Positions 1-64,000 of a DNA stretch of 64,000 nucleotides are shown here, piece by piece. The number at the start of each line of letters is the position of its first letter. Positions within the stretch are counted from its first letter, which is position 1. The notes beneath the pieces were generated by a model. It was given only the letters and a program-made list of their open reading frames with translations, was not told the origin of the DNA and searched no databases. The stretch spans positions 1,550,001 to 1,614,000 of the forward strand of contig NVQB01000001.1 in NCBI GenBank assembly GCA_002319075.1, in the 5' to 3' direction. Origin of the DNA: Sphingobacteriaceae bacterium (lineage in GTDB: Bacteria > Bacteroidota > Bacteroidia > B-17B0 > Aurantibacillaceae). The position numbers and the translations under genes were made by a program.

Positions 1-74
1 TTTTAGTTTAAATAGACATTTTCAGTACTTTTTTGCAATAGCTATTATGCGATACAAATATACAATATAAAAAC

Positions 75-97
75 AGTACTATGCAACGCATAGTACT
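75..97. repeat. Perfect 10-bp inverted repeat with 3-nt loop
   Basis: The arm AGTACTATGC (75-84) is followed by AAC and its exact reverse complement (88-97). It sits in AT-rich DNA about 75 nt upstream of the terC-family -7 box. It could be the terminator of a gene left of the window (a weak T-rich run follows) or an operator; the sequence does not decide. The hexamer AGTACT also occurs once more near position 25. Confidence 0.6.
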
Positions 98-124
98 AAA
101 TTATTTTTAAATATATTATAAGTA

Positions 125-137
125 ATTGATTATCAAT
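125..137. repeat. Short inverted repeat upstream of terC-family gene
   Basis: ATTGAT and ATCAAT flank a single T (125-137). It lies about 34 nt upstream of the -7 box at 171-178, where an operator could sit. In such AT-rich DNA a 6-bp arm can arise by chance. Confidence 0.25.
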
Positions 138-170
138 AGTATTATTTTTTATCAGGTCCATTTAATTTAA

Positions 171-178
171 TATCTTTG
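171..178 (+). promoter_or_regulatory. Bacteroidota -7 promoter box for terC-family gene
   Basis: TATCTTTG matches the Bacteroidota consensus TAnnTTTG exactly and ends 18 nt before the ATG at 197. I see no good TTG/TTTG -33 element. The box contains an in-frame TTG (176-178), which argues against using that TTG as the start codon. Confidence 0.55.
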
Positions 179-196
179 TACGATAATTTTCAAAAA

Positions 197-991
197 ATGC
201 ACAGTTGGTCTGCGGATTTTGCCGCATTATTTTCATTAGAAGGGATTATTGGTTTAATAACCTTATCGATTTTAGAAATCATTCTTGGGATAGATAATAT
301 CATTTTTATCTCGATTGCTGTGAATAAATTACCAGCTGCACAACAAAAAAAAGCCCGTACGATCGGACTTTTACTAGCGTTATTGGTACGCTGCGTTTTA
401 CTTTGTTTTATTGGATGGATTGCCGGTTTAAAAGAAGCGCTTTTTCACATAGGCGCATATGGGGTTAGTGGGAAGAGTCTGATCTTAATAGGTGGCGGGG
501 TATTTTTGCTTGTTAAGACCTGGGGAGAAATTATGGAAAAAATCAATACCGATGAGGATGAAGTTGATTTTACCACCAAGGGAAAAACAACTTTTAATTC
601 CATCATCATGCAAATTGTGATCATCGACTTTGTTTTTAGTTTCGATAGCATCCTTGCTGCTGTTGGTGTGAGCGGTATTGTATTAATAATGATCGGAGCC
701 GTTGTAGTGAGTATGATCTTAATGATTTTATTCAGTGGCGCTGTCTCAGCTTTCATCAATAAAAATCCGGGTATTAAAATGATCGCTTTGGTATTTTTGT
801 TGGTAATAGGTGGAATTTTACTGGCAGAAGGACTTATAGACTGTTATAATTTCAGTCTTCCGGAACAGGATCACCTGGAGTTGAATAAAAACTATGCTTA
901 TATAGCTTTAGCTTTTGCCTTAATAATTGAGTTCTTCAATATGAAGGAAAGAAAAGTGAAAAGGAAAAAGGATCTGGAGTTGGAGGAATAG
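197..991 (+). CDS. TerC family integral membrane protein
   Basis: Predicted inner-membrane protein of 264 aa with about seven hydrophobic segments. The two family signatures are visible: EIILGIDN at residues 27-34 and DFVFSFDS at about 144-151, whose acidic residues lie inside membrane segments. TerC/Alx proteins are linked to tellurite resistance and to metal-ion (manganese) export; the substrate here is unknown. I chose the ATG at 197 because the in-frame TTG seven codons upstream lies within the promoter -7 box. The C-terminus is a charged Lys/Glu tail. The gene converges on the polysaccharide operon (26 nt between the stops) and has no obvious functional link to it. The family call is firm; the physiological role is not. 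Confidence 0.9.
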   Translation: MHSWSADFAALFSLEGIIGLITLSILEIILGIDNIIFISIAVNKLPAAQQKKARTIGLLLALLVRCVLLCFIGWIAGLKEALFHIGAYGVSGKSLILIGGGVFLLVKTWGEIMEKINTDEDEVDFTTKGKTTFNSIIMQIVIIDFVFSFDSILAAVGVSGIVLIMIGAVVVSMILMILFSGAVSAFINKNPGIKMIALVFLLVIGGILLAEGLIDCYNFSLPEQDHLELNKNYAYIALAFALIIEFFNMKERKVKRKKDLELEE

Positions 992-1017
992 GCGTAAAAA
1001 AAATCGTCTCGAACAGA

Positions 1018-2967
1018 TTACTCTATAAATTTTTTATACCACATCGCCAGATTGGAAACATTCCAGAGTTCATTGCTGTTACCAGGTGCTTTTAGCCTCT
1101 GAAGATATTCTGCAGAAAAGGTATTTGTGTTACGATTGAATGACTCGACAGCATCGATACAAGTGTTCTTAAAGTCTTTATTTGAGAACAATCTTTCTAA
1201 AGGCACAGAGAAACTATCCTTTTTTCTGTAAATAATTTCATCGGGTATAATACCTTCGTAGGCTTTCTTCAAAATATATTTGTCCTGGTTATTTTTGCTT
1301 TTGAGATGCGGTGGTATTCGCATGGCGTAATCAACAACATCAATGTCTAAAAAAGGATTTCTCCCTTCTACCGAAGCGGCCATTGTCATTCTGTCGAGCC
1401 TTGCCAGTAACATATCCGGAAGGCGATGATGGATATCGGCTGAAGTCATCCAATCATAACTTTCAGAATTACCTGATTTTTGAAAGGATCTAAATACTGA
1501 TTCAATAGAATTAAAGGAATTATACTCCGCTATTCTTGCGAGAAAATCACGACTTAAGATTTGCTTTTTTTCATGTTCCGAACGTAACTCAGTTCCACTC
1601 CAGAATACAGGTTGATCACTCTTAATCTTTTGGTACCAGCTGTGATAATAAGGTCTTTTATTTTTAAGTCCGAAATTTCTATGAAAAAATTCTGCTACCC
1701 TTGCTAAGTGAGGCCGACCATTCATTACGCTTTGAAACTGTCGCGAAATGTTCCACAATTGATATCCGATAAAAAGTTCATCGCTTCCTTCACCTCCAAG
1801 TAATACTTTAACCCCTTGGGCGCGTGCAACTTTACTAACATAATAGATAGGGATATTAGCGGGGTCGCCGATTGGCTCATCCTGATAATAAACCATCTCT
1901 GGAAAAAAATCAATGAACTCTTTATCGCTTATTGCTAATTCATGATAATCAGCATTAAATTTAGTTGCCACCCTGCGTGCATATTCAAATTCGTTTTTAT
2001 AAGCACCGCTGTTGTGAAATCCGACTGAAAAGGCTTTTACGGGTTTACTGGAATATTTACTTAAAGAGAAAAGATTAATACTGCTATCTAATCCCCCGCT
2101 TAAAAGCAGCCCTACTTCTACATCCGCCCTGAAACGCAGTTTTATAGAATTGTCCAGTTTTATTTTAAGAGTATCAATTATTTCCTCTTCACTCGATTCA
2201 AGAAATCCTTCTTTCCTGAAAGGACTCCAATACTGTTTAAGCTCGATCGCGTCTCCTGGAGTGAAATATAAATAATGCGCAGCAGGTAATTTTTTAATAT
2301 CTGTAAAAACCGTATTAGGCGAGGGTACTGCGAGGTAAGTTAAATAATCATACAGAGCAATGGGATCAATTTCCCGTTTAATGTCTTTATTTACAAGCAG
2401 GGCTTTTAACTCACTTGCAAAATAAAATGTTTTATTACTCACTGTATAATACAAAGGTTTTTTACCAATCATATCCCGTGCAATAAATATTTTATTTAAC
2501 CGGGTATCCCAAATACAGAACGACCACATGCCATTAAACTTATTTAGACACTCTACGCCCCAGTAATCAAATGCATTTAAAATTACTTCGGTATCCGAAT
2601 GATCTGTTTTGAATTTGTAACCTGCTTTTTCAAGATCTGATCTCAAATCAAGATGATTGTAAATCTCGCCATTATAAACAATCCAATACCGTTCTGTTAA
2701 CTCACTCATTGGCTGCGCCGCATTTAAATGAAGATCAACAATAGACAAACGTCTATGACCTAATGCAATTGATTGGGCGTGAGCTTTAGAGATTACAACG
2801 GCATCATTTCTGTCATTTTTAATTTTGTTTGCGAAATCGGCATTATTCGTAAATAAGAAACCTTCTCCGTCTGGTCCGCGATGTTTGACCTCATCCGTCA
2901 TTGATAAAATCTGTTCCGGTTGAAGTGGTGAACCATTAAGACTTATTATTCCAGTTATTCCACACAT
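1018..2967 (-). CDS. asnB: Asparagine synthase-type amidotransferase (glutamine-hydrolysing)
   Basis: 649-aa AsnB-family enzyme. Cys2 directly after Met is the class II glutaminase nucleophile and HRGPDG follows at 29-34. The synthetase half carries the ATP-pyrophosphatase loop SGGLDSS at 290-296. The family makes asparagine from aspartate, ATP and glutamine, but homologues inside polysaccharide clusters are often proposed to amidate a sugar acid. It is about 100 residues longer than E. coli AsnB, within the range of cluster-encoded members. As the last gene of the long operon (27 nt after the Wzy-like gene), a role in amidating a uronic acid of the glycan is plausible but inferred. Confidence 0.88.
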   Translation of the reverse strand: MCGITGIISLNGSPLQPEQILSMTDEVKHRGPDGEGFLFTNNADFANKIKNDRNDAVVISKAHAQSIALGHRRLSIVDLHLNAAQPMSELTERYWIVYNGEIYNHLDLRSDLEKAGYKFKTDHSDTEVILNAFDYWGVECLNKFNGMWSFCIWDTRLNKIFIARDMIGKKPLYYTVSNKTFYFASELKALLVNKDIKREIDPIALYDYLTYLAVPSPNTVFTDIKKLPAAHYLYFTPGDAIELKQYWSPFRKEGFLESSEEEIIDTLKIKLDNSIKLRFRADVEVGLLLSGGLDSSINLFSLSKYSSKPVKAFSVGFHNSGAYKNEFEYARRVATKFNADYHELAISDKEFIDFFPEMVYYQDEPIGDPANIPIYYVSKVARAQGVKVLLGGEGSDELFIGYQLWNISRQFQSVMNGRPHLARVAEFFHRNFGLKNKRPYYHSWYQKIKSDQPVFWSGTELRSEHEKKQILSRDFLARIAEYNSFNSIESVFRSFQKSGNSESYDWMTSADIHHRLPDMLLARLDRMTMAASVEGRNPFLDIDVVDYAMRIPPHLKSKNNQDKYILKKAYEGIIPDEIIYRKKDSFSVPLERLFSNKDFKNTCIDAVESFNRNTNTFSAEYLQRLKAPGNSNELWNVSNLAMWYKKFIE

Positions 2968-2994
2968 AGTACATTCATAGTTTTTTTTATTGTG

Positions 2995-4341
2995 TTACTG
3001 GATAATTTTTTTTTCGTCCTTATCCAATGTGTCTTGATCTAATAATTTAGATTTTTTATCATAAAATTCATCTCTCGCAGCATGATAACCAATAAAATTA
3101 TAATAGTAGAGTATTACAAAAAATGGAAATCCATTTAAAAAATAGTGGCCCTGCCTGAAAAGGTTGAGAAGAATCATAACCAAAATACCATTGCTCACAA
3201 GCCAGTGATAGGTCTCGTATTCGGGATCCCTTCTTACATAACATTTTATTACTATAATTAAAAAAAGTAGTACACCAAACAAACCCGTTTCAGACACTAA
3301 CCTGAGAAACATGGAGTTTGCATCAGCGCCGTTTGAATTAAAACCAATTACTTTAAATGTTTTGGCCATTGAATATTTGTCAAATGCTACAGGATGAGAA
3401 CCAATGCCTGTACCAAAAACAAAATTACTGCTGAAATTCTTTGTTGCTACAATGTAATTATTATACAAAATAAATGAAGAACCATGTGTTTTACCCAATT
3501 CAAATTTTTGGCCTGAGAAAAGTCCCACCAGACCATCAAGCCGCTCCCTAAAATCTTTAACATTATTATAGAGCACTGTAAATAAAATGATGCCGGCCGG
3601 TATTGCAATAACAATATACCTAATCAGGCCAAAATTAACAGCGAAAAGGAGAAGCGTAAGAAAAATTCCTGTTTGACCCAGTCCTGAAAAAGACAAAATA
3701 TAAATACCAATAATGGCAACGCTTTGAAATCTTGTAATGCCATAAGTTTCTCTTCTAAAAAGATTATATAGAGAAACGAAAAATGCTGCTGACATAACGG
3801 AAGCCAAATGCGTGGGTTCGGCAAAAATTGAGTTTACCCGTAAACCAAAGATACCACCTGTTGCAATGCCCCACTTATTAAAAATAAAGCCAAATCGATA
3901 ACCCCATTCAAAGCCAATTTGAAAACAAACAAATTGAAAAAAGCCTAAGAGTGCAGCGATATAGCAACCTGTTAAGTACCATTTAAAAAGCCTTTCAATA
4001 TCGTAATCAAATTCGAGGATAACATAATAGTAGAAAAAGTAGGAGAGCGTAAGGCCCGTAAAAACTTTAAAGAATAAAGCTGTCGTATTATTTCCTAAAA
4101 TAATATTTACAACACCAGTAACAAAGAGGGTAATAAATATGAAAAATAAATTCCTGTTGATACCGTATTTTCCTACGAAACCAGGAAGAAGAAAAATGTA
4201 GATAACATACCCAAAGTGAAACTCAAACGGATTTTTGAAAAATATGTATGAATTTATGAATATGGACAAATAAATAAATAGTACAATCCAGAAATTATAT
4301 CGTTTCTCTTCTAAACTAGCCTCCGCAATTAATGAATCCAA
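2995..4341 (-). CDS. Wzy/O-antigen ligase-like polytopic membrane protein
   Basis: 448 aa with about ten or more hydrophobic segments, a larger soluble loop around residues 260-320, and a Lys/Asp-rich C-terminal tail. This is the architecture of O-antigen polymerases and ligases, a family poorly conserved in sequence, so the call rests on topology and context. No in-frame ATG lies near the 5' end, so the start appears to be TTG, in a 51-nt gap after the methyltransferase gene (the largest gap in the operon). An ABC exporter is encoded in the same operon. Such exporters do not need a Wzy polymerase, so this protein may instead be a ligase. Confidence 0.65.
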   Translation of the reverse strand: MDSLIAEASLEEKRYNFWIVLFIYLSIFINSYIFFKNPFEFHFGYVIYIFLLPGFVGKYGINRNLFFIFITLFVTGVVNIILGNNTTALFFKVFTGLTLSYFFYYYVILEFDYDIERLFKWYLTGCYIAALLGFFQFVCFQIGFEWGYRFGFIFNKWGIATGGIFGLRVNSIFAEPTHLASVMSAAFFVSLYNLFRRETYGITRFQSVAIIGIYILSFSGLGQTGIFLTLLLFAVNFGLIRYIVIAIPAGIILFTVLYNNVKDFRERLDGLVGLFSGQKFELGKTHGSSFILYNNYIVATKNFSSNFVFGTGIGSHPVAFDKYSMAKTFKVIGFNSNGADANSMFLRLVSETGLFGVLLFLIIVIKCYVRRDPEYETYHWLVSNGILVMILLNLFRQGHYFLNGFPFFVILYYYNFIGYHAARDEFYDKKSKLLDQDTLDKDEKKIIQ

Positions 4342-4392
4342 AATGGTATTATTCTATTTATAATTATTTACGATTATTATTTTTGTGCAGAT

Positions 4393-5127
4393 CTATTTTA
4401 CAATGATATATTCGAAACCCACCGATTGCCTCAGGCATTCCACCTTATAATAAAGTTCTGCATTTGCTTTAGCCTGCTGTTTGCTTTGGCCTCTCCTGTA
4501 ACGTAACGCCAGGTAAGCCAGCCTCGATTTGATTTTAAATATTCCCCGGATGAATGAGGCCCTTAATGGGCGCATAAATCCAAAACTGAGAGGATAGTAT
4601 AAAACCTGCTTATGGTAATCAATTCCAAAACGTCGTCCCCCTCCTATTTTTGTAAGTTTTAAACCATTGTCTTTAGCAAAAAATTCGAGCGCTTTAAACG
4701 AAAGATGCGAATAGGATATTTCATGAAAACATTCCATAAAAGCAACGTAACCTATAAAGATACCCCCTTTTTTTAATACGCGAGCTACTTCCTTGAACGC
4801 CTTGCTTACGTCTGGAACATGTTCCAGTACGGCATTCATATAAACAATATCGAAACTTTCATCCTCAAAAGGCAAATTTTGCGCATCTCCTACCACAGTA
4901 TGAGCGCCGCCCTCAAAAGGTTCCACACCCACCCATTCTCCTCCAGCGTCTTCCACTATCTTGCGGGTTTTACCATATCCGCATCCTACATCCACTACCT
5001 TTTTTCCTTTTGATAAAGCAGCAAAATTAAAGACTTCCGCATTAATAATAATCTCACAGTCGGGCGCAATATCTTTTAAGCCAAGTTTTCTTACACCGTC
5101 TGCATTGTTTTCTCTGGGTTGATTCAT
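4393..5127 (-). CDS. Class I SAM-dependent methyltransferase
   Basis: 244 aa. Motif I of the Rossmann methyltransferase fold is clear (VVDVGCGYGK, 44-53), as is the acidic SAM-ribose strand (VGVEP, 66-70). GDAQNLPF and the post-motif region LEHVPDVSKAF (101-111) follow, as in the Methyltransf_11 group. It is presumably cytoplasmic and acts on a sugar or glycan intermediate, but the substrate cannot be read from sequence. It starts one base after the stop of the adjoining glycosyltransferase frame, consistent with co-transcription. Confidence 0.85.
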   Translation of the reverse strand: MNQPRENNADGVRKLGLKDIAPDCEIIINAEVFNFAALSKGKKVVDVGCGYGKTRKIVEDAGGEWVGVEPFEGGAHTVVGDAQNLPFEDESFDIVYMNAVLEHVPDVSKAFKEVARVLKKGGIFIGYVAFMECFHEISYSHLSFKALEFFAKDNGLKLTKIGGGRRFGIDYHKQVLYYPLSFGFMRPLRASFIRGIFKIKSRLAYLALRYRRGQSKQQAKANAELYYKVECLRQSVGFEYIIVK

Positions 5128-5128
5128 T

Positions 5129-6304
5129 CTATTTCGTTTTAGGGGAGATATATTGCATTAATTTATCATAAGCTTGTTCGTTTTTAGCTGACTCTTTTCG
5201 ATAGTGTTCATAAGCTAACTTAAAAGCGGCTTCCTTTTTATATAAGCCTGGTTTTTGAAGTATAGGCCAATTTGCTGAATTTTCTCCTAACACGTAACCA
5301 CAAGCATGCGTTTTCACAAAATCACTAAAGTCACCAAGGTTTTCCGAAATCAAAACATCCAGACCCGCGTAAAGATACTCCGCAAATTTGACAGGAGATG
5401 CCACTTTATTTGTATCTGACTGCTCCCGGACGAGTATTCCATAATCCCCACAATGAAGGTGCGGAAGAACATCCTTATGCTCTAGCCATTTTATGACAAT
5501 TCTATCTTTATATTTATCCCTTAATCTGCAATTATCCTTATTTTCTTTTGAAAGAAATATGACTTTTATCCGTTTATCAGAATCTAAAAGAGGCGTTAAT
5601 ATTTTTTCGAGTAACTCAAATGATTGCCAGGGTGCCGTTGAACCGGAGTAGACAAGAACAAGGTCCGATTCGCTAAAGCCCAGCTTGGCTCGCAGCTCCT
5701 CATTCGCGTGATCCAGGCTAAAAGTTTTTTCTGAAAAATGTTTGGTGTCCAGTGTGCAGGGTATTACTACGTGGTTTTGTTCTGAATACCCATAATGCTG
5801 CCTCCAATATTTTACCAATTCTTCTGATACGGCTATTCTAAAGTCGCTGTGGGTAACAGCGAATCTCTCAAAATCTGCAACATTTTTCCGGAGATAATCA
5901 ACCGGAAACACATCGTACTCTCCAATCTCTGCTGCCATAGCGCTCCTGCCATCCATTACTACCTTCGTAATTAATTTCCATTTTTTTACCCTTAGAGCCA
6001 TTTTTGTGCAAAACACATTACGGCAGATCACAACCCTTTGCCCTGTGAACAAACATATAAAAAAAAGAAAAAGCGCAGTAAGTTCAAAATTTTGTAGCCC
6101 TGGAAAAGAAGGAAAGACAAGAGCATCCGGTGAAAGTGCCTTCAATCGTTTCCTTGCATCACTTCTCACTAGTTCTCTCACAGACAAGAATGCAACAATT
6201 CTTATGTTGGCTTTGTACCTTTTTTTCAGGTGGTCGCAAACATCAATAACCTGACTGGAATATATTCCGGGATGAAATTGATCTAATAAAGTAAGATACA
6301 GCAT
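5129..6304 (-). CDS. Glycosyltransferase, GT-B fold (GT4-like)
   Basis: 391 aa. The C-terminal half has the GT-B nucleotide-sugar domain: a strand-turn VLVYSGSTAPW near residue 218, then an acceptor/donor region ending in VKFAEYLYAGLDVLISENLGD, which resembles the family 4 E-x7-E region. The N-terminal half (to about residue 185) is a Rossmann-like domain with a hydrophobic stretch ALFLFFICLFTG near residue 80 that may touch the membrane. It probably adds one sugar to the lipid-linked glycan. It abuts the UDP-sugar 2-epimerase gene with no gap. Donor and linkage are unknown. Confidence 0.78.
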   Translation of the reverse strand: MLYLTLLDQFHPGIYSSQVIDVCDHLKKRYKANIRIVAFLSVRELVRSDARKRLKALSPDALVFPSFPGLQNFELTALFLFFICLFTGQRVVICRNVFCTKMALRVKKWKLITKVVMDGRSAMAAEIGEYDVFPVDYLRKNVADFERFAVTHSDFRIAVSEELVKYWRQHYGYSEQNHVVIPCTLDTKHFSEKTFSLDHANEELRAKLGFSESDLVLVYSGSTAPWQSFELLEKILTPLLDSDKRIKVIFLSKENKDNCRLRDKYKDRIVIKWLEHKDVLPHLHCGDYGILVREQSDTNKVASPVKFAEYLYAGLDVLISENLGDFSDFVKTHACGYVLGENSANWPILQKPGLYKKEAAFKLAYEHYRKESAKNEQAYDKLMQYISPKTK

Positions 6305-7399
6305 TTAGAGCAGTGTTGAAAGTATTTTCACGATCCGTTCGGTCGATTTGCCATCCCACAATTTCGGTACCTGTCCTTTTTTGTATGTTCCTTTTTCAAT
6401 CTGCCCTACAACGTTCTGTATTTTTCCAAGATCGAATGGCAATAACACGTTGGTGCCTTCATGAATTGTAACAGGACGCTCTGTGTTGGGTCTAAGTGTT
6501 ATGCATGGCTTAAGACGAAATGTGCTTTCCTCTTGAATTCCGCCGCTATCTGTAAGAATGAATTTACATTCCGCTATCAATTTCTGAAAAGCAAAATAAT
6601 CGAGCGGTTCAGATACCTGTAACTTTTTTACTGCAACAAAACGGTCATACAGACCAAACCTTTTTAAATTATTAATAGTTCTGGGGTGAACAGGAAAAAC
6701 AATATCATAGGTTTCTGACACCGATTCGATAAGCAGCAATAATTTTTCAAGCTCTTCTTTTACATCTACCGTTGCGGGCCGATGAATCGTCATTAACACG
6801 AATTGTTCTGATTGTAATTTAAGCTCAGTTAAAATACTTGAATTTTTTATTTTTTCTTCAAAGGCCACCATGGTATCAATCATGGTATTACCTACAAAAA
6901 ACAGCTGGTTGTTATTTTTGCCTTCGCTTAGTAAATTGTCCCAGCCACTTTGCTCGGTAACAAAGAAAAAATCGGTGATCTCGTCGGTCAGCAACCTGTT
7001 TATTTCTTCAGGCATTGTGCGATCTTCACTTCTCAGGCCACTTTCAAGATGAGCAATTTTAATTCCCATTTTATTTGCTGTTAAAGCAGCAGCAAAAGTG
7101 GAGTTAACATCGCCCACTACTACCAGCAGGTCTGGACGATATTCATTTACAGTTTTTTCCAATCCTAACATTACTTCCGCCATCTGAGTATTAGCTGAGC
7201 TGCTTGAAATATTTAGAAAATAATCCGGCGTTAGCTCGAACTGTTCAAAAAACACATCTGCCATTTTTGTATCGTAGTGCTGTCCGGTGTGAACTATTTT
7301 TAAATCCAACCCAGGATAAGCAAGTGCACACCGTTTAAACTGAGTTACTTTTATAAAATTAGGACGCGTTCCAACGACGATAAGAATTTTTTTTTGCAT
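6305..7399 (-). CDS. UDP-N-acetylglucosamine 2-epimerase family (WecB/WbpI-like)
   Basis: 364-aa non-hydrolysing UDP-HexNAc 2-epimerase. Visible motifs are GTRPNFIKV (10-18), HTGQHYD (37-43), GDVNST with Asp97, ESGLRS with Glu119, PEEINR with Glu131, and DSGGIQEES in the C-terminal domain. WecB converts UDP-GlcNAc to UDP-ManNAc; the homologue WbpI epimerises UDP-2,3-diacetamido-glucuronate. The motif TIHRPATVD replaces the HRREN of classic WecB. With WbpB/D/E/G-like genes in the same operon, a WbpI-type role is an attractive inference but is not proven by sequence. Confidence 0.88.
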   Translation of the reverse strand: MQKKILIVVGTRPNFIKVTQFKRCALAYPGLDLKIVHTGQHYDTKMADVFFEQFELTPDYFLNISSSSANTQMAEVMLGLEKTVNEYRPDLLVVVGDVNSTFAAALTANKMGIKIAHLESGLRSEDRTMPEEINRLLTDEITDFFFVTEQSGWDNLLSEGKNNNQLFFVGNTMIDTMVAFEEKIKNSSILTELKLQSEQFVLMTIHRPATVDVKEELEKLLLLIESVSETYDIVFPVHPRTINNLKRFGLYDRFVAVKKLQVSEPLDYFAFQKLIAECKFILTDSGGIQEESTFRLKPCITLRPNTERPVTIHEGTNVLLPFDLGKIQNVVGQIEKGTYKKGQVPKLWDGKSTERIVKILSTLL

Positions 7400-7407
7400 A
7401 CTGGTTT

Positions 7408-8388
7408 TTAAATTTTACGTGAAACTTCTTCCGCTCTTAAAATGTCTTCCACTGTCATAACTCCTCCGGGAATATTAATGGTTTCTTTAGCGAAGGTATC
7501 TGCAATAGGCTCACCTGCCACAAACATGTCAATCCACTTGTGATAATAAACAGGTACATCCGGTGATTTTTTTAAGGAGCTTATAAACTCTTTATCTTTA
7601 AAACCCATACGCTGCATAAATGCGAAGAGTGTCTGCACAGAATAATTATCAACGTCAGAACCGACCTGCGCTCTTGTAGGAGCAAAAAAATCATCTTCAA
7701 GTATCCCGTAAAACTTATTGTCTTTCACAAAATACTGATAGGTTTCTTCAGCGGCAATGCCAATTTTTTTATCCATACCCAGAAGGTAAATTAACTTTCT
7801 TAACGGACGTTTAAAAGCCTTAAGCAGGGGATTACTTCTTAAAGAATCTGTAGTTCGTTTTTTATCAGGACTCCATAAAACCAATGTGGCAGATAATGAT
7901 TCAGGGTTGATCACCACGTGAGGTTCCCAGCTCCCCACGCGGGAAATACGTTCATCTTTCTGGTGAAACCTTTTTCTTATTCTGAGATTTACCTCCTTGG
8001 TATCAGGATTAACTTTGAGATCCTTTTCAAATAACATGCTCTCGTATCCTGAACCAAAGGCTGCGTATGACGTTAAGAGGTAATTATTGTGATGATGAAT
8101 TGCCGATGCTGCTATTCCGGTTTGATAATTTTTCAAAGGCACAAACAAATGCACTTTAACGTAAAAATCATCATTCTCATACACATAGAAAAAAGGAATT
8201 TCGTACATACTCCATTTACGATTTAAAAAGCCCTTATCGCTAAGATTTTCTCTAAACACGGCTGCCCAGAATTTTTCATCTTTTCCCATCTCCAACAATA
8301 TGGTCTCAGATTGTTTGTGAAACTCCAGCCGATCATTTACCTGATTGCTGAGCTCAATTATTTTTTTAACGTAAGAGTTAGATTTCAT
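7408..8388 (-). CDS. Uncharacterised protein with cupin-like histidine cluster
   Basis: 326 aa with no signal peptide or clear membrane helix. I do not recognise the family. The segment AIHHHNNYLLTS (about residues 96-107) puts three histidines in a row after a hydrophobic strand. A second region, GSWEPHVVINPESLSATLVLW, follows about 60 residues later. This spacing and beta-rich character recall a cupin or cysteine-dioxygenase-like metal site. The C-terminal part (230-326) is helical. It lies between the epimerase and the MBOAT/SGNH pair, with short gaps, so it probably works on the glycan or its acyl group. No function is assigned. Confidence 0.7.
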   Translation of the reverse strand: MKSNSYVKKIIELSNQVNDRLEFHKQSETILLEMGKDEKFWAAVFRENLSDKGFLNRKWSMYEIPFFYVYENDDFYVKVHLFVPLKNYQTGIAASAIHHHNNYLLTSYAAFGSGYESMLFEKDLKVNPDTKEVNLRIRKRFHQKDERISRVGSWEPHVVINPESLSATLVLWSPDKKRTTDSLRSNPLLKAFKRPLRKLIYLLGMDKKIGIAAEETYQYFVKDNKFYGILEDDFFAPTRAQVGSDVDNYSVQTLFAFMQRMGFKDKEFISSLKKSPDVPVYYHKWIDMFVAGEPIADTFAKETINIPGGVMTVEDILRAEEVSRKI

Positions 8389-8425
8389 CGTAAATCTTTT
8401 TAGTGTTTTTTAAATTTCTTGAAAA

Positions 8426-9463
8426 TCACGGTTTTACTAATTTTTCATCTATCAGAGCTTGTGTAAAAATTTTAGAACCCTGGGTACTTAAATGCGTCAT
8501 ATCTGACCAATAAACCACTGTATCCAGGAAAGAAAAGTTTTTAAGAGCGATCACACTTTCTTTTTTGCCTGGCGAGAAAAAACTCTCATCAAAATCTCTA
8601 TTAATTTTTGCATCCGCAATCAAAGGCATATATAATTGACACACCGGTAAATTATTTTTTCTGCAAAGTGCCAGAGCACTTGCAACAAAAGTCTCCTGAG
8701 ACCTGCAATTGTGCGTAAATTCAGAGTTCCACAAATAATACAATACCGCCCTTCTGTAACGAATTATTTTAAACCCTAAACCACTCCTGCCCAACTCGGA
8801 ACGTTTTATAAATTTTGTCTGAGAAAGATTACAGGATTCAAAATACTCATCCGTTTTTTCTTTCCTGATTGCAGTATACTCCTGAGGTGTGAAATTTACC
8901 GGTTCGTAAACAACTCCATACTCCTTGTATTTTTTAGCGGCCATTTTATTACCCATTAGTTCCCAGCCCAGGTAATCAAGAATAAAATAAGGCCGTTTAA
9001 TTAAAAATTGTATAAAATTAAAATTGATAGATTGGCCGCTCTTTAATAGTGAAACCGGATCATACAACAGAGGTGTCATTTTATGCAAGTCCTTATGACC
9101 ATCTTTGAAGAGGTGAAGATAGATTTTTCCGGGTTTAAGTCCGATCACCCGTCTTAAGAAAAACAACGACACTTCGTTACCTGCGCCATTGATTCCGAAA
9201 TTTACAGAAGGTATTCCATTTGAACTAAGGGTAGAATCACACAGGCCTGCCTGGGTTAAAGACGGCCCGAAAAAAATGGAGCTCCCCTTAATTTTTGAGG
9301 AATGGTTTTTTATAAGATCCAGATTCCAGGCAATCTTTTCGAATGAACTCGTAGCCGTTTTGTTGATCATGTAATCATCAGAAACTTTCACCATGTCCAG
9401 TAAAAATGTGATCAAAAGAAAAATTAAACCAAACACCAGAGTATTAACCAGAAATTTTTTCAT
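8426..9463 (-). CDS. SGNH/AlgJ-DltD-like membrane-anchored protein (MBOAT partner)
   Basis: 345 aa. An N-terminal hydrophobic anchor (about 5-23) is followed by an exported domain. SGNH features are present: block I FFGPSLT with candidate nucleophile Ser68, the block FGINGAGNE, and a C-terminal SDMTHLS with Asp321 and His324 as candidate dyad residues. Proteins of this kind (AlgJ/AlgX, DltD) partner an MBOAT acyltransferase, and the MBOAT gene lies immediately upstream in the operon with 3 nt between them. It probably transfers or helps transfer an acyl group to the glycan in the periplasm. A clear paralogue is encoded at 54838-55878. Confidence 0.72.
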   Translation of the reverse strand: MKKFLVNTLVFGLIFLLITFLLDMVKVSDDYMINKTATSSFEKIAWNLDLIKNHSSKIKGSSIFFGPSLTQAGLCDSTLSSNGIPSVNFGINGAGNEVSLFFLRRVIGLKPGKIYLHLFKDGHKDLHKMTPLLYDPVSLLKSGQSINFNFIQFLIKRPYFILDYLGWELMGNKMAAKKYKEYGVVYEPVNFTPQEYTAIRKEKTDEYFESCNLSQTKFIKRSELGRSGLGFKIIRYRRAVLYYLWNSEFTHNCRSQETFVASALALCRKNNLPVCQLYMPLIADAKINRDFDESFFSPGKKESVIALKNFSFLDTVVYWSDMTHLSTQGSKIFTQALIDEKLVKP

Positions 9464-9466
9464 TTA

Positions 9467-10939
9467 CTAGAATCTGAAATAAATAAAATCCTGTTCCTTG
9501 CCTTCGAAACATAAAATCGAAAAAATTATTAAAATATAAATAGCCCATCTCAGCGTTTTTTTTGCAAACCAGCTTCCCTGTGGTTCTATTGGCAGAGCAA
9601 ATTGCAAAGCGTGTTGTTTGTCGCGTTGCACCCATTCTATGCAAATCATTAAAAAAATAAATATAAGCAGAGCAACAGTATTTACTTTATCACTTAGTTG
9701 GGGCTGTGAAAAGAGAGAAGTTGAAAAAAGATCTTTAAAGTAATAAAAAGCATCGGTAATGGTATCTGATCTGAACAGGATAAAAGTGAACATCACCAGA
9801 GTAAATGTTTTCAGCATGTTCGAAAATTCTTTCCATGTAGGTAGCACCTGATCTTTCGCTATTTTTTTTCGCTTGTTGATGGTACCTTTTAATATGAGCG
9901 GAATAAAATAACAGCCTTGTAAAAATCCAAATAGTACAAATGTCCAGTTTGCACCATGCCATATTCCTATAAGTGTAAAATTAACAAGAATAGCCGCTAT
10001 CAAACCTTTCTGATCATAATTTCTAAAAGCAATAGAGAGTGGCGTGAACACATACTCCGTTAACCAGCTGGTAAGAGAGATATGCCACTTACGCCAAAAC
10101 TCGGCAATATTCTGGGCGAAAAAGGGATACTCGAAATTGCGTGTAATAGTAAAGCCTAATAGTTTTGCAATTCCGATAGCCGTATCTGAATAGCCAGAGA
10201 AATCGGCATAAATTTGCAGAGTGTAAAAAAAAGCTCCTATCAGCAGAGAACTTGCCGGCAAGGTATCATAGTTTTCAAAAACCGAATTTGTTATGGTGGC
10301 GCAATTGTCTGCAATAACAATCTTTTTAAACAAACCCCAGAGTATTTGCCTCATGCCGTCTGTTGCTAAATTATAATCAAATTGGCGTTTGTTGCTCAAT
10401 TGAGGTACAAGCAAGGTTGCGCGATCGATTGGACCCGAAATAACGCTCGGAAAAAAAGACACATAATTAAAGAAGACGCACCAATTCCGGACAGGTTCCG
10501 TTTTACCTTTCTCCACATCAAGCAGATAACTTATGGTTCTAAAAGTATAGAAACTTATTCCCAAAGGCATTAAGAGATTCAATGTGTGAATGTTTGGCTC
10601 AACATTAAAATAATGAAGGAGGTTAACAAAAGAATCAATAAAAAAATTTAAATACTTAAAAATCAACAAACCACCGAGACCCTGCGCAAGGCCAATAAAT
10701 ACAAGGAGGTTACGTGTCTTTTGATTTTCCGATTTATGAATATAAATACCAAGTATATAATTAAGGAAAGAGCTAGCTATCAGGAGCATTAAAAAGCGCC
10801 AATCCCACCAGGCGTAGAAAAAATAGCTTCCAGCGAGCAGAAAAAGATTCTGAATTTTTAAAGAGCGTGCAAACGCAAGCCAATAAATGAAAAAAAACAG
10901 GGTGAAAAAGAGGAGGAAAGGAAGTGAGTTAAACAACAT
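9467..10939 (-). CDS. MBOAT family O-acyltransferase (AlgI/DltB-like)
   Basis: 490-aa polytopic membrane protein. N-terminal segments include SYFFYAWWDWRF (38-49). The MBOAT signature FWRKWHISLTSWL contains His286, and the catalytic-type histidine is His328 in LIGIWHGANW. AlgI and DltB move acyl groups across or within the membrane to a polysaccharide or teichoic acid, together with an SGNH-type partner. Here that partner lies directly downstream, and an ACP, a hydratase, a reductase and an FkbH-like loader lie directly upstream in the operon. The group moved may therefore come from ACP rather than CoA (inference). Confidence 0.93.
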   Translation of the reverse strand: MLFNSLPFLLFFTLFFFIYWLAFARSLKIQNLFLLAGSYFFYAWWDWRFLMLLIASSFLNYILGIYIHKSENQKTRNLLVFIGLAQGLGGLLIFKYLNFFIDSFVNLLHYFNVEPNIHTLNLLMPLGISFYTFRTISYLLDVEKGKTEPVRNWCVFFNYVSFFPSVISGPIDRATLLVPQLSNKRQFDYNLATDGMRQILWGLFKKIVIADNCATITNSVFENYDTLPASSLLIGAFFYTLQIYADFSGYSDTAIGIAKLLGFTITRNFEYPFFAQNIAEFWRKWHISLTSWLTEYVFTPLSIAFRNYDQKGLIAAILVNFTLIGIWHGANWTFVLFGFLQGCYFIPLILKGTINKRKKIAKDQVLPTWKEFSNMLKTFTLVMFTFILFRSDTITDAFYYFKDLFSTSLFSQPQLSDKVNTVALLIFIFLMICIEWVQRDKQHALQFALPIEPQGSWFAKKTLRWAIYILIIFSILCFEGKEQDFIYFRF

Positions 10940-10944
10940 AGTTT

Positions 10945-11667
10945 TTATTTAAGAGTTGCGGCCGCATTAATTACCAGGTTAACTCCATTTAATTGAGTTC
11001 CGGCTGTGCTCAAAAAAAGAATAGTTTCCGCCACTTCAGCAGGATCCAGTAGTTTTTTCAAAGGATGACTCTCCGTCATTTGTTCAATAAGCCTTTCGTC
11101 TATGGCATTGGTAAAAGAGGTTAGCATAAAAGCGGGTGAAACAGAGTTGGATGTAATATTAAACCTCGCATTCTCAACAGCCCACACCTTGGTTAGCTCT
11201 TCGAGATAGGCCTTGTTGGCGACATAAACGGAACTTCCGATGGGAGGCGTATTAACCAGCGCAGATGTTAGCACCGTTATTATCTTACCCCCCTTCTTTT
11301 TGCGAAAAACAGTGAGAGCGGCCTGGGTTATCATAATGGTGGAGAGTACATTTATTTTAAACTCAGATAAAAAGTCGTTCGCATCCGTTTTATGAAAATA
11401 AGAATTGATAAATGAACCTGTGTAAGCATTGTTTATCAAAACATCGGGAGAAATCTCTTCTATTTTCGTACAAAGATTTTTTAGTTCTTCTTCGTTATTA
11501 AAATTGCAACGAACAGGATAGGTATTTTCAAACTCACTTTTTATTTTCTGCGCGTTATCACCGGAAGAATTATAGGTAAAGTAAACTTCGTTTGAAGAAA
11601 CGCCGGCTAATTTTTTTGTGATTGCTTCTCCTAATCCGGAAGCTCCGCCAGTAATAAAAATTCTCAT
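10945..11667 (-). CDS. Short-chain dehydrogenase/reductase (FabG-like)
   Basis: 240-aa SDR. The nucleotide-binding motif TGGASGLG is at 6-13. VLINNAY (76-82) is the NNAG-type motif. The catalytic residues appear as Ser135 and YVANK (Tyr148, Lys152). Its placement with a MaoC-like hydratase and an ACP suggests a 3-oxoacyl-ACP reductase role for a dedicated acyl group. A sugar dehydrogenase role is possible but less likely in this position. The gene overlaps the MaoC-like gene by 4 nt, which suggests translational coupling. Confidence 0.88.
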   Translation of the reverse strand: MRIFITGGASGLGEAITKKLAGVSSNEVYFTYNSSGDNAQKIKSEFENTYPVRCNFNNEEELKNLCTKIEEISPDVLINNAYTGSFINSYFHKTDANDFLSEFKINVLSTIMITQAALTVFRKKKGGKIITVLTSALVNTPPIGSSVYVANKAYLEELTKVWAVENARFNITSNSVSPAFMLTSFTNAIDERLIEQMTESHPLKKLLDPAEVAETILFLSTAGTQLNGVNLVINAAATLK

Positions 11668-12059
11668 ATAATCCCGATTTGTATTTTTCCTTTAGCTACC
11701 ACTTTGGCTTCCTCGTTTTTAAAAGAAAACTTGAATTCCACGGCATTTACAGATTCAAAGACTTCGTTTACTTTTGCCTCAAAAGTTAATATGTTATTCA
11801 TGTACACAGGATTTTTAAACTGGATGTCCTGCGAATGAATTATAACATTTTTGATGGGGAGACATTCTCCGATGAAATAAGATAAAAATCCGTTCAAAAT
11901 ATTCCCGTGCATTACCCTACTCATGAACCCTTTACTTGTAGCAAACGCCTGATCTGTATGTAAAGGATTTTTATCCTGAAAGGTCATTATGAAACGATCG
12001 TAAATTTCTTCACTTACAGTAAATGTGTTTTCGAAAAGCTCGTCCTTTCTGAAGTGCAT
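11664..12059 (-). CDS. MaoC-like hot-dog fold dehydratase/hydratase
   Basis: 131 aa, the length of a single hot-dog domain. The R-hydratase motif is visible: FQDKNPLHTDQAFA places Asp29 and His34 as the catalytic pair, followed by VMHGNILNGFLSYFIGE. The family interconverts (R)-3-hydroxyacyl and trans-2-enoyl thioesters. Between the ACP and SDR genes it could prepare a hydroxylated or unsaturated short acyl-ACP for the glycan. It is unlikely to serve bulk fatty acid synthesis, being inside a surface-glycan operon. Confidence 0.85.
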   Translation of the reverse strand: MHFRKDELFENTFTVSEEIYDRFIMTFQDKNPLHTDQAFATSKGFMSRVMHGNILNGFLSYFIGECLPIKNVIIHSQDIQFKNPVYMNNILTFEAKVNEVFESVNAVEFKFSFKNEEAKVVAKGKIQIGII

Positions 12060-12062
12060 ACC

Positions 12063-12299
12063 TTATTTAGTTAAAATACAATCTATCATTTGTCCAACAT
12101 TTTGCCAGCTTTGAATTTCTTTAGATGTAAACCGAATCTTAAAGAATTTTTCCACGGAAACTACTAGTTGAATATGGGTCAGAGAATCCCACCCTTCGAC
12201 ATCAGCCGCCGTGGTAGTTTCAGATAATTTTATGCTCTCATCATCCAGAACATCTATAAAAATTGCGTTTACGTTTTTTAAAATCTCTTGTCTTTCCAT
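12063..12299 (-). CDS. Acyl carrier protein
   Basis: 78 aa, acidic, with the 4'-phosphopantetheine site [10 protein letters not shown] (Ser39). It is probably a dedicated carrier rather than the housekeeping AcpP, because it sits in the glycan operon between an FkbH-like loader and a hydratase/reductase pair. In the Dlt system the carrier DltC supplies D-alanine to DltB. This ACP could supply an acyl group to the MBOAT protein in the same way (inference). Confidence 0.9.
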
Positions 12300-12304
12300 T
12301 GTTT

Positions 12305-14035
12305 TTAATTATTATGATATGTTTTTATATAAGTCGTTTTTCCCTGATGCGATTGCGTATCGAGAATCCAATGTTCGCCTGAAGCCGAGAAACCAAGATT
12401 CGCGTAATGATCCTTTACCATACCATTTTTTGCTGTTGGTAAATATTCTCCTTTAATAAATTTATAATTTTTCTCCTTAGCGAAATTTGAGATTGTATTT
12501 AACACAAAATTCTCCATGCCGCGTTTAAGAACCCTGCAACTCATAAACCAGGTATCTATAAACAAGGTTTCGGTATTTTCCTTTTTAAGAATAACCGCAC
12601 AGATCATTCCATTGTCGCCAAATTTATCTTTGAGCGTGAAAGAGAAAGAAAAATAGTTTTCCGATGCCGCAACAGTTTCAATGTCGGCTTCGGTGTAACG
12701 AACGGTTCGCAAATTAAACTGGTTAGAACGCTGCGACAGTTGTGCTACACGGGGAGTGTTAAATTTCGTAAATGGCTCAACTACAGAAATCATTTCAAGA
12801 TTTTTCAAAAAATCTTCTTCATTCGTAAAACTCTTTGAGAGTACAGCACGCTCAGCCTCTATCTTATAGAGTTTTGTTCTTTCAACATCTTCATTAGAAA
12901 AGGAAATTGTTTCGAATAAATTTAAAGTATACAGATATTCGAGGTAATCCGCAGGGTCTTCCGGTAGTTCTGGAACTGTAATTTCAGGAATGTTTTCTCG
13001 TACGATGTTTCTTTCAAAAGGATTATCATCCAGAAAAACCATCGAATCAAAACCTATGTTTAAAATACTTTGTATATGACGGATGTTATCCGCCTTGTTT
13101 TCCCAGTTAGCAACAAATACGGCAATATCATCCATCTTAATTACCATATCCGGATGTTTCTCAAATGGCTCACGCGCAATAGATTCAGTATTTTTACTAC
13201 ATACAGCAAGAATAATTCCCCTGTTTTTTAATTTTTTTATCCAACCCTGAAATTCGGTAAATGCTTTTCCAATACCCAAAGTACCGATCTGAATATTCTC
13301 CATTCCATCATCGCCTATAATTCCGCCCCACATTGTATTATCAAGATCGAGGATAAGGCATTTTTTTGTTTTACCGTGCATGGCTCCAACAAGATCCAGC
13401 GTTCTGGAAGCAACAAGCGGCAAAATATCCAAACTCAACACCATTTCGGTATTAATGTAAATGGAAGTCTGAAATACTGAAGGTTTACCCGATCCGTTTT
13501 GAATGGATGCAAGGTCGCAAATATAAAAGTTAGGATGCGATACAGCGTAGTTCATCAACTCATAATTTAATTTACGTAGTTGGAATAAAAAAGAAGATTC
13601 TATTTTGTTCGCATAGTTTCCAAAAACAGAATCATTTATTTCTGAATAATTATAATAGATAACTTTAGCGCCAAGGGTTGCGGACACTGTTGTATAAAGG
13701 CTATCAATAGTAGCTATACGTTCAGATGCCAGCAGAGAATGTTCAGACGGCGGCATCTTGTTATACTTACTTACGAGTTTATGACTCGATTGAAAAATGA
13801 TTACGATCTCAGGTTTAAACTCATATAATTCTGATCCCTCGTCAAATACCTGACGCTCTATCTGATCAAAATCTGCCTCAAATAGATCGAGATTAAATCC
13901 ATGATCGTAGGCTTCGCCTTTTAGGGCTTGTGTTAAGAATTGGGTAGCGGTGTCGCCTAGCAAAGCCACTTTAATTTTTTTTAAGGGAGAGAAATCTTTT
14001 TTGAGATTGTTTTTGAGTTTAAAAAAATCTTTCAT
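12305..14035 (-). CDS. FkbH-like HAD-type acyl-ACP loader
   Basis: 576 aa. An N-terminal domain (about 1-220) with SGNH-like beta-alpha character precedes the HAD motif [11 protein letters not shown] (Asp230, Asp232). A C-terminal GNAT-like segment follows. This is the FkbH architecture. Characterised FkbH proteins take the three-carbon unit from 1,3-bisphosphoglycerate, remove phosphate and load D-glyceryl onto an ACP. The neighbouring ACP gene begins 5 nt after its stop. Whether the group here is glyceryl or another acid is unknown. Other FkbH-domain proteins in glycan clusters have no proven role. Confidence 0.9.
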
Positions 14036-14042
14036 TAGTTCT

Positions 14043-15293
14043 TTAATTATTTTTTAAAAGCGGAATTAACTTTTGTACGACTGCAGATAATGAATGCTGC
14101 GCTATAGAGTTAAAGCCACTTAATTCTGTTTTATGAAGCCTGTTATTATAAATGTCGGTCAGATCCTGTTTACTTTTAAGAACATATCCTAATTTTTCGT
14201 TCGCTATGCTGTTTGAAACAAACCCTTCGGGTCCAACATATAAATAAGGAACACGGTAAGGAAGAAATTCAAAAAATTTGGTTGTTTTAAAATCTTTATT
14301 GTGATCGGCCAAAAGTATCAATGAAAAATCATAATTGCTTATTACCTCAAAAATTTTATCGCCGATTGGATTTAAAAATCTCACGCTATTATTCAGGCCT
14401 TTATTCAGAAAAACTTTTGTAGTATGATTTGTGTAAAAGTCTATTTGCACTGCAACCTCCGGGTAATTTTTTTTTAAAACTAAAAGAGCATCCGCCAGAA
14501 GTTCCAGGTACCTGTCAGAATCGTTGTACAATGCCCCTGCATAAACAAGCTTTAACATTGCTGGATCTTTAGCCTGTGGTTTTGATAGAATAAAATCATC
14601 AGGATCAAAAAAATGAGGCAGAGCTTTAAATTGAACTGAGTTGCTTTTTCCCGTATGTGTTTCTTTAATTTGTTCTATCAAAAATTCATTTGGCGCAGTT
14701 ATAACATCAGCATACTTAAAAACGAGGTCCTGTTTATTTTTTTCTTCCTGCAACCTTTTTTCAGACAGTTCCGCTATTCCATAGTTAACCGAATTTATCC
14801 AGGGATCACGGTAATCGGCAATTATACGAAGATCTGGAAATTCCTTTTTTAACAGAGCAGCATAATAGATAATATTAAACGGCGCTCCGGTTACAATAAG
14901 TTCGTCAATTTTATTTTTCTCAATAATAGACTTAGAAAGATGCAGAAATCGTTTCTGAATTCCGATTGCCTTATCATAAATGGTTCCCTTAAATCCGATG
15001 CTTAATGCCAGTTGAGCTATTTTAATTTTGATTTTTGAAAACAGGCTCGTGTAATCGTTTAACCATAGTTTTAACCAATAGGGCTTTAGTTCATAAAGTA
15101 AAATGTGTTCATTTTTTACATCCTTAAACCAGGGCGAAACATTATTGCCGCGAGGTATTTCAGCTTTTATGACATGTAAAAAATATCCATGTTGCTGCAG
15201 ACCTTTCGCCAGTTTGGCCCAGCGCCTCCCTCCAATTCCGTCATTCGGCGGAAAATCCCAGCAAATCAGCAATATGTTTTTTTTCAAAATCAA
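14043..15293 (-). CDS. Glycosyltransferase family 4-like
   Basis: 416 aa, GT-B fold. The N-terminus has the loop LLICWDFPPNDGIGGRRW (8-25), typical of a GT4 group. The C-terminal domain has KLVYAGALYNDSDRY near residue 250 and a donor-site segment TTKFFEFLPYRVPYLYVG. It overlaps the WbpE-like aminotransferase gene by 4 nt. It presumably transfers one of the sugars made by the neighbouring genes; specificity cannot be read. Confidence 0.85.
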   Translation of the reverse strand: MILKKNILLICWDFPPNDGIGGRRWAKLAKGLQQHGYFLHVIKAEIPRGNNVSPWFKDVKNEHILLYELKPYWLKLWLNDYTSLFSKIKIKIAQLALSIGFKGTIYDKAIGIQKRFLHLSKSIIEKNKIDELIVTGAPFNIIYYAALLKKEFPDLRIIADYRDPWINSVNYGIAELSEKRLQEEKNKQDLVFKYADVITAPNEFLIEQIKETHTGKSNSVQFKALPHFFDPDDFILSKPQAKDPAMLKLVYAGALYNDSDRYLELLADALLVLKKNYPEVAVQIDFYTNHTTKVFLNKGLNNSVRFLNPIGDKIFEVISNYDFSLILLADHNKDFKTTKFFEFLPYRVPYLYVGPEGFVSNSIANEKLGYVLKSKQDLTDIYNNRLHKTELSGFNSIAQHSLSAVVQKLIPLLKNN

Positions 15294-16393
15294 AAGGCGT
15301 TTACCAGATCACTCACTGTATTTATCTGTTCGTTTGATAATTCAGGGAACATTGGAATAGAAAGTATTTTTTTTGTTTCCGCAAATGACACAGGAAAGTC
15401 TTCGGGCGTATACCCATATTTTTTATAAGCATCTACGAAGGGCAGGGCTACTGGATAGTGAACGGCGACTTCAACGTTATTTTTTTCCAACGAAGCTTTG
15501 AGTTCATCGCGCTTTTCAGTTCTAATAACAAAAAGATGATAAACGTGATAGGCATGCTTATTTTCAACCGGAAGTTGAATGGACTTGTTGTTTATTTTTT
15601 CCCTGTATGAGAGCGCATTCGCATTTCTCTGGCTGTTCCACTTATCAAGGTGTTTTAATTTTACAGAAAGTACAGCTGCGTGAAGACCGTCCATGCGTGA
15701 GTTTCTCCCTTCCATGACATGTGTGTGTTTTTTCAATTGGCCATGGTTACCAATCATTCTGCACTTCGATGCTATCTCTTCCGTGTCGGTAGTAATCGCT
15801 CCCGCATCTCCATAAGCACCGAGATTTTTCCCGGGATAAAAACTAAAGGAAGCTGCATGACCAAAAGTACCAGCAAGTTTGCCATTAAATTTCGCACCGT
15901 GAGATTGGGCACAATCTTCAATAACTATTAACTTATGTTTCGTAGCAATGTCCATAATACTTATCATATCTACAGCGTTGCCATACAAATGAACCGGCAT
16001 AATTACTTTTGTGTTTTTTGTGATCTTTTCTTCTATCCTTAAAACATCGATCAGTAAAGTGTCAGGGTTAACATCCACAAAAACCGGTTTAGCGCCGATC
16101 CGTCCCACCGCTTCAGAGGTTGAAATCCAGGATAACGCAGGAATGATTACTTCATCACCAGCTCCCACACCAAAGGCTTCTAACAATATCTCTATCGAAT
16201 CTGTGCCGTTTGCACAACTGATAGTGTGTTTAACTCCAAGGTATTTTGAAAACTCTTCTTCAAAAATTCTCACGTATTTATTTCCTGCCCCGCCTACAAA
16301 AGCGGTTTCTTTCATAACATTGCTCATAGCAGTGTCTATCTCTTCTTTAATTGTCTGGTACTGCGCCTGCAGATCTACAAATGGTATTTTCAT
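15290..16393 (-). CDS. DegT/DnrJ/EryC1/StrS aminotransferase (WbpE-like)
   Basis: 367-aa PLP-dependent sugar aminotransferase. PLP lysine Lys189 lies in FSFYPGKNLGAYGDAGA; the cofactor aspartate is in VIEDCAQSHGA (Asp160). Directly upstream lie a hexapeptide acetyltransferase (WbpD-like) and a Gfo/Idh/MocA dehydrogenase (WbpB-like). That is the set which builds UDP-2,3-diacetamido-2,3-dideoxyuronic acid by oxidation at C3, transamination and acetylation. The WbpE assignment rests on this context; the family call is firm. Confidence 0.92.
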   Translation of the reverse strand: MKIPFVDLQAQYQTIKEEIDTAMSNVMKETAFVGGAGNKYVRIFEEEFSKYLGVKHTISCANGTDSIEILLEAFGVGAGDEVIIPALSWISTSEAVGRIGAKPVFVDVNPDTLLIDVLRIEEKITKNTKVIMPVHLYGNAVDMISIMDIATKHKLIVIEDCAQSHGAKFNGKLAGTFGHAASFSFYPGKNLGAYGDAGAITTDTEEIASKCRMIGNHGQLKKHTHVMEGRNSRMDGLHAAVLSVKLKHLDKWNSQRNANALSYREKINNKSIQLPVENKHAYHVYHLFVIRTEKRDELKASLEKNNVEVAVHYPVALPFVDAYKKYGYTPEDFPVSFAETKKILSIPMFPELSNEQINTVSDLVNAF

Positions 16394-16397
16394 TTTT

Positions 16398-16859
16398 CTA
16401 TTTTAGTTTTTTTGCAGGATTTCCTACATAGGTACCTGGCTCTGTAATATTTTTTGTAACAACTGCACCTGCGCCAATCACTACCTGGTCGCAAATAGTT
16501 ACCGGTAAAATGGTAGCATTGGATCCGATTGACACATGGTTGCCTATACTGGTGGATTTCCATAAAGCCTTATTTCCACGTGCGGGACCACCATTAGAAA
16601 ATAAATCGTTAACAAACATAACCCCATGGCCAATAAAGCAATCGTTACCAACTGTTACCAGTTCGCAAATAAATGTATGTGATTGCACTTTACAGCGTTC
16701 TCCAATAAAAACGTCTTTCTGAATTTCAACAAAGGGGCCAATAAAAGTTTCATCCCCAATAGAACAACCATAAATATTTACGGGTTCAATGATTTTTACA
16801 TTTTTACCGAAGTTGACATCCTTGATAGCTGATGCAAATAGTTTAGGAGAGGTGCTCAT
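16398..16859 (-). CDS. Left-handed beta-helix N-acetyltransferase (WbpD-like)
   Basis: 153 aa built almost entirely of hexapeptide repeats (such as CSIGDETFIGPFVEIQKDVF), ending in the usual GNPAKKLK. I start at the ATG at 16859 (MSTSPKLF), just after the dehydrogenase stop; longer in-frame starts would run into the upstream gene. WbpD acetylates the 3-amino group of UDP-GlcNAc(3NH2)A with acetyl-CoA. The neighbours on both sides (aminotransferase, Gfo/Idh dehydrogenase) support that role. Confidence 0.88.
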   Translation of the reverse strand: MSTSPKLFASAIKDVNFGKNVKIIEPVNIYGCSIGDETFIGPFVEIQKDVFIGERCKVQSHTFICELVTVGNDCFIGHGVMFVNDLFSNGGPARGNKALWKSTSIGNHVSIGSNATILPVTICDQVVIGAGAVVTKNITEPGTYVGNPAKKLK

Positions 16860-16860
16860 C

Positions 16861-17877
16861 TTAATTAAGTGAATTGTACATTTTTTCAATAGCATCCACG
16901 CAGCGCATGCCTTCAAAGCCTTCCACAGCGCTAACATCCACCGTGTTATTACGAAGTGTTTCGATAATTGTCTTTACAACCTTATCGTGATTTGAACTTG
17001 TTCCCTGGTATTTTCCGTATGCGTTGGGTTTGTCTGTAAATTCTATTCCTTCCTGCAGAGGGTATCCTCTTACATCCCAGAATTCAATTTTATTCAGGTA
17101 CTGACCACCAATTTTGATGGTCCCAAATTCTCCCACAATGGTAATACTCCCTTCGTAATTTTTATTGTATACGCAGGTTGTCCAATTGATGCTACCCATA
17201 GCACCAGAAGAAAATTTCACAATTACATTTCCGGAATCTTCCGTCTCAATGTTGTGATTTTGCGTTTCCATAAAAGCTTTCACATCCACAACGTCGCCAC
17301 ACCACCAAACAAGTAAATCAATAAAATGACTAGCCTGCGTAAAAAGTGCGCCTCCTTCTTCCTTCTTTTTTCCCCTCCATGGCGACTCGTCGTAATAACC
17401 CTGATAGCGGTTCCACAGGATATCGCATTTTACCATAAAAATTTTCCCAAGCATGCCTTTATCTATGGCATCCTTAGCAAGTTTTACAGGAACATTATGA
17501 CGATTTTGTTTTACCACCCAAAGTTTCATCTTGTTTTTTTCGGCAGCGGCATTCATGGCATTGCAATCTTTCATCGTTAATGCCATTGGTTTTTCAACCA
17601 ATACATTAAATTTTTTATCTAATGCTTTGATAGTCATTTCTGCGTGGAGCGCGTGCGGAGTCACAACATTTACCACATCTGCCTTTATTTCTGAAAGCAT
17701 TTTATCATACGAGGTGTAATAGGGAATATTCTGATACAAAGCCGCTTGCTCCTTGCATTTTTTTTCATCTATATCACAAATTGCTACGATCTCGGCTTCC
17801 GGCTCGGCATCCAGCACTGCAATGTGTCTTTTTCCTATACTGCCACAACCAACTATGGCGAATTTAATTTTGCTCAT
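16861..17877 (-). CDS. Gfo/Idh/MocA oxidoreductase (WbpB-like)
   Basis: 338 aa. The N-terminal Rossmann motif VGCGSIGKRHI begins at about residue 9, and the family motif VEKPMALT is near residue 94. The C-terminal alpha/beta sheet domain contains TQASHFIDLLVWW. WbpB oxidises UDP-GlcNAcA at C3 with NAD before transamination by WbpE; gene order here supports that step. The UDP-GlcNAc 6-dehydrogenase (WbpA) that would supply the substrate is not in the window. Confidence 0.9.
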   Translation of the reverse strand: MSKIKFAIVGCGSIGKRHIAVLDAEPEAEIVAICDIDEKKCKEQAALYQNIPYYTSYDKMLSEIKADVVNVVTPHALHAEMTIKALDKKFNVLVEKPMALTMKDCNAMNAAAEKNKMKLWVVKQNRHNVPVKLAKDAIDKGMLGKIFMVKCDILWNRYQGYYDESPWRGKKKEEGGALFTQASHFIDLLVWWCGDVVDVKAFMETQNHNIETEDSGNVIVKFSSGAMGSINWTTCVYNKNYEGSITIVGEFGTIKIGGQYLNKIEFWDVRGYPLQEGIEFTDKPNAYGKYQGTSSNHDKVVKTIIETLRNNTVDVSAVEGFEGMRCVDAIEKMYNSLN

Positions 17878-17889
17878 GGGATCTTTATA

Positions 17890-18999
17890 TTATTTTTTCC
17901 AGGGTTTTAAAATTTTTAGAAATTTAAAGTAGTTGCTCCACATCTGTTTCTCGGTCTTAAATTCAAAATGGCTTCTTGGTTTTTCCTGCATAATTTTTTC
18001 AAATGCTTCCTCCGAAAGTCCGAGTTTTTTTAAAACATATTCTCTCTCTTTTAAAATTTCTTCGGGGTTATAGGGCGGCTTTTGCAATTCAAGCAGCGCT
18101 TGTTCTTTAGTAACCTGGCCCGAGCAGATGAGCGTGGCCAAATGCGCTCTACGTTTATCTATTTTAAATTTTTGTGGCAGAATGTATGTCTGATAAAATT
18201 TCGTAAAAATTGATTCGTGATGTTTACCGCCATAATTGCGCCATCCAACTTCTTTTGTAATAACCTCTACTGCCTGGTCTTTATTGTAATTCAGGTAATT
18301 TAATACCTGTATCGACTCAAGTTTCAAGAACCAATGGTAATAAAGTTTTTTCCAGAAAGTAACATGTGGAAACGTTTTAAGTGGTTTTCCGGAACCGTAT
18401 TTACTGTAAATATCCACAATGTTTTTCCAGTCCATTTTATCAAAAGCCCATCCTTTGGGCATGATAGCTTCTGTGGCGAAATTAAACCCGTTAATGGTGT
18501 ATTTAATTTTATACTTCTGGGCAATATTTAAAATTGTGGAATAAATAGCGTGGTCGGTGATGGCTTCTATATCCACCACTCCGGCCTTTAAATAGGCCAG
18601 TTGCAACTCTTTAAACTCTTCCCAATTAATAACATGTGTTTGCAATTCATATCCTAACCTATCGCAGAGGCTCTCAATGTTTTTAACGGCCAGTTCGCTG
18701 TTCCATCCATTGTCGAAGTGCACCATCAGCGGGCGCAAACCTTGCTGCTTTGTCCAGTAAGCAAGATACGAGCTATCCACCCCTCCACTAACCCCTAATA
18801 TACAGTCATATGCTTTTCCTTTACCTGCTAGCTTAATTTCATTTACTTTGGTATCCAGCCATTTTTTCCGCTGCGCTGCGTCGCCAAGTTTGTTTACCGA
18901 ACTATAATAATAGTTACAATAATTACAGATACCTTTTTCGTCGAGCGCAAACACATCTGAATCTTCGCTGGTTAATATACAATTGCTACACTTTAACAT
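17890..18999 (-). CDS. N-acetyl sugar amidotransferase (WbpG-like), copy 1
   Basis: 369 aa. A zinc-type Cys4 knuckle (Cys4, Cys7, Cys25, Cys28) precedes the PP-loop ATPase motif SGGVDSS (71-77). WbpG/PseA proteins turn an N-acetyl group into acetamidino, using ATP and ammonia from a HisH/HisF-type glutaminase. It lies next to the WbpB/D/E-like set, as in Pseudomonas O-antigen clusters. No HisH/HisF genes adjoin it; the only pair is 29 kb away at 47048-48417 in the same operon. A second homologue is at 39770-40936. Confidence 0.93.
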   Translation of the reverse strand: MLKCSNCILTSEDSDVFALDEKGICNYCNYYYSSVNKLGDAAQRKKWLDTKVNEIKLAGKGKAYDCILGVSGGVDSSYLAYWTKQQGLRPLMVHFDNGWNSELAVKNIESLCDRLGYELQTHVINWEEFKELQLAYLKAGVVDIEAITDHAIYSTILNIAQKYKIKYTINGFNFATEAIMPKGWAFDKMDWKNIVDIYSKYGSGKPLKTFPHVTFWKKLYYHWFLKLESIQVLNYLNYNKDQAVEVITKEVGWRNYGGKHHESIFTKFYQTYILPQKFKIDKRRAHLATLICSGQVTKEQALLELQKPPYNPEEILKEREYVLKKLGLSEEAFEKIMQEKPRSHFEFKTEKQMWSNYFKFLKILKPWKK

Positions 19000-19022
19000 A
19001 TGTTTATTTAATCGTATAAATT

Positions 19023-19967
19023 TTAATTTGATTTTGTTGCTTTAATGATATAAGCTGTATTTCCATTTTTCTGAATGTGTTTGTATTGTAGAAATCTATA
19101 ATACAAAGTAAGCATACCCAGACCGGAAGACAGAAGATAAAGCTTTGAAGGCTTAAAGTATTCAACGGTAACTTCTGCCTCGTTAAACCAACCTTCTTCA
19201 GCAAGATGCAGATAGCCATTGTGTTTCATATTGACCTGCCCTTGTAGTGTCTTTTCCGAAATTTTGTAGTCAGAAGCCTGCTCAGGAACCTTGTAAATTT
19301 TAGTCCCTTGCTTTACTTTAATTTGGGGTAACTCTATAAAATTTTTCGTAAAAACTTTTTGATTATTATAAGTTGTTATCGCATCAACTTTAAACCCATG
19401 TTTTTCAAGGGCCTGGGTCATGTATTTCAGGTTATACATATAACGCATAGATCCAGCCTTCCCATTGACACGCTTTGGTTCCTTATTATCCACAAGAAAA
19501 CCATCTGCAAGATAAAGGGTACCGGATGTTACCTTCGACAACTGATCAATGGCCAAATCAAGATCTTCAAGCCAAACAATAACATTATTAACTAAAACCA
19601 CATCGAACTTCTGCTGCATCTTATCAAGCTGATAAATACCTTCTTTATGCAGCTCTACCTTTGAATGAAGATACTCTTTTAACAAACTCACTCCTTGAAG
19701 CGACCAGCCATTCTTCATTGTATCTATACCCTCTTTATAAAGGTCGGAAGCGACTATTTTTGAAGCTCCTCTTTTTTCTGCCTCAAAAGACAAAAGTCCA
19801 TCATTTGCTCCCACATCGAGGAAAGATTTTCCGTTAAGATTTTTGGGTAACTGTAAAGAGTCCCAAAGTGTTGCATTTATAAAACCTGGCGTCCTTAGCC
19901 CATCACCGAGCTCAACAGATTGTCGCCAAAAAGGATACGCAAATATATTTTTTATTTTTTCATTCAT
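19023..19967 (-). CDS. SAM-dependent methyltransferase (CmoB/DUF1698-like)
   Basis: 314 aa. The region PFWRQSVELGDGLRTPGF precedes motif I FLDVGANDGLLSFEAEKRGA (about 49-68) and KIVASDLYKEG. This order resembles CmoB-type methyltransferases. In this operon it probably modifies a sugar. A C-terminal extension (about 225-314), beta-rich and without family identity, may give specificity. Its start overlaps the adjoining GT4 gene by 8 nt. Confidence 0.78.
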   Translation of the reverse strand: MNEKIKNIFAYPFWRQSVELGDGLRTPGFINATLWDSLQLPKNLNGKSFLDVGANDGLLSFEAEKRGASKIVASDLYKEGIDTMKNGWSLQGVSLLKEYLHSKVELHKEGIYQLDKMQQKFDVVLVNNVIVWLEDLDLAIDQLSKVTSGTLYLADGFLVDNKEPKRVNGKAGSMRYMYNLKYMTQALEKHGFKVDAITTYNNQKVFTKNFIELPQIKVKQGTKIYKVPEQASDYKISEKTLQGQVNMKHNGYLHLAEEGWFNEAEVTVEYFKPSKLYLLSSGLGMLTLYYRFLQYKHIQKNGNTAYIIKATKSN

Positions 19968-21201
19968 CTCTTTTACTTGCTAATTGGTGCATAAGCACAT
20001 TTAACTTCTCAAAATTAGTTTTCCTGTTAAAGTTTTCATCGCAAAATCTGTTCGCTCCCATTCTAAAATTATCAGAATTTTTCGCTGACTTCATAAATTC
20101 TTTTAATTGTTCAGCGACTTTAAACGCATCGAAATTCTTCGGGATGAGAATTCCTGTTTGATCATTTACAATCTCGCTGCAACCACCTACATCGGTTGCC
20201 ATAACCGGAATACCAAAACCGATGCTTTCCATCATACTAACCGGAAGCCCTTCAGATTCACTAACACTTATGAAAAGATTAACAGAAGTGGTTTTATAAA
20301 ATTCCAGCACATTTTTATTTGGTGTAAAACCCATTAGATCCACCTTAATATTTTTGTGATGTTGATTGAGATTTTCTATGTTTTTAAGAAATAGCTGACG
20401 CGTTGGATCACTCTCCACTTTTTCTCCGAAGTGCACCCAACGGACAGGGAAATCAATATATTTCAATATTTCCGGAATGAGATACACCCGCTTGATCACG
20501 TCCATAATAGAACAGGAAACCAGGGTAAAGTAATCTCCTGCTTCAAGTTTAGTAAGCGAATATCCTGCCACCCCTAGATAATTTACGCCAATTTTTTCCT
20601 GGTACTTTGAATATTTTTCTTTCAGGTAGGATGCTCCTTTTTTTGAAACAGAAAATACCCCGTCTGCATACTGCAACTGAAACCATCTGAATGGAATGCG
20701 CTGTGTAACCGGAATTCTATATTCATAGAGGTCTGTACCATGAATTCTGCTATAGAAGGAAGTAATTACTTTATTTCTTTTTAAAACCGCCAGGGCCGTT
20801 GCCCAGCCATTGAACCAAAATGTAAAAAAAACCTTTTCTGTAACAGATGATCGGATATCTGTATCTATTATTTCTGCTAAATAACTATTTCTCATAAACG
20901 AACTTACGGCCTGGGCCAAATATCGAGGCCTTATTATATAGTTCGGATATTTAATAAGCTCTACAACTGCAGTGTATAAAATGAGAGAAAAATATTTCTT
21001 TAGAATTTTTTTTGTGTTGTAAGCTTTAAAATCAACAAGTTTTATGCTGACATTTTCCGGAAAAACTTCTTTGTTTAGAGACTGAAAAGTGTAGACAGCC
21101 ACACGATTATAAGTCGCAGCAAAACTTTGAATATCATTTAAGATAAAAGAAGTGTCGGTTGTATCCGTAAAAAAATAAATATCCTTAGAAATCTTTGTCA
21201 T
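19960..21201 (-). CDS. Glycosyltransferase family 4
   Basis: 413 aa with a standard GT4 C-terminal domain. NLFISVSESEGLPVSMMES and GIPVMATDVGGCSEIV contain the EX7E motif and the donor-binding turn. The N-terminal half has several hydrophobic and basic stretches and may associate with the membrane. It is one of at least five glycosyltransferases in the operon. Donor and linkage are unknown. Confidence 0.92.
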   Translation of the reverse strand: MTKISKDIYFFTDTTDTSFILNDIQSFAATYNRVAVYTFQSLNKEVFPENVSIKLVDFKAYNTKKILKKYFSLILYTAVVELIKYPNYIIRPRYLAQAVSSFMRNSYLAEIIDTDIRSSVTEKVFFTFWFNGWATALAVLKRNKVITSFYSRIHGTDLYEYRIPVTQRIPFRWFQLQYADGVFSVSKKGASYLKEKYSKYQEKIGVNYLGVAGYSLTKLEAGDYFTLVSCSIMDVIKRVYLIPEILKYIDFPVRWVHFGEKVESDPTRQLFLKNIENLNQHHKNIKVDLMGFTPNKNVLEFYKTTSVNLFISVSESEGLPVSMMESIGFGIPVMATDVGGCSEIVNDQTGILIPKNFDAFKVAEQLKEFMKSAKNSDNFRMGANRFCDENFNRKTNFEKLNVLMHQLASKRDE

Positions 21202-21202
21202 T

Positions 21203-22777
21203 CTATTCTTTTAATAAAATGTCAGCAATATTCTGAGAAGCATGAGCTCTGTTATTTACCAAAGGTTTCCACATTTCATCCATTAAAAATTCATCAAGAT
21301 ATTTTTCCAGTATCACGGGAGAATTTACATGAAAAACAGCTTTGTCATCTACAAAAGGAAGTCTTGATTTTTCGCTAAGCTCAAAATTAATAGATGGTAT
21401 ATTAAACCACGAAGCCTGAAAAGAGACCATCGAAGAAAAAGAAATGGCCACCGACGATTTTAAAAACAAATCAAATAAGCTTTTTTGCACCATTCTTTCC
21501 GTATAAGAAGGTACCGGAAGGATACGTTCATGCATAGCATCATTTCCCTCCGTTTCACTGGGATGTTTTCGCACTAGTACAACTACATCTTTATGCTTGT
21601 CGAGATAACTGCTCAGCATTTTCAAGACATCCTGCTTCTCAAGGGCGTAAATCCGCGAAGTTAATAAAGCTATCACTTTCTTATTTTTTATCTTCTCAAG
21701 AACAAGATCTAAGGTTCCCGAATACTGATGAAGTTCAGCACTGTCTTGTAAAACATGACCGGTAACCGGCAGCTGAACAGGACTTAATTCACAGTAAGAC
21801 AGAAGCAGCTCTTGTGTATTTTGATCGGGCATAAACCAATAATCAAAATAGGAGTGCATGTTCTGAGGATCCTTTGCTTTTGTACCATTCATATAATTAA
21901 ATGTCACACCTTTCATTTTAGAGGCAACCATACAAAGTACATTTCCTTCACCCTCATTTTCTCCCGCATTCAGAATCACTTTTTTAACCCCATTGCTGAA
22001 TAAACGTTCGTATTCGTCAACATGATTACAAAGGGTGTTCATTAAATAAATCAGTGTATTTATAAAATCAGGATCTTCATTGTAGAAAAACAATTTTACT
22101 TTCTGAAAACCGGATAATTTGAACGGGTTTCGTTGCACAGCTTTTGTTGTAAAGTTAAGTCCAAAAGTTTCAAGCATTTGTTTATTTACAGCAGAGGTAT
22201 CTTTATTATTAATAGATTGAAATGGAAGAACATTTTTAATTCCCAGCTTTTCAAATAAATTCCCATATACATCTACCATAAATGGATCATTTAAACGAAA
22301 GGCTATTTTTTTTTCAATCGCTGTTACTTGCTTTTCCGGTAGTATCTGATAGGAACTATGTTTATATAAAAAAATCTTCCGAATTAAGGCAAGACGCTTT
22401 TTTATTTCAGGTCTTTCATCGTAAAAAATGAATGACGGATTACCTTTAATCTTATTTGCTTCAAACAGTAAAGCATTTGTAAAAAGATAAGCCCAGAAAA
22501 GGTCTTTGTTCAGCGCTTTTTGCAGGTCGTATCCTTTATACATAAAAATTCCAGGAAAAGCCAAACTAAGCTTTTTTGTTTTTTCTGCAACGAGGTTGAA
22601 ATTATACCAGTTGGCTTCGCTTGTATTTTCAAACGCATTTACCAATGTAAAATTGGATGCAAGGGTACTATAGTTAACAGATGCCTCTATTTTAGTAAAG
22701 ATAATTTTCTCAATTCCGTCCTTTTGAAACTGGTTAATGTGGCGTGCTGAAATAGTATTTATTACTCCGACTTTCAT
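21203..22777 (-). CDS. Putative GT-B glycosyltransferase of unknown family
   Basis: 524 aa. I do not recognise the N-terminal 340 residues. The C-terminal part resembles capsule-type GT-B or Kdo/sialyltransferase-like proteins: KVIALLTSRIYALEKQDVL, then VVVLVRKHPSETEG, then SVAISFSSMVSFQASWFNIP with a conserved-looking SFSS turn. No signal peptide. Because this operon encodes a nonulosonic acid pathway, it is a candidate CMP-nonulosonate transferase; this is inference only. It overlaps the next gene by one base (TAATG). Confidence 0.5.
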   Translation of the reverse strand: MKVGVINTISARHINQFQKDGIEKIIFTKIEASVNYSTLASNFTLVNAFENTSEANWYNFNLVAEKTKKLSLAFPGIFMYKGYDLQKALNKDLFWAYLFTNALLFEANKIKGNPSFIFYDERPEIKKRLALIRKIFLYKHSSYQILPEKQVTAIEKKIAFRLNDPFMVDVYGNLFEKLGIKNVLPFQSINNKDTSAVNKQMLETFGLNFTTKAVQRNPFKLSGFQKVKLFFYNEDPDFINTLIYLMNTLCNHVDEYERLFSNGVKKVILNAGENEGEGNVLCMVASKMKGVTFNYMNGTKAKDPQNMHSYFDYWFMPDQNTQELLLSYCELSPVQLPVTGHVLQDSAELHQYSGTLDLVLEKIKNKKVIALLTSRIYALEKQDVLKMLSSYLDKHKDVVVLVRKHPSETEGNDAMHERILPVPSYTERMVQKSLFDLFLKSSVAISFSSMVSFQASWFNIPSINFELSEKSRLPFVDDKAVFHVNSPVILEKYLDEFLMDEMWKPLVNNRAHASQNIADILLKE

Positions 22778-23715
22778 TAGTTTACAGGCCCTAACTGAGT
22801 TAGTAAATAATTCGTGTAATATTTCGCGCCTGAAATATTCATATGATCCACTGAAGAGAAGTAAGTGTAGTCGTTCATATCATCAGGGGCAGGTATAAAA
22901 TCAATGCCACTTTCTATCATCCTCTTTTTAAACAGACTATACTGCCTCTTATAATTTTCGCTCAAATAATCATCTAATTTAAACGTGGGCGTTTCCAGCA
23001 CCTTAACTTCTGTGTTTTTTTTCTTGTATTTTTTTACGAGCTCAATAAAGTAATTTGCTTTTACCGCACTAAACTCTGCCATTTTAAACTTCTGATAACT
23101 ATGGCTTTCTGCTGAAATAATGGAATCATTTACTATTTCGCTTGAAGATAAAAATCCTTTATATAAAATAGCATCTTCTTTTGCATTCTCAAAATCAACC
23201 TGCAATTGGTATTTATTATGAAACATACTTTTACCCGCTTTTTCGATGCTTTTCCGTAATAATGAAGTGTATACACCGAAATCTGAATATTTATAGGCAA
23301 CAAATTCATTGCTTAATGGATTATTAAGGTACCGGTGAATTGGATATAATTGCCAGTTGTCAAAAATTTCGGAACAACTACCAGGATTAAGGTTAAGTAC
23401 AATAATTTTAGGTTTCTCCTTGCAGCATGCCAGATAATCATCCAGCACAACTTCATAAAAATATGGTCCGGCAGTAGCAACTCCTAAAACAAAAGTTGCT
23501 TTAAAGACACTATCAAAAGCCGGGGTGTAAATTCCGTTGTAAAAATAAGAAGGTCCTACAAAAAGATAATCAAGAGCGTTTGTGCTGGCAGCAACTTTTA
23601 CACGTGCTACACTACTATTAGCTACAGGAAGCAATCCATCATTCATTTCCAAAGCAAGTATCAGCAATGCTAAAGGAAAAACAAACAAGCTCAATTTTAA
23701 GAAAAATCGTTTCAA
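22777..23715 (-). CDS. SGNH-like membrane-anchored protein, second type
   Basis: 312 aa with an N-terminal hydrophobic anchor (about 5-24). FVGPSYFYNG gives a block-I-like Ser56, and SSVDHMNISG near the C-terminus gives Asp290/His291 as catalytic-type residues. It is only distantly similar to the SGNH proteins at 8426-9463 and 54838-55878. It probably works outside the inner membrane on the glycan, as an O-acyl transferase or esterase. No MBOAT gene is adjacent, so it may share the one at 9467-10939 or act alone. Confidence 0.6.
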   Translation of the reverse strand: MKRFFLKLSLFVFPLALLILALEMNDGLLPVANSSVARVKVAASTNALDYLFVGPSYFYNGIYTPAFDSVFKATFVLGVATAGPYFYEVVLDDYLACCKEKPKIIVLNLNPGSCSEIFDNWQLYPIHRYLNNPLSNEFVAYKYSDFGVYTSLLRKSIEKAGKSMFHNKYQLQVDFENAKEDAILYKGFLSSSEIVNDSIISAESHSYQKFKMAEFSAVKANYFIELVKKYKKKNTEVKVLETPTFKLDDYLSENYKRQYSLFKKRMIESGIDFIPAPDDMNDYTYFSSVDHMNISGAKYYTNYLLTQLGPVN

Positions 23716-23724
23716 ACTAAAACT

Positions 23725-24681
23725 CTAATCTATTTGATTTACTATTTGTTTAAGATACTTAAGCCTCATCTTATGATCTTGCAATGAAAACAGATCACTT
23801 CCACTTCCATGCACAAAAGCTTGTGTTTGCCTGAACAAACCAGGTTTGTAGTTAAGATCTAATTCACTATCCAACTGCATTTTTTCTACAAGTACACTGC
23901 CGCGTTTTTGAATATGCAATTCTTCGAGCGGTTTTAAAATGAGGCGGTGTTTGTTGGTGAGTAGTTCTACAAACCATCTGCCCGGAGCTTCCCAGTTAGA
24001 ATGGTAAGTAAATAATGCGCCTTTCTTTGTGATGCCTGATCCTGCGAAAATGCTTACAGGATGCCAGCTTAAGCTTCCGGACGTGTAGGCCGATAATTTT
24101 TCAGGTTCTCCGCCCATAAAAAATGCCAGATCAACAACATGCGAAGAATTAGCAAGAAACCAGTTTTCTTTTATTCCAGGCTTTTTATCAATTTTTTCTA
24201 TTACGTGCGACCACTCTGTAAATTCAAAATGAAATGAAGAAACACCCCCGTCTTCTTCTATAATTTTTCGAGCCTGTAAAACAGATTCGTAAAATCTCCT
24301 GTTATAAGCCACATAAATTTCAGCTTTCATCTCCAGTGCACTCAAAGAAAGTTTCTCAATTTCCTCAAAGTTCAATCCGGCTGGTTTTTCCACAAGAATT
24401 TTTTTTATCCCTGCCTTCAGCAAGGCTACTGTGGTGGCAAATAATTCTTCTAAACCCACAGCAACAATTGCTGATGAAAACCTTTTTAAATCATTGTGGA
24501 GCAGAAAATCAGAGAGACCTCCCTCAATAGCTTCTGAACCTGTAAGCTCCCTGAATTTTTCAACACCGCTTTTACTCCTCCCAACAACGGTTACCTCACA
24601 CTTCAGTGCCTTAAGAACTTTGTGATAATCAACAGCCATCTGGCTTGCTCCTACAAGTAGTATGTTTAAGTTATCGGACAT
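23725..24681 (-). CDS. Gfo/Idh/MocA family oxidoreductase
   Basis: 318 aa. The N-terminal Rossmann domain has ILLVGASQMAVDYHK (about 6-20); the family motif is LVEKPAGL. The second domain contains NSSHVVDLAFFMGG. Its start overlaps the end of the next Gfo/Idh gene by 16 nt, so the two are probably translated together. The pair lies beside the CMP-nonulosonate synthetase gene and may alter a nonulosonic acid or a related sugar. The substrate is unknown. Confidence 0.85.
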   Translation of the reverse strand: MSDNLNILLVGASQMAVDYHKVLKALKCEVTVVGRSKSGVEKFRELTGSEAIEGGLSDFLLHNDLKRFSSAIVAVGLEELFATTVALLKAGIKKILVEKPAGLNFEEIEKLSLSALEMKAEIYVAYNRRFYESVLQARKIIEEDGGVSSFHFEFTEWSHVIEKIDKKPGIKENWFLANSSHVVDLAFFMGGEPEKLSAYTSGSLSWHPVSIFAGSGITKKGALFTYHSNWEAPGRWFVELLTNKHRLILKPLEELHIQKRGSVLVEKMQLDSELDLNYKPGLFRQTQAFVHGSGSDLFSLQDHKMRLKYLKQIVNQID

Positions 24682-25640
24682 ATGTTTACTTTTTCATTAG
24701 TCGTTTGGCTCATTCTTGCCAGGAAGAGATTGAGCATTTTTGTATGCAAGGTGGCCGATACGGCATAAGGCGTCAAGTCACAAGTGCCGCTTGCCCCCAA
24801 ATCATTAACTACTATATCGCTTAATTTACTCTGAAATTTAATGGTAATTAGTTTCTCTTCCCATTTCCAGTTATTTTCGGCAGAACTTACTTGCAGTGTT
24901 GCTATGGCCCCTTCTTCTTTTATAATGATGCGGTGTGTTTTTGTTGTTAAAAACAAGGTTAAAGGTGAAGCTTCTGCATTGTAAGAGGTGCACCTGAAAG
25001 AACTTCCATCTTTTACAGAACCGGTTATTGAACCCGTAAACTCCACATAACCGCTTCTTTTGCTTTCGTGAATCTTTTCATCCAGATGAGAACCATCCAA
25101 AGTTATTTCAGCATCATTTATAAGGTACGAAAATATGTCCAACATGTGAACACCATTAGAACCAAGTCCCCACAGGTTGCCGGCAACCTCAAAACTCAGT
25201 GGTCCTTTTACGTAAGTCTTAACTACTTTATAAAGATCCCACATTCTTCGCGGACAATTTACAAAAGCTTTGGTTCCACTTTTAGCAAGCAACTGGTGTA
25301 TCTCGTTATAGTCTTCTAATGCAGGAAATAAAAATTTTTCCAGCAAAAGATGCTTTACAAACTTAGTACTCAGTAAACTTTGAGTAATACTTTTTCTAAC
25401 CATCGAACCTGTTGCTATAATCGCAAGTTCTATTTCAGAAGGCAAGGCTTCCATGTTGTTTAAATAAACAACTGAACTATCTTCAGGTTTTAATTCCTTG
25501 TACCTTTTACTCGCCGTTGCCAGGGATTCCGGCGTGGGATCAACGACAAAAATTTTATAGTTAGTTTCATCCAGTGAGGCCAGCGCCTGTAAATGCCTGC
25601 TGCCAATCTGCCCGGCGCCAATTACCGCAATATTAGTCAT
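24666..25640 (-). CDS. Gfo/Idh/MocA family oxidoreductase, variant EKP motif
   Basis: 324 aa. VIGAGQIGSRHLQALA (about 5-20) is a clear dinucleotide-binding loop. The family EKP motif reads LLEKFLFPA, so the usual proline is phenylalanine. The histidine-containing NGVHMLDIFSYL segment is kept. The proline change may affect activity or simply mark a subfamily. It overlaps the cytidylyltransferase gene by 8 nt and the other oxidoreductase by 16 nt. Confidence 0.82.
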   Translation of the reverse strand: MTNIAVIGAGQIGSRHLQALASLDETNYKIFVVDPTPESLATASKRYKELKPEDSSVVYLNNMEALPSEIELAIIATGSMVRKSITQSLLSTKFVKHLLLEKFLFPALEDYNEIHQLLAKSGTKAFVNCPRRMWDLYKVVKTYVKGPLSFEVAGNLWGLGSNGVHMLDIFSYLINDAEITLDGSHLDEKIHESKRSGYVEFTGSITGSVKDGSSFRCTSYNAEASPLTLFLTTKTHRIIIKEEGAIATLQVSSAENNWKWEEKLITIKFQSKLSDIVVNDLGASGTCDLTPYAVSATLHTKMLNLFLARMSQTTNEKVNICPIT

Positions 25641-26346
25641 AGTTTATGTGCTTGTTTTGAGCCAGAAATTGTGCGTACAGCCAATCTGTTTCATTATCAA
25701 TATCTATAGCGTATGTTTCTTCCATCACATACTTTTTAATGCTTTTTAATTCGTGTAAATTTCCATTCAGTAAGCTTTCGGTTCGGATGATATAAATGGA
25801 ACCATTATACATATAGGTTTTAGGAACATCCTGACGCCTGGAAACATTCAGTGGCAATTCTTTTGACCTCTTTAAATTTCCATTCCCATCTTCTTCAAAC
25901 AGCGAAAAATAAGGGTTTAATCCCGATTCACAAACCGATACCACCATATCCGGCTGTTCTCTCTCGTAAAGCGCTAAGGCCTCTTCAAGATGTCGGTATA
26001 GTCGGAATGGAGAAGTAGGTTGTAAATAAATTACTTTATTAAAATCGAGACCCTTTTCTTTAAAAAAACCTATCGCATGTTTTATAACATCATTGGCAGA
26101 AGCTGTATCCGATGCTAACTCTTGTGGTCTTTTAAATGAAACGGGAATGGATAGTTTCTCTGCCAGTTCTATCACCTTATCGTCATCCGTTGTTACACAA
26201 ATATATTCAGCCTTTACAAAGTGAAGTGCATATTCAAGCGAATAACTAACCAGGGCCTTTCCATCTAGCAGTTTAGTATTTTTGCCAGGAAGGCCTTTAG
26301 AACCTGCCCTGGCTGGAATTACGAATAAACATTTATCAAGTTTCAT
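25633..26346 (-). CDS. CMP-nonulosonic acid synthetase (NeuA/LegF-like)
   Basis: 237 aa. The acylneuraminate cytidylyltransferase signature IPARAGSKGLPGKN lies at the N-terminus (about 10-23), followed by ITAL-type sites and LQPTSPFR near residue 106. It activates a nonulosonic acid with CTP. The neighbouring PtmE-, NeuC-, NeuB-, LegC- and LegB-like genes point to CMP-legionaminic acid or a relative rather than Neu5Ac. The cytosolic product would be the donor for a transferase in this operon. Confidence 0.9.
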   Translation of the reverse strand: MKLDKCLFVIPARAGSKGLPGKNTKLLDGKALVSYSLEYALHFVKAEYICVTTDDDKVIELAEKLSIPVSFKRPQELASDTASANDVIKHAIGFFKEKGLDFNKVIYLQPTSPFRLYRHLEEALALYEREQPDMVVSVCESGLNPYFSLFEEDGNGNLKRSKELPLNVSRRQDVPKTYMYNGSIYIIRTESLLNGNLHELKSIKKYVMEETYAIDIDNETDWLYAQFLAQNKHINYD

Positions 26347-26347
26347 C

Positions 26348-27397
26348 TTACAAAGAAATATGTTTTATGTCTTCCTGTGCCTTTAAAAAATCGTCGGGCT
26401 TACCAATATCAAGCCAATATCCCAGTAAGGGATAGGACACAACTTTATCAGAGCGTGTTAAGGCATTCTCCAGAAAATCCGTCGCATTGTGAAAGGTATC
26501 ACCTGGAATGGTTTCAAGCAATTTACGTTTAATCAGATAAATACCTGCATTCGAATAATAAGTATAGGTGGGTTTTTCTTTTAATGTCTTCACAATGTTA
26601 TCCCGTGTTTCAATCACTGCATAGGGAATAGTTACTTTATAAGGAATCGTAGCCACTGCTATATCAGCATCCTGTGAAATGAACTCTTTGTAGAAATCTG
26701 CGAAATCAATATTTGTCAGCAGATCTGAATTCATTACTAATATATTCTCATTGTCAAAATCCTGTATTTTTGAAACGGCGCCAATTGTTCCCATGGGCTT
26801 GTCTTCATCTATATATCTTACCTGGATATTTTTAGCGCTTCCGTCTTTAAAAAAATCTTTGATCATGTGACCGAGGTAATTTACCGAAATGTAAAAGTTA
26901 CTTATACCATTGTATGCAAGCCTGTCAACATTGTGTTCAATAATTGGTTTTTTACCTATTACCAGCAAAGGTTTAGGAGTAGTATCGGTCATTGGCTTTA
27001 AACGTTCACCTCTGCCGCCTGCCATGATCACAACATCCAGGGGCAAAACATTTTTCATTACGGTAAGATCATACACTTTTAAAAGGCGTTTGTTCTCATC
27101 CAATAAGGGAATCGTTTTGATATTTAAAGCTCTGAATTCTTCAATTTTATCGTTGTAGTAAGTTCCTTTTGTGAGGTATCTAAACGATGTGCGCATCACA
27201 GAATTAACCTCATCTTTAAGCGTAATTCCATTCAATAAGCCGCGACGTATATCACCGTCTGTTAGGGCACCTATCACTTTTTGATCTTTGCTATCCACCA
27301 CAAACAAGGTTGAACCTGCCGGAAAAAAATTAATCTTTTCCATAGCATCTTTTATAGAAGAATCGGGGCTGATTGTATTTTCAGCTAATTTATTCAT
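26348..27397 (-). CDS. ptmE: CBS-domain nucleotidyltransferase (PtmE-like)
   Basis: 349 aa. Two CBS motifs fill residues 1-118 (for example GALTDGDIRRGLL). A sugar-nucleotide pyrophosphorylase domain follows, with VVIMAGGRGERLKPMTD (122-138) and TPKPLLVIGKKPIIEH. In Campylobacter PtmE makes the GDP-glucosamine that starts legionaminic acid synthesis, distinguishing that route from UDP-based pseudaminic acid synthesis. It lies between NeuA- and NeuC-like genes and overlaps the latter by 4 nt. Confidence 0.88.
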   Translation of the reverse strand: MNKLAENTISPDSSIKDAMEKINFFPAGSTLFVVDSKDQKVIGALTDGDIRRGLLNGITLKDEVNSVMRTSFRYLTKGTYYNDKIEEFRALNIKTIPLLDENKRLLKVYDLTVMKNVLPLDVVIMAGGRGERLKPMTDTTPKPLLVIGKKPIIEHNVDRLAYNGISNFYISVNYLGHMIKDFFKDGSAKNIQVRYIDEDKPMGTIGAVSKIQDFDNENILVMNSDLLTNIDFADFYKEFISQDADIAVATIPYKVTIPYAVIETRDNIVKTLKEKPTYTYYSNAGIYLIKRKLLETIPGDTFHNATDFLENALTRSDKVVSYPLLGYWLDIGKPDDFLKAQEDIKHISL

Positions 27398-28497
27398 GCT
27401 TGTTTAATTTTACGTAACAGGTTAATGATCCGGTCCGAAGTTTTACCATCACCATATATATTTATTTTTTTCGGAAGAGCGAGAGTGCTTACTTTGCGCA
27501 TTGCCAGGTAAATTGCTTTTTCTTCCACGGGCACATCCATTACGTTAGAATTTCTCTCTCTCCCTCCCTGCCTGTTGCCAATGTTGATCACATGCTTCCT
27601 GAATGAAGCTGCTTCTACAATGCCACTGGAAGAATTTCCCATCACATACAAACAGGATTTTAATGCCGTGTAATAGCCTCTTGATCCTAATGATTCTACA
27701 AGATGAATGTGCTCATTCTTGTTCGAAGCCTCAATCAATTCTTTCCGGATAACATCACCCATGGTATCTGCATTAGGCATGGTGACAAGGACGTTCGAAC
27801 GCGTTCCCGCAAGCACCTTACCAAGAGTTTGAGCGTAGATTTTGTTCTTTTTATAATCTACCGTTTCAGGATGAAAAGTAAATAAAATAAAAGGCTGACG
27901 AATATCAAACTTAAATTGCTTTTGAAATTCAACCGCAGAAAAAACTTCGGTGTTCTTAATGTTTTCAATGGCCAGCGAACCTGTATGCACCACATTTTTT
28001 TTATGGCCGAGGATCTGCTGAACTCGCTCTGCATTTTTTTTTGTATTCGTAAAATGGTAGGTCGCCATCAAAGTGAGCGCGTTCCTGTAATAATTATCAA
28101 TGGCCCCGTTCGTTTCTTCTCCGCCGCTTAAATGCGCTACGGGAATATTAAATGGCACCGAAGCCGACACGGCCGCGTACATTTCATACCGGTCGCCCAA
28201 ACATAAAATGAGATCGAAAGTATGCCTGGCCCAGAATTTCGAAAATTTTACATGTACTTCTCCAATGGTTTGTGCTATGTGTTGTGGCGAATCTCCTTCC
28301 AGCACCGTTTCTATTTTTTCAAAGACCTTGTAACCATCACGCTTGATAGCATCAATGGTGTAACCGTGTTTTCTGGAAAGGTGTGTACCAAAGGCAATGA
28401 TGTTTAATTTCATGCCGGGCACTTTTTGTGCAGCATCTAGTAAAGGCCTGAAGAACCCAAAGTCTGCGCGCGAACTAGTTAAAAGTGCTATTTCCAT
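27394..28497 (-). CDS. neuC: Hydrolysing sugar-nucleotide 2-epimerase (NeuC/LegG-like)
   Basis: 367 aa. LTSSRADFGFFRPLL at the N-terminus, LCLGDRYEMYAA, and AHLSGGEETNGAIDNYYRNA match NeuC. A C-terminal GNSSSGIVEAASF site binds nucleotide diphosphate. It releases the free 2-epimerised hexosamine derivative used by the NeuB-type synthase next door. In the GDP-based legionaminic pathway this step is LegG. Confidence 0.93.
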   Translation of the reverse strand: MEIALLTSSRADFGFFRPLLDAAQKVPGMKLNIIAFGTHLSRKHGYTIDAIKRDGYKVFEKIETVLEGDSPQHIAQTIGEVHVKFSKFWARHTFDLILCLGDRYEMYAAVSASVPFNIPVAHLSGGEETNGAIDNYYRNALTLMATYHFTNTKKNAERVQQILGHKKNVVHTGSLAIENIKNTEVFSAVEFQKQFKFDIRQPFILFTFHPETVDYKKNKIYAQTLGKVLAGTRSNVLVTMPNADTMGDVIRKELIEASNKNEHIHLVESLGSRGYYTALKSCLYVMGNSSSGIVEAASFRKHVINIGNRQGGRERNSNVMDVPVEEKAIYLAMRKVSTLALPKKINIYGDGKTSDRIINLLRKIKQA

Positions 28498-29519
28498 TCA
28501 AGGTCTTTGAGACGCAATAAACTATCTTCTGTTAAGTCCTGCATTGCAACACAGCCGATAAGATCTTTAAACAACATGGGATTAATACCGTTGCCCGGCC
28601 GCTTCACACAAAGGTCCGTTTCAGTAAGGACTTGTCCCTTCTTTACGCTCCGGGCAAGATGAATACTTTTGCGTGCAATGTTGGTATTCTTTTTTTCAGA
28701 CTCTGAAGGCAATTTTACTCCTGTACCTAAGGCCGCTTCAATATTGCGAATGGCTTTTACCATGTCTGTTAGCTCCTGTGGATCGAGGGATGCTTTATGA
28801 TCCGGCCCTTCCATTGTTTTATCGAGGGTAAAGTGTTTTTCAATAACAGTAGCTCCCATGGCAACTGCAGCCACCGGCACCTCTATCCCTAAGGTGTGAT
28901 CTGAATAACCAACAGTAACATCAAAAGCATTTTTGATAGTGATCATCGCTTTAAGATTTACATCTTTCATGGGCGTTGGATATTCTGTATTGCAGTGCAG
29001 CACGGTAATGTCTTCGCGTTTTGTTCCGGCCTCCGTCAATACCCCCAAAGCATTCTCAATATCACCGAGTGTTGACATGCCAGTAGAGAAAATAACTTTT
29101 TCTTTATAGGCACCAATCTTTTGCAGATAAGGCAGATTGGTAATTTCGCCCGACGGAATTTTCCATAAACCCATTTCAAGCGTTTTTAGAAAATCAACGC
29201 TCTCCATATCAAAGGGAGTTGACAGGAATAAAATGTTTTTGCTTTTACAATAAGCTTTCAGCTCAATAAAATCATCAAAGCTCAACTGCAATTTTTTTAC
29301 CATCTCCAGCTGACTCTCCGAACTACCGGTGGTCTGCTTTTGATAGTCTGCTTTTTCAGCGTGTTTTGATATAACATTCTCAGCAATGAAAGTTTGAAAT
29401 TTCACTGCGTCTACCTTCGCAATTACGGCAAAATCTACAAGTTGTTTTGCCAATTGCATGCTACCGTTATGATTAACGCCAGCTTCAGCAATTATGAATA
29501 CACGGGAATTATTTTTCAT
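28488..29519 (-). CDS. neuB: N-acetylneuraminate/legionaminate synthase (NeuB/LegI-like)
   Basis: 343 aa. The TIM-barrel starts with [18 protein letters not shown] (8-25). The middle has [18 protein letters not shown] and [19 protein letters not shown]-terminal SAF/antifreeze-like domain follows ([14 protein letters not shown]). The family condenses phosphoenolpyruvate with a HexNAc-type sugar to give a nine-carbon acid. It overlaps both neighbours (10 and 11 nt), so tight coupling is likely. Neighbouring LegB/LegC homologues favour a 5,7-diamino product. Confidence 0.94.
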
Positions 29520-30048
29520 CTAGTTTCCTTATTATTTTTGCCGGACTACCCGCTACCACGGTATAATCTGGTACATCTTTATTTACAAACGAATTCGCAC
29601 CAACAACACTATTTTTTCCAACTGTAACTCCAGGTAAAATCACAGAATTAATCCCTATCCAGCAACCTTCTTTCAGGCGTGTAGTTGCCATAATATAACC
29701 CTGATCTTTAACCGGCATATGTATATTGTCGAACTTGTGCGTGCTGCTATAAATGGCAACATTCGGACCTAAAAGCACGTTGTCTTCAATATAGATCATA
29801 GACTCTTTATTTCCCGGATAACTCGAAAGAAGTGTGCCTCCGGGAATAATAACATTTTTACCTATTACCACATTGCGGGTTCCAATAATGGATGCAAAAG
29901 GTCTTATCTCGGAGTTCTCGCCAATCGTTCCTATTTTTCTCTTTTGAAACCAGATACGAAAAGGCTTAAAATATAAGAGCCAGTGTGTAAAATACATATC
30001 AGGACCAATTTTCGGATAGAGTAAAATAAATTTAAGATGCTTAAACAT
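29509..30048 (-). CDS. Hexapeptide-repeat acyltransferase (WbbJ-like)
   Basis: 179 aa. An N-terminal basic/aromatic segment is followed by left-handed beta-helix repeats. YSSTHKFDN has the catalytic-type histidine of the LacA/WbbJ group, and the end is [12 protein letters not shown]. It could be the LegH-type N-acetyltransferase for the 4-amino sugar of the nonulosonic pathway, or an O-acetyltransferase on the finished sugar. Overlaps with neuB (11 nt) and the epimerase gene (8 nt) support a pathway role. Confidence 0.85.
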
Positions 30049-30880
30049 GTTTCGCTTTTTCGAGTAGTTGGTTCAGCTTTGTAGTATCCAGGATAAATTG
30101 GTGTTTATTCCCAGCAGGATTTAAAATCAATTTACTTTCAGAGCTGCCATACTCTGCAATAAGGCGTTTAGCAAGATCCACCAGGCTAATACATTCGTCG
30201 GCAACATTAAAGATCCCACTGGCTGAATTGCCGATAAAAAATTCTATATATTCCGAAAGTCTATCTACTTGCACAAGATTCAGTAGGCGCTCACCGTTAC
30301 CAAATAGTGTGGCTGTATTTTTAGTCTTTATTTCTTCTATTAGCACCGGAATGATTCGGGAAGCATCCATGCCTTCTCCATAAATCATTGCTGTACGCAA
30401 ATGGGTGAGATTCACAGTCCCCGATAAAAAATGCTCAAGAATTACCTCTGCATTGTATTTAGATAAACCATAGATAGCATCTGCATTTTTCGAAGGATCT
30501 GCAATGGCTTTTTCATCGTACCTGCCATCTGTATTTGAATACACCGATGAGCTTGACAAGTGAACGATTTTTTTTACTCCCGCTAATTTTGCCCCCAAAG
30601 CAATATTCTTAGCCATGGCAGCATTCTCATTTAGAACCGAAAGGTCGTTTACATTGTCCTTATTAGCCATGCGCGAAGCCAGGTGCACAACACATGAAAT
30701 CTCTTTATGATTTTCGAAAAAGTCAAGGGTTTGTTTTTCATTCGTCAGATCAAGCGCTTGTATATTTCCAGGAAGCTCGGTTTTTTGTCTGGCTATACCA
30801 ATAACACTGCGGCTTAATGATAAACGCTTATAAAGTGCTTTACCAACAAATCCATTCACACCTGTAATCAGTATACTCAT
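30041..30880 (-). CDS. NAD-dependent epimerase/dehydratase family protein
   Basis: 279 aa extended [14 protein letters not shown] (6-16) is the dinucleotide loop, VVHLASRMA lies in the middle, and the catalytic set is Ser in SSSVYSN plus YGLSK. It is shorter than the usual 310-340 residues of sugar-nucleotide epimerases, so it may be a reductase of the RmlD/4-ketoreductase kind. It sits between the nonulosonic acid genes and an ATP-grasp protein. The substrate is unknown. Confidence 0.82.
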
Positions 30881-31870
30881 TTATTTATTTTCTGGAATAA
30901 AAAATTCGTCGTAATACCTTACTACCGTTCCTTCTTTAAGGTCAAACTCCATCTCTTTATTAAAAAGTAAAAGGTTAATGATGTATTCAACTTCTTTAAA
31001 ACCGAATAAAGAGCGGATGTAGGTAGTACCTGAATGACGGGCATTTATTTCAAAAATTTTCGGAACACCTTTTTCATCCAGGCGCAATTGAAAGTTGCAG
31101 GCACCAAAAGGTTTTAATTTTGTAGCTACTAATTCCAGGTACTCGCTTATAATGGAAGGAAAATCTTTTTTATAATAAGACAGGTAAGTGTTACCCGCTT
31201 TCAGATGGCGACGCAGCACGATAGATCTTTTTAATTCTCCGTTTAGAAAAATAACACCGCAGGTATATTCTGTTTCGTCGTTGCCAACTAATTCCTGGAT
31301 AACAGGTTCTTTCGCCATAGCCAGAGCCTTCGGAAGCTCCTTCGGATCATTTACTTTACTTACCCCTACACTTCTGGCGCCTTTCCGGGGCTTTACAATA
31401 AGTGGGTAATTTAAAGAAGAAGGGTCCACCTCTTCCGGTAACCAGGATTGCGGATAGGCCAGATCATTCTGCTTAAGAAACTCATAGGTCAGATATTTAT
31501 CATCTGCTATAGAAATTACATCTTCCGGACAAACCAAAACAATAGCGCCGGTACTTTCTTCAATCTGTGATTTGTATTTTGCAAAAAGTGGTAGTTCAAA
31601 ATCGACACCTACAAACAAAAGCTTTACGTTATTGGCTTTAAGAGTATCAAGAATAACAGTAAGCCAAGCGGTATGACTCACAGTGGGATTTAAAATATCC
31701 GGTAGCAAAATATTTTTTGAGCACCAGAAAGACCCCACCGTATTTTCAAAGTAATCAAGACCAATAAAATTTATTTTATCATTTAATTCCGAACGCTGTA
31801 CCGATTTTATTACAGCCTGTCCTATAAGACTTCCTGAACCTGTAACTGCAATATTTAGTTTATCTGCCAT
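30881..31870 (-). CDS. ATP-grasp ligase (CarB/PylC-like fold)
   Basis: 329 aa. A Rossmann-like pre-ATP-grasp domain begins ITVAVTGSGS-like (AVTGSGSLIGQAV, 8-20). The ATP-grasp core has LIVKPRKGARSVGVSK and the metal-binding strand FEINARHSG near residue 275. Such enzymes join a carboxylate to an amine via an acyl-phosphate. Inside a nonulosonic acid set it could attach an amino acid or another acid to a sugar amino group. That is inference; I know of no characterised legionaminic pathway that needs it. Confidence 0.85.
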   Translation of the reverse strand: MADKLNIAVTGSGSLIGQAVIKSVQRSELNDKINFIGLDYFENTVGSFWCSKNILLPDILNPTVSHTAWLTVILDTLKANNVKLLFVGVDFELPLFAKYKSQIEESTGAIVLVCPEDVISIADDKYLTYEFLKQNDLAYPQSWLPEEVDPSSLNYPLIVKPRKGARSVGVSKVNDPKELPKALAMAKEPVIQELVGNDETEYTCGVIFLNGELKRSIVLRRHLKAGNTYLSYYKKDFPSIISEYLELVATKLKPFGACNFQLRLDEKGVPKIFEINARHSGTTYIRSLFGFKEVEYIINLLLFNKEMEFDLKEGTVVRYYDEFFIPENK

Positions 31871-32507
31871 TAATTTCTTTTCGTTTTGACTGGATATAGC
31901 TTATGCATATCTCAGGATAATTTCTTTGACGCATTTCACTTAAAAGTTGGTCGGCGCTGAACTCTTTTGTTATCAAATCTATTTTACCAGATTCTGTATT
32001 CCAAACCACATAATTTAAAAGATCTGCATTCGTTCTGTTTTGCCCCACGCTACCGGCATTTACGAGCGTATATCCATTTATTTCTCTTAAGAACTGTTTA
32101 TGCGAATGCCCTATAAAATAATTCTTATGTATCTCTATTTCTGTATCAGGAAAAACATAGGAGTTGTTTAAAGTATGTACACAATCAAAATTATGAAGCG
32201 TGAAGCTTTCTGCGTAAGCTGCAATCTGTGCCTTGCGTTCGAAGCCAGGATAACAAAAATTAAAAAACGATTTCGCCACTTCATTTGTTCCCGGATAGGT
32301 CCCGCTAAGGTAAGCTTCCTCATGATTACCTTTTAGTAACATTTTATTATCAAGACTTTCCAGCAGATCAACACACTCATTACTCCAGGGACCATAATTT
32401 ACAACATCTCCTAAAGAAATCACGAGATCAACTTTCGGTTCTTGCTTTAACACAAATTCAAGTGCCGGTAAATTTCCATGAATATCACTGAGTACTAAAA
32501 CCTGCAT
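31860..32507 (-). CDS. Calcineurin-like metallophosphoesterase (YfcE-like)
   Basis: 215 aa. All core metal motifs are present: LSDIHGN (6-12), SLGDVVNYGP, LKGNHEEAYL, and the late GHSHKQF and VNAGSVGQ. It would be a small cytosolic phosphodiesterase or phosphatase. It lies between the ATP-grasp and LegC-like genes, overlapping the former by 11 nt. The standard legionaminic pathway needs no phosphatase, so it may serve a variant step or hydrolyse a phosphodiester side product. Confidence 0.9.
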   Translation of the reverse strand: MQVLVLSDIHGNLPALEFVLKQEPKVDLVISLGDVVNYGPWSNECVDLLESLDNKMLLKGNHEEAYLSGTYPGTNEVAKSFFNFCYPGFERKAQIAAYAESFTLHNFDCVHTLNNSYVFPDTEIEIHKNYFIGHSHKQFLREINGYTLVNAGSVGQNRTNADLLNYVVWNTESGKIDLITKEFSADQLLSEMRQRNYPEICISYIQSKRKEINGR

Positions 32508-32508
32508 C

Positions 32509-33648
32509 TTATTTTCTTACACTGCTAGGAATATTTACAAGCCTGTCTTCAATGAATTGTGCGTTTTCAGATCCATGGTTAATACAGTGCTTGAACAGGG
32601 GTAAATTTGTCATCAATGTCCATACAGGTCGGGTCATTACACCGTTATCATTTGTGTAAGTTAAAAATTCGTCCCGTTCTTCTTTGTCCTTTAACAGCAG
32701 CGCATTTAGCCAATAATTCGAATAAGAATTTTCGGGTTCAGTAAAAAAAGTAGAGGACATAGTTTTAAATGCCTCCTTATATATAGCTGCTAACTCACGT
32801 TTATTAGTAACAAAATTATCAAGCTGCTCCATCTGTGCGCAAGCCAGGGCAGCATTCAGATTAGGCATCCTGTAATTGTAACCAATATTATCGTGTTTGA
32901 ACTCCCAGCGATGCGGCACTTTAGATTGCGTGGTGAGATGTTTTGCCAGTTTTCCAAGAGACTCGTCATCAGTCACTATTACACCGCCACCACCACAGGT
33001 AATGGTTTTATTTCCGTTAAAACTGAAGGCTCCCAGAAGTCCTAAAGTTCCAGTGTGTTTTCCCTTGTATTTGCTTCCTATAGATTCCGCCGCGTCTTCA
33101 ACAAGAGGAATAGAATAAGTGTTGCAAATTTCCATCAGCTCATCCAGCGCCACTGCATGTCCAAAAGTATGCATGGGAACACAAGCCGCCACGCGTTTAC
33201 CACTGCGCTTATGAAAACAGCCCCCATTCTTTACTTCTGTTTCGTTCTGCAAAAAATCTTTTAAACTATCTGGCGATAATCCTAAAGTTGATTTGTCAAT
33301 ATCTACAAATACAGGCTCAGCGCCCAGGTAACTTATGGCGTTACAGGTAGCTATAAAAGAAAGAGGTTGTGTTATAACAAGTTCATCGCGTTTTACGCCT
33401 GCCAGTACGAGCGACATGTGCAGGGCTGCCGTTCCGTTTACAGCTGCAACAGCGTATTTAGCACCGGTGTACTCGCGGATCATCTCCTCAAATCTGTCCA
33501 CGTATTTACCTACCGACGACACAAATGTTGAATCAATGGCGTCCGCTACATAAGCTTTATCATTCCCCCAAAATCTTGGTTCGTGCAAAGGAATAAAGTC
33601 CTGGCCGGGATAAAGCTCTTTAATTTTTTCTGTTATTTCTTTATACAT
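32509..33648 (-). CDS. legC: LegC-family sugar aminotransferase
   Basis: 379-aa DegT-fold enzyme. PLP lysine is Lys214 in FSFNGNKTITCGGGG; the cofactor Asp is in PLVEDAAESIGS. The start FIPLHEPRFWGNDKAYV and TFVSSVGKYVDRFE match the LegC subgroup, which aminates the 4-keto-6-deoxy product of LegB. It overlaps the LegB-like dehydratase gene by 8 nt. One of four DegT-family enzymes in the operon, and the one whose subgroup I recognise best. Confidence 0.9.
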   Translation of the reverse strand: MYKEITEKIKELYPGQDFIPLHEPRFWGNDKAYVADAIDSTFVSSVGKYVDRFEEMIREYTGAKYAVAAVNGTAALHMSLVLAGVKRDELVITQPLSFIATCNAISYLGAEPVFVDIDKSTLGLSPDSLKDFLQNETEVKNGGCFHKRSGKRVAACVPMHTFGHAVALDELMEICNTYSIPLVEDAAESIGSKYKGKHTGTLGLLGAFSFNGNKTITCGGGGVIVTDDESLGKLAKHLTTQSKVPHRWEFKHDNIGYNYRMPNLNAALACAQMEQLDNFVTNKRELAAIYKEAFKTMSSTFFTEPENSYSNYWLNALLLKDKEERDEFLTYTNDNGVMTRPVWTLMTNLPLFKHCINHGSENAQFIEDRLVNIPSSVRK

Positions 33649-34639
33649 TATAAATATCAGCTTTATAACGACTTAAATTTTCTGCTTGTTTAAACCAGGC
33701 AATGGTTTGGCTCAAGCCTTCGTCTAAAGACACCAGTTGTTTCCAATCGGTCAGCGCAAGAATTTTTTTATTATCTCCAAACAAACGCTCTACTTCACTT
33801 TTCTCAGGACGCAGGCGAACGTCGTCGCAAATTATTTTTGCTGCAGGATTTAGCTGGTTAATTAGTTTCTGCGCAAGGTCGCCAACCGTTATCTCCGAAT
33901 TGGTGGCTATATTCACTTCTTCACCCAGAGTTTTTTCCGACTTTGCAATTTCTATAAATCCCCGCGCTGTGTCTTTCACAAACAAAAGATCACGGGTGGG
34001 ATGAAGCGCGCCGAGTTTTATATCCGTAATACCACTTAATAACTGTGTTATAATAGTTGGAATTACCGCCCGGGCCGATTGCCGTGGTCCAAAAGTATTA
34101 AAAGGTCTTACAATGGTGACAGGTAAATTAAAGCTTCTGAAAAAAGAATCGGTTAAAAAATCAGCCCCTATTTTTGTCGCTGAATAAGGACTCTGCCCTT
34201 GTTTGGGATGTTTTTCATCTATGGGCACGTATAAGGCTGTGCCATACACTTCTGAAGTGGAAGTCACTAACACGCGTTCTATATTAAAATCCCTTGCTGC
34301 CTGCAAAATGTTTAAAGTGCCTTTAATATTTGTGTCCACATAACTGTCGGGCGAATGATAACTGTAAGGAATAGCTATCAGAGCAGCAAGATGAAAAACA
34401 ACGTCTACTCCTTGCAAAGCCGTCCTCACTCCATTGGGATCACGAACATCGCCAGCAAAAATTTCTATACTTTTTAATTTTTCTTTTGGTAAAGTATCCA
34501 GCCAGCCCCAGGAATTAAAAGAGTTGTAATATACAAATGCCTTCACCGTGCAGCCTTCGTCTATCAAAGCTTCTACTAAGTGACTTCCAATAAAGCCATC
34601 TGCTCCTGTAACTAATACTTTTTTTGATTTTAAATTCAT
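33641..34639 (-). CDS. legB: NAD-dependent sugar-nucleotide 4,6-dehydratase (LegB-like)
   Basis: 332 aa from the ATG at 34639. A start 17 codons upstream (34690) would run into the preceding glycosyltransferase gene and adds a basic stretch not typical of the family. VLVTGADGFIGSHL is the NAD loop, and TSTSEVYG with PYSATK gives the Thr/Tyr/Lys catalytic set. LegB dehydrates the GDP- or UDP-linked GlcNAc to the 4-keto-6-deoxy form, the substrate of the adjacent LegC. Confidence 0.9.
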   Translation of the reverse strand: MNLKSKKVLVTGADGFIGSHLVEALIDEGCTVKAFVYYNSFNSWGWLDTLPKEKLKSIEIFAGDVRDPNGVRTALQGVDVVFHLAALIAIPYSYHSPDSYVDTNIKGTLNILQAARDFNIERVLVTSTSEVYGTALYVPIDEKHPKQGQSPYSATKIGADFLTDSFFRSFNLPVTIVRPFNTFGPRQSARAVIPTIITQLLSGITDIKLGALHPTRDLLFVKDTARGFIEIAKSEKTLGEEVNIATNSEITVGDLAQKLINQLNPAAKIICDDVRLRPEKSEVERLFGDNKKILALTDWKQLVSLDEGLSQTIAWFKQAENLSRYKADIYNV

Positions 34640-34649
34640 AAGTTTTATT

Positions 34650-35567
34650 CTATTTTTTATGAAGCGCAGCTGCTTTAAAATGCGCCGCAAATTGTCTTAA
34701 AAATACCGGAAATAATCTTGGTGCTTTCAAACCTGCACTTACAAAACTTCCAATCGCTGCAAAAGGACTTTCGTTTGTTTTATTTATAGCCATCAGGTAA
34801 TAAGCATAATCGTCAGCGCTCTTCCAGTCACCTGCAGCTATAAAATCTGGTTTGCCTTGCTTACGGTTTCCGTAAAACTGTACAATCATTTCGTGTCCTA
34901 CAAAAGCCTTCGGATTTCTATGCAGCGCCCCTACCGAGTTAGGATTTGCCCTGTAGTAATATAAAGCGTCCGGAATATTCGATACCTTAAAATGATCGAG
35001 TATCAAAGAAAACAAGTAAGTATCTTCAGAACCTATCCTGTCAAAATACTCATTGTAAATCCCCAATTTTTCTATAACCTGTTTCCGCAACATAAGGGCC
35101 GATCCTGTCATTACAATTTTATAGTGCAGAAAATCATTTCTTATCTGCTCGTCTTTTAAAGCATAGGTAGATTTAAAAAATTCTTTTCCATCAGCATCCA
35201 CCTTCACGATGTTAGAACCTACACAAGCTACTTCTTTATTTTCATCCAGGAATTTTTTAAGCCTGGCAAGCCGCTCGCTATCTGCATAATCATCCGCGTC
35301 CTGGAAAGTGATGAGTTCGCCTTTGCAAACTTTAAAAAGTTTGTTAGAAGCTTTCAGGTAGCCCAGGTTTATTTCATTGTGGTAGGGTTTGATTCTTGGA
35401 TCTGAAAATGTATCAATAATTTCCTTTGTCTTATCGGTAGAACAATCGTCGGCAACAAGCAACTCAAAGTTTTTATAGCTCTGATTAAGAATACTCTCAA
35501 TGGCTTGCTTCACAAATTTTTCACAATTGTAAGCTGGCATTAGAATAGAAATAAGTATGTCTTCCAT
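34650..35567 (-). CDS. Glycosyltransferase family 2
   Basis: 305 aa, GT-A fold. ISILMPAYNCEKFVKQAIES (about 6-25), ELLVADDCSTDKT and the DXD-type ITFQDADDYAD are all present. The C-terminal part has one short hydrophobic helix (about 270-290). It probably transfers a sugar to the lipid-linked chain at the inner face of the membrane. It is the only clear GT2 in the operon. Confidence 0.93.
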   Translation of the reverse strand: MEDILISILMPAYNCEKFVKQAIESILNQSYKNFELLVADDCSTDKTKEIIDTFSDPRIKPYHNEINLGYLKASNKLFKVCKGELITFQDADDYADSERLARLKKFLDENKEVACVGSNIVKVDADGKEFFKSTYALKDEQIRNDFLHYKIVMTGSALMLRKQVIEKLGIYNEYFDRIGSEDTYLFSLILDHFKVSNIPDALYYYRANPNSVGALHRNPKAFVGHEMIVQFYGNRKQGKPDFIAAGDWKSADDYAYYLMAINKTNESPFAAIGSFVSAGLKAPRLFPVFLRQFAAHFKAAALHKK

Positions 35568-35568
35568 A

Positions 35569-36861
35569 TTAGTTCTTTACTCTTGCTTTGAGCTGATATA
35601 AGCGAAGAAAAAAATAATTATAAAGTATGTGTGGATGAAAATAATAGGCCATCCTTTTTATTCCCGCAAAAGAAATTTTATTTCCTGGCGCTTTCTCTCC
35701 AATAACTTTTTTATAGATCTCCAGTTTTCGTTCTGTATCACTTAAAATCCATTGATTTGCTGCCTCGCCCATCTCCGCATATTTCTGAGGATTAGATCTG
35801 CAATCTACAAATGTTGCCGTAACTTCGTCTGCGTTTTTAGCGTCTACCATAGGATAAAGATCCAATCCCTTTGCTTTGTAAAACGCATCTCCTCTGTGAT
35901 GGATCAATGGTTTTTTCATGGCCATAAATTCCATAATACTACTATAGCTGTACCATTCACGGTATCCAAGTTCTCCCACACACATATCGCTGAAATGAAT
36001 GGCTACCATCAGGTCTTTCCGGTTCATTTTTTTAAACCACTTTACATTTTTTTCAATCCTGAGTTCTGAAATGAGCTGTTTCGATTTTTCCACGTCTCCG
36101 CCATATTCCATTAAAATCAGAAGCGAATCGTCTTCAAATGCAGAATTACTTTTTAAATAGTTCGCGAACCCATTTATCAGGTGATTATTGCCCTTGTCAA
36201 TTTTAAATTCGCCCCGCATGCTCCAATCCTGCGAAATTTGCTGGAAGACAATAAACTTATACTTATTTCTGAGCTCAAGAAATTGTTCATAGTAAGACGA
36301 AGCGCGTGGATAGCTCGGTGTATACTGTTTGTAATATAAAAATGGCGGCGATGGAATGCGTCCTTTGTCGTTACCGCGAATCTGTGCAAAGGGTTTTTCA
36401 TACACCTCATCACTCACGTCAAGACTAATCGTATGAGCATGTTTAATCCCCTTCTGTTGCGCCCGGCTAATAAGATTCGCGGGAATCTCCCAAAGCTGTG
36501 GTGGCTTGTTCCTGTAGCGAAAAAAAGGAAATTCATAAAGATCGCTGCCATGCGGAAAATAAAGATCGAGCTTCATGCCTGCTTTAAATAAGTGAGCAGG
36601 TGCTGTATCTGTGCCCATTAAATAATCGTATCCTGAAAATAAGTTTTTTATTTCGCGCACCGAAATATCTCTGAATGTGCTAAAATTCCAGCCTAGTTTT
36701 TTTATAGTGTATTTATCGGTGTTCTCAAAAGTATCTGCTTCCGGTAAAAAATGATCAAATTCTTCCAGTAGAAAAAAATGAACTTCATGGCCTTCGTCCA
36801 GCAGGTAGCGTCCTATCTGGAAGAGCATGTTATTCATATTTCCTATGCAGGCAATTTTCAT
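35569..36861 (-). CDS. GT-B type glycosyltransferase-like protein
   Basis: 430 aa. The N-terminus MKIACIGNMNNMLFQIGRYL looks like a GT-B start, and YSSIMEFMAMKKPLIHHRGD (about 318-337) corresponds to the donor-site segment. The middle is weakly conserved. The Glu of the GT4 motif is only approximate. It overlaps the WbqC-like gene by 4 nt and follows it in the operon. Probably a glycosyltransferase; confidence is moderate. Confidence 0.65.
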   Translation of the reverse strand: MKIACIGNMNNMLFQIGRYLLDEGHEVHFFLLEEFDHFLPEADTFENTDKYTIKKLGWNFSTFRDISVREIKNLFSGYDYLMGTDTAPAHLFKAGMKLDLYFPHGSDLYEFPFFRYRNKPPQLWEIPANLISRAQQKGIKHAHTISLDVSDEVYEKPFAQIRGNDKGRIPSPPFLYYKQYTPSYPRASSYYEQFLELRNKYKFIVFQQISQDWSMRGEFKIDKGNNHLINGFANYLKSNSAFEDDSLLILMEYGGDVEKSKQLISELRIEKNVKWFKKMNRKDLMVAIHFSDMCVGELGYREWYSYSSIMEFMAMKKPLIHHRGDAFYKAKGLDLYPMVDAKNADEVTATFVDCRSNPQKYAEMGEAANQWILSDTERKLEIYKKVIGEKAPGNKISFAGIKRMAYYFHPHILYNYFFLRLYQLKARVKN

Positions 36862-37565
36862 AGTTTTACAAGTAACTGGGAGGTTCCTTCAAATCCATTG
36901 TTCATCAGAACATCTACTATGCTCAATCCTTTTACAAATTCTGATGTATTAAATTGTTTGTAAGAGGGCTGTGTAAAATTATTGTATATCACAGAAATCC
37001 CTTGTTCTGTGTAAAGCTCGTCTTTCTGGTATTCGCCCGCTCCCGCGCCACATAAATAGGCCGATGCGCTTCGTTTTTTTAAAAGATCTATAAGCAACTC
37101 GTTAGATGAAAACTGAGGGTCCATTTCCGAGCTGAAAAAAAGGGAAGTCTCAATCTTTAATTTTTCCATCACTTCTTTAATAAACCAACAGTTTTTTTGC
37201 GAGAGTTTATTTCCTTCCATCGCGAAATAAGTTTCGACTAAATAAAAAGTTTCTCTAAAAAAAGGTGCTTTTTTATAATTCTGCTCAACAGATTGTATAA
37301 ATTTTTTAATTGCTTTTTCATCCATATTTATTTCCATAGTATTTATTGGAATAAATAATTCTTTTTCATCCTTTTTTAGCGAAACAGACATCCAGTGGTC
37401 TTTACCGCCAATAAGCATTTTAACGCGTCGGCACCAGAATTCGGGTGACTTTGGATTATTGGTCACATGATCAAGGATGATTAATTCATCAGCTTTATTT
37501 ATCTTATTAAATAACCCGAGCCAGGGCATAAAATCGGGTTGGTGTATGGTAACTATTTTCGACAC
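36858..37565 (-). CDS. WbqC family protein
   Basis: 235 aa. The N-terminus IVTIHQPDFMPWLGLFNKI (4-22) is the WbqC signature. CRRVKMLIGGKDHWMSV and CGAGAGEYQ are also typical. WbqC-like proteins occur in O-antigen and capsule clusters, often next to DegT aminotransferases and GNATs, and may be involved in N-acylation of amino sugars; no reaction is firmly established to my knowledge. Here the next genes upstream are exactly a GNAT and a DegT protein. Confidence 0.88.
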   Translation of the reverse strand: MSKIVTIHQPDFMPWLGLFNKINKADELIILDHVTNNPKSPEFWCRRVKMLIGGKDHWMSVSLKKDEKELFIPINTMEINMDEKAIKKFIQSVEQNYKKAPFFRETFYLVETYFAMEGNKLSQKNCWFIKEVMEKLKIETSLFFSSEMDPQFSSNELLIDLLKKRSASAYLCGAGAGEYQKDELYTEQGISVIYNNFTQPSYKQFNTSEFVKGLSIVDVLMNNGFEGTSQLLVKL

Positions 37566-38008
37566 TATAGTTTATTAAGGTAAACCTGGTAGGTTTTCAG
37601 ATCGGTTTCATTTAATGCTTTAGCATAAATGTGCATACTGTCCTGGCCATTTGTTTTAATGATCAGCTTGCGGTTCTGTGGTTCAATCAGCAAGGCGGCC
37701 TTAACCGCCTCTATTAGTTGATAAGAATAACCTTGTCCGCGAAAATCTTTATGGATTACGAATTCTTCCATCTCATAGCCAAATCCTAAATAACGGGGCA
37801 TGTAAAATTTATTAAGTGATACAAACCCAATTCGTTCTCCCTCATTCTCATCATTGCAAAGCACCATAAACATGAAGAAATCACTTTGAAGAGACTCCCC
37901 GTAATACACTTTAAATTGTTCTTCCGAATACTGAACAGGGTGACGCAGTTCTTCCAGCGCGTTATAAATCCAACTGCAATCGTTTAGTTCTGCTTTACGC
38001 AAATGCAT
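37565..38008 (-). CDS. GNAT family N-acetyltransferase
   Basis: 147 aa, a single GNAT domain. MHLRKAELNDCSWIYNA is the usual first strand and helix. HKDFRGQGYSYQLIEA (about 94-109) carries the acetyl-CoA pyrophosphate-binding RGQGYS loop. Placed between WbqC and a DegT aminotransferase with overlaps of 1 and 14 nt, it probably acetylates the amino sugar made by the latter. Confidence 0.88.
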   Translation of the reverse strand: MHLRKAELNDCSWIYNALEELRHPVQYSEEQFKVYYGESLQSDFFMFMVLCNDENEGERIGFVSLNKFYMPRYLGFGYEMEEFVIHKDFRGQGYSYQLIEAVKAALLIEPQNRKLIIKTNGQDSMHIYAKALNETDLKTYQVYLNKL

Positions 38009-39038
38009 CGCTCATATTTTTAACAATTCTATTAATCTCTTCGTCTGACAGGTCTTCAAAAAAAGGGACACAAAAAGCACTCTTAATTAAAACATTCGCG
38101 TTCTTAAACTCTTTTTTAAACTCAGCCGGACAAACCCATTCATAAAACAAACTCAGGGAAATGTCATTTTTCTTAAATACCTCTAAAGCTTTCTCACGCG
38201 AGGATTCTTTTTTAAAAACAACCACGTAACGGTGCGGCAACTTACTGCGATCGTTTTCAAGAACTGTGACTTCAGTTTTACTTGTTAGCGAACTTGAATA
38301 CTTATTTTTTACAGTTTGGAGTTTTTCAATTATACTCCCTGTTCTTTTTAAATTAGAAAGTAGTACCGCGGCATTCATGTTCAGCATTCTGAAATTGTAC
38401 CGCTCATTTTCTTCAAAGTGTGTCTGGTCGTTATAATACACAAAAGACCTCGCTTTTTCTGCAAGTTCTTTACTCGAAGTAACAACAGCGCCTCCATCAA
38501 TGCCATTTATCCCTTTGGTGGGGTAAAAAGATAAAACCTGTATATCGGCCTCCGACGAATAATTTAACGAAGAAAAAAAAGACTGGCAGGCGTCTTCGAT
38601 CACAACCAGTCCCAATTCCTTTTTCAGATACCTTGTGTCTGAAATATTTCCAGCGTAGTTCGGAGAAATTATATATTTTATATGTTGTTCTTTTACTAAA
38701 GCACTTACATGTTCAAGGTCACAGTTGCCATCTTGTAAATTCACATCACAAAACACCGCCGTATTTCCGCTTGCCACAATGGCATTCCCAATAGCAAAAC
38801 AAGTGCTTAAGCAAGGGGTAATAATTTTCTGTCCTTTAATACCAAGTGCTTTGATGGCGATAAACAGGGCAGAATACCCATTGGAACTGAGTACAACTTC
38901 TTTATTGTGAAACAATTTACGGAGTTCTTTTTCTGCCTCCGAAATATATTCGCCCACAGCCCAATGCCCTTTTTGCTGAACTGCGCTTATGGCCTCAAGT
39001 TCACCGGCATGGGCATGTAATCTGAAATAAGGAATCAT
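37995..39038 (-). CDS. DegT/DnrJ/EryC1/StrS aminotransferase
   Basis: 347 aa. PLP lysine is Lys175 in VLSFYPTKGINGIDGG, and the cofactor Asp is in VVIEDACQSFF. The gene begins one base from the deacetylase-like gene and overlaps the GNAT gene by 14 nt. The trio DegT-GNAT-WbqC suggests synthesis and N-acylation of an amino-deoxy sugar. The sequence does not tell C3 from C4 amination. Confidence 0.9.
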   Translation of the reverse strand: MIPYFRLHAHAGELEAISAVQQKGHWAVGEYISEAEKELRKLFHNKEVVLSSNGYSALFIAIKALGIKGQKIITPCLSTCFAIGNAIVASGNTAVFCDVNLQDGNCDLEHVSALVKEQHIKYIISPNYAGNISDTRYLKKELGLVVIEDACQSFFSSLNYSSEADIQVLSFYPTKGINGIDGGAVVTSSKELAEKARSFVYYNDQTHFEENERYNFRMLNMNAAVLLSNLKRTGSIIEKLQTVKNKYSSSLTSKTEVTVLENDRSKLPHRYVVVFKKESSREKALEVFKKNDISLSLFYEWVCPAEFKKEFKNANVLIKSAFCVPFFEDLSDEEINRIVKNMSDAFA

Positions 39039-39767
39039 TTATTTTTCGTTCTCGTAAAAATGATCGTCAAAATAAGTATCCGGATGTATCAGTACATGCA
39101 GAAGTGAATGCCCTTCTTTAGCATGCTCTGCAAAATTCCGGCGATCGTCCTGAACGAGTTTTCCTTTATTGTAACATTTCCAGCGGGTCCATTCACTATC
39201 ACTTACATAAAAGGATTCCTGGAATAAATTGTATTCCGGCTGGTGATCATAGCCTTCGTATAACAAACCAAAATCAGAAGGTTTTTTATCTTTCCAGAAA
39301 TCGAGATTGTTTAAACCCGTCATTCCGCCATGGCTGGCAACACCTTTTACTTCAATATTAAACATGCGGTTAATCACATCAATATCTCTGCGCAGACAAT
39401 CAGCAGCGTCTTCATTCCAGATCACCGATTGATCTACAATTTCTGAATGATACCCTAATTCATGACCACTTTCGATCAGGTATTTTATAATTTTATAATT
39501 TTCAAAAGAAAAAGGGTTGTACTCAGGGGCATGAAGGCGAAGGAAAAAACTGGCTTTGATGTTTAACTTATTAAATATATCAATAAGTCTTTTCGTTTTT
39601 TTTACAGAAAGATCAATATCAACACGATTTACTAGTAATTTCCTACCATTAATATTATTTTTCAATTTAGTAAATTCCGCACAAGTAATTACATCGTAGC
39701 CACTTTCTAAAGCCTCTTGATAGTGCTGTTCAAGATTTTTATAAGTAAAAATAAAATTATTTTCCAT
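39039..39767 (-). CDS. Polysaccharide deacetylase-like (NodB-fold) protein
   Basis: 242 aa. Residues VNRVDIDLS (46-54) hold the Asp-x-Asp of the first NodB motif. GHELGYHSEI (101-110) gives the His102/His107 pair of the second motif. VKGVASHGG follows as a possible third site. No signal peptide is seen, so unlike wall deacetylases it would act in the cytosol. A role in deacetylating a sugar intermediate before amidination or acylation is possible. It is followed downstream by a DegT gene. Confidence 0.68.
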   Translation of the reverse strand: MENNFIFTYKNLEQHYQEALESGYDVITCAEFTKLKNNINGRKLLVNRVDIDLSVKKTKRLIDIFNKLNIKASFFLRLHAPEYNPFSFENYKIIKYLIESGHELGYHSEIVDQSVIWNEDAADCLRRDIDVINRMFNIEVKGVASHGGMTGLNNLDFWKDKKPSDFGLLYEGYDHQPEYNLFQESFYVSDSEWTRWKCYNKGKLVQDDRRNFAEHAKEGHSLLHVLIHPDTYFDDHFYENEK

Positions 39768-39769
39768 TT

Positions 39770-40936
39770 TTATTTAGCAACTTTCTCTTCTTTCATTACG
39801 CAAAACTTGTCATAGAAACTTCTATTGACATATCCTTTTTTATAAAGAATAAAAAACAACCAACGTAGTCGTTCGAAAGTTTTTTTATACGTTGGATAAT
39901 CGGTGTAATGTTTTTTAGGCATAGTCCAAATGTTTTGCCACTCAACTTCAGTAAAACCACAACGCGTCCTGATTTCATCCTCAATGCTTTTATCAACAGG
40001 CTTAGGGATAGCCAATTCCAAAATAGCATCTTCCTTCTTCTTTTGACCGGACCGCACGAGACCTGAGAACTCACACATTCTTAAATCAATGCCAAACTTT
40101 TTAGGCAGGAAATAATTATTAGCAAAATACGCGGTTCGGTTTTCCATATGATGCCCGCCATACCATTGCCATCCATATGTATCCGCCAGAAACTTTTTTG
40201 TAGCTTCTTTATTATATTCGAGATAGTATAAAGGACGAAATTTTTTTATTTTTTTTACAACCATCCAATAAATCCATTTATGCAAATACATTAGAGGAAT
40301 CGTTTTAATTTTATATTTTTCTCCAAATTGCTTGTGAATGCTTTTTATATATTTGGCATCCATATAAACCCAACCCGGAGGCGTTATTCCCTCAGTTCTG
40401 AAAGAGTGTCCCTCCCATATATGTTGAACATTATACTTGGAGCAAGCGATATACAGCATCGCTGCAAAACCAAGATCAGTAGGTATGTCAATTTCAGGTA
40501 CAGATGCCTTAAAAAAAGACTTCATTACCGCTTGATACTCTTTGTTGTCAACAACATGTGTATATAAGTCTATATCAAGTTTTGAAGTCATAACCTGAAT
40601 ATTCTCAACCGCTATTTTCGAATTGAATGTGTTGTCATAGTGTGCTGCCAATACTCTTAGACCATATACATTTTTGGCTAGGTGTAACATATAGGAAGAA
40701 TCACAACCCCCGCTCATTCCAATTATTACGTCATACTTTTTTCCTTTACCGTCAATTTTCATTTGAGCAACATAGTCGTCAATGATTTTTTTTCCTTTAG
40801 AGTCGGTGGGATATTGAGCGTCCATCTCATCAAATTGCTTGCAATAATTGCACATCCCTTGCTCATCAAAAGTTATTTTTGGAATACTTGAATCATACAA
40901 GCAGCGTTTACATTTTACTATTGAAGTATTAGTCAT
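39770..40936 (-). CDS. N-acetyl sugar amidotransferase (WbpG/PseA-like), copy 2
   Basis: 388 aa. The same layout as the copy at 17890-18999: a Cys4 knuckle (Cys9, Cys12, Cys29, Cys32) and the PP-loop SGGCDSS (75-81). Members form acetamidino groups on UDP-diacetamido-uronic acids (WbpG) or on nonulosonic acids (PseA/LegA type). The two copies here probably act on different sugars, sharing the single HisH/HisF pair encoded 6 kb upstream in the operon. Confidence 0.92.
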   Translation of the reverse strand: MTNTSIVKCKRCLYDSSIPKITFDEQGMCNYCKQFDEMDAQYPTDSKGKKIIDDYVAQMKIDGKGKKYDVIIGMSGGCDSSYMLHLAKNVYGLRVLAAHYDNTFNSKIAVENIQVMTSKLDIDLYTHVVDNKEYQAVMKSFFKASVPEIDIPTDLGFAAMLYIACSKYNVQHIWEGHSFRTEGITPPGWVYMDAKYIKSIHKQFGEKYKIKTIPLMYLHKWIYWMVVKKIKKFRPLYYLEYNKEATKKFLADTYGWQWYGGHHMENRTAYFANNYFLPKKFGIDLRMCEFSGLVRSGQKKKEDAILELAIPKPVDKSIEDEIRTRCGFTEVEWQNIWTMPKKHYTDYPTYKKTFERLRWLFFILYKKGYVNRSFYDKFCVMKEEKVAK

Positions 40937-40958
40937 TTATTTTTTGCTTGGTTAAATA

Positions 40959-41777
40959 TTATCCTTGTCCGCCTTTATATAGCCGTTGCTCAGTAGGTAA
41001 ATAAAATTCCTCTATAGAAGAGGGAACCCTTACATTATAACCTACCAAACGCTTAAGTTTTTCACTAAATTTTCCGATCATCTCAGAAGGCAGTGCTTTC
41101 ACGATATCAATTTGCTGCTTAATGAAGGAACGAGTATAGACAATTGCTATGCCTCTTCTAGGATTAGTAGAAATATTAAATCCACCAGCATGCCATAGAG
41201 AAGAATCAAAAATCATTACTGTGCCAGCTTTACCGACTATTTGTTTACCATTTGAGAAAAACATTTCTTCTGAAGGCTGATCAGGCGAGTTATGGCTTCC
41301 TGGTAATATCCAAGTGCCTCCGGTTTCCTCTGTGAAATCGTCAACAAAATAAAGTAGTTGAATCGCAAGTTTGTATTCTGGAGAATGCCTTGGAGAATCC
41401 TTATGTATGTTGCCTACTACATTTTTCTTATTAGGCATTAATCTTACCGCACTATAATTATTAATTATGCAAGTATCTGATAAAATTAAATCTATAAATG
41501 CTTGTGCACTAGATTTCTCAATTAGTTCCTCAAACGCACTGTGTCGTCCTAATAGCAGTCTGGAAACGTCGGAAACGTTGGCATTACTTTTATACTTTCC
41601 TGAGTTCAAAGCTTTCTCGTCCTGATCAAATGAAAGGTCAATGGCCGATCTAAGTTCGGCCAATAATTTTGCATCAATAACATTCTCAATTAGAAAATAT
41701 CCATTCACTTTCATACTATATAAAAACTTATCTTCTAAAGATTGTTCTTGTTTTGTTTTCTCTTGATAATTATCCAT
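40959..41777 (-). CDS. Phytanoyl-CoA dioxygenase family Fe(II)/2-oxoglutarate oxygenase
   Basis: 272 aa. The iron-binding facial triad is visible: His125 and Asp127 in GNIHKDSPRH and His196 in SSLWHAGGF. An arginine (207/208) follows, where 2-oxoglutarate would bind. The double-stranded beta-helix core includes GGTWILPGSHN. The family hydroxylates varied small molecules. In a glycan operon it may hydroxylate a sugar or an acyl substituent, an unusual presence. No signal peptide, so cytosolic. Confidence 0.87.
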   Translation of the reverse strand: MDNYQEKTKQEQSLEDKFLYSMKVNGYFLIENVIDAKLLAELRSAIDLSFDQDEKALNSGKYKSNANVSDVSRLLLGRHSAFEELIEKSSAQAFIDLILSDTCIINNYSAVRLMPNKKNVVGNIHKDSPRHSPEYKLAIQLLYFVDDFTEETGGTWILPGSHNSPDQPSEEMFFSNGKQIVGKAGTVMIFDSSLWHAGGFNISTNPRRGIAIVYTRSFIKQQIDIVKALPSEMIGKFSEKLKRLVGYNVRVPSSIEEFYLPTEQRLYKGGQG

Positions 41778-41789
41778 AATATTTTAGAG

Positions 41790-42812
41790 TTATTTTAACC
41801 ATAAGTGAAAAGTTACTTCTTCATATACTGAAAAGAAAGAAGCCTTTGCGTGAAGCTTTGCAGAAATATGATTTTTTGTTGAATATCCAGAATCTATATA
41901 TTCCCCCCCAAGGTTCTTAATAATTGCCAATGTGCCATTAAATAATTTCTCTCCCAGTCCAAGACCTCTGTACGAAGAATCTAACGCTAACAATCGTAAT
42001 CTCCCGTATTTGAATCCAGTAAAATCTTCCAATTCCTCGTCCATTTTAAATACAAATAGACCTGCAACTTTTTGGTCGCTCTCAATAATAGCTATATGCT
42101 CTTTATTTCGGATTGTGGTTTCAATCCACTTTGGATACATGGCATCGATAACTTTTTTATCAAAGCGATCATCACAATAATAATGTCCTCTCTGGTATTG
42201 AAAGTTTTCAGCTATTCGTTTAATTTCATTGACATCATCCGGTTTCATCAACCTTACCTCCGAAACAAAATCTTTATCTTTTGTTGCACTTATAGGCCAT
42301 ATAACATTGTCATAATAGCGAAAACCTTTATCTTCCATACTATGAAGCGATGAAATATCATCTCCATTAACTCTCGAACTAACAAAAGTTACCCCTTCAC
42401 CTTTTAAATAATTTAGAGCGTCTTTTATTATTGCACCCAACTTTACTGCTCCAGTAGTTTTTTCATTGGGATTGGTGAAAATTTGAAGATTTGCCATTTT
42501 AAATCCAAAATGTTCTTCGTCCCATTTTGATAATCTTACTCCTACAATATAGGGACCGGAAGCCGTAAATTCATAAAAAAAAGCCCAATCTCCTTGATTG
42601 GCGCTTATTAGTTTTTTTATGCGATGCAGAAAATATGAACTTGCAGAAAACCCTTCATTATATCTGTATTTTGAATACTGATCGTATTGAATAATATATA
42701 GATTTTCCGAAATACTTTTTATTAACTCCTCCTTTAAATTATTTAGGGCAGGTTCGTTTCTTTGTAAAAAAAAACCTGAAGAGGGATGTGAAATAAAATC
42801 GGCCTTTTCCAT
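41790..42812 (-). CDS. WecD-like two-part GNAT acetyltransferase
   Basis: 340 aa. An N-terminal region with LSKWDEEHFGFKMANLQIF recalls dTDP-4-amino-4,6-dideoxygalactose acetyltransferase (WecD). The C-terminal GNAT domain has RLLALDSSYRGLGLGEKLFNG (acetyl-CoA loop). It probably N-acylates a 4-amino-4,6-dideoxy sugar, in line with the DegT and NAD-epimerase genes next to it. Acyl donor and acceptor are not shown. Confidence 0.83.
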   Translation of the reverse strand: MEKADFISHPSSGFFLQRNEPALNNLKEELIKSISENLYIIQYDQYSKYRYNEGFSASSYFLHRIKKLISANQGDWAFFYEFTASGPYIVGVRLSKWDEEHFGFKMANLQIFTNPNEKTTGAVKLGAIIKDALNYLKGEGVTFVSSRVNGDDISSLHSMEDKGFRYYDNVIWPISATKDKDFVSEVRLMKPDDVNEIKRIAENFQYQRGHYYCDDRFDKKVIDAMYPKWIETTIRNKEHIAIIESDQKVAGLFVFKMDEELEDFTGFKYGRLRLLALDSSYRGLGLGEKLFNGTLAIIKNLGGEYIDSGYSTKNHISAKLHAKASFFSVYEEVTFHLWLK

Positions 42813-42816
42813 TAAT

Positions 42817-43773
42817 TTATTTTAAGTTTTGTTTCATCCACTCGGCCGTTCTTAAAACACCTTCTTCAAGATCAACCTTTGCCTTAAAATCAAGAACTTC
42901 TTTGGTTTTTTCAACGCTTGGAATTCTGATAGCTATATCTGCAGATAGAGGGGCATCGTGAATAATTTTTGAATCAGATTTTAATACCCGGCAAACCAAT
43001 TGCGCTAAACCTAAAATAGTAATTACAGCTCTGGCATTTCCAATATTGAAACTCTCGCCGATGGCTTTTGGATTTTCAACACAACGGATAAGACAATCAA
43101 CAAAATCATCTACGAAACACCAGGCCCTGATTTGTGAACCATCTCCGTCGATGTGGATGTCTTCATTTTTTAGTGCCTTCTTAATGAAAATTTGTATCGC
43201 GCCTTCTCCTGTTTGTCCTGGGCCATATACGTTAAAAGGTCTTACAGTTACTACTGGCAATTTAAATTGTTTAAAATAAGCGTGGGCCAAATGCTCGCCA
43301 GCTAACTTGCTAACAGCATAAGTCCAGCGAGCTTCACCAGCGCTACCTGCGACAGTTGAGTCTGTTTCAGAAGATTTGAACGCCATAGAACCAAATACTT
43401 CGGAAGTAGAAAAATCAATGAAACGTTCTTTTATTCCATTTGCTTGTGCTGCTTCGAGCGCATTAGCTGTACCTATCATGTTTACCTGCATAGTACGCAC
43501 AGGATTTTTGATAACCGTGTCGATGCCTGCAATACCAGCCGCATGAATCACAATGTCACTTCCTTTCATAGCTGCTGTTAAAGCCGCTGGATCCAAAACA
43601 TCACCTTTCACAATTGAAAGATTTGGATGTTTGGAAACGTCACTGTTTGTCAAAGTATCTCGGTGAAAGTTATCATAAACGACAATCTTATTATCATTTA
43701 TGTAATGCTTTATGAGTGTATTAGCTATAAAGCCTGCACCACCGGTAATAAAAATTGTTTTGTTTTTGATCAT
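42817..43773 (-). CDS. NAD-dependent epimerase/dehydratase
   Basis: 318 aa extended [19 protein letters not shown] (9-24) is the NAD loop, with Ala-Asn where GS is common. STSEVFGS and [10 protein letters not shown] give the Thr/Tyr/Lys set, and [15 protein letters not shown] is a sugar-nucleotide-binding stretch. It is likely a 4,6-dehydratase or epimerase for the amino-sugar block. It overlaps the DegT gene by 4 nt. Confidence 0.92.
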
Positions 43774-44876
43774 GATATTATATTATTTAAGGTTGTTGTT
43801 ATATAGTTGATTTGTTCTTTTGTTACTAAATCATAGATAGGAAGTGCAAGGCCCTTCTGATAAGCTCTTAATGCGTTCGGAAACAGATTTTTACAATCTA
43901 AGTTATATTTATCCTTATAAACATTCATAAAAGGAATGCACTGTGCTCCATAATTTACGCCAATATTTTTGTCCTTTAACTTGTTGATTAAATCGTCGCG
44001 ATCAATGGTTTCATCCACAACTACGTGAAAAGTTTGCCATGTATGCTTTGTATAATCAGGTATAAAAGGTAATGCTATTTTTTGTGACTTGATTTCGGAA
44101 AAATAGATATCTGCGAGTTCATTTTTATAGTCGATACTAGTTTGCAGGCGGTCCATCTGAGAATAAACAAGAGCAGCCTGAAAGTCAGTCATACGGTAAT
44201 TAAAACCAAATTCAGAAAATTCCATTTTACCATCAATGATTTCTGTCCCGTGATTCCTAAGAATTTTTATTTTTTTATCAAGCTCTTCGTTACTTGTAAT
44301 CAATACTCCACCTTCACCACTGCTAATTGCCTTACGAGGATGAAGTGAGAAAGAGCCAAATTCGCCAAAAGAACCAACGTGCTTGTTTTTATATAAAGCT
44401 CCTAAAGCACATGCAGCGTCTTCGATAACGTATAACTTGTGTTTCTTTGCAATGTTCATTACTGCATCCATATCACAAGCAAGGCCAAATTCGTGAACTG
44501 GCATAATTGCTTTTGTTCGGGAAGTTATCGCGTCTTCTATTTTTGTAGTGTCAATATTAAAAGTTTTTAAATCTATATCCACAAAAACTGGTTTTGCTCC
44601 CACCAGCTCAACTACATTGGCCGTTGCAACATAAGAAAAGGCAGGCACGATAACTTCATCCCCTTCCTTGATATCTAAACTTCTTAATGCAAGGTGAAGG
44701 GTTGCGGTACCATTACTAAGTGCGCTGGCATATTTCGTTCCGCTCAGTTTTATAAAACTTTTTTCAAGTTCAGCTGCATACTTTCCTTGTACTAGCATTC
44801 CGCTCCTTAGTACCTCAACAACAAGATCGATATCTTTTTCGATGATATTTGGTTTTGCTAAAGGAATAAAATTCAT
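43770..44876 (-). CDS. DegT/DnrJ/EryC1/StrS aminotransferase
   Basis: 368 aa. PLP lysine is Lys182 in [16 protein letters not shown]; the cofactor Asp is in [12 protein letters not shown]. The N-terminus [20 protein letters not shown] fits the perosamine synthetase-like subgroup. With the adjacent epimerase/dehydratase and WecD-like GNAT it likely forms a 4-acylamido-4,6-dideoxy sugar. The fourth member of this family in the operon. Confidence 0.92.
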
Positions 44877-44886
44877 ATTTATAGTT

Positions 44887-46176
44887 TTATTTTATTTTTT
44901 TTAAGTTCCATTTTGAATTAGCACGAACATACCCCAATTTGAAATCATAAACGTGTCCTTTCGAATCATCAGCTGGAATGCTTAGTACTTCTATCGGTAA
45001 ACAATTCTCAACATATTCAAGCGTAAAGCCGTCTGCTCTATGTATACCAAAAGTCAAATAATAATTACCTGGCTGAAGGTCGTTTTGTAATTCTAGTGAC
45101 AAAATACTGGTTCCTTCTTCCACTTTATGAAATTGATCATTATATTGATTCATAGAGTGAATAATCTCAATTCCATCAGCAGTAATAATCCTGCAATCTA
45201 AAAGCGCTTTATCTATGGTTTCTTTACATTCAATTTCCAGATTTACTTTTATGGACTCTTTAAAGAAAATACGATTACTTCCAGCTGCTTTATTATCTAA
45301 AATTACTTTTGAAAATTTTACTATGCCTGAACCTATAGTTCTGTACTCGGCTAAATTTATATCTGATGCTGAACTGTGACGCAAGCCTACCATATATTGC
45401 TGCACAGTATCCTGCATAGACCCCTGATATTGAATGGTGCCACGCTGCATTAAAATGCCTTTGGTACAAAGGGCTTTCATCGAGGCCATATTATGACTTA
45501 CAAATAAAACCGTTCTCCCATGACCAGCCACATCTTTCATTTTACCTAAGCATTTTTCCTGGAACTCCTGATCACCCACCGCTAAAACCTCATCAATAAC
45601 TAATATATCTGTCTCAAGATGAGCGGCAACAGCGAAAGCTAAACGTACATACATTCCACTACTGTAGCGCTTAACGGGGGTATTGATGTATTTTGACACT
45701 CCACTAAAATCGATTATCGCGTCAAGTTGTTGCTTTATTTCATGACGTTTCATGCCAAGAATTGCACCATTCAGGTAAATATTTTCTATACCAGTAAGAT
45801 CTGGATGAAAACCAGTACCTACTTCTAACAACGAGGCAAGACGTCCCTTATATTTAAGAACGCCGGTGCTAGGTTCAGTCACTTTAGAAAGTATTTTTAA
45901 CAGCGTAGATTTTCCAGCACCATTTTTTCCAATAATACCTAAAACTTCGCCCTTATTAACGGAGAAATTTATATCCTTAAGCGCCCAAACGTAATCCGAT
46001 GCTGAACTTTCATTAGAGTCTCTCTTATTTTCGACGCCTAATTTTAAAGTTGGATCTTCTTTTCCCTTCATACGGGCAACGAGTCTTTTAACATCGTCAC
46101 TTAATGTCCCCATGCCCACAACTCCCAGCTTGTAGAGCTTACTTATGTTATCCGCAATAATTACTTCGTTACTCAT
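44887..46176 (-). CDS. wzt: ABC transporter ATP-binding protein, Wzt type
   Basis: 429 aa. The ATPase domain has Walker A GKNGAGKS (83-90), signature YSSGMYVRLAFA and Walker B ILVIDEVLAVGD. A C-terminal domain from about residue 275 has the beta-sandwich character of the Wzt carbohydrate-binding domain, which recognises the glycan end. It pairs with the permease gene 11 nt away. Export of a completed undecaprenol-linked polysaccharide across the inner membrane is expected. Confidence 0.95.
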   Translation of the reverse strand: MSNEVIIADNISKLYKLGVVGMGTLSDDVKRLVARMKGKEDPTLKLGVENKRDSNESSASDYVWALKDINFSVNKGEVLGIIGKNGAGKSTLLKILSKVTEPSTGVLKYKGRLASLLEVGTGFHPDLTGIENIYLNGAILGMKRHEIKQQLDAIIDFSGVSKYINTPVKRYSSGMYVRLAFAVAAHLETDILVIDEVLAVGDQEFQEKCLGKMKDVAGHGRTVLFVSHNMASMKALCTKGILMQRGTIQYQGSMQDTVQQYMVGLRHSSASDINLAEYRTIGSGIVKFSKVILDNKAAGSNRIFFKESIKVNLEIECKETIDKALLDCRIITADGIEIIHSMNQYNDQFHKVEEGTSILSLELQNDLQPGNYYLTFGIHRADGFTLEYVENCLPIEVLSIPADDSKGHVYDFKLGYVRANSKWNLKKIK

Positions 46177-46187
46177 TTTAGTATCTA

Positions 46188-47048
46188 TTAAACTGTATCC
46201 ATAAATCTTTTTTCAACCTTATGGAATACTTTGATGCCAACAAAAAGACTTGCCAATACAAATAAGACATCATAACAAATTAATTTCCAGGAAAAAAAAC
46301 TAGATGGAGCAAATCCTTTTTTTGCCAATTCTATCCAACCAGTAATTGGATTTAATTCTAACAAGAGGTAAAATTTACTATCGTGTGGAATTTGACTTAA
46401 GGGATATATTACCGGAGAAGCAAACATTAGAAGTTGCAATCCAAAAGAAACAAGCATTGTTAAATCCCTGTACTTCGTGGTTAAAGAAGAAATAATAAGA
46501 CCAAACGATAAACCAAGAAGAGAGAGCATCAAAAAACAAGGTAAAAGAAAGAGCGCATTAATATTAATTAAACAAGGTATATCAAGGATAAAAATTCCAT
46601 ATAGATAAACAACAACAAACAAAAGACATTGAAACATCAATTTATAAGAGTTAGATATAATAACACTTACAGGAACTGTAAGTCTAGGAAAGTAAACCTT
46701 TCCAAAAACAGATGAGTTTGCGGTAAATGTTGAAGCTGTTTTATTAAAAGCATCCGAGAAAAATATCCATAGCGAATTCCCCAAAAGATAAAAACCAAAC
46801 GAAGATAATCCAGCAGGAGTTTTTATTTGAGCAATTGATCCCAAAAAAACTAATACAAGTGAAGTAACAATAGGCTGTAAGATAAGCCACATAGGACCTA
46901 GAATGGTCTGCTGATAGGTTGCTTTAATGTCTCTTTTTACAAAAAGAATAATAAGATCTTTATAATCGTATAATTCTGAAAAGATTTTTTTCATCTTAAC
47001 AGAACTGTTATTTTCCAGCGTATTCCAGCTTGCGTTACTTTCCATCAT
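46188..47048 (-). CDS. wzm: ABC-2 type polysaccharide export permease, Wzm type
   Basis: 286 aa, about six membrane helices after a cytosolic N-terminus. LIILFVKRDIKATYQQTILG and PMWLILQPIVTSLVLVFLG (about 33-71) are the family entry region; FASPVIYPLSQIP lies before the last helices. It forms the membrane part of the exporter with Wzt. Its start overlaps the HisF stop by one base. Confidence 0.94.
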   Translation of the reverse strand: MMESNASWNTLENNSSVKMKKIFSELYDYKDLIILFVKRDIKATYQQTILGPMWLILQPIVTSLVLVFLGSIAQIKTPAGLSSFGFYLLGNSLWIFFSDAFNKTASTFTANSSVFGKVYFPRLTVPVSVIISNSYKLMFQCLLFVVVYLYGIFILDIPCLININALFLLPCFLMLSLLGLSFGLIISSLTTKYRDLTMLVSFGLQLLMFASPVIYPLSQIPHDSKFYLLLELNPITGWIELAKKGFAPSSFFSWKLICYDVLFVLASLFVGIKVFHKVEKRFMDTV

Positions 47049-47806
47049 TAATTATCAATAATTACATCTTCCCTTTTCGGAAAATTAATCAGTACTCCCA
47101 TTCCCTTTTTACTGTAAACAGCCATGCTTCCTATAGCAGCAGCATTGGCATTAGTAGTGTAAAGAACTTTTTTTAAATCTTCAAGACTTCCACACCCGCC
47201 ACAAGCTATTACAGGCACCTCGACACTATTTAATAACTGTGAAGTTATTTCATTGTCATAACCTTCCCAAGTGCCGTCTCTGTCAACGCTATAAAGCATA
47301 AGCTCCCCTACGCCAACATCTTTGGCTAAGTAGCTAGCGTACTCTAATAATGTGAATTTAATTTTGTGCCCTATGTAGGAATAAGGCGCTTTTGGTCCAA
47401 AAACAGGCTTCTTGTAATCGATACATGCTACAACTGCTTGCGAACCATAATTATCTATCACTTTTTTAATTACCTGTAAATCTTCCTGCAACAACGAATT
47501 AACGACAACTTTCTCAACACCTATTTTATATAATCTTGCGAAATCTTCATACGTTTTTACACCTCCACCATAGGCAAAGGGCATAAAAGCTTCGCTTGCC
47601 ATATCTGCTATTTTTTGAAAATCAGGTTTTCTTTTTTGCTTGCTTGCATTAATGTCAAGAACTATTAGTTCGTCAACTTCTTTATCGTTATAAATCTTGA
47701 TTGCGTTAATGGGATCTCCAATATAAGAGGGGTTTTTAAATTTTACCGTCTTTACAAGTCCATTCCCATCGTAAAGTAAACAAGGTATAATTCTTTTTAG
47801 TGCCAT
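47048..47806 (-). CDS. hisF: HisF-like amidotransferase partner (HisF2 type), lacks Asp11
   Basis: 252-aa TIM barrel of the HisF family. The C-terminal phosphate-site GGCGSLEDL and AYGGGVKTYEDF are kept. Asp130 of the cyclase site is present (VVACID), but position 11, aspartate in histidine-pathway HisF (IIPCLDV), is leucine here (RIIPCLLYDGN). The start resembles the HisF2 proteins found with WbpG in Pseudomonas. It probably passes ammonia from HisH to the sugar amidotransferases rather than closing an imidazole ring. Confidence 0.9.
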   Translation of the reverse strand: MALKRIIPCLLYDGNGLVKTVKFKNPSYIGDPINAIKIYNDKEVDELIVLDINASKQKRKPDFQKIADMASEAFMPFAYGGGVKTYEDFARLYKIGVEKVVVNSLLQEDLQVIKKVIDNYGSQAVVACIDYKKPVFGPKAPYSYIGHKIKFTLLEYASYLAKDVGVGELMLYSVDRDGTWEGYDNEITSQLLNSVEVPVIACGGCGSLEDLKKVLYTTNANAAAIGSMAVYSKKGMGVLINFPKREDVIIDN

Positions 47807-48417
47807 TAGATTTTTGAAAAATTATCCAGAAGCTTCATTCCAAATTTCAAGCTTTTTTCAGGATGAAATTGAGCGCCGTAAATGTTATCCTTGTTCACCA
47901 TGCAAGTAAAATCAACACCAAAATTACTTGTGGCAAGTGATTGAGATGTATCAAAGCACTTCACATGATAAGAATGTACAAAATAAAATCTGTTTCTGGA
48001 ATCCATATCAATCAGTGGATTAGAACGATTTACAGTAATGTAGTTCCAACCCATGTGTGGAATTTTCAATTTTAATGAAGGATCCAGTTCAAATTTAATT
48101 GTTTCGGCATCTATCCAGCCTAATCCCTGTTTAACACCTTCTTCACTTCTTTTGGTAAGCATCTGCATGCCTAAACATATTCCTAGTACTGGTGTTTTTT
48201 CCGCTAATACTTTGCGGTTAAGAATCTCTATTAGTCCTGAATTTTCTAAATTTCCCATTCCCGCGTCAAATGAGCCTACACCGGGTAATAATAATTTTGT
48301 TGCTTGAGAAATTGTCTCTTTATCTCCCGAAATTTTAACGTCATTGACACCTATCTTTTTAAACATATTTAAGACAGATGCGAGATTTCCTATACCGTAA
48401 TCAACTATAACAATCAT
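47806..48417 (-). CDS. hisH: HisH-like class I glutaminase subunit
   Basis: 203 aa with a complete catalytic triad: Cys81 in LGICLGMQM, His185 and Glu187 in QFHPEKS. The N-terminal strand is IVIVDYGIGNLASV. It hydrolyses glutamine and hands ammonia to the HisF-like partner, whose gene overlaps by one base. No other histidine genes are in the window, so the pair serves glycan amidination. Confidence 0.92.
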   Translation of the reverse strand: MIVIVDYGIGNLASVLNMFKKIGVNDVKISGDKETISQATKLLLPGVGSFDAGMGNLENSGLIEILNRKVLAEKTPVLGICLGMQMLTKRSEEGVKQGLGWIDAETIKFELDPSLKLKIPHMGWNYITVNRSNPLIDMDSRNRFYFVHSYHVKCFDTSQSLATSNFGVDFTCMVNKDNIYGAQFHPEKSLKFGMKLLDNFSKI

Positions 48418-48418
48418 T

Positions 48419-48919
48419 TTAAATGCTTAACAACAATTCCTTAGGCAATTTCACGCGAATGCATTGCCCTATACTTTCCAATAAAACTTCTATATGACGG
48501 TCTTCTTTATTTTCCACCACGTACCCTTCAATATTTTTTAATGCACCCGAAGTAATTTTCACCTTATCACCCTCCTTATAGCTTTTTGCAATAGCACTTG
48601 CTTCGAGCTGGTAACCCAAATCTACCAATTGCTTTAACCTGTCAATTTCGACTTCACGAATCCTTGCGATCTTCCCTTCACTTCGCACAAAATTTACTAC
48701 TCCCCTGGTTTGCATTACTAAATCATTCTCGCCGGCCCCGATCTTTACAAAAACATACCCATTCATCAAAGGAAGTTCTACCATTTTTTTCCGGTCGCTC
48801 CATTGTTTCATCGTTTTAATAATAGGCACGTAGGCCTCAATACTTCTTGCCTGCAAAGTTTCTGCGATCTTCTTCTCAGCACGTGAGTTAACATATAGCG
48901 CGTGCCAAAACTTTTCCAT
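48419..48919 (-). CDS. NusG-family antiterminator (UpxY/RfaH-like)
   Basis: 166 aa. The NGN domain starts WHALYVNSRAEKKIAETL (5-22) and contains YVPIIKTMKQWSDRKK and LMNGYVFVKI. A KOW motif follows (EGDKVKITSGALKNIEGYV, 116-134). Specialised NusG paralogues of this type let RNA polymerase read through long capsule operons; in Bacteroides they are UpxY. As the first gene of a 49-gene same-strand run with tiny gaps, that role fits well. Autoregulation through its leader is possible. Confidence 0.93.
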   Translation of the reverse strand: MEKFWHALYVNSRAEKKIAETLQARSIEAYVPIIKTMKQWSDRKKMVELPLMNGYVFVKIGAGENDLVMQTRGVVNFVRSEGKIARIREVEIDRLKQLVDLGYQLEASAIAKSYKEGDKVKITSGALKNIEGYVVENKEDRHIEVLLESIGQCIRVKLPKELLLSI

Positions 48920-48926
48920 TAACTTT

Positions 48927-48957
48927 AAAACTTATTAATTCTCCCGGTAACTATCAA
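48927..48957 (-). promoter_or_regulatory. Candidate promoter of the polysaccharide operon
   Basis: Read on the minus strand, TTG (48957-48955) is followed after 20 nt by TAAGTTTT (48934-48927), one base from TAnnTTTG, and the antiterminator ATG at 48919 lies 7 nt further. The spacing matches the 19-21 nt usual in Bacteroidota. If used, the leader would be very short; transcription could instead come through from the regulator gene. Confidence 0.35.
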
Positions 48958-48992
48958 CTATTAACTTTCTCTCACAGCTTCGCCTCCTCAGT

Positions 48993-49054
48993 CCCATATA
49001 CTAAGTGTGTGTTTTTATTTTCAGGCCCTTATATACTCAGTGGCTCTAAGTGTG
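48993..49054 (-). repeat. Imperfect direct repeats upstream of the antiterminator gene
   Basis: In the 151-nt gap (48920-49070) the sense strand contains CACTGAGTATATAAGGG (49042-49026) and CACTTAGTATATGGG (49007-48993), 33-35 nt apart, each followed shortly by CTGA. A further CACACTTAG copy lies at 49054-49046. They could be a binding or pausing site for the regulator or the NusG paralogue. The rest of the gap shows nothing I can name. Confidence 0.45.
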
Positions 49055-49070
49055 CCAGGTGCCTTACCGG

Positions 49071-49604
49071 TTATTTACTCCAAATCAGCAAAGGATGCAT
49101 GCCGGGCTCTTTTATTTTCCCCAATTCAAATTCAGTTGAACCATAATGCACATACCTTATTTTTTTATTGATCTTCTTCTCTGCTTTTTCAATCTGTTCG
49201 ATCAGGAATGTTTTATTCAGGTTGTCGCCAACAAGCACAAGGTCAATAATTTCCGTGCTTTGCCCTTTTGACATTTTTCCTACCAGGTAAACCTTTTCAA
49301 GATCTCCAATGCGTTCTAATACATAATCCACTACATATTCCAGACCCGTCATTTTCATGATGATACGATTAATGTCAGGAAACAGCGGGTGTTTTGTATT
49401 TACAGAAAAGATTTTTTTATTGCCTTCGCTGTTAGAATCAAGAAAACCAGCTTTCTCAAATTTATTAAGCTCTAAACGAATGGCATTGGTCGACTCACCG
49501 AACTCTTCCTCAAGATTTCGTAGGTAAGCAGTATTTTTGCTGTTCAAAAAGAACTTAAGCAAAAGCTTGATCCGGGTTTTTGAGGATATGAGGGTTTCTA
49601 TCAT
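49071..49604 (-). CDS. Winged-helix regulator with nucleotidyltransferase-like domain
   Basis: 177 aa. The N-terminal winged helix (about 1-75) has IKLLLKFFLNSKNTAYLRNL and a recognition region STNAIRLELNKFEKAGFL. The C-terminal part (VYLVGKMSKGQSTEIIDLVLVG) resembles an inactive MNT-type nucleotidyltransferase fold. Its position just before the antiterminator gene suggests local control of the polysaccharide operon. A perfect inverted repeat lies 2 nt upstream of its start and may be its own operator. Confidence 0.75.
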   Translation of the reverse strand: MIETLISSKTRIKLLLKFFLNSKNTAYLRNLEEEFGESTNAIRLELNKFEKAGFLDSNSEGNKKIFSVNTKHPLFPDINRIIMKMTGLEYVVDYVLERIGDLEKVYLVGKMSKGQSTEIIDLVLVGDNLNKTFLIEQIEKAEKKINKKIRYVHYGSTEFELGKIKEPGMHPLLIWSK

Positions 49605-49606
49605 CT

Positions 49607-49627
49607 TTGAGTAATAAAAGTACTCAA
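49607..49627. promoter_or_regulatory. Inverted repeat at the regulator start (candidate operator)
   Basis: TTGAGTA (49607-49613) and TACTCAA (49621-49627) form perfect 7-bp arms around 7 nt, placed 2 nt upstream of the regulator ATG. A dimeric winged-helix protein bound here would block its own expression. The rest of the 84-nt gap is AT-rich with no other clear signal. Confidence 0.4.
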
Positions 49628-49688
49628 TTTATAGTAACAAATATCAGGAAATATTCGAAAATATACAAAAAATTGGGGTTTTTAAGGG

Positions 49689-52064
49689 CTATTTTTTGTA
49701 TCCGTAGCCTTTACCATAGCCATAACCGTAGCCATAACCATAACTATAGCCATAGCCCTGGTAATAGTAACGTTTTCCTGGTCTTGCCACACCGTTCAGC
49801 AGGAGTAAAACATGCTTAAGTTTGTTGGCTTCTATTATGTCTTCAATAAAAGTGATCACCTTTTTACTGCTGGTGCGGGTGTTTAATACAAATATAGAGG
49901 CATCCACATTTTGAATCAGGAATACGGAATCTGACAGAAGACCAGCGGGTGGAGTATCAATAATAACGTAATCAAATTCAGCTTTAGCTCTGTCGATAAT
50001 TTCCTTCATTTTTGCGGAAAGAACATACTCTGAAGGATTTGGAGGAATGGGTCCGGCAAAAATGCAGTAGAGATTCTGAATATGAGTTTCTGTGATTATC
50101 TCCTCAAAAGTATTATGACCATTGATGCAGGTGGTTATACCTTTGTCCTGTGCCGGCAAGCCAAAACGCTTGTAAATACGCGGCTTGTGGAGATCAAGCT
50201 CGATCAGTACAGTTCTTTTACCACTCTTTGCAAGAATAGCCCCAAGGTTAGTGCTGGTAAAGGTTTTACCTTCACCCGGCAGAAACGAAGTAACTAAATA
50301 CGACTTAGCATCGTTGCCTATACTGGCATACTGTAAATTGGTTCTGAAATTTCTGAATGACTCTGAAATAAGCGAATTGGGACTCTGATCCACGATTACG
50401 CCTTCGCTATCTGCTTCCTTAACAAAGGGTAAAACTCCAATTAAAGGTAGTGTAGTGAGTTCTTTTAACTGTTCTACCGACTTAATTTTGGTATAAAACA
50501 TAGCGCGAATAGCAATTATGATTATAGACAAAATGAGGCCAAAAGAAATAAACTGTTTTTGAATAGCTGCTTTATCGGGCGAATCAATACCCCCATATCG
50601 AGGAGATTCTACAATTTTTACATCCGGCACAATGCTGGCCTTTGCAATTTTGGTGCTGGCCTTTTTTTCCAGTAAAAAATTGTAAAGTTGTTCGCTAACA
50701 TTGGTTTGGCGCTGAATATTCAAAATGTCGCGCTGTTTACCCGGAATAAGTTTGGCCTGGTTAATATAATCTACGATTTCGGTGTTAAGACTTTCAATCT
50801 GCTGATTGGTTGCTTTACGCTGATTATTGATATAAATTAATAAATCTTGTTTTGTTTTTTTTATGCTCGCTTTAAGATCAGCAATTATCGGGTTTGTTTC
50901 CTTAGCAATATTATAAACTCTGTTTAGTTCAATCTGTTTAGTATAGAGGTCATTTACCGCCTGAATCATAAAACCCCCTTTTTCACTGATAAAAACACTT
51001 GGAGGCAGGAATTGTGGGTCTTTATCTTCGATAATGTACTTTTCAAGATCACTTAAAGCGCTTACCTCTAGTTGCAATTTCGATTTCTGACCGTCGTAAC
51101 TACTTATTTTACCTAAAAAATCATTTTGTTGCCAGTCAAGATTAATAATGGACTTTCTCTCTTTATAATCCTGCATAGTATCTTCTATGCTTTTTAAAGA
51201 AAAGGTAATTTCGTTTAGCTGTTTATCGATATAGGAAATAGTGCGCTCATTGAGATCGTATTTGGTTTTCAATTTGCTCTGCGAATACACGGCGTTCAAC
51301 GTATCTAAAATCAGCACCGCTCTTTCGGGGATTACATCTTTAAGATCGACTTTTAAGATCTGTGTAAATTCAGGGTTTTGAACGGCAAGGTTGCCACGAA
51401 TGTTGGAGATAAGAAAGTCCTTACTATGAATACTAAACTGGTATAAGATCTCTTTGAACGAGGCCCCGGTTTCTTTTGTAAAATTCTCAACTCTGCTTAT
51501 CTTAATGGGTAAATCAATGTCAATCAGGTTTTCTCCAAAACGCCCTTTTTTCACCTGTTTTTCTCCGTTTTGTTGAAAGCTTATTTCGTAGCTATCAAAA
51601 TCTATAATCCTGAAATCAAAAACTTGTTCGTAATAAGCAGGGTTAATAAAGTTTACAGAGATCCTGAAAGGCATGCCTGAGAACTGTTCTGTTGTTCTTA
51701 CTTTACCAACAATAAAATAAGAAACCTGCAAATTATCGATAAGCTTGTCTACAACCTTACTGGCAAGATCATAAGATTGAATAATACGTGTTTCGTTAGA
51801 GTTATCTACGTAAGAGCTAAAGGAATAAAAACTTGCGTCGCTTAGTACGTTATTTTTATAATAAGCGTCGTCCGCCTGAAGTAAAAATTCGGTAGAAGCC
51901 TTGTAAACCGTCGTAAGCCGGTATACATAGAAAGTACCCATAGCATAAAACAAAGGAAGGATCAAAAGCAGGATCCACCAGTTAGATTTTATTATTCTCA
52001 GGATTAGATTTAAATCCCTTGCAGAAACTATGGCCTGTTTTTTATTGTTTACCGGGTTCGCCAC
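49689..52064 (-). CDS. wzc: Wzc/GumC-like chain-length regulator and BY-kinase
   Basis: 791 aa. Residues 1-530 form a Wzz-type domain between two membrane helices (about 29-48 and 505-525) with a long coiled-coil periplasmic part. The C-terminal bacterial tyrosine kinase has Walker A LPGEGKT (595-601), Walker A' VLIELDLHKPRI and Walker B YVIIDTPPAGLLSD. The last 25 residues alternate Tyr with Gly; such tyrosine clusters are autophosphorylated. The start is GTG at 52064, because a stop codon directly precedes it in frame and no ATG is near. It probably controls polymer length and export of the glycan encoded downstream. Confidence 0.94.
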   Translation of the reverse strand: MANPVNNKKQAIVSARDLNLILRIIKSNWWILLLILPLFYAMGTFYVYRLTTVYKASTEFLLQADDAYYKNNVLSDASFYSFSSYVDNSNETRIIQSYDLASKVVDKLIDNLQVSYFIVGKVRTTEQFSGMPFRISVNFINPAYYEQVFDFRIIDFDSYEISFQQNGEKQVKKGRFGENLIDIDLPIKISRVENFTKETGASFKEILYQFSIHSKDFLISNIRGNLAVQNPEFTQILKVDLKDVIPERAVLILDTLNAVYSQSKLKTKYDLNERTISYIDKQLNEITFSLKSIEDTMQDYKERKSIINLDWQQNDFLGKISSYDGQKSKLQLEVSALSDLEKYIIEDKDPQFLPPSVFISEKGGFMIQAVNDLYTKQIELNRVYNIAKETNPIIADLKASIKKTKQDLLIYINNQRKATNQQIESLNTEIVDYINQAKLIPGKQRDILNIQRQTNVSEQLYNFLLEKKASTKIAKASIVPDVKIVESPRYGGIDSPDKAAIQKQFISFGLILSIIIIAIRAMFYTKIKSVEQLKELTTLPLIGVLPFVKEADSEGVIVDQSPNSLISESFRNFRTNLQYASIGNDAKSYLVTSFLPGEGKTFTSTNLGAILAKSGKRTVLIELDLHKPRIYKRFGLPAQDKGITTCINGHNTFEEIITETHIQNLYCIFAGPIPPNPSEYVLSAKMKEIIDRAKAEFDYVIIDTPPAGLLSDSVFLIQNVDASIFVLNTRTSSKKVITFIEDIIEANKLKHVLLLLNGVARPGKRYYYQGYGYSYGYGYGYGYGKGYGYKK
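49692..49766 (-). repeat. Hexanucleotide-like repeat coding the Tyr-Gly tail of Wzc
   Basis: The 3' end of wzc consists of imperfect GGNTAC/GGCTAT hexamers coding alternating Gly-Tyr (nine Gly/Ser-Tyr pairs after a Tyr triplet). In-frame slippage could change the number of phosphorylatable tyrosines without breaking the gene. Confidence 0.6.
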
Positions 52065-52080
52065 TTATAATTTTAGTTAA

Positions 52081-52088
52081 CAAATATA
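52081..52088 (-). promoter_or_regulatory. -7 promoter box for wzc
   Basis: On the minus strand TATATTTG (52088-52081) matches TAnnTTTG exactly, 16 nt before the GTG start. No TTG -33 element is evident. It shares the 82-nt divergent gap with the promoter of the PID-CTERM-like gene. Confidence 0.5.
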
Positions 52089-52106
52089 AAGTTTTAAAGC
52101 ATAATG

Positions 52107-52137
52107 TTGCGTGATTTATTGTTTTTTTATATATTTA
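52107..52137 (+). promoter_or_regulatory. Candidate promoter for the PID-CTERM/exosortase genes
   Basis: TTG (52107-52109), 20 nt, then TATATTTA (52130-52137), seven of eight matches to TA TTTG-type box, 9 nt before the ATG at 52147. Spacing fits the Bacteroidota pattern. Divergent from the wzc promoter. Confidence 0.45.
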
Positions 52138-52146
52138 TAGTCTATA

Positions 52147-52371
52147 ATGAAAACCTTGAAATCTCTTTTTACTGTTATACTATTTTTTGGAGCACAGGCC
52201 TTATTTGCAGCTCCAGCGCCCCCTCCAAGTTCTTCAACTTCGGGTCCACTGTGCTGGCCGCCTCCTTGTGTACCTATTGACAACGGAATTATCTTCTTAA
52301 TTGTTGCAGGCGTACTTTTTGGCGCTAAGAAATTCTACGATCTTCGTAAAAAAGAGGAAGTTATTTCTTAA
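52147..52371 (+). CDS. PID-CTERM-type sorting-signal miniprotein
   Basis: 74 aa. A signal peptide (1-21) is followed by a Pro/Ser-rich mature stretch (22-42), the motif PIDNG (43-47), a hydrophobic helix (48-60) and a Lys/Arg-rich tail. This is the plan of exosortase substrates: a short motif, a helix and a basic end. After removal of the signal peptide and tail only about 20 residues would remain, so it may be a tiny anchor or a carrier rather than an enzyme. The cognate exosortase gene starts 12 nt downstream. Confidence 0.85.
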   Translation: MKTLKSLFTVILFFGAQALFAAPAPPPSSSTSGPLCWPPPCVPIDNGIIFLIVAGVLFGAKKFYDLRKKEEVIS

Positions 52372-52383
52372 TTTCTTTGCTAA

Positions 52384-52926
52384 ATGAAGGCTTTAATAAA
52401 GTCAAATGCCTTTGTAAGATTCATTGTCAGCGCTGGTTTCCTTTACTTTTTTCTGTATCTTATTTACCAGTTTATTGTTAAGCGCTATACGTTTTACGAT
52501 CAAAAATTTATCGGACTTATTATAGAATCCGCAGATGTTGTACTACGTGTGTTGGGTTATAAAACCTTTAAAGTATTGCAGGATCACGATTTTCAGGTGA
52601 TCGGTATTGATGGGTCAAGCGGTGTTTGGGTTGGTTCTAATTGCAACGCAATTACACTTTTTTCATTGTTTGCCGTTTTTATTATTGCTTATCCAGGCAA
52701 CCAAAAAGACAAGGTGTGGTTTATTCCTGCTGGTATTATTGCCATTCATCTATTGAATATTTTACGTGTAGCTGCGTTGGCCATGATTGCAAATTCCTAC
52801 CCGGCCTACCTTAACTTCAATCATACATATACGTTTACCTTCCTTATATACGCCTTTATCTTTTTTTTGTGGATGGTCTGGGTAAACCGCTTCTCTGTTA
52901 AAGCCAAAGCTTATGAAAAAAGCTAA
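52384..52926 (+). CDS. Exosortase family protein (XrtF-like)
   Basis: 180 aa with about five membrane helices. The exosortase triad is visible: Cys87 in GSNCNAITLF, Arg128 in LLNILRVAAL and His147 in FNHTYTF. Exosortases are membrane cysteine proteases/transpeptidases that process C-terminal sorting signals. The substrate here is presumably the PID-CTERM protein just upstream. The size and the downstream 158-aa partner fit the Bacteroidota XrtF system. The position beside an exopolysaccharide locus resembles Gram-negative exosortase/EPS linkage. Confidence 0.9.
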   Translation: MKALIKSNAFVRFIVSAGFLYFFLYLIYQFIVKRYTFYDQKFIGLIIESADVVLRVLGYKTFKVLQDHDFQVIGIDGSSGVWVGSNCNAITLFSLFAVFIIAYPGNQKDKVWFIPAGIIAIHLLNILRVAALAMIANSYPAYLNFNHTYTFTFLIYAFIFFLWMVWVNRFSVKAKAYEKS

Positions 52927-53389
52927 GTGGTTTGTTTTATTTTTTGCCTTTTTTGCTCTTTTGGGATATTGCCGCGAGTTTTTTTTCGTGCACCTTAATA
53001 TCCTGATGTTTGAGAAATATCATAACAGACCCTCTGCCGTTGCCCCCGCAGAAATAATGAATGTATTCAGAAACTATTCTTACGACACACTCTATTACTC
53101 CAAATATTTATATACGCTCATCTCAGTTGTGCTATTTTTTAGTGCCAACTATTTGGCGGTAAAACTACTTACGGATACACGCTTTCTGGCAAAGCTGGTT
53201 GTTTACACATATTTTGTAATTGTTGGTTTTGCGGCCTTATCCATGCTTTACGGCTATTTTATAAACGGTCGCCTGCAGGATGATGAATACACCTTGAGCC
53301 GCTGGCTGATGGGTATTGCGCAATCTCCAATTATTTGCTTAATTTTAGTCGCTTCAGAAAAACTGTATAATAAATCCCTTCAATCATGA
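52913..53389 (+). CDS. Exosortase F-associated membrane protein
   Basis: 158 aa with four predicted membrane helices, the first at about 6-18. The start [17 protein letters not shown] and the overall length fit the family found next to XrtF. The function is unknown; it may assist substrate delivery. Its start overlaps the exosortase gene by 14 nt and its stop overlaps glyA by 4 nt, so all are probably cotranscribed. Confidence 0.78.
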
Positions 53390-54666
53390 TAAAAAAAGAT
53401 TCTACCATTTTTAAATTAATTAAAGAAGAGCAACACCGTCAAACGGAAGGCGTTGAATTAATTGCCTCTGAAAATTACGTGAGTAACCAGGTAATGCAGG
53501 CCATGGGCAGTGTATTAACGAACAAATATGCAGAGGGCTTGCCTTTTAAACGATATTACGGAGGGTGTGAAGTGGTTGACAAAATTGAGCAACTGGCTAT
53601 TGACCGCGCGAAAGAATTATATGGTGCTGAATGGGTAAATGTGCAACCGCACTCAGGCGCACAGGCAAACGCTGCAGTGATGCTGGCATGCTTAAAACCA
53701 GGCGATACTATTTTGGGCCTGGATCTTTCTCATGGTGGACATTTAACCCATGGTTCTCCTGTAAATTTTTCAGGAAAGTTATACCGTCCGGTGTTTTATG
53801 GCGTAGAAAAAGAAACAGGTGTTATCAACTACGACACTTTAGAAGCTACAGCGAAAAAAGAGAAACCAAAAATGATCATCTGCGGAGCCAGCGCCTATTC
53901 ACGCGACTGGGATTACATACGTCTTCGTAAAATTTCGGATGAAGTAGGTGCTCTATTAATGGCGGATATCGCGCATCCAAGCGGACTCATCGCCAAAGGC
54001 ATTTTAAATGATCCTCTACCTCATTGCCATATTGTTACTACAACAACGCATAAAACTTTACGCGGACCCCGCGGTGGAATGATTATGATGGGTAAGGATT
54101 TTGAAAATACCATGGGTGAAAAAACACCTAAAGGAGAAATAAAAATGATGAGCGCTGTTTTAGACATGGCTGTTTTTCCAGGAACACAAGGTGGTCCATT
54201 AGAGCATGTGATTGCTGCAAAAGCCGTTGCTTATGGAGAAGCTTTAACTGACGACTATATGCACTATTGCATTCAGGTAATCAGAAATTCACAAGCTATG
54301 GCAAAAGGCTTTATGGATTTGGGTTATAATATTGTTTCTAAAGGAACAGATAACCACATGTTCTTAATTGATCTGCGCAATAAAAACTTAAATGGAAAAG
54401 AAGCGCTCGCAGCTTTAGAACAGGTAAATATTACGGTGAATAAAAACATGGTTCCTTTTGATGATAAATCTGCCTTTGTGACTTCTGGTATCCGTATTGG
54501 GTCGCCGGCTATTACAACGCGTGGTTTAAAAGAAAAAGAGTGTCTGAAAATAGTTGAGCACATTGATAATGTATTGAAGAATAAAGACAATCCAAAAGAG
54601 CTTGCTAAAGTAAAAAAGAAAGTAAATACGATGATGGAGAAATATCCGTTGTTTATGAATTCATAG
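53386..54666 (+). CDS. glyA: Serine hydroxymethyltransferase
   Basis: 426 aa, normal length. PLP lysine is Lys223 in [14 protein letters not shown]; Asp194 and His197 in [10 protein letters not shown] contact the cofactor. LIASENYVS and [12 protein letters not shown] are family landmarks. It interconverts serine and glycine with tetrahydrofolate in the cytosol. A housekeeping gene that happens to be coupled (ATGA overlap) to the exosortase genes. A good terminator follows. Confidence 0.98.
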
Positions 54667-54689
54667 ATTTTACGATTGTAAAAACTGCG

Positions 54690-54719
54690 AAGCCACTGAG
54701 AAATTCTTAGTGGCTTTTT
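54690..54719 (+). terminator. Rho-independent terminator of the glyA operon
   Basis: AAGCCACT and AGTGGCTT form an 8-bp stem around a 10-12 nt loop, followed by a T run, 24 nt after the glyA stop. A clear intrinsic terminator for the plus-strand exosortase-glyA transcript. Confidence 0.8.
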
Positions 54720-54773
54720 CATGAACAGGTTCTGGCAAAGAGCCCTTGGCAGGCTACAGATTTCGCATAAAGA

Positions 54774-54815
54774 CGCAAAGCACGGTATAGGGTTTCGCTC
54801 CTTTCCGTCCTTGCG
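54774..54815. repeat. REP-like imperfect inverted repeat
   Basis: CGCAAAGCACGG (54774-54785) and CCGTCCTTGCG (54805-54815) pair with two mismatches or bulges. The segment recalls the dispersed intergenic repeats with ACGCAAAG cores common in Bacteroidota genomes. It lies between glyA and the SGNH-like gene, which converge. Confidence 0.35.
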
Positions 54816-54837
54816 CGATAAATTACTTGTGCCTATT

Positions 54838-55878
54838 TTATCTAATGATGATTTTCTCTTCCACTAATTTTTTGGTAAAAATATCTGCGCCTTCTTTGCT
54901 CATGTGCGCCATGTCAGCCCAATAGCGGGCCGAATCTAAAAAATCAAAGTTTTTTAAGGTAATGATAGGGAAATATCCGCGCGGCACATAAAAAGTATCA
55001 TCAAAATCTTTATTAATTTTTGCATCCGTCACCATGGGAAGATAGAGTCGCTTGGTTTCTAAATTATTCGCTTTACAAAACTCCAGGCAACTTAAAGCAA
55101 ACCTTGATTGTGAGCCTGTATTAAAAATAAAATCCGAATTGTAGAAGCTGTAACGAACCCTTCGAACCAACGGAATTACACGAGTATAAAAATTACCCGA
55201 ACCTTTTTCCGTTTCCTTTATAAAAGAGTTACGGTGAAGATTAAACGAATAGAAATAATCATCGCTTACTTCTTTTTTTATATCACTATACTTTTCCTTG
55301 GTAAAACCGCCATCCCTGCATACACTTCCATATTCAGGATAATATTGCCAATCTTTATCTGATTCTTCGTCTAGTTTCCATACAAGATAATCGGCCACAA
55401 AATAAATTCTTTTCAAAAGGAATCTGATAAAATAAATACTGAAGGATTGGCCTCTTTTAAGCAGTGACAATGGCGTATATAAAAGCGGAGTCATATCATG
55501 CAACGCGCCCTTATCAATTTTATAAAGGTGCAAATACACCTTGCCCGGCTTACAGGGAGCTATCCTCTCCAAAAAGAATCTCTCTATTTCATGACCCGTT
55601 CCATTAACTCCAAAATTAATTGCAGGAACTCCATTCGCTCTTAAAATAGAATCAGAAACGTCTGCTTGTATAAGCGACGATCCAAGAAAAACATCAGCCC
55701 CCTTAATTTTTTCCGGATACCTTTTTATTAAATTTAAATTCCACCCGATTTTTTCGTAAGAAGTATTTGAGGTTTTATAAATGATGTAGTCGTCTTCAAT
55801 AACTACAGAGTCCAACAAAAAAGATATAAACAAAAAGCTTGCTAGAAACACTGTGCAGTTGAATAAAAAGCGTTTCAT
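54838..55878 (-). CDS. SGNH/AlgJ-like membrane-anchored protein, paralogue of 8426-9463
   Basis: 346 aa, similar over its full length to the protein at 8426-9463: the same N-terminal anchor, block I VFLGSSLI (Ser68), the block FGVNGTGHE, KPGKVYLHLYK, and WADMAHMS with Asp322/His325. It lies outside the operon without an MBOAT gene beside it, so it may share the MBOAT at 9467-10939 or a distant one. A duplication that allows a second substrate is possible. Expected to act in the periplasm. Confidence 0.7.
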   Translation of the reverse strand: MKRFLFNCTVFLASFLFISFLLDSVVIEDDYIIYKTSNTSYEKIGWNLNLIKRYPEKIKGADVFLGSSLIQADVSDSILRANGVPAINFGVNGTGHEIERFFLERIAPCKPGKVYLHLYKIDKGALHDMTPLLYTPLSLLKRGQSFSIYFIRFLLKRIYFVADYLVWKLDEESDKDWQYYPEYGSVCRDGGFTKEKYSDIKKEVSDDYFYSFNLHRNSFIKETEKGSGNFYTRVIPLVRRVRYSFYNSDFIFNTGSQSRFALSCLEFCKANNLETKRLYLPMVTDAKINKDFDDTFYVPRGYFPIITLKNFDFLDSARYWADMAHMSKEGADIFTKKLVEEKIIIR

Positions 55879-55895
55879 TAATAAAATATTTATTT

Positions 55896-55917
55896 CTTAG
55901 AATTAAACCGTTCTAAG
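55896..55917. repeat. Perfect 7-bp inverted repeat upstream of the SGNH-like gene
   Basis: CTTAGAA (55896-55902) and TTCTAAG (55911-55917) flank 8 nt, 18 nt upstream of the ATG at 55878. It could be an operator or a weak terminator of the upstream minus-strand gene. Confidence 0.35.
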
Positions 55918-55988
55918 ATACAAGAAAAGAAATTACATGGTAAACCCTCTGCAATTTTTAATTAAATCTTTTCGACGAAGCTCAAAAA

Positions 55989-56840
55989 CTAAAGCTCAAA
56001 CTCTTTTTGAGCCAGTTGTTTTTCGGGAGTTCTGAGCTCAATGGTGTATTTACCCTTTGCCAGGCCTTTAATGGGGAGATCGAGTTTGTAAATTTGATTC
56101 GTAGAAACGTTTAGCCATTCGCTTTTAATTTCGCATACCGGCAAGCCTTTTTCATTTACAACCGAAAGAGTTGCATAATTCGCCAGATCATTTGAATAAA
56201 CCAAATCACCTCGCAGGTTCAAGTTAACGATGCCTATTGCTCCATTGGAATAATTAATTTTTTTTGAAAGAATTCTGTACCAGGGTATGGGTTCGCCTTT
56301 AATCATCGCGACCTTTTGACGTAAACCATGCAAAAGTGAATCTTCAGGAGCGGTAATGGTTGCAGTAGGCCTCTTATCACTCAGAGACCAGACTGCCTCT
56401 TGCTCAGCATTTGCATCAAATTTACTCACATTTAAATAACGCGCCAAACTAACAAGATTGCTGTCGGCCAAAGTATTTACAGAAAATTTTGAGCCGGGAG
56501 ACGGGGCGTGCTTTGATGCCTGGCAACAATAACCTTTCAAGTTGAAGCTCTTGCCCTCATTCATTTTTAACGCAACGCTCTCTTCTTTTACAAGCAGAAT
56601 ATCCTGCTGTTGATCGTCCAGCGAATTTAAACGTCTGCCGGCTTCTACGAGAATAATTAAAGAGTCTTTTGTAAGATTTTTTAAAACCATGTTAACGCAA
56701 AATCCCTGGTAGCCACCCAAACTGGCCACCTTAACAAAGACCAGCTTTTTATCCACTGCTTTTTGCAGGCTCATGCTAATATGAGCCGCCTGAAGCTGAG
56801 TGCTGACTAATAAACAGAGGATGATTTTTTTCAGTGCCAT
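55989..56840 (-). CDS. Secreted protein of unknown function
   Basis: 283 aa with a signal peptide (about 1-18, ending STQLQAA). The mature part is beta-rich and has paired cysteines in LKGYCCQAS. The last 60 residues (SVVNEKGLPVCEIKSEWL, then LDLPIKGLAKGKYTIELRT) have the look of an Ig-like or T9SS C-terminal beta-domain, though without a clear sorting motif. Divergent from the PAP2 gene. No family recognised. Confidence 0.72.
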   Translation of the reverse strand: MALKKIILCLLVSTQLQAAHISMSLQKAVDKKLVFVKVASLGGYQGFCVNMVLKNLTKDSLIILVEAGRRLNSLDDQQQDILLVKEESVALKMNEGKSFNLKGYCCQASKHAPSPGSKFSVNTLADSNLVSLARYLNVSKFDANAEQEAVWSLSDKRPTATITAPEDSLLHGLRQKVAMIKGEPIPWYRILSKKINYSNGAIGIVNLNLRGDLVYSNDLANYATLSVVNEKGLPVCEIKSEWLNVSTNQIYKLDLPIKGLAKGKYTIELRTPEKQLAQKEFEL

Positions 56841-56906
56841 GATGTGTTCATTTCATAACTCTGGTAATTTGTTTTGGTTACAGGATATTTTGTAATTTGC
56901 CTTCAA

Positions 56907-56914
56907 TACATTTG
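56907..56914 (+). promoter_or_regulatory. -7 promoter box for the PAP2 gene
   Basis: TACATTTG matches TAnnTTTG exactly and ends 4 nt before the ATG at 56919, which implies an almost leaderless message. A TTTG (56889-56892) lies upstream but with only 14 nt spacing. Confidence 0.4.
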
Positions 56915-56918
56915 TAGA

Positions 56919-57506
56919 ATGGTTAAAAAAGTAATCTTGCTTTTCCTTTTTCTTATCGCTGGTAAGGCTTTTTGTCAGAACCTCGATTTTAGAATTCTGA
57001 AAGCAATCAATAAAACAGATATGCCTAAATGGGATAAGGGCATGCGGGGTCTTTCGAATACCGTAAATCCCTTAATTCCTGTTACTGTTGTAGGCATTTT
57101 TGCCAACGGGTATTTTACAAAAGACAAGGTTATGATGCGCAATGGTGTTAAAAGCGCTATCACCATTGGATTTGCGGCCCTTGTTTCTTCCGGCCTAAAA
57201 ATTTCAATTAACAGGCCCCGTCCTGATATAAAATATCCGGGAGAATTTGTTCAGAGAACTCATGCGGGACGCTATTCTTTTCCAAGTGGACATACAACTT
57301 CCGCTTTTGCGATGGCAACGTCGCTCACACTCAGCTATCAAAAATGGTATGTGGCTGTTCCTGCCTATTTGTATGCCGGAATGGTTGGCTATTCAAGGAT
57401 GCGTTTGGGTGTGCACTTCCCAAGTGATGTGCTGGGAGGGATGGTTGTGGGCATTGGTTCGGGTTTGCTGGTATGGCAAGTAGACCGAATGCTAAATAAA
57501 AAATAA
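56919..57506 (+). CDS. PAP2 family phosphatase
   Basis: 195 aa from the ATG at 56919 (an in-frame TTG 45 nt earlier would precede the promoter box). A signal-like helix (1-18) is followed by the three phosphatase motifs: ISINRPRP (94-101), PSGHTTSAF with His125, and SRMRLGVHFPSD with Arg160, His166 and Asp170. It likely dephosphorylates lipid phosphates at the outer face of the inner membrane, possibly undecaprenyl diphosphate. The gene converges on the BioF-like gene with 2 nt between stops. Confidence 0.9.
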   Translation: MVKKVILLFLFLIAGKAFCQNLDFRILKAINKTDMPKWDKGMRGLSNTVNPLIPVTVVGIFANGYFTKDKVMMRNGVKSAITIGFAALVSSGLKISINRPRPDIKYPGEFVQRTHAGRYSFPSGHTTSAFAMATSLTLSYQKWYVAVPAYLYAGMVGYSRMRLGVHFPSDVLGGMVVGIGSGLLVWQVDRMLNKK

Positions 57507-57508
57507 AT

Positions 57509-58663
57509 CTACCTGTGAAATTTTTGAAGAACGTCCACCAAAGTATCAATTTCTTCTTTTGTATTAAACGCGTGAATTGAGAATCTTACACGCTCTCTGC
57601 CAGGTTTAACAACCGGACTTTTCATAATTCGTGCGTGAATTTTATTTTCTTTCAAAAGCTTATCAAGCCTGTCTACCGAATCGTTACTTCCCAGTTGTAA
57701 GGCATGTATAGCACTCTGACTTTTTACACAATTTTTAATAGCAGATGCCTTAGAATAAAAGTAGGCGATGTTACTTTGCAAAAGATCTTTCTGATTGGTT
57801 TCGATCAAGAGCTGGTAAGAATGTTTTATAGCTTCAATACTATAAGATGGCAGCGCTGTTGTGTAAATAAACGTCCTGGAAAAATTAATCAGATAATTCC
57901 TTAAAATTTCACTGCCCACAATTGCCGCACCATGGCAACCCATAGCTTTTCCGTAAGTGTAAATGCGGGCGAAAATTTTATTTTCTATAGAAAGTGCGTT
58001 GCAGAGACCCCTACCCTGCTTTCCAAATACGCCAATAGCATGAGCTTCATCTACAATTAAAAAAATATTTTTAAAGTCCTGGCAAATTTCCACTAACTCC
58101 AAAAGTGGTGCAGAGTCCCCTTCCATGGAATACACACTTTCAACAACTACATAAATATTTTCAAAGTTCTTCTGATGTCGCTGAATCAATTCTTCCAGTC
58201 CTTCCACATCATTATGCTTAAATTTATAATGCGTAGCGTGGCTTAGGCGAATACCGTCATATATAGAAGCATGCACAAATTCGTCGTATAAAATTAAATC
58301 TGTTTTTTGAGCAACACAAGAAAGTAAACCTACGTTTGCATCGTAGCCAGAATTAAAGATCAGCGCACTTTGTGCATGATGAAATAATGCAATTTGTTTT
58401 TCCGCTTCTTCTACTTGTTTACTATTTCCGCTAATCAACCGCGAACCTGTTGATCCGAAGTGCACTGGCTCATTGCTTTGCGAATCTTCGGTATTTAAGC
58501 TCTGTAATTTCTTATCCAGCCATCCCAATTTCGAAAACCCTAGGTAATCATTGCTGCAAAAATCAATCTCTGGAAAATTGAAACTTAATTTCCTGAGCAA
58601 ACCGTTTTGTTCCCGTTCCGCAAGCGCTTTTAGCAAATAAGTAGGATGGTGGTATAACGACAT
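57509..58663 (-). CDS. Alpha-oxoamine synthase family PLP enzyme (BioF-like)
   Basis: 384 aa from the ATG at 58663. The family landmarks are FCSNDYLGF, STGSRLISGN, and VDEAHAIGVFG with Asp205 and His208. PLP lysine is Lys239 in IYTYGKAMGCHGAA. The family joins an amino acid to an acyl thioester: BioF gives 8-amino-7-oxononanoate, Spt a sphingoid base, Kbl aminoketobutyrate. No other biotin gene is near. An in-frame TTG eight codons upstream lies inside the -7 box and is unlikely to be the start. Confidence 0.85.
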   Translation of the reverse strand: MSLYHHPTYLLKALAEREQNGLLRKLSFNFPEIDFCSNDYLGFSKLGWLDKKLQSLNTEDSQSNEPVHFGSTGSRLISGNSKQVEEAEKQIALFHHAQSALIFNSGYDANVGLLSCVAQKTDLILYDEFVHASIYDGIRLSHATHYKFKHNDVEGLEELIQRHQKNFENIYVVVESVYSMEGDSAPLLELVEICQDFKNIFLIVDEAHAIGVFGKQGRGLCNALSIENKIFARIYTYGKAMGCHGAAIVGSEILRNYLINFSRTFIYTTALPSYSIEAIKHSYQLLIETNQKDLLQSNIAYFYSKASAIKNCVKSQSAIHALQLGSNDSVDRLDKLLKENKIHARIMKSPVVKPGRERVRFSIHAFNTKEEIDTLVDVLQKFHR

Positions 58664-58684
58664 AATTACAGGTTCAGAGTCTAT

Positions 58685-58692
58685 CAAATATA
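58685..58692 (-). promoter_or_regulatory. -7 promoter box for the BioF-like gene
   Basis: On the minus strand TATATTTG (58692-58685) matches TAnnTTTG exactly, 21 nt before the ATG at 58663. The 84-nt gap to lolD holds nothing else clear. Confidence 0.5.
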
Positions 58693-58771
58693 AGTATTAG
58701 AAATGATTTTCGGAAGAGGATCATCCAATTCTTTGGATTGGCAAACCCTAAAACTTGTAAAAAAACCGAGT

Positions 58772-59425
58772 TTACTGAACAATACGTCCGTCACGCATGG
58801 TGAGAGTTCTGTCGGCCATGGCGGCAAGTTCAGCGTTGTGGGTTACTATAACAAAAGTTTGCTTAAAATTATCTCTGAGTTTAAAAAAGAGCCGATGCAG
58901 CTCTTCAGCATTTTTGCTGTCAAGATTCCCACTTGGTTCATCAGCAAAAATCACTTTGGGAGAATTTATAAGGGCTCTGGCTACAGCCACTCTCTGCTGC
59001 TCCCCTCCACTTAGTTCAGAAGGTTTGTGCTGTCTTCTCAGGCTAAGATTAAACATTTCCAAAAGTTCTTCGGCTTTCTTCTCGGTTTCTTTTTTATTCT
59101 TATTAGCTATCAATGCGGGAATGCAAATGTTTTCAAGGGCAGTAAATTCAGGGAGGAGTTGATGGAACTGGAAAACAAATCCAATATTCTGATTTCGAAA
59201 AGCCGCCAGTTTTTTATCGTTTAATTTAGAAACTTCTTCATTATTGATCATGACTGTGCCTGATGTTGGACGATCAAGAGTTCCTAAAATAGTTAGCAGT
59301 GTTGTTTTGCCCGCACCTGAGGAGCCGATGATGGACACTATTTCTCCCTCTTTGATTTCGAGGTCGACCCCCTTTAATATTTCGAGTTCATTAAATTTTT
59401 TATGAAGAGAGGTTCCAACGATCAT
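58772..59425 (-). CDS. lolD: ABC transporter ATPase (LolD-like)
   Basis: 217 aa, a single ATPase domain. Walker A is GSSGAGKTT, signature [15 protein letters not shown], Walker [13 protein letters not shown], and the H-loop VTHNAEL. The MacB/LolD subgroup extracts lipoproteins for outer-membrane sorting or drives related export with a separate permease. No permease gene adjoins, so the partner is elsewhere. Confidence 0.92.
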
Positions 59426-59444
59426 AGCTGAGGCATAATGCGAC

Positions 59445-59452
59445 TAAAGATA
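59445..59452 (-). promoter_or_regulatory. Possible -7 box for lolD
   Basis: TATCTTTA on the minus strand (59452-59445) matches seven of eight positions, 19 nt before the ATG at 59425. No -33 element is seen. Confidence 0.25.
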
Positions 59453-59491
59453 ATAACTAAAAGCTTGCCGAAAAAACTTTAGAAAACTTAG

Positions 59492-59505
59492 CCCGACGCG
59501 TCGGG
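59492..59505. repeat. Perfect 14-bp GC-rich palindrome
   Basis: CCCGACGCGTCGGG is identical to its reverse complement and stands out in the AT-rich 228-nt gap between the divergent lolD and YihY-like genes. It may be an operator or a REP-like element. The rest of the gap is plain AT-rich DNA with possible promoters. Confidence 0.5.
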
Positions 59506-59638
59506 AAAACCTTGCAAAAGCTTGTTTACTATCTTTAAATTACTTTGCAAAGTTAACCAGCACCCGCAGGTAAAAAGACAATAATTGCTAATGAAAACAA
59601 TGGCAGTATTTAATTATCGCAGTGCTTAAATAAATTGC

Positions 59639-59646
59639 TAATTTTG
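59639..59646 (+). promoter_or_regulatory. Possible -7 box for the YihY-like gene
   Basis: TAATTTTG fits TAnnTTTG and ends 7 nt before the ATG at 59654. A second candidate (TATCTTTA, 59530-59537) lies further upstream. Confidence 0.3.
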
Positions 59647-59653
59647 TTTTATT

Positions 59654-60976
59654 ATGGCAAATATTGTCTACTTAGCTAAAAAATCAGTAGAGTTTGTTTC
59701 TTACAGACTCTGGAAAATACGTCTTAACAAGGTAGAAAAACGTCAGGGGCTTTTACTTCGACAACTGCGTGTTTTTTCTTTAGCCATTAAAGAATTCAGG
59801 GATGATAATTGCCTTGTAACTGCCACCGCACTTACCTTCTATACCTTATTTTCGATTGTACCCATTCTTGCTTTGGTGTTTGCCATTGCCAAGGGTTTTG
59901 GCTATGAGGCTAATATTCAAAAACTCCTATTAGGTAAGTTCCCACAATACGAGCAGGTTTTAAACGAAGCTTTTGGCTCAGCGTCTAAATTATTAGCCAG
60001 CACACAAGGAGGGATTATTGCCACCTTTGGGATTCTGTTATTATTGTGGAGTGTCATGCAGCTCCTTATAAACATTGAAAATAGCTTTAATACTATTTGG
60101 GAAATTAAGCGCGGAAGAACCTGGATAAGGAAAGTCACAGATTATTTAACGATCATGATGGTGGGCCCGTTAATGTTGATAGTTTCAGGAAGTTTGACCG
60201 TTGCTGTAGAAACCCGGGTTGGAAATCTTCATTTTTTAGGTTTTATCGGAACTTACCTTATCAAACTTTTGGCCTATGGTATAGTTGCAGGTGTTTTTAC
60301 ATTTTTATATGTGGCTATGCCTAATACAAAAGTTAAGGCCAGAGCTGCTTTTTCTGCAGCTATAGTAGCCACTATACTTTTTGAACTTTTAGGTTGGGGT
60401 TACATCCGTTTCCAGATCGGGGCCAATCGTTTAAATGCTATCTATGGGGGTTTTGCAGCCCTGCCTCTCTTTTTGATCTGGGTGCAATACAGCTGGTACA
60501 TTGTTTTATTCGGAGCAGAACTCGCTTATGCGAATCAAAATGTAGATCATTACGAATTGAAAGAAGATATTCAGAATTTAAGTACACGTTACAAAAAAGT
60601 AATTTCCCTGATGATTGCCAATCTTGTTTCTAAAAGATTCTTCCATAAAGAATCTGCTTTAACAGCCGTAGAAATTTCAGAAAAACTTGATCTTCCCTCG
60701 CGCCTCACGCGTAACCTCCTAAATACTTTTGTAGAATCCGGAATATTCGTAGAAGTGGTGCGTGAAAAAGATAAGGAAATTGTTTATCAGCCGGGCGTAA
60801 CAGAAAGCAAGTTTACAGTACGCTACTTTATTGATACTATAGAACGCCACGGCATTAACACACTTCCAATAAGTGATACCACCGAATCTATTCACATAAA
60901 CAAATTAATGGAGGAGCTGGACAAGTCTATGGATACAGATCTGGGACACATGAATGTAAAAGACCTTGTGATCTAA
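59654..60976 (+). CDS. YihY/virulence factor BrkB family membrane protein
   Basis: 440 aa. The core (about 45-290) has six membrane helices with FRDDNCLVTATALTFYTLFS and GFAALPLFLIWVQYSWYIVL, both family marks. The C-terminal 140 residues are soluble and include a winged-helix-like stretch (LTAVEISEKLDLPSRLTRNL), a common extension in this phylum. The transport or structural role of the family is unsettled. It directly precedes the DUF5683 gene with no gap. Confidence 0.92.
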   Translation: MANIVYLAKKSVEFVSYRLWKIRLNKVEKRQGLLLRQLRVFSLAIKEFRDDNCLVTATALTFYTLFSIVPILALVFAIAKGFGYEANIQKLLLGKFPQYEQVLNEAFGSASKLLASTQGGIIATFGILLLLWSVMQLLINIENSFNTIWEIKRGRTWIRKVTDYLTIMMVGPLMLIVSGSLTVAVETRVGNLHFLGFIGTYLIKLLAYGIVAGVFTFLYVAMPNTKVKARAAFSAAIVATILFELLGWGYIRFQIGANRLNAIYGGFAALPLFLIWVQYSWYIVLFGAELAYANQNVDHYELKEDIQNLSTRYKKVISLMIANLVSKRFFHKESALTAVEISEKLDLPSRLTRNLLNTFVESGIFVEVVREKDKEIVYQPGVTESKFTVRYFIDTIERHGINTLPISDTTESIHINKLMEELDKSMDTDLGHMNVKDLVI

Positions 60977-61555
60977 ATGAAAAAGCCTTTTCTACTACTT
61001 TTTTTCTCCCTTTTTTTATTACCGGCATTTTCGCAGCAGGATAGTTTGACGTTGGCGCAGGATAGTGTTGCAAAGGCAAAAGCAGCGCACAAGCAAACTT
61101 ACTCTGGGCCCAGAAGAGCCAGTACACTAAGCGCTATTTTACCTGGACTCGGACAGGTTTACAATAAAAAATACTGGAAAGTTCCAATAATCTATGTCGG
61201 CCTTGGAGGTTTCGGATACATGTTTGTGACCAACAATAGAGAATACAACTATTACAGGCAAAATTTAAGAGCGGAAGCTGATCTCGATCCGCTTACTATT
61301 AATGAAACCCGCTATAACACCTCGCAACTGCAGGTTCAGAAAGTCACCTACAGAAAAAAACGAGACATTGCCATCCTGGGAATTGCTATACTTTACATCC
61401 TGAATATTGTAGATGCCAATGTGGATGCGCATCTAAAGACTTTCGACGTCAGTGACGATTTAAGTTTGCAGATTGACCCCTGGCCTTCGATCTACAAGAG
61501 TCCGACCGGATACAGAACAGGTGCCGGACTTTCTCTCACTTTAAAATTTAAATAA
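60977..61555 (+). CDS. DUF5683 domain protein
   Basis: 192 aa. A signal peptide (1-19) precedes the domain, which starts RRASTLSAILPGLGQVYNKK and has two short hydrophobic segments (YVGLGGFGYMFVTN; IAILGIAILYILNIVDA). Such proteins are frequent in Bacteroidota, often near ParB or dapB; their function is unknown. It begins right after the YihY stop and is followed by dapB 4 nt later. Confidence 0.88.
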   Translation: MKKPFLLLFFSLFLLPAFSQQDSLTLAQDSVAKAKAAHKQTYSGPRRASTLSAILPGLGQVYNKKYWKVPIIYVGLGGFGYMFVTNNREYNYYRQNLRAEADLDPLTINETRYNTSQLQVQKVTYRKKRDIAILGIAILYILNIVDANVDAHLKTFDVSDDLSLQIDPWPSIYKSPTGYRTGAGLSLTLKFK

Positions 61556-61559
61556 TTAT

Positions 61560-62267
61560 ATGAACATTGCATTGATTGGTTACGGCAAAATGGGTAAAGA
61601 AATTGAAGCCATTGCCATAAAAAGAGGACACACTATTGTATTAAAAGTGGACAAAGATAATTCCGGTACAATTGGCAAAAACGATTTACAAAAAGCGGAT
61701 GCGGCTATTGAATTTAGCACACCTCATACCGTTCTCCAAAATATAGAGAAGTGTTTCGACGCGGGAGTACCAGTTGTTGTTGGCACTACAGGTTGGTACG
61801 AAAATTTTGATGCCATTAAAAAAATGAGCTCTGAAAAAAACGGAAGTCTTTTTCACGCTACAAATTTTAGTCTGGGTGTGAATCTTTTTTTTAAAGTAAA
61901 TACCTACTTGGCTGAGTTGATGAATAAATACACCGACTACGAAGTAAGTATGGAAGAGATTCACCACATTCATAAATTAGATAAACCCAGCGGAACGGCC
62001 ATAACGTTAGCCAACCAGGTAATAGAGAAACTTGAGCGCAAAAATAAATGGAGTATTGACGAGAAAAACTCAAACACTTTATTTATAAAAGACATCCGTG
62101 AGGGAGAAGTACCGGGAACGCACATTATGAAATACCAATCAGACATTGATGATATTGAGATTATGCATAAAGCTCACAACCGTAAAGGGTTTGCCCTGGG
62201 CGCGGTGATAGCAGCAGAATTTCTGAAGGGTAAAAAGGGGATTTATACGATGAGCGATATCATATGA
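61560..62267 (+). CDS. dapB: 4-hydroxy-tetrahydrodipicolinate reductase
   Basis: 235 aa, somewhat shorter than the 273 of E. coli. GYGKMGKEIE (7-16) binds the nicotinamide nucleotide; VVVGTTGW lies at 72-79. The substrate loop EIHHIHKLDKPSGTA holds His135/His136, Lys139 and Lys142. It catalyses a reduction in lysine and diaminopimelate synthesis. A repeat array starts immediately after its TGA. Confidence 0.97.
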   Translation: MNIALIGYGKMGKEIEAIAIKRGHTIVLKVDKDNSGTIGKNDLQKADAAIEFSTPHTVLQNIEKCFDAGVPVVVGTTGWYENFDAIKKMSSEKNGSLFHATNFSLGVNLFFKVNTYLAELMNKYTDYEVSMEEIHHIHKLDKPSGTAITLANQVIEKLERKNKWSIDEKNSNTLFIKDIREGEVPGTHIMKYQSDIDDIEIMHKAHNRKGFALGAVIAAEFLKGKKGIYTMSDII

Positions 62268-62353
62268 TCTCGACTACGCTCGATCTGACATCAACTACGC
62301 TCGATCTGACATCGACTACGCTCGATCTGACATCAACTACGCTCGATCTGACA
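62268..62353. repeat. 21-bp tandem repeat, four copies
   Basis: Four near-identical units with core CRACTACGCTCGATCTGACAT follow the dapB stop directly. The core is the approximate reverse complement of the unit in the next array, so the two arrays face each other. No gene is supported here. Confidence 0.9.
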
Positions 62354-62764
62354 AGAACAATGTCAGTTCAAGCGCCGTCGAGAACAATGTCAGTTCGAGC
62401 GAAGTCGAGAACAATGTCAGTTCGAGCGAAGTCGAGAACAATGTCAGTTCAAGCGCAGTCAAGAACAATGTCAGTTCGAGCGAAGTCGAGAACAATGTCA
62501 GTTCAAGCGCAGTCGAGAACAATGTCAGTTCAAGCGCCGTCAAGAACAATGTCAGTTCGAGCGAAGTCGAGAACAATGTCAGTTCAAGCGAAGTCGAGAA
62601 CAATGTCAGTTCAAGCGCCGTCGAGAACAATGTCAGTTCAAGCGCAGTCGAGAACAATGTCAGTTCGAGCGAAGTCGAGAACAATGTCAGTTCAAGCGCC
62701 GTCGAGAACAATGTCAGTTCGAGCGAAGTCGAGAACAATGTCAGTTCGAGCGTAGTCGAGAACA
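62354..62764. repeat. 27-bp tandem repeat, about fifteen copies
   Basis: Unit: AACAATGTCAGTTCGAGCG plus NNGTCGAG. Copies differ at a few fixed positions (G/A in TTCGAGC, AA/CC/CA before GTC). The array ends 4 nt before the ATG of the Rieske gene. The 27-nt period keeps frames open on both strands, giving repetitive reading frames that I do not accept as genes. Together with the 21-bp array this is the only gene-free stretch above 300 bases in the window. Confidence 0.95.
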
Positions 62765-62768
62765 ACCT

Positions 62769-63116
62769 ATGGCCTATCACTGGATCCGCATATTCGAAAA
62801 CCAAAAAGATTTTGAAAACTACATTCAACCTAACAACTTTGTTGTGTTTGAATTAAGGGGTGAAAAAATCTGTATCACCAGAACTGATAAAGGTTTTTTT
62901 GCCGTGCAGGAAAAATGCCCGCACAACGGCGCCAGCTTAAGTAAAGGCTTTTGCACAAAAGAAAATGAAATTGTTTGTCCGCTTCATCGCTACTCTTTCG
63001 ATCTCAAAACAGGAAAGTCTACCTCCGGGGGAGGCTACGGGCTAAAGACCTATCCCATCGAACTAAAAAATGATGGGGTATATGTTGGCATACAAGCTAA
63101 ATGGTGGGAGGCGTAA
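62769..63116 (+). CDS. Rieske [2Fe-2S] ferredoxin-type protein
   Basis: 115 aa, a single Rieske domain with ligands Cys50/His52 (CPH) and Cys70/His73 (CPLH). The family carries electrons for oxygenases and NirD-like enzymes. No oxygenase gene is adjacent. The ATG lies 4 nt after the repeat array, so its ribosome-binding region consists of repeat sequence. Confidence 0.93.
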   Translation: MAYHWIRIFENQKDFENYIQPNNFVVFELRGEKICITRTDKGFFAVQEKCPHNGASLSKGFCTKENEIVCPLHRYSFDLKTGKSTSGGGYGLKTYPIELKNDGVYVGIQAKWWEA

Positions 63117-63121
63117 AACCC

Positions 63122-64000
63122 TTATTCGCTAGACTTCACTACTACTCTCCTTGAGCTACCCATCATAAGAAAATAAACTCCGTTTGGAATTTCTTTTGTA
63201 TTGATTGTATTTTTTTGGGTTCTTGTTTTCAGAGAATAAATTTCAATACCAAGGCTATTTGTAATTCGTATTTCTTCCTCTTTCGTCAAGGGATTTTGAA
63301 AATCCACATGCAACGTGCCTGTGTTAGGATTAGGATACACGGCAACACTAGCATCAGAGTCGTTGATGCTTTTTATCCCGACAGTAGTAAGCGTTGTCGG
63401 TGGCACCGTTGTAGTATCAACAGGATTAGTGTTAGTATCTGGCAGAGTAACATGTTTCATTTTCAATACATTGATAGAATGCGGACTTAAATTTACTTTT
63501 AAAACATTTCCTGAAATACTTACACTACCAGTGGGATAAGTAATAACGGGGATTTTATCAGCCGGAGAACTTCCACTCAGACGTACATGTGATAAAGAAA
63601 AATTAGGTTGACTCAGAGCTGGAAAATTGTTGACAGTTACAGTTGCCGTTCGCGGTTGATTATCTTTATTAATAAGAAATATATTCAGACTATCTCCCGA
63701 ACTATCTCTCACTGCAAAAGAATTCACATAGTTTCCATTCGTAGTTGAAACCATTTTTTCTAACATATTGTTACCCCACATAGAAAGAGCTTTGCCTGTA
63801 GCATTTAAACCTCCGTTCGCATCCACGGCGTCAAATACATCCTGAGGCGCAGTCACATTGTTTACCCAACGTGTATTCCACAAATAAGCATCCTCTACTC
63901 TGCTAATTTTCATTTGATCTCCGAACATTTGAAAATTTACAATGGCGTGTCCCAGGTCGTTATTCTGCGGCCAGGTATAAGCCCAATCAATAGCATTGTA
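63122..64000 (-). CDS. Secreted protein with T9SS sorting domain, 5' end missing
   Basis: 293 codons are visible, and the frame stays open to the window edge, so the N-terminus is missing; the first in-window ATG (63928) is internal. The upstream part (WAYTWPQNNDLGHAIVNFQM, then WGNNMLEKMVSTTNG) resembles the barrel end and beta-sandwich of a glycoside hydrolase such as an arabinofuranosidase; this is tentative. A Thr/Pro linker and a type A sorting domain (VAVYPNPNTGTLHVDF to the end) show export by type IX secretion. Confidence 0.85.
   Translation of the reverse strand, partial: YNAIDWAYTWPQNNDLGHAIVNFQMFGDQMKISRVEDAYLWNTRWVNNVTAPQDVFDAVDANGGLNATGKALSMWGNNMLEKMVSTTNGNYVNSFAVRDSSGDSLNIFLINKDNQPRTATVTVNNFPALSQPNFSLSHVRLSGSSPADKIPVITYPTGSVSISGNVLKVNLSPHSINVLKMKHVTLPDTNTNPVDTTTVPPTTLTTVGIKSINDSDASVAVYPNPNTGTLHVDFQNPLTKEEEIRITNSLGIEIYSLKTRTQKNTINTKEIPNGVYFLMMGSSRRVVVKSSE

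Follow-up and report, generated by a model that had tools for sequence, protein, structure and literature searches.

Within the window, by which we mean the whole 64,000-nucleotide stretch of DNA analysed, six contiguous genes run along the minus strand from position 14035 to 8426, spaced from first to last by 5, 3, -4, 5 and 3 bases. The first (12305-14035) encodes an FkbH-type loader of 576 amino acids, with an N-terminal FkbH_N domain, an HAD-IIIC core and Cys500 in its C-terminal part. It is followed by a stand-alone ACP of 78 amino acids with its phosphopantetheine site at Ser39 (12063-12299), a MaoC-type (hot-dog) dehydratase/hydratase of 131 amino acids (11664-12059; PF01575), a FabG-like SDR of 240 amino acids (10945-11667; PF13561), an MBOAT membrane acyltransferase of 490 amino acids carrying His328 (9467-10939; PF03062) and a protein of 345 amino acids with a predicted SGNH fold (8426-9463), all on the minus strand. 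An earlier sequence-only reading had named these six genes as one contiguous run, and the list of open reading frames agrees with it in position. The surrounding operon also holds NeuB/NeuC, WbuX and Wzt/Wzm-type genes, which suggests that an ABC transporter exports the glycan. Downstream, the adjoining gene (7408-8388, 326 amino acids) was weighed as a possible seventh member but left out of the set; it matched no Pfam or NCBIfam family and was the best query for no open reading frame in the relatives' loci compared.

A profile search of the genome placed no ketosynthase of either type within the window; the nearest KASIII match lies about 161 kb from the window edge and the nearest PF00109 match about 385 kb. 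None of the genome's five matches to the adenylating ligase family (PF00501) falls in the window, the nearest being about 411 kb from its edge. Nothing in the cluster would therefore appear to lengthen an acyl chain, so that the MaoC and SDR proteins should act on a three-carbon unit loaded by FkbH.

Enzyme families and conserved residues

The FkbH, ACP, MaoC, SDR and MBOAT proteins each scored above a curated cut-off for the family assigned to them beforehand, and the residues singled out in that assignment were located: a DLDNT motif at residue 230 of FkbH, Ser39 of the ACP, Asp29 and His34 of MaoC, and His328 of the MBOAT. FkbH scored 297.8 against TIGR01686 (cut-off 146.65) and 264.6 bits against PF21211 (cut-off 27), and has a relative in the PDB, 3slr (BF1531). 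Asp230 and Asp232 of its HAD D-x-D motif, together with the C-terminal Cys500, which may be the acyl-carrying cysteine, were kept in all 46 relatives examined. The ACP exceeded its PF00550 cut-off by a modest margin (24.8 against 20.8 bits), and its Ser39 was kept at 46 of 46 loci; these and the other residue counts exclude L142. Two loci (L117 and L118) encode the ACP in one protein with a hexapeptide-repeat acyltransferase, which ties its cargo to the acylation of small acceptors, for example sugars.

The MaoC protein scored 41.9 bits against PF01575 (cut-off 27), and its nearest solved structures are 3ir3 (3-hydroxyacyl-thioester dehydratase 2) and 1iq6 ((R)-specific enoyl-CoA hydratase), the best match being a 3-hydroxyacyl-thioester dehydratase. 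Asp29, Asn31 and His34, the first and last of which form the Asp/His dyad, were kept in 28 of 28 sequences. The fourth protein belongs to the SDR family (PF13561, 115 bits, cut-off 27) and falls short of the FabG equivalog model (TIGR01830, 118.3 against a cut-off of 297.75); among the 25 loci with an SDR match, Asn106, Tyr148 and Lys152 were kept in all and Ser135 in 24. Other FkbH loci (L121, L122 and L143) encode MaoC and SDR as two domains of a single protein. These fusions (in G012, G013 and G1101, with L048 of G004 seen only as a cut frame) lie outside the 30 MaoC loci described below.

The MBOAT protein scored 61 bits against PF03062 (cut-off 27) and below the DltB model (TIGR04091, 181.8 against a cut-off of 375); its PDB relatives are the DltB structures 6bug and 8jem. 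His328 was kept at all 37 loci where the site aligned (at 9 of the 46 it did not align). The closest MBOAT proteins come from L050 (60% identity) and L008 (59%), both loci without MaoC, so this enzyme is not visibly tuned to lactyl over glyceryl.

The sixth protein had been described as an SGNH-like anchored partner. At E 0.001 it matches nothing in Pfam or NCBIfam, and hence not the DltD profile (PF04914) either, and it has no PDB sequence match better than E 0.5. Its AlphaFold2 model has a mean pLDDT of 65, and Foldseek alone gave a best E of 3.3e-3, with nothing at 0.001 or better; VIA-align, run on Foldseek's candidates and the source of the SGNH matches, aligned 163 residues of the model to 6njc with Z 14.7 and rmsd 3.2. 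On this alignment the predicted fold is SGNH. The protein contains G-P-S at 66-68 and D-M-T-H at 321-324; Ser68, Asp321 and His324 are present, though in alignment A2 that same pattern served to pick 14 of its 16 rows. An N-terminal helix spans residues 2-24 and could serve as a membrane anchor. The SGNH-like fold of the earlier description thus agrees with a predicted model. A search of the genus (40 genomes, E 1e-5) found the protein in its own genome only, in two copies; it is therefore unusable as a marker of the module.

Distribution and modularity among relatives

We identified a tight MaoC subfamily at 30 distinct loci, and at all 30 it lies in the same run as FkbH (L007 and G011 were counted as one genome). 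An SDR is present at 27 of the 29 loci that could be judged, and an MBOAT at 25 of 28; for G010, whose contig ends one gene past the SDR, absence of the MBOAT is weakly judged. Co-occurrence had been named beforehand as the check on the six-gene set: 23 of the 30 MaoC loci hold the full set of six families, 20 of them in the window's order, and 19 genomes, all from one other family, share that order. SGNH proteins in relatives were called by pattern (length, G-x-S, D-x-x-H), not by profile, and in L063, L067, L068 and L117 by eye. The subfamily is present in two of 395 evenly drawn Bacteroidota genomes (the window's own and G316), each time with FkbH.

FkbH, ACP and MBOAT genes also occur without MaoC and SDR, in Bacteroidota and Pseudomonadota, which makes MaoC and SDR an optional tailoring pair. 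At 18 MaoC-minus loci examined, tblastn (E 1e-6) found no SDR either; MaoC-minus here means that none was found in the DNA compared, some contigs of which are short. Conversely, FkbH, ACP, MaoC and SDR are also found together with other neighbours. The linkage claimed for a self-contained module is thus conserved, but the six genes are no invariant unit, and the partial sets point to a modular cassette, not one closed system. On the FkbH tree, MaoC presence needs 8 changes, at least 4 of them forced by starred branches, and L063 (in G304), which has FkbH, ACP, MBOAT and SGNH-like genes, lacks MaoC and SDR although it falls within a starred clade that counts 19 carriers, indicating that the pair is gained and lost among close relatives. 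The tree was built by the 'quick' method with one FkbH row per locus; 21 of its 47 inner branches are open, and it omits L142 and L051 (the same as L007).

Glycosyltransferase or sugar genes adjoin most relatives examined by eye (L062, L100, L117, L118, L120 and L142). MaoC occurs without SDR at two of the 29 judged loci, L007 and L010, and the neighbours examined at both are unlike a polysaccharide operon, so the polysaccharide-operon setting that had been claimed holds for the window's genes and does not appear to extend to these two. In G1059 (L142), MaoC-SDR is followed by a KASIII-type protein (by Pfam) and a second ACP-like open reading frame (scoring 18 bits against the ACP of the window and matching nothing in Pfam), which suggests that the acyl group may be extended in some relatives. 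Two f20 polysaccharide regions (L063 and L100) hold a KASIII-ACP set a few kilobases from FkbH.

Proposed acyl cargo and its alternatives

Together, these observations suggest that the cassette works through its ACP to add a three-carbon hydroxy acid, in all likelihood lactate, to a polysaccharide that is exported; we give this statement as a whole a probability of about one half. Its assembly logic is well supported, and ACP-dependent decoration of a glycan with a three-carbon acyl group is in itself quite probable. Passages of PMC7489565 and PMC4979870 have FkbH making glyceryl-ACP from 1,3-bisphosphoglycerate, and a table line in PMC7901079 shows FkbH domains converting 1,3-bisphosphoglycerate and ACP to D-lactate-ACP. 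By analogy with its family, the FkbH protein here would take a 3-phosphoglyceryl group from 1,3-bisphosphoglycerate, dephosphorylate it and load it onto the ACP. MaoC might then dehydrate glyceryl-ACP, taking the hydroxyl from C3 and the hydrogen from C2, to give a 2-hydroxyacrylyl group, the enol of pyruvyl-ACP, whose 2-keto group the SDR could reduce to yield lactyl-ACP. The MBOAT, following DltB, AlgI and PatA, would receive the ACP-bound acyl group and move it across the membrane, and the periplasmic SGNH partner would transfer it to the glycan, probably as an ester. The smaller FkbH-ACP-MBOAT core would transfer unmodified glyceryl.

The step from glyceryl to lactyl takes exactly one dehydration and one reduction, matching the two added activities. 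Lactyl as the product is thus suggested by this chemistry and by the fact that the window has neither a ketosynthase nor an adenylating ligase. Glyceryl as a substrate of a PhaJ/HTD2-like MaoC protein and a 2-ketoacyl-ACP as a substrate of a FabG-like SDR are both without precedent in the literature consulted, and we propose them as inferences. The earlier proposal, in which a small hydroxylated acid is assembled while bound to the ACP and then passed on to the glycan, fits these data and may be narrowed in this way to lactyl.

A short 3-hydroxyacyl group, such as (R)-3-hydroxybutyryl, might instead be drawn from fatty-acid intermediates, the SDR reducing a 3-ketoacyl-ACP and/or MaoC hydrating crotonyl-ACP, with FkbH supplying a separate glyceryl group or acting otherwise. 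Bacterial amino sugars commonly carry 3-hydroxybutyryl groups, both proteins resemble FAS-type hydratase and FabG families, and KASIII-ACP sets stand elsewhere in the two f20 regions; yet the window has no ketosynthase, and FkbH accompanies the MaoC/SDR pair at 30 of 30 loci, a linkage for which a pathway fed by fatty-acid synthesis would have no need. We consider this cargo unlikely. Extension of the acyl-ACP by a ketosynthase acting in trans, giving a longer polyhydroxylated acid of C5 or more, is suggested by the FkbH-ACP-MaoC-SDR-KASIII arrangement and extra ACP-like frame of L142 and by KASIII-like proteins near the MaoC-SDR fusions of L121, L122 and L143 (the KASIII assignment comes from a profile for L121 and L142 and from inspection by eye for L122 and L143). 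With no ketosynthase in the window and the MBOAT and SGNH genes coming directly after, we hold it to be very unlikely here.

The least probable of the cargoes weighed, with decidedly long odds, is an oxidised C3 acid, in which the SDR would oxidise glyceryl-ACP to a hydroxypyruvyl or 2-hydroxy-3-oxopropionyl group, as in hydroxymalonyl-ACP formation, with MaoC as an auxiliary. It would leave no function for the dehydratase, whose dyad is nonetheless conserved in all 28 sequences, and the dehydrogenases of the methoxymalonyl route are not known to belong to the SDR family. FkbH routes to methoxymalonyl-ACP do oxidise glyceryl-ACP by dehydrogenases, which a passage of PMC7489565 describes simply by their likeness to the FK520 dehydrogenases. 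The same C3 cargo might also be destined for a lipid, protein or peptide, given that SGNH/MBOAT pairs serve several envelope polymers (according to PMC9487903) and that the MaoC loci L007 and L010 lie outside apparent polysaccharide operons. The window's six genes, however, lie within such an operon, and glycosyltransferase or sugar genes are the neighbours in most relatives examined by eye, so that a non-polysaccharide acceptor seems quite unlikely.

If the lactyl reading is true, activated non-acetyl acyl groups for polysaccharide decoration could be made without coenzyme A, directly from a glycolytic acyl phosphate. It would also give a prediction readable from genomes: FkbH-ACP-MBOAT for glyceryl, and the same set with MaoC and SDR for lactyl. 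Because close relatives differ in whether they have the pair, this prediction is open to comparison of related strains and to single gene deletions. Somewhat more tentatively, and at just under even odds, we propose an undescribed dedicated lactylation route for surface glycans, running from 1,3-bisphosphoglycerate through glyceryl-ACP, pyruvyl-ACP and lactyl-ACP to the glycan, with the MaoC/SDR pair as the evolutionary switch from a glyceryl- to a lactyl-decorating FkbH-ACP-MBOAT-SGNH system. Among the matches listed from the open-access literature, no paper linked FkbH with an MBOAT in a glycan; those listed that name both concern aeruginosin-type peptides. No paper on lactyl-ACP was found in the open-access literature searched, where the lactylation papers among the matches listed deal mostly with protein lactylation.

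Comparison with known acylation systems

DltA, DltB and DltC have established roles in the D-alanylation of lipoteichoic acid, and that system shares with the cassette a carrier-protein acyl donor, an MBOAT transferase and an SGNH-fold partner, DltD belonging to the SGNH family in PMC9487903. The differences are that the loader here is FkbH instead of an adenylating ligase, that the predicted cargo is not an amino acid, and that two tailoring enzymes are added. Membership in Dlt was rejected because the profile scores fall short (the MBOAT is under the DltB cut-off and nothing matches the DltD profile) and no AMP-binding ligase lies in the window. The layout had been likened to DltA/C/B/D, and the likeness survives as logic, not as family identity: the cassette works like Dlt and is not Dlt.

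AlgI/AlgJ/AlgX and PatA/PatB likewise place an MBOAT and SGNH pair on an envelope polysaccharide; there, according to PMC9487903, acetyl is transferred, by PatA presumably from acetyl-CoA, whereas the cassette has a dedicated ACP and a loader supplying another acyl group. The tetronate, FK520 and oxazolomycin pathways share FkbH, a stand-alone ACP and 1,3-bisphosphoglycerate as the source (PMC7489565 and PMC4979870), but glyceryl enters polyketides there, and here the genes stand in a polysaccharide operon with MBOAT and SGNH partners. A lactyl unit derived from a 1,3-bisphosphoglycerate loader would be shared with trans-AT polyketides such as bryostatin, in which FkbH-DH-KR loads D-lactate as a starter; that set belongs to a multidomain polyketide synthase with no glycan transfer, whereas the enzymes of the present cassette are free-standing.

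The six-gene cassette and its catalytic residues

The cassette consists of six genes on the minus strand, running from 14035 to 8426, with intergenic gaps of 5, 3, -4, 5 and 3 bases. Profile searches placed five of the products above curated cut-offs: the FkbH loader (PF21211, 264.6 bits; TIGR01686, 297.8 bits), the ACP (PF00550, 24.8 bits, a modest pass), the MaoC protein (PF01575, 41.9 bits), the SDR (PF13561, 115 bits) and the MBOAT (PF03062, 61 bits). The run and these families are as the sequence-only reading had described them, and the active-site residues that it cited lie at their given positions in the window proteins. We counted catalytic residues at 46 loci from the FkbH clade to which the window belongs, leaving out the window itself and locus L142; of these, 28 have a gene of the cassette's MaoC subfamily (MaoC-plus) and 18 lack it (MaoC-minus). 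FkbH D230, D232 and C500 and ACP Ser39 were present at all 46 loci; FkbH N233 and T234 vary among MaoC-minus loci (17/18 and 15/18). MaoC D29, N31 and H34 were found in 28/28 loci, SDR N106, Y148 and K152 in 25/25 (S135 in 24/25), and MBOAT H328 in all 37 loci in which the site aligned.

The sixth protein gave no match in the profile search. Its AlphaFold2 model, for which 16 sequences were used, has a mean pLDDT of 65, with values under 50 at residues 26-38 and 172-254, and contains an SGNH core. By VIA-align it matches sialate O-acetylesterase 6njc with Z 14.7 (163 residues aligned, rmsd 3.2) and, with Z 11.8, the domain of an LPS acetyltransferase that lies in the periplasm, 6se1. Foldseek alone also placed such hydrolases among its top rows, yet with E values of 3.3e-3 or worse. 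Its N-terminal helix (residues 2-24) is consistent with a membrane anchor. Since the motif itself had served to select most of the sequences, the SGNH residues were not taken as independent evidence. Elsewhere in the window, a paralogue with 49% identity (54838-55878, minus strand) lies outside the polysaccharide operon, with neither a Pfam match nor an adjoining MBOAT. A 312-residue protein (22777-23715, minus strand), which had no profile match and in which G-P-S and D-H-M-N motifs were recognized by eye, is possibly another SGNH-type protein of the operon.

Conserved linkage and an optional MaoC-SDR pair

The window's own genome encodes one FkbH above cut-off. Close FkbH homologs (E 1e-100) occur in 9 of 392 evenly drawn Bacteroidota genomes, this one included, and the MaoC subfamily (E 1e-18) in 2 of 395, namely this genome and G316, both of which also carry FkbH. 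A profile built from seven MaoC sequences (A1) matched 19/320 genomes of G316's family (f20), 9/87 of the window's own family (7 strong, 2 weak at 76-78 bits) and 2/397 of another family, f21 (one strong and one weak match, the latter at 75 bits). In the weakly matching genomes (G012, G013, G1101), the hit is a MaoC-SDR fusion at a locus with another FkbH type. Including L010, L011 and L016 from a named genome collection, there were 30 distinct strong loci, and at all 30 FkbH and MaoC share one run, adjoining or with the ACP between them; L105 has an extra 441-residue ORF between FkbH and ACP. The SDR is present at 27 of 29 judged loci, missing from L007 (genome G011) and L010, and the MBOAT at 25 of 28, missing from G010, G800 and G1059; L016, which ends after MaoC, was judged for neither, and G792 ends too early to be judged for MBOAT. 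Co-occurrence of all six families, which the sequence-only reading had proposed to look for in Bacteroidota, was found at 23 of the 30 loci (19 from f20, the window, L011, G767 and G768), and 20 loci, including L105, keep the window's gene order.

FkbH-ACP-MBOAT also occurs without MaoC and SDR, with an SGNH-pattern gene 3' of MBOAT in Ferruginibacter (L002-L005, L013), Paraflavisolibacter (L008) and L009, and with an SGNH gene recognized by eye at L063, L067 and L068. Among the fetched Pseudomonadota loci, 12/21 have both ACP and MBOAT matches. At L062 (4248-14001), a single FkbH has a plain ACP-MBOAT-SGNH unit on one side and, on the other, an ACP-MaoC-SDR-MBOAT-SGNH unit, and the region holds a further MBOAT-SGNH pair; with this arrangement, a single glycan would perhaps receive two kinds of acyl group. 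In G767 (L117:6227-7111) and G768 (L118:6078-6956), an ACP fused to a hexapeptide-repeat acyltransferase lies beside FkbH-MaoC-SDR. In G1059 (L142:5447-9486), a KASIII-type protein and an ORF resembling an ACP come directly after FkbH-ACP-MaoC-SDR, making extension of the C3 unit possible; FkbH has a late-starting frame there and may thus be interrupted in its N-terminal part. A second FkbH architecture (L121:5305-10422; L122:3809-9234, with FkbH cut by the contig end; L143:951-8801) combines a MaoC-SDR fusion with a KASIII-like protein, an additional SDR and two ORFs resembling ACPs. When MaoC presence was mapped on a tree built from 50 FkbH proteins, it cost 8 changes, of which starred branches force at least 4, and 0 of 500 label shuffles gave as few; the label is therefore clustered, yet not of single origin on this tree. 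These variant loci and the tree thus indicate that the loader and the tailoring pair recombine.

The polysaccharide operon

The cassette lies inside a polysaccharide operon that encodes a WecB-like epimerase (6305-7399), the amidotransferase WbuX (17890-18999, minus strand; 274 bits, cut-off 203), NeuC (27394-28497; 375 bits, cut-off 236), NeuB (28488-29519; 509 bits, cut-off 400), a DegT aminotransferase, a Gfo/Idh enzyme, a glycosyltransferase and an ABC transporter with a Wzt C-terminal domain. Given this gene content, the polymer is probably a glycan of amino sugars and nonulosonic acid that leaves the cell via the ABC transporter. A second WbuX-looking ORF, with only weak PP-loop matches (39770-40936), and a HisF-type protein with a class-I glutamine amidotransferase (47048-48417), all on the minus strand, perhaps form an amidino-sugar pathway with WbuX.

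Adjoining the operon on the plus strand (52384-54666) are exosortase XrtX, whose 174.1 bits exceed the cut-off of 170, an ORF weakly matching the XrtX-associated membrane protein (21.5 bits against a cut-off of 75) and a closing serine hydroxymethyltransferase gene. A short-period repeat at 62264-62828 is open on both strands as ORFs of 163 residues.

A candidate route from glyceryl to lactyl

The window contains no ketosynthase and no AMP-binding ligase, as the genome's 7 KASIII and 10 PF00109 matches and all 5 of its ligase matches lie outside. Without chain extension, the sole beta-hydroxyl on a glyceryl cargo loaded by FkbH would be the C3 hydroxyl of glycerate. On chemical grounds, dehydration there by MaoC would give 2-hydroxyacrylyl-ACP, the enol of pyruvyl-ACP, which the SDR would reduce to lactyl-ACP. 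The scheme uses exactly these two activities, which would explain why MaoC and SDR are the enzymes that travel with FkbH. In agreement with the scheme, a table line in PMC7901079 gives D-lactate-ACP for FkbH loading, a conversion that requires one dehydration and one reduction, and the MaoC-SDR fusion in other FkbH loci supports consecutive action of the two on one carrier.

Several observations bear against this scheme. The absence of an SDR from L007 and L010 may reflect pyruvyl transfer or a reductase in trans, or the glyceryl-to-lactyl model may be wrong; since the genes surrounding these loci are unlike polysaccharide genes, the acceptor may also differ there. The MBOATs closest to the window's stem from MaoC-minus loci, so acyl selectivity is not visible at the transferase. 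In two f20 polysaccharide regions (L063, L100), a KASIII-ACP set lies a few kilobases from FkbH.

Among the matches listed in our literature search, the cassette was not found described. For the final transfer by MBOAT and the SGNH protein, we take as model the logic of PatA/PatB and AlgI/AlgJ/AlgX, as set out in PMC9487903. The sequence-only reading, a self-contained acyl-modification module of Dlt-like layout, remains valid in the form of a modular acylation cassette that depends on an ACP, and its acyl group is narrowed here to a testable hypothesis, the glyceryl-to-lactyl scheme. The cassette resembles Dlt in its working, yet it is not a Dlt system.
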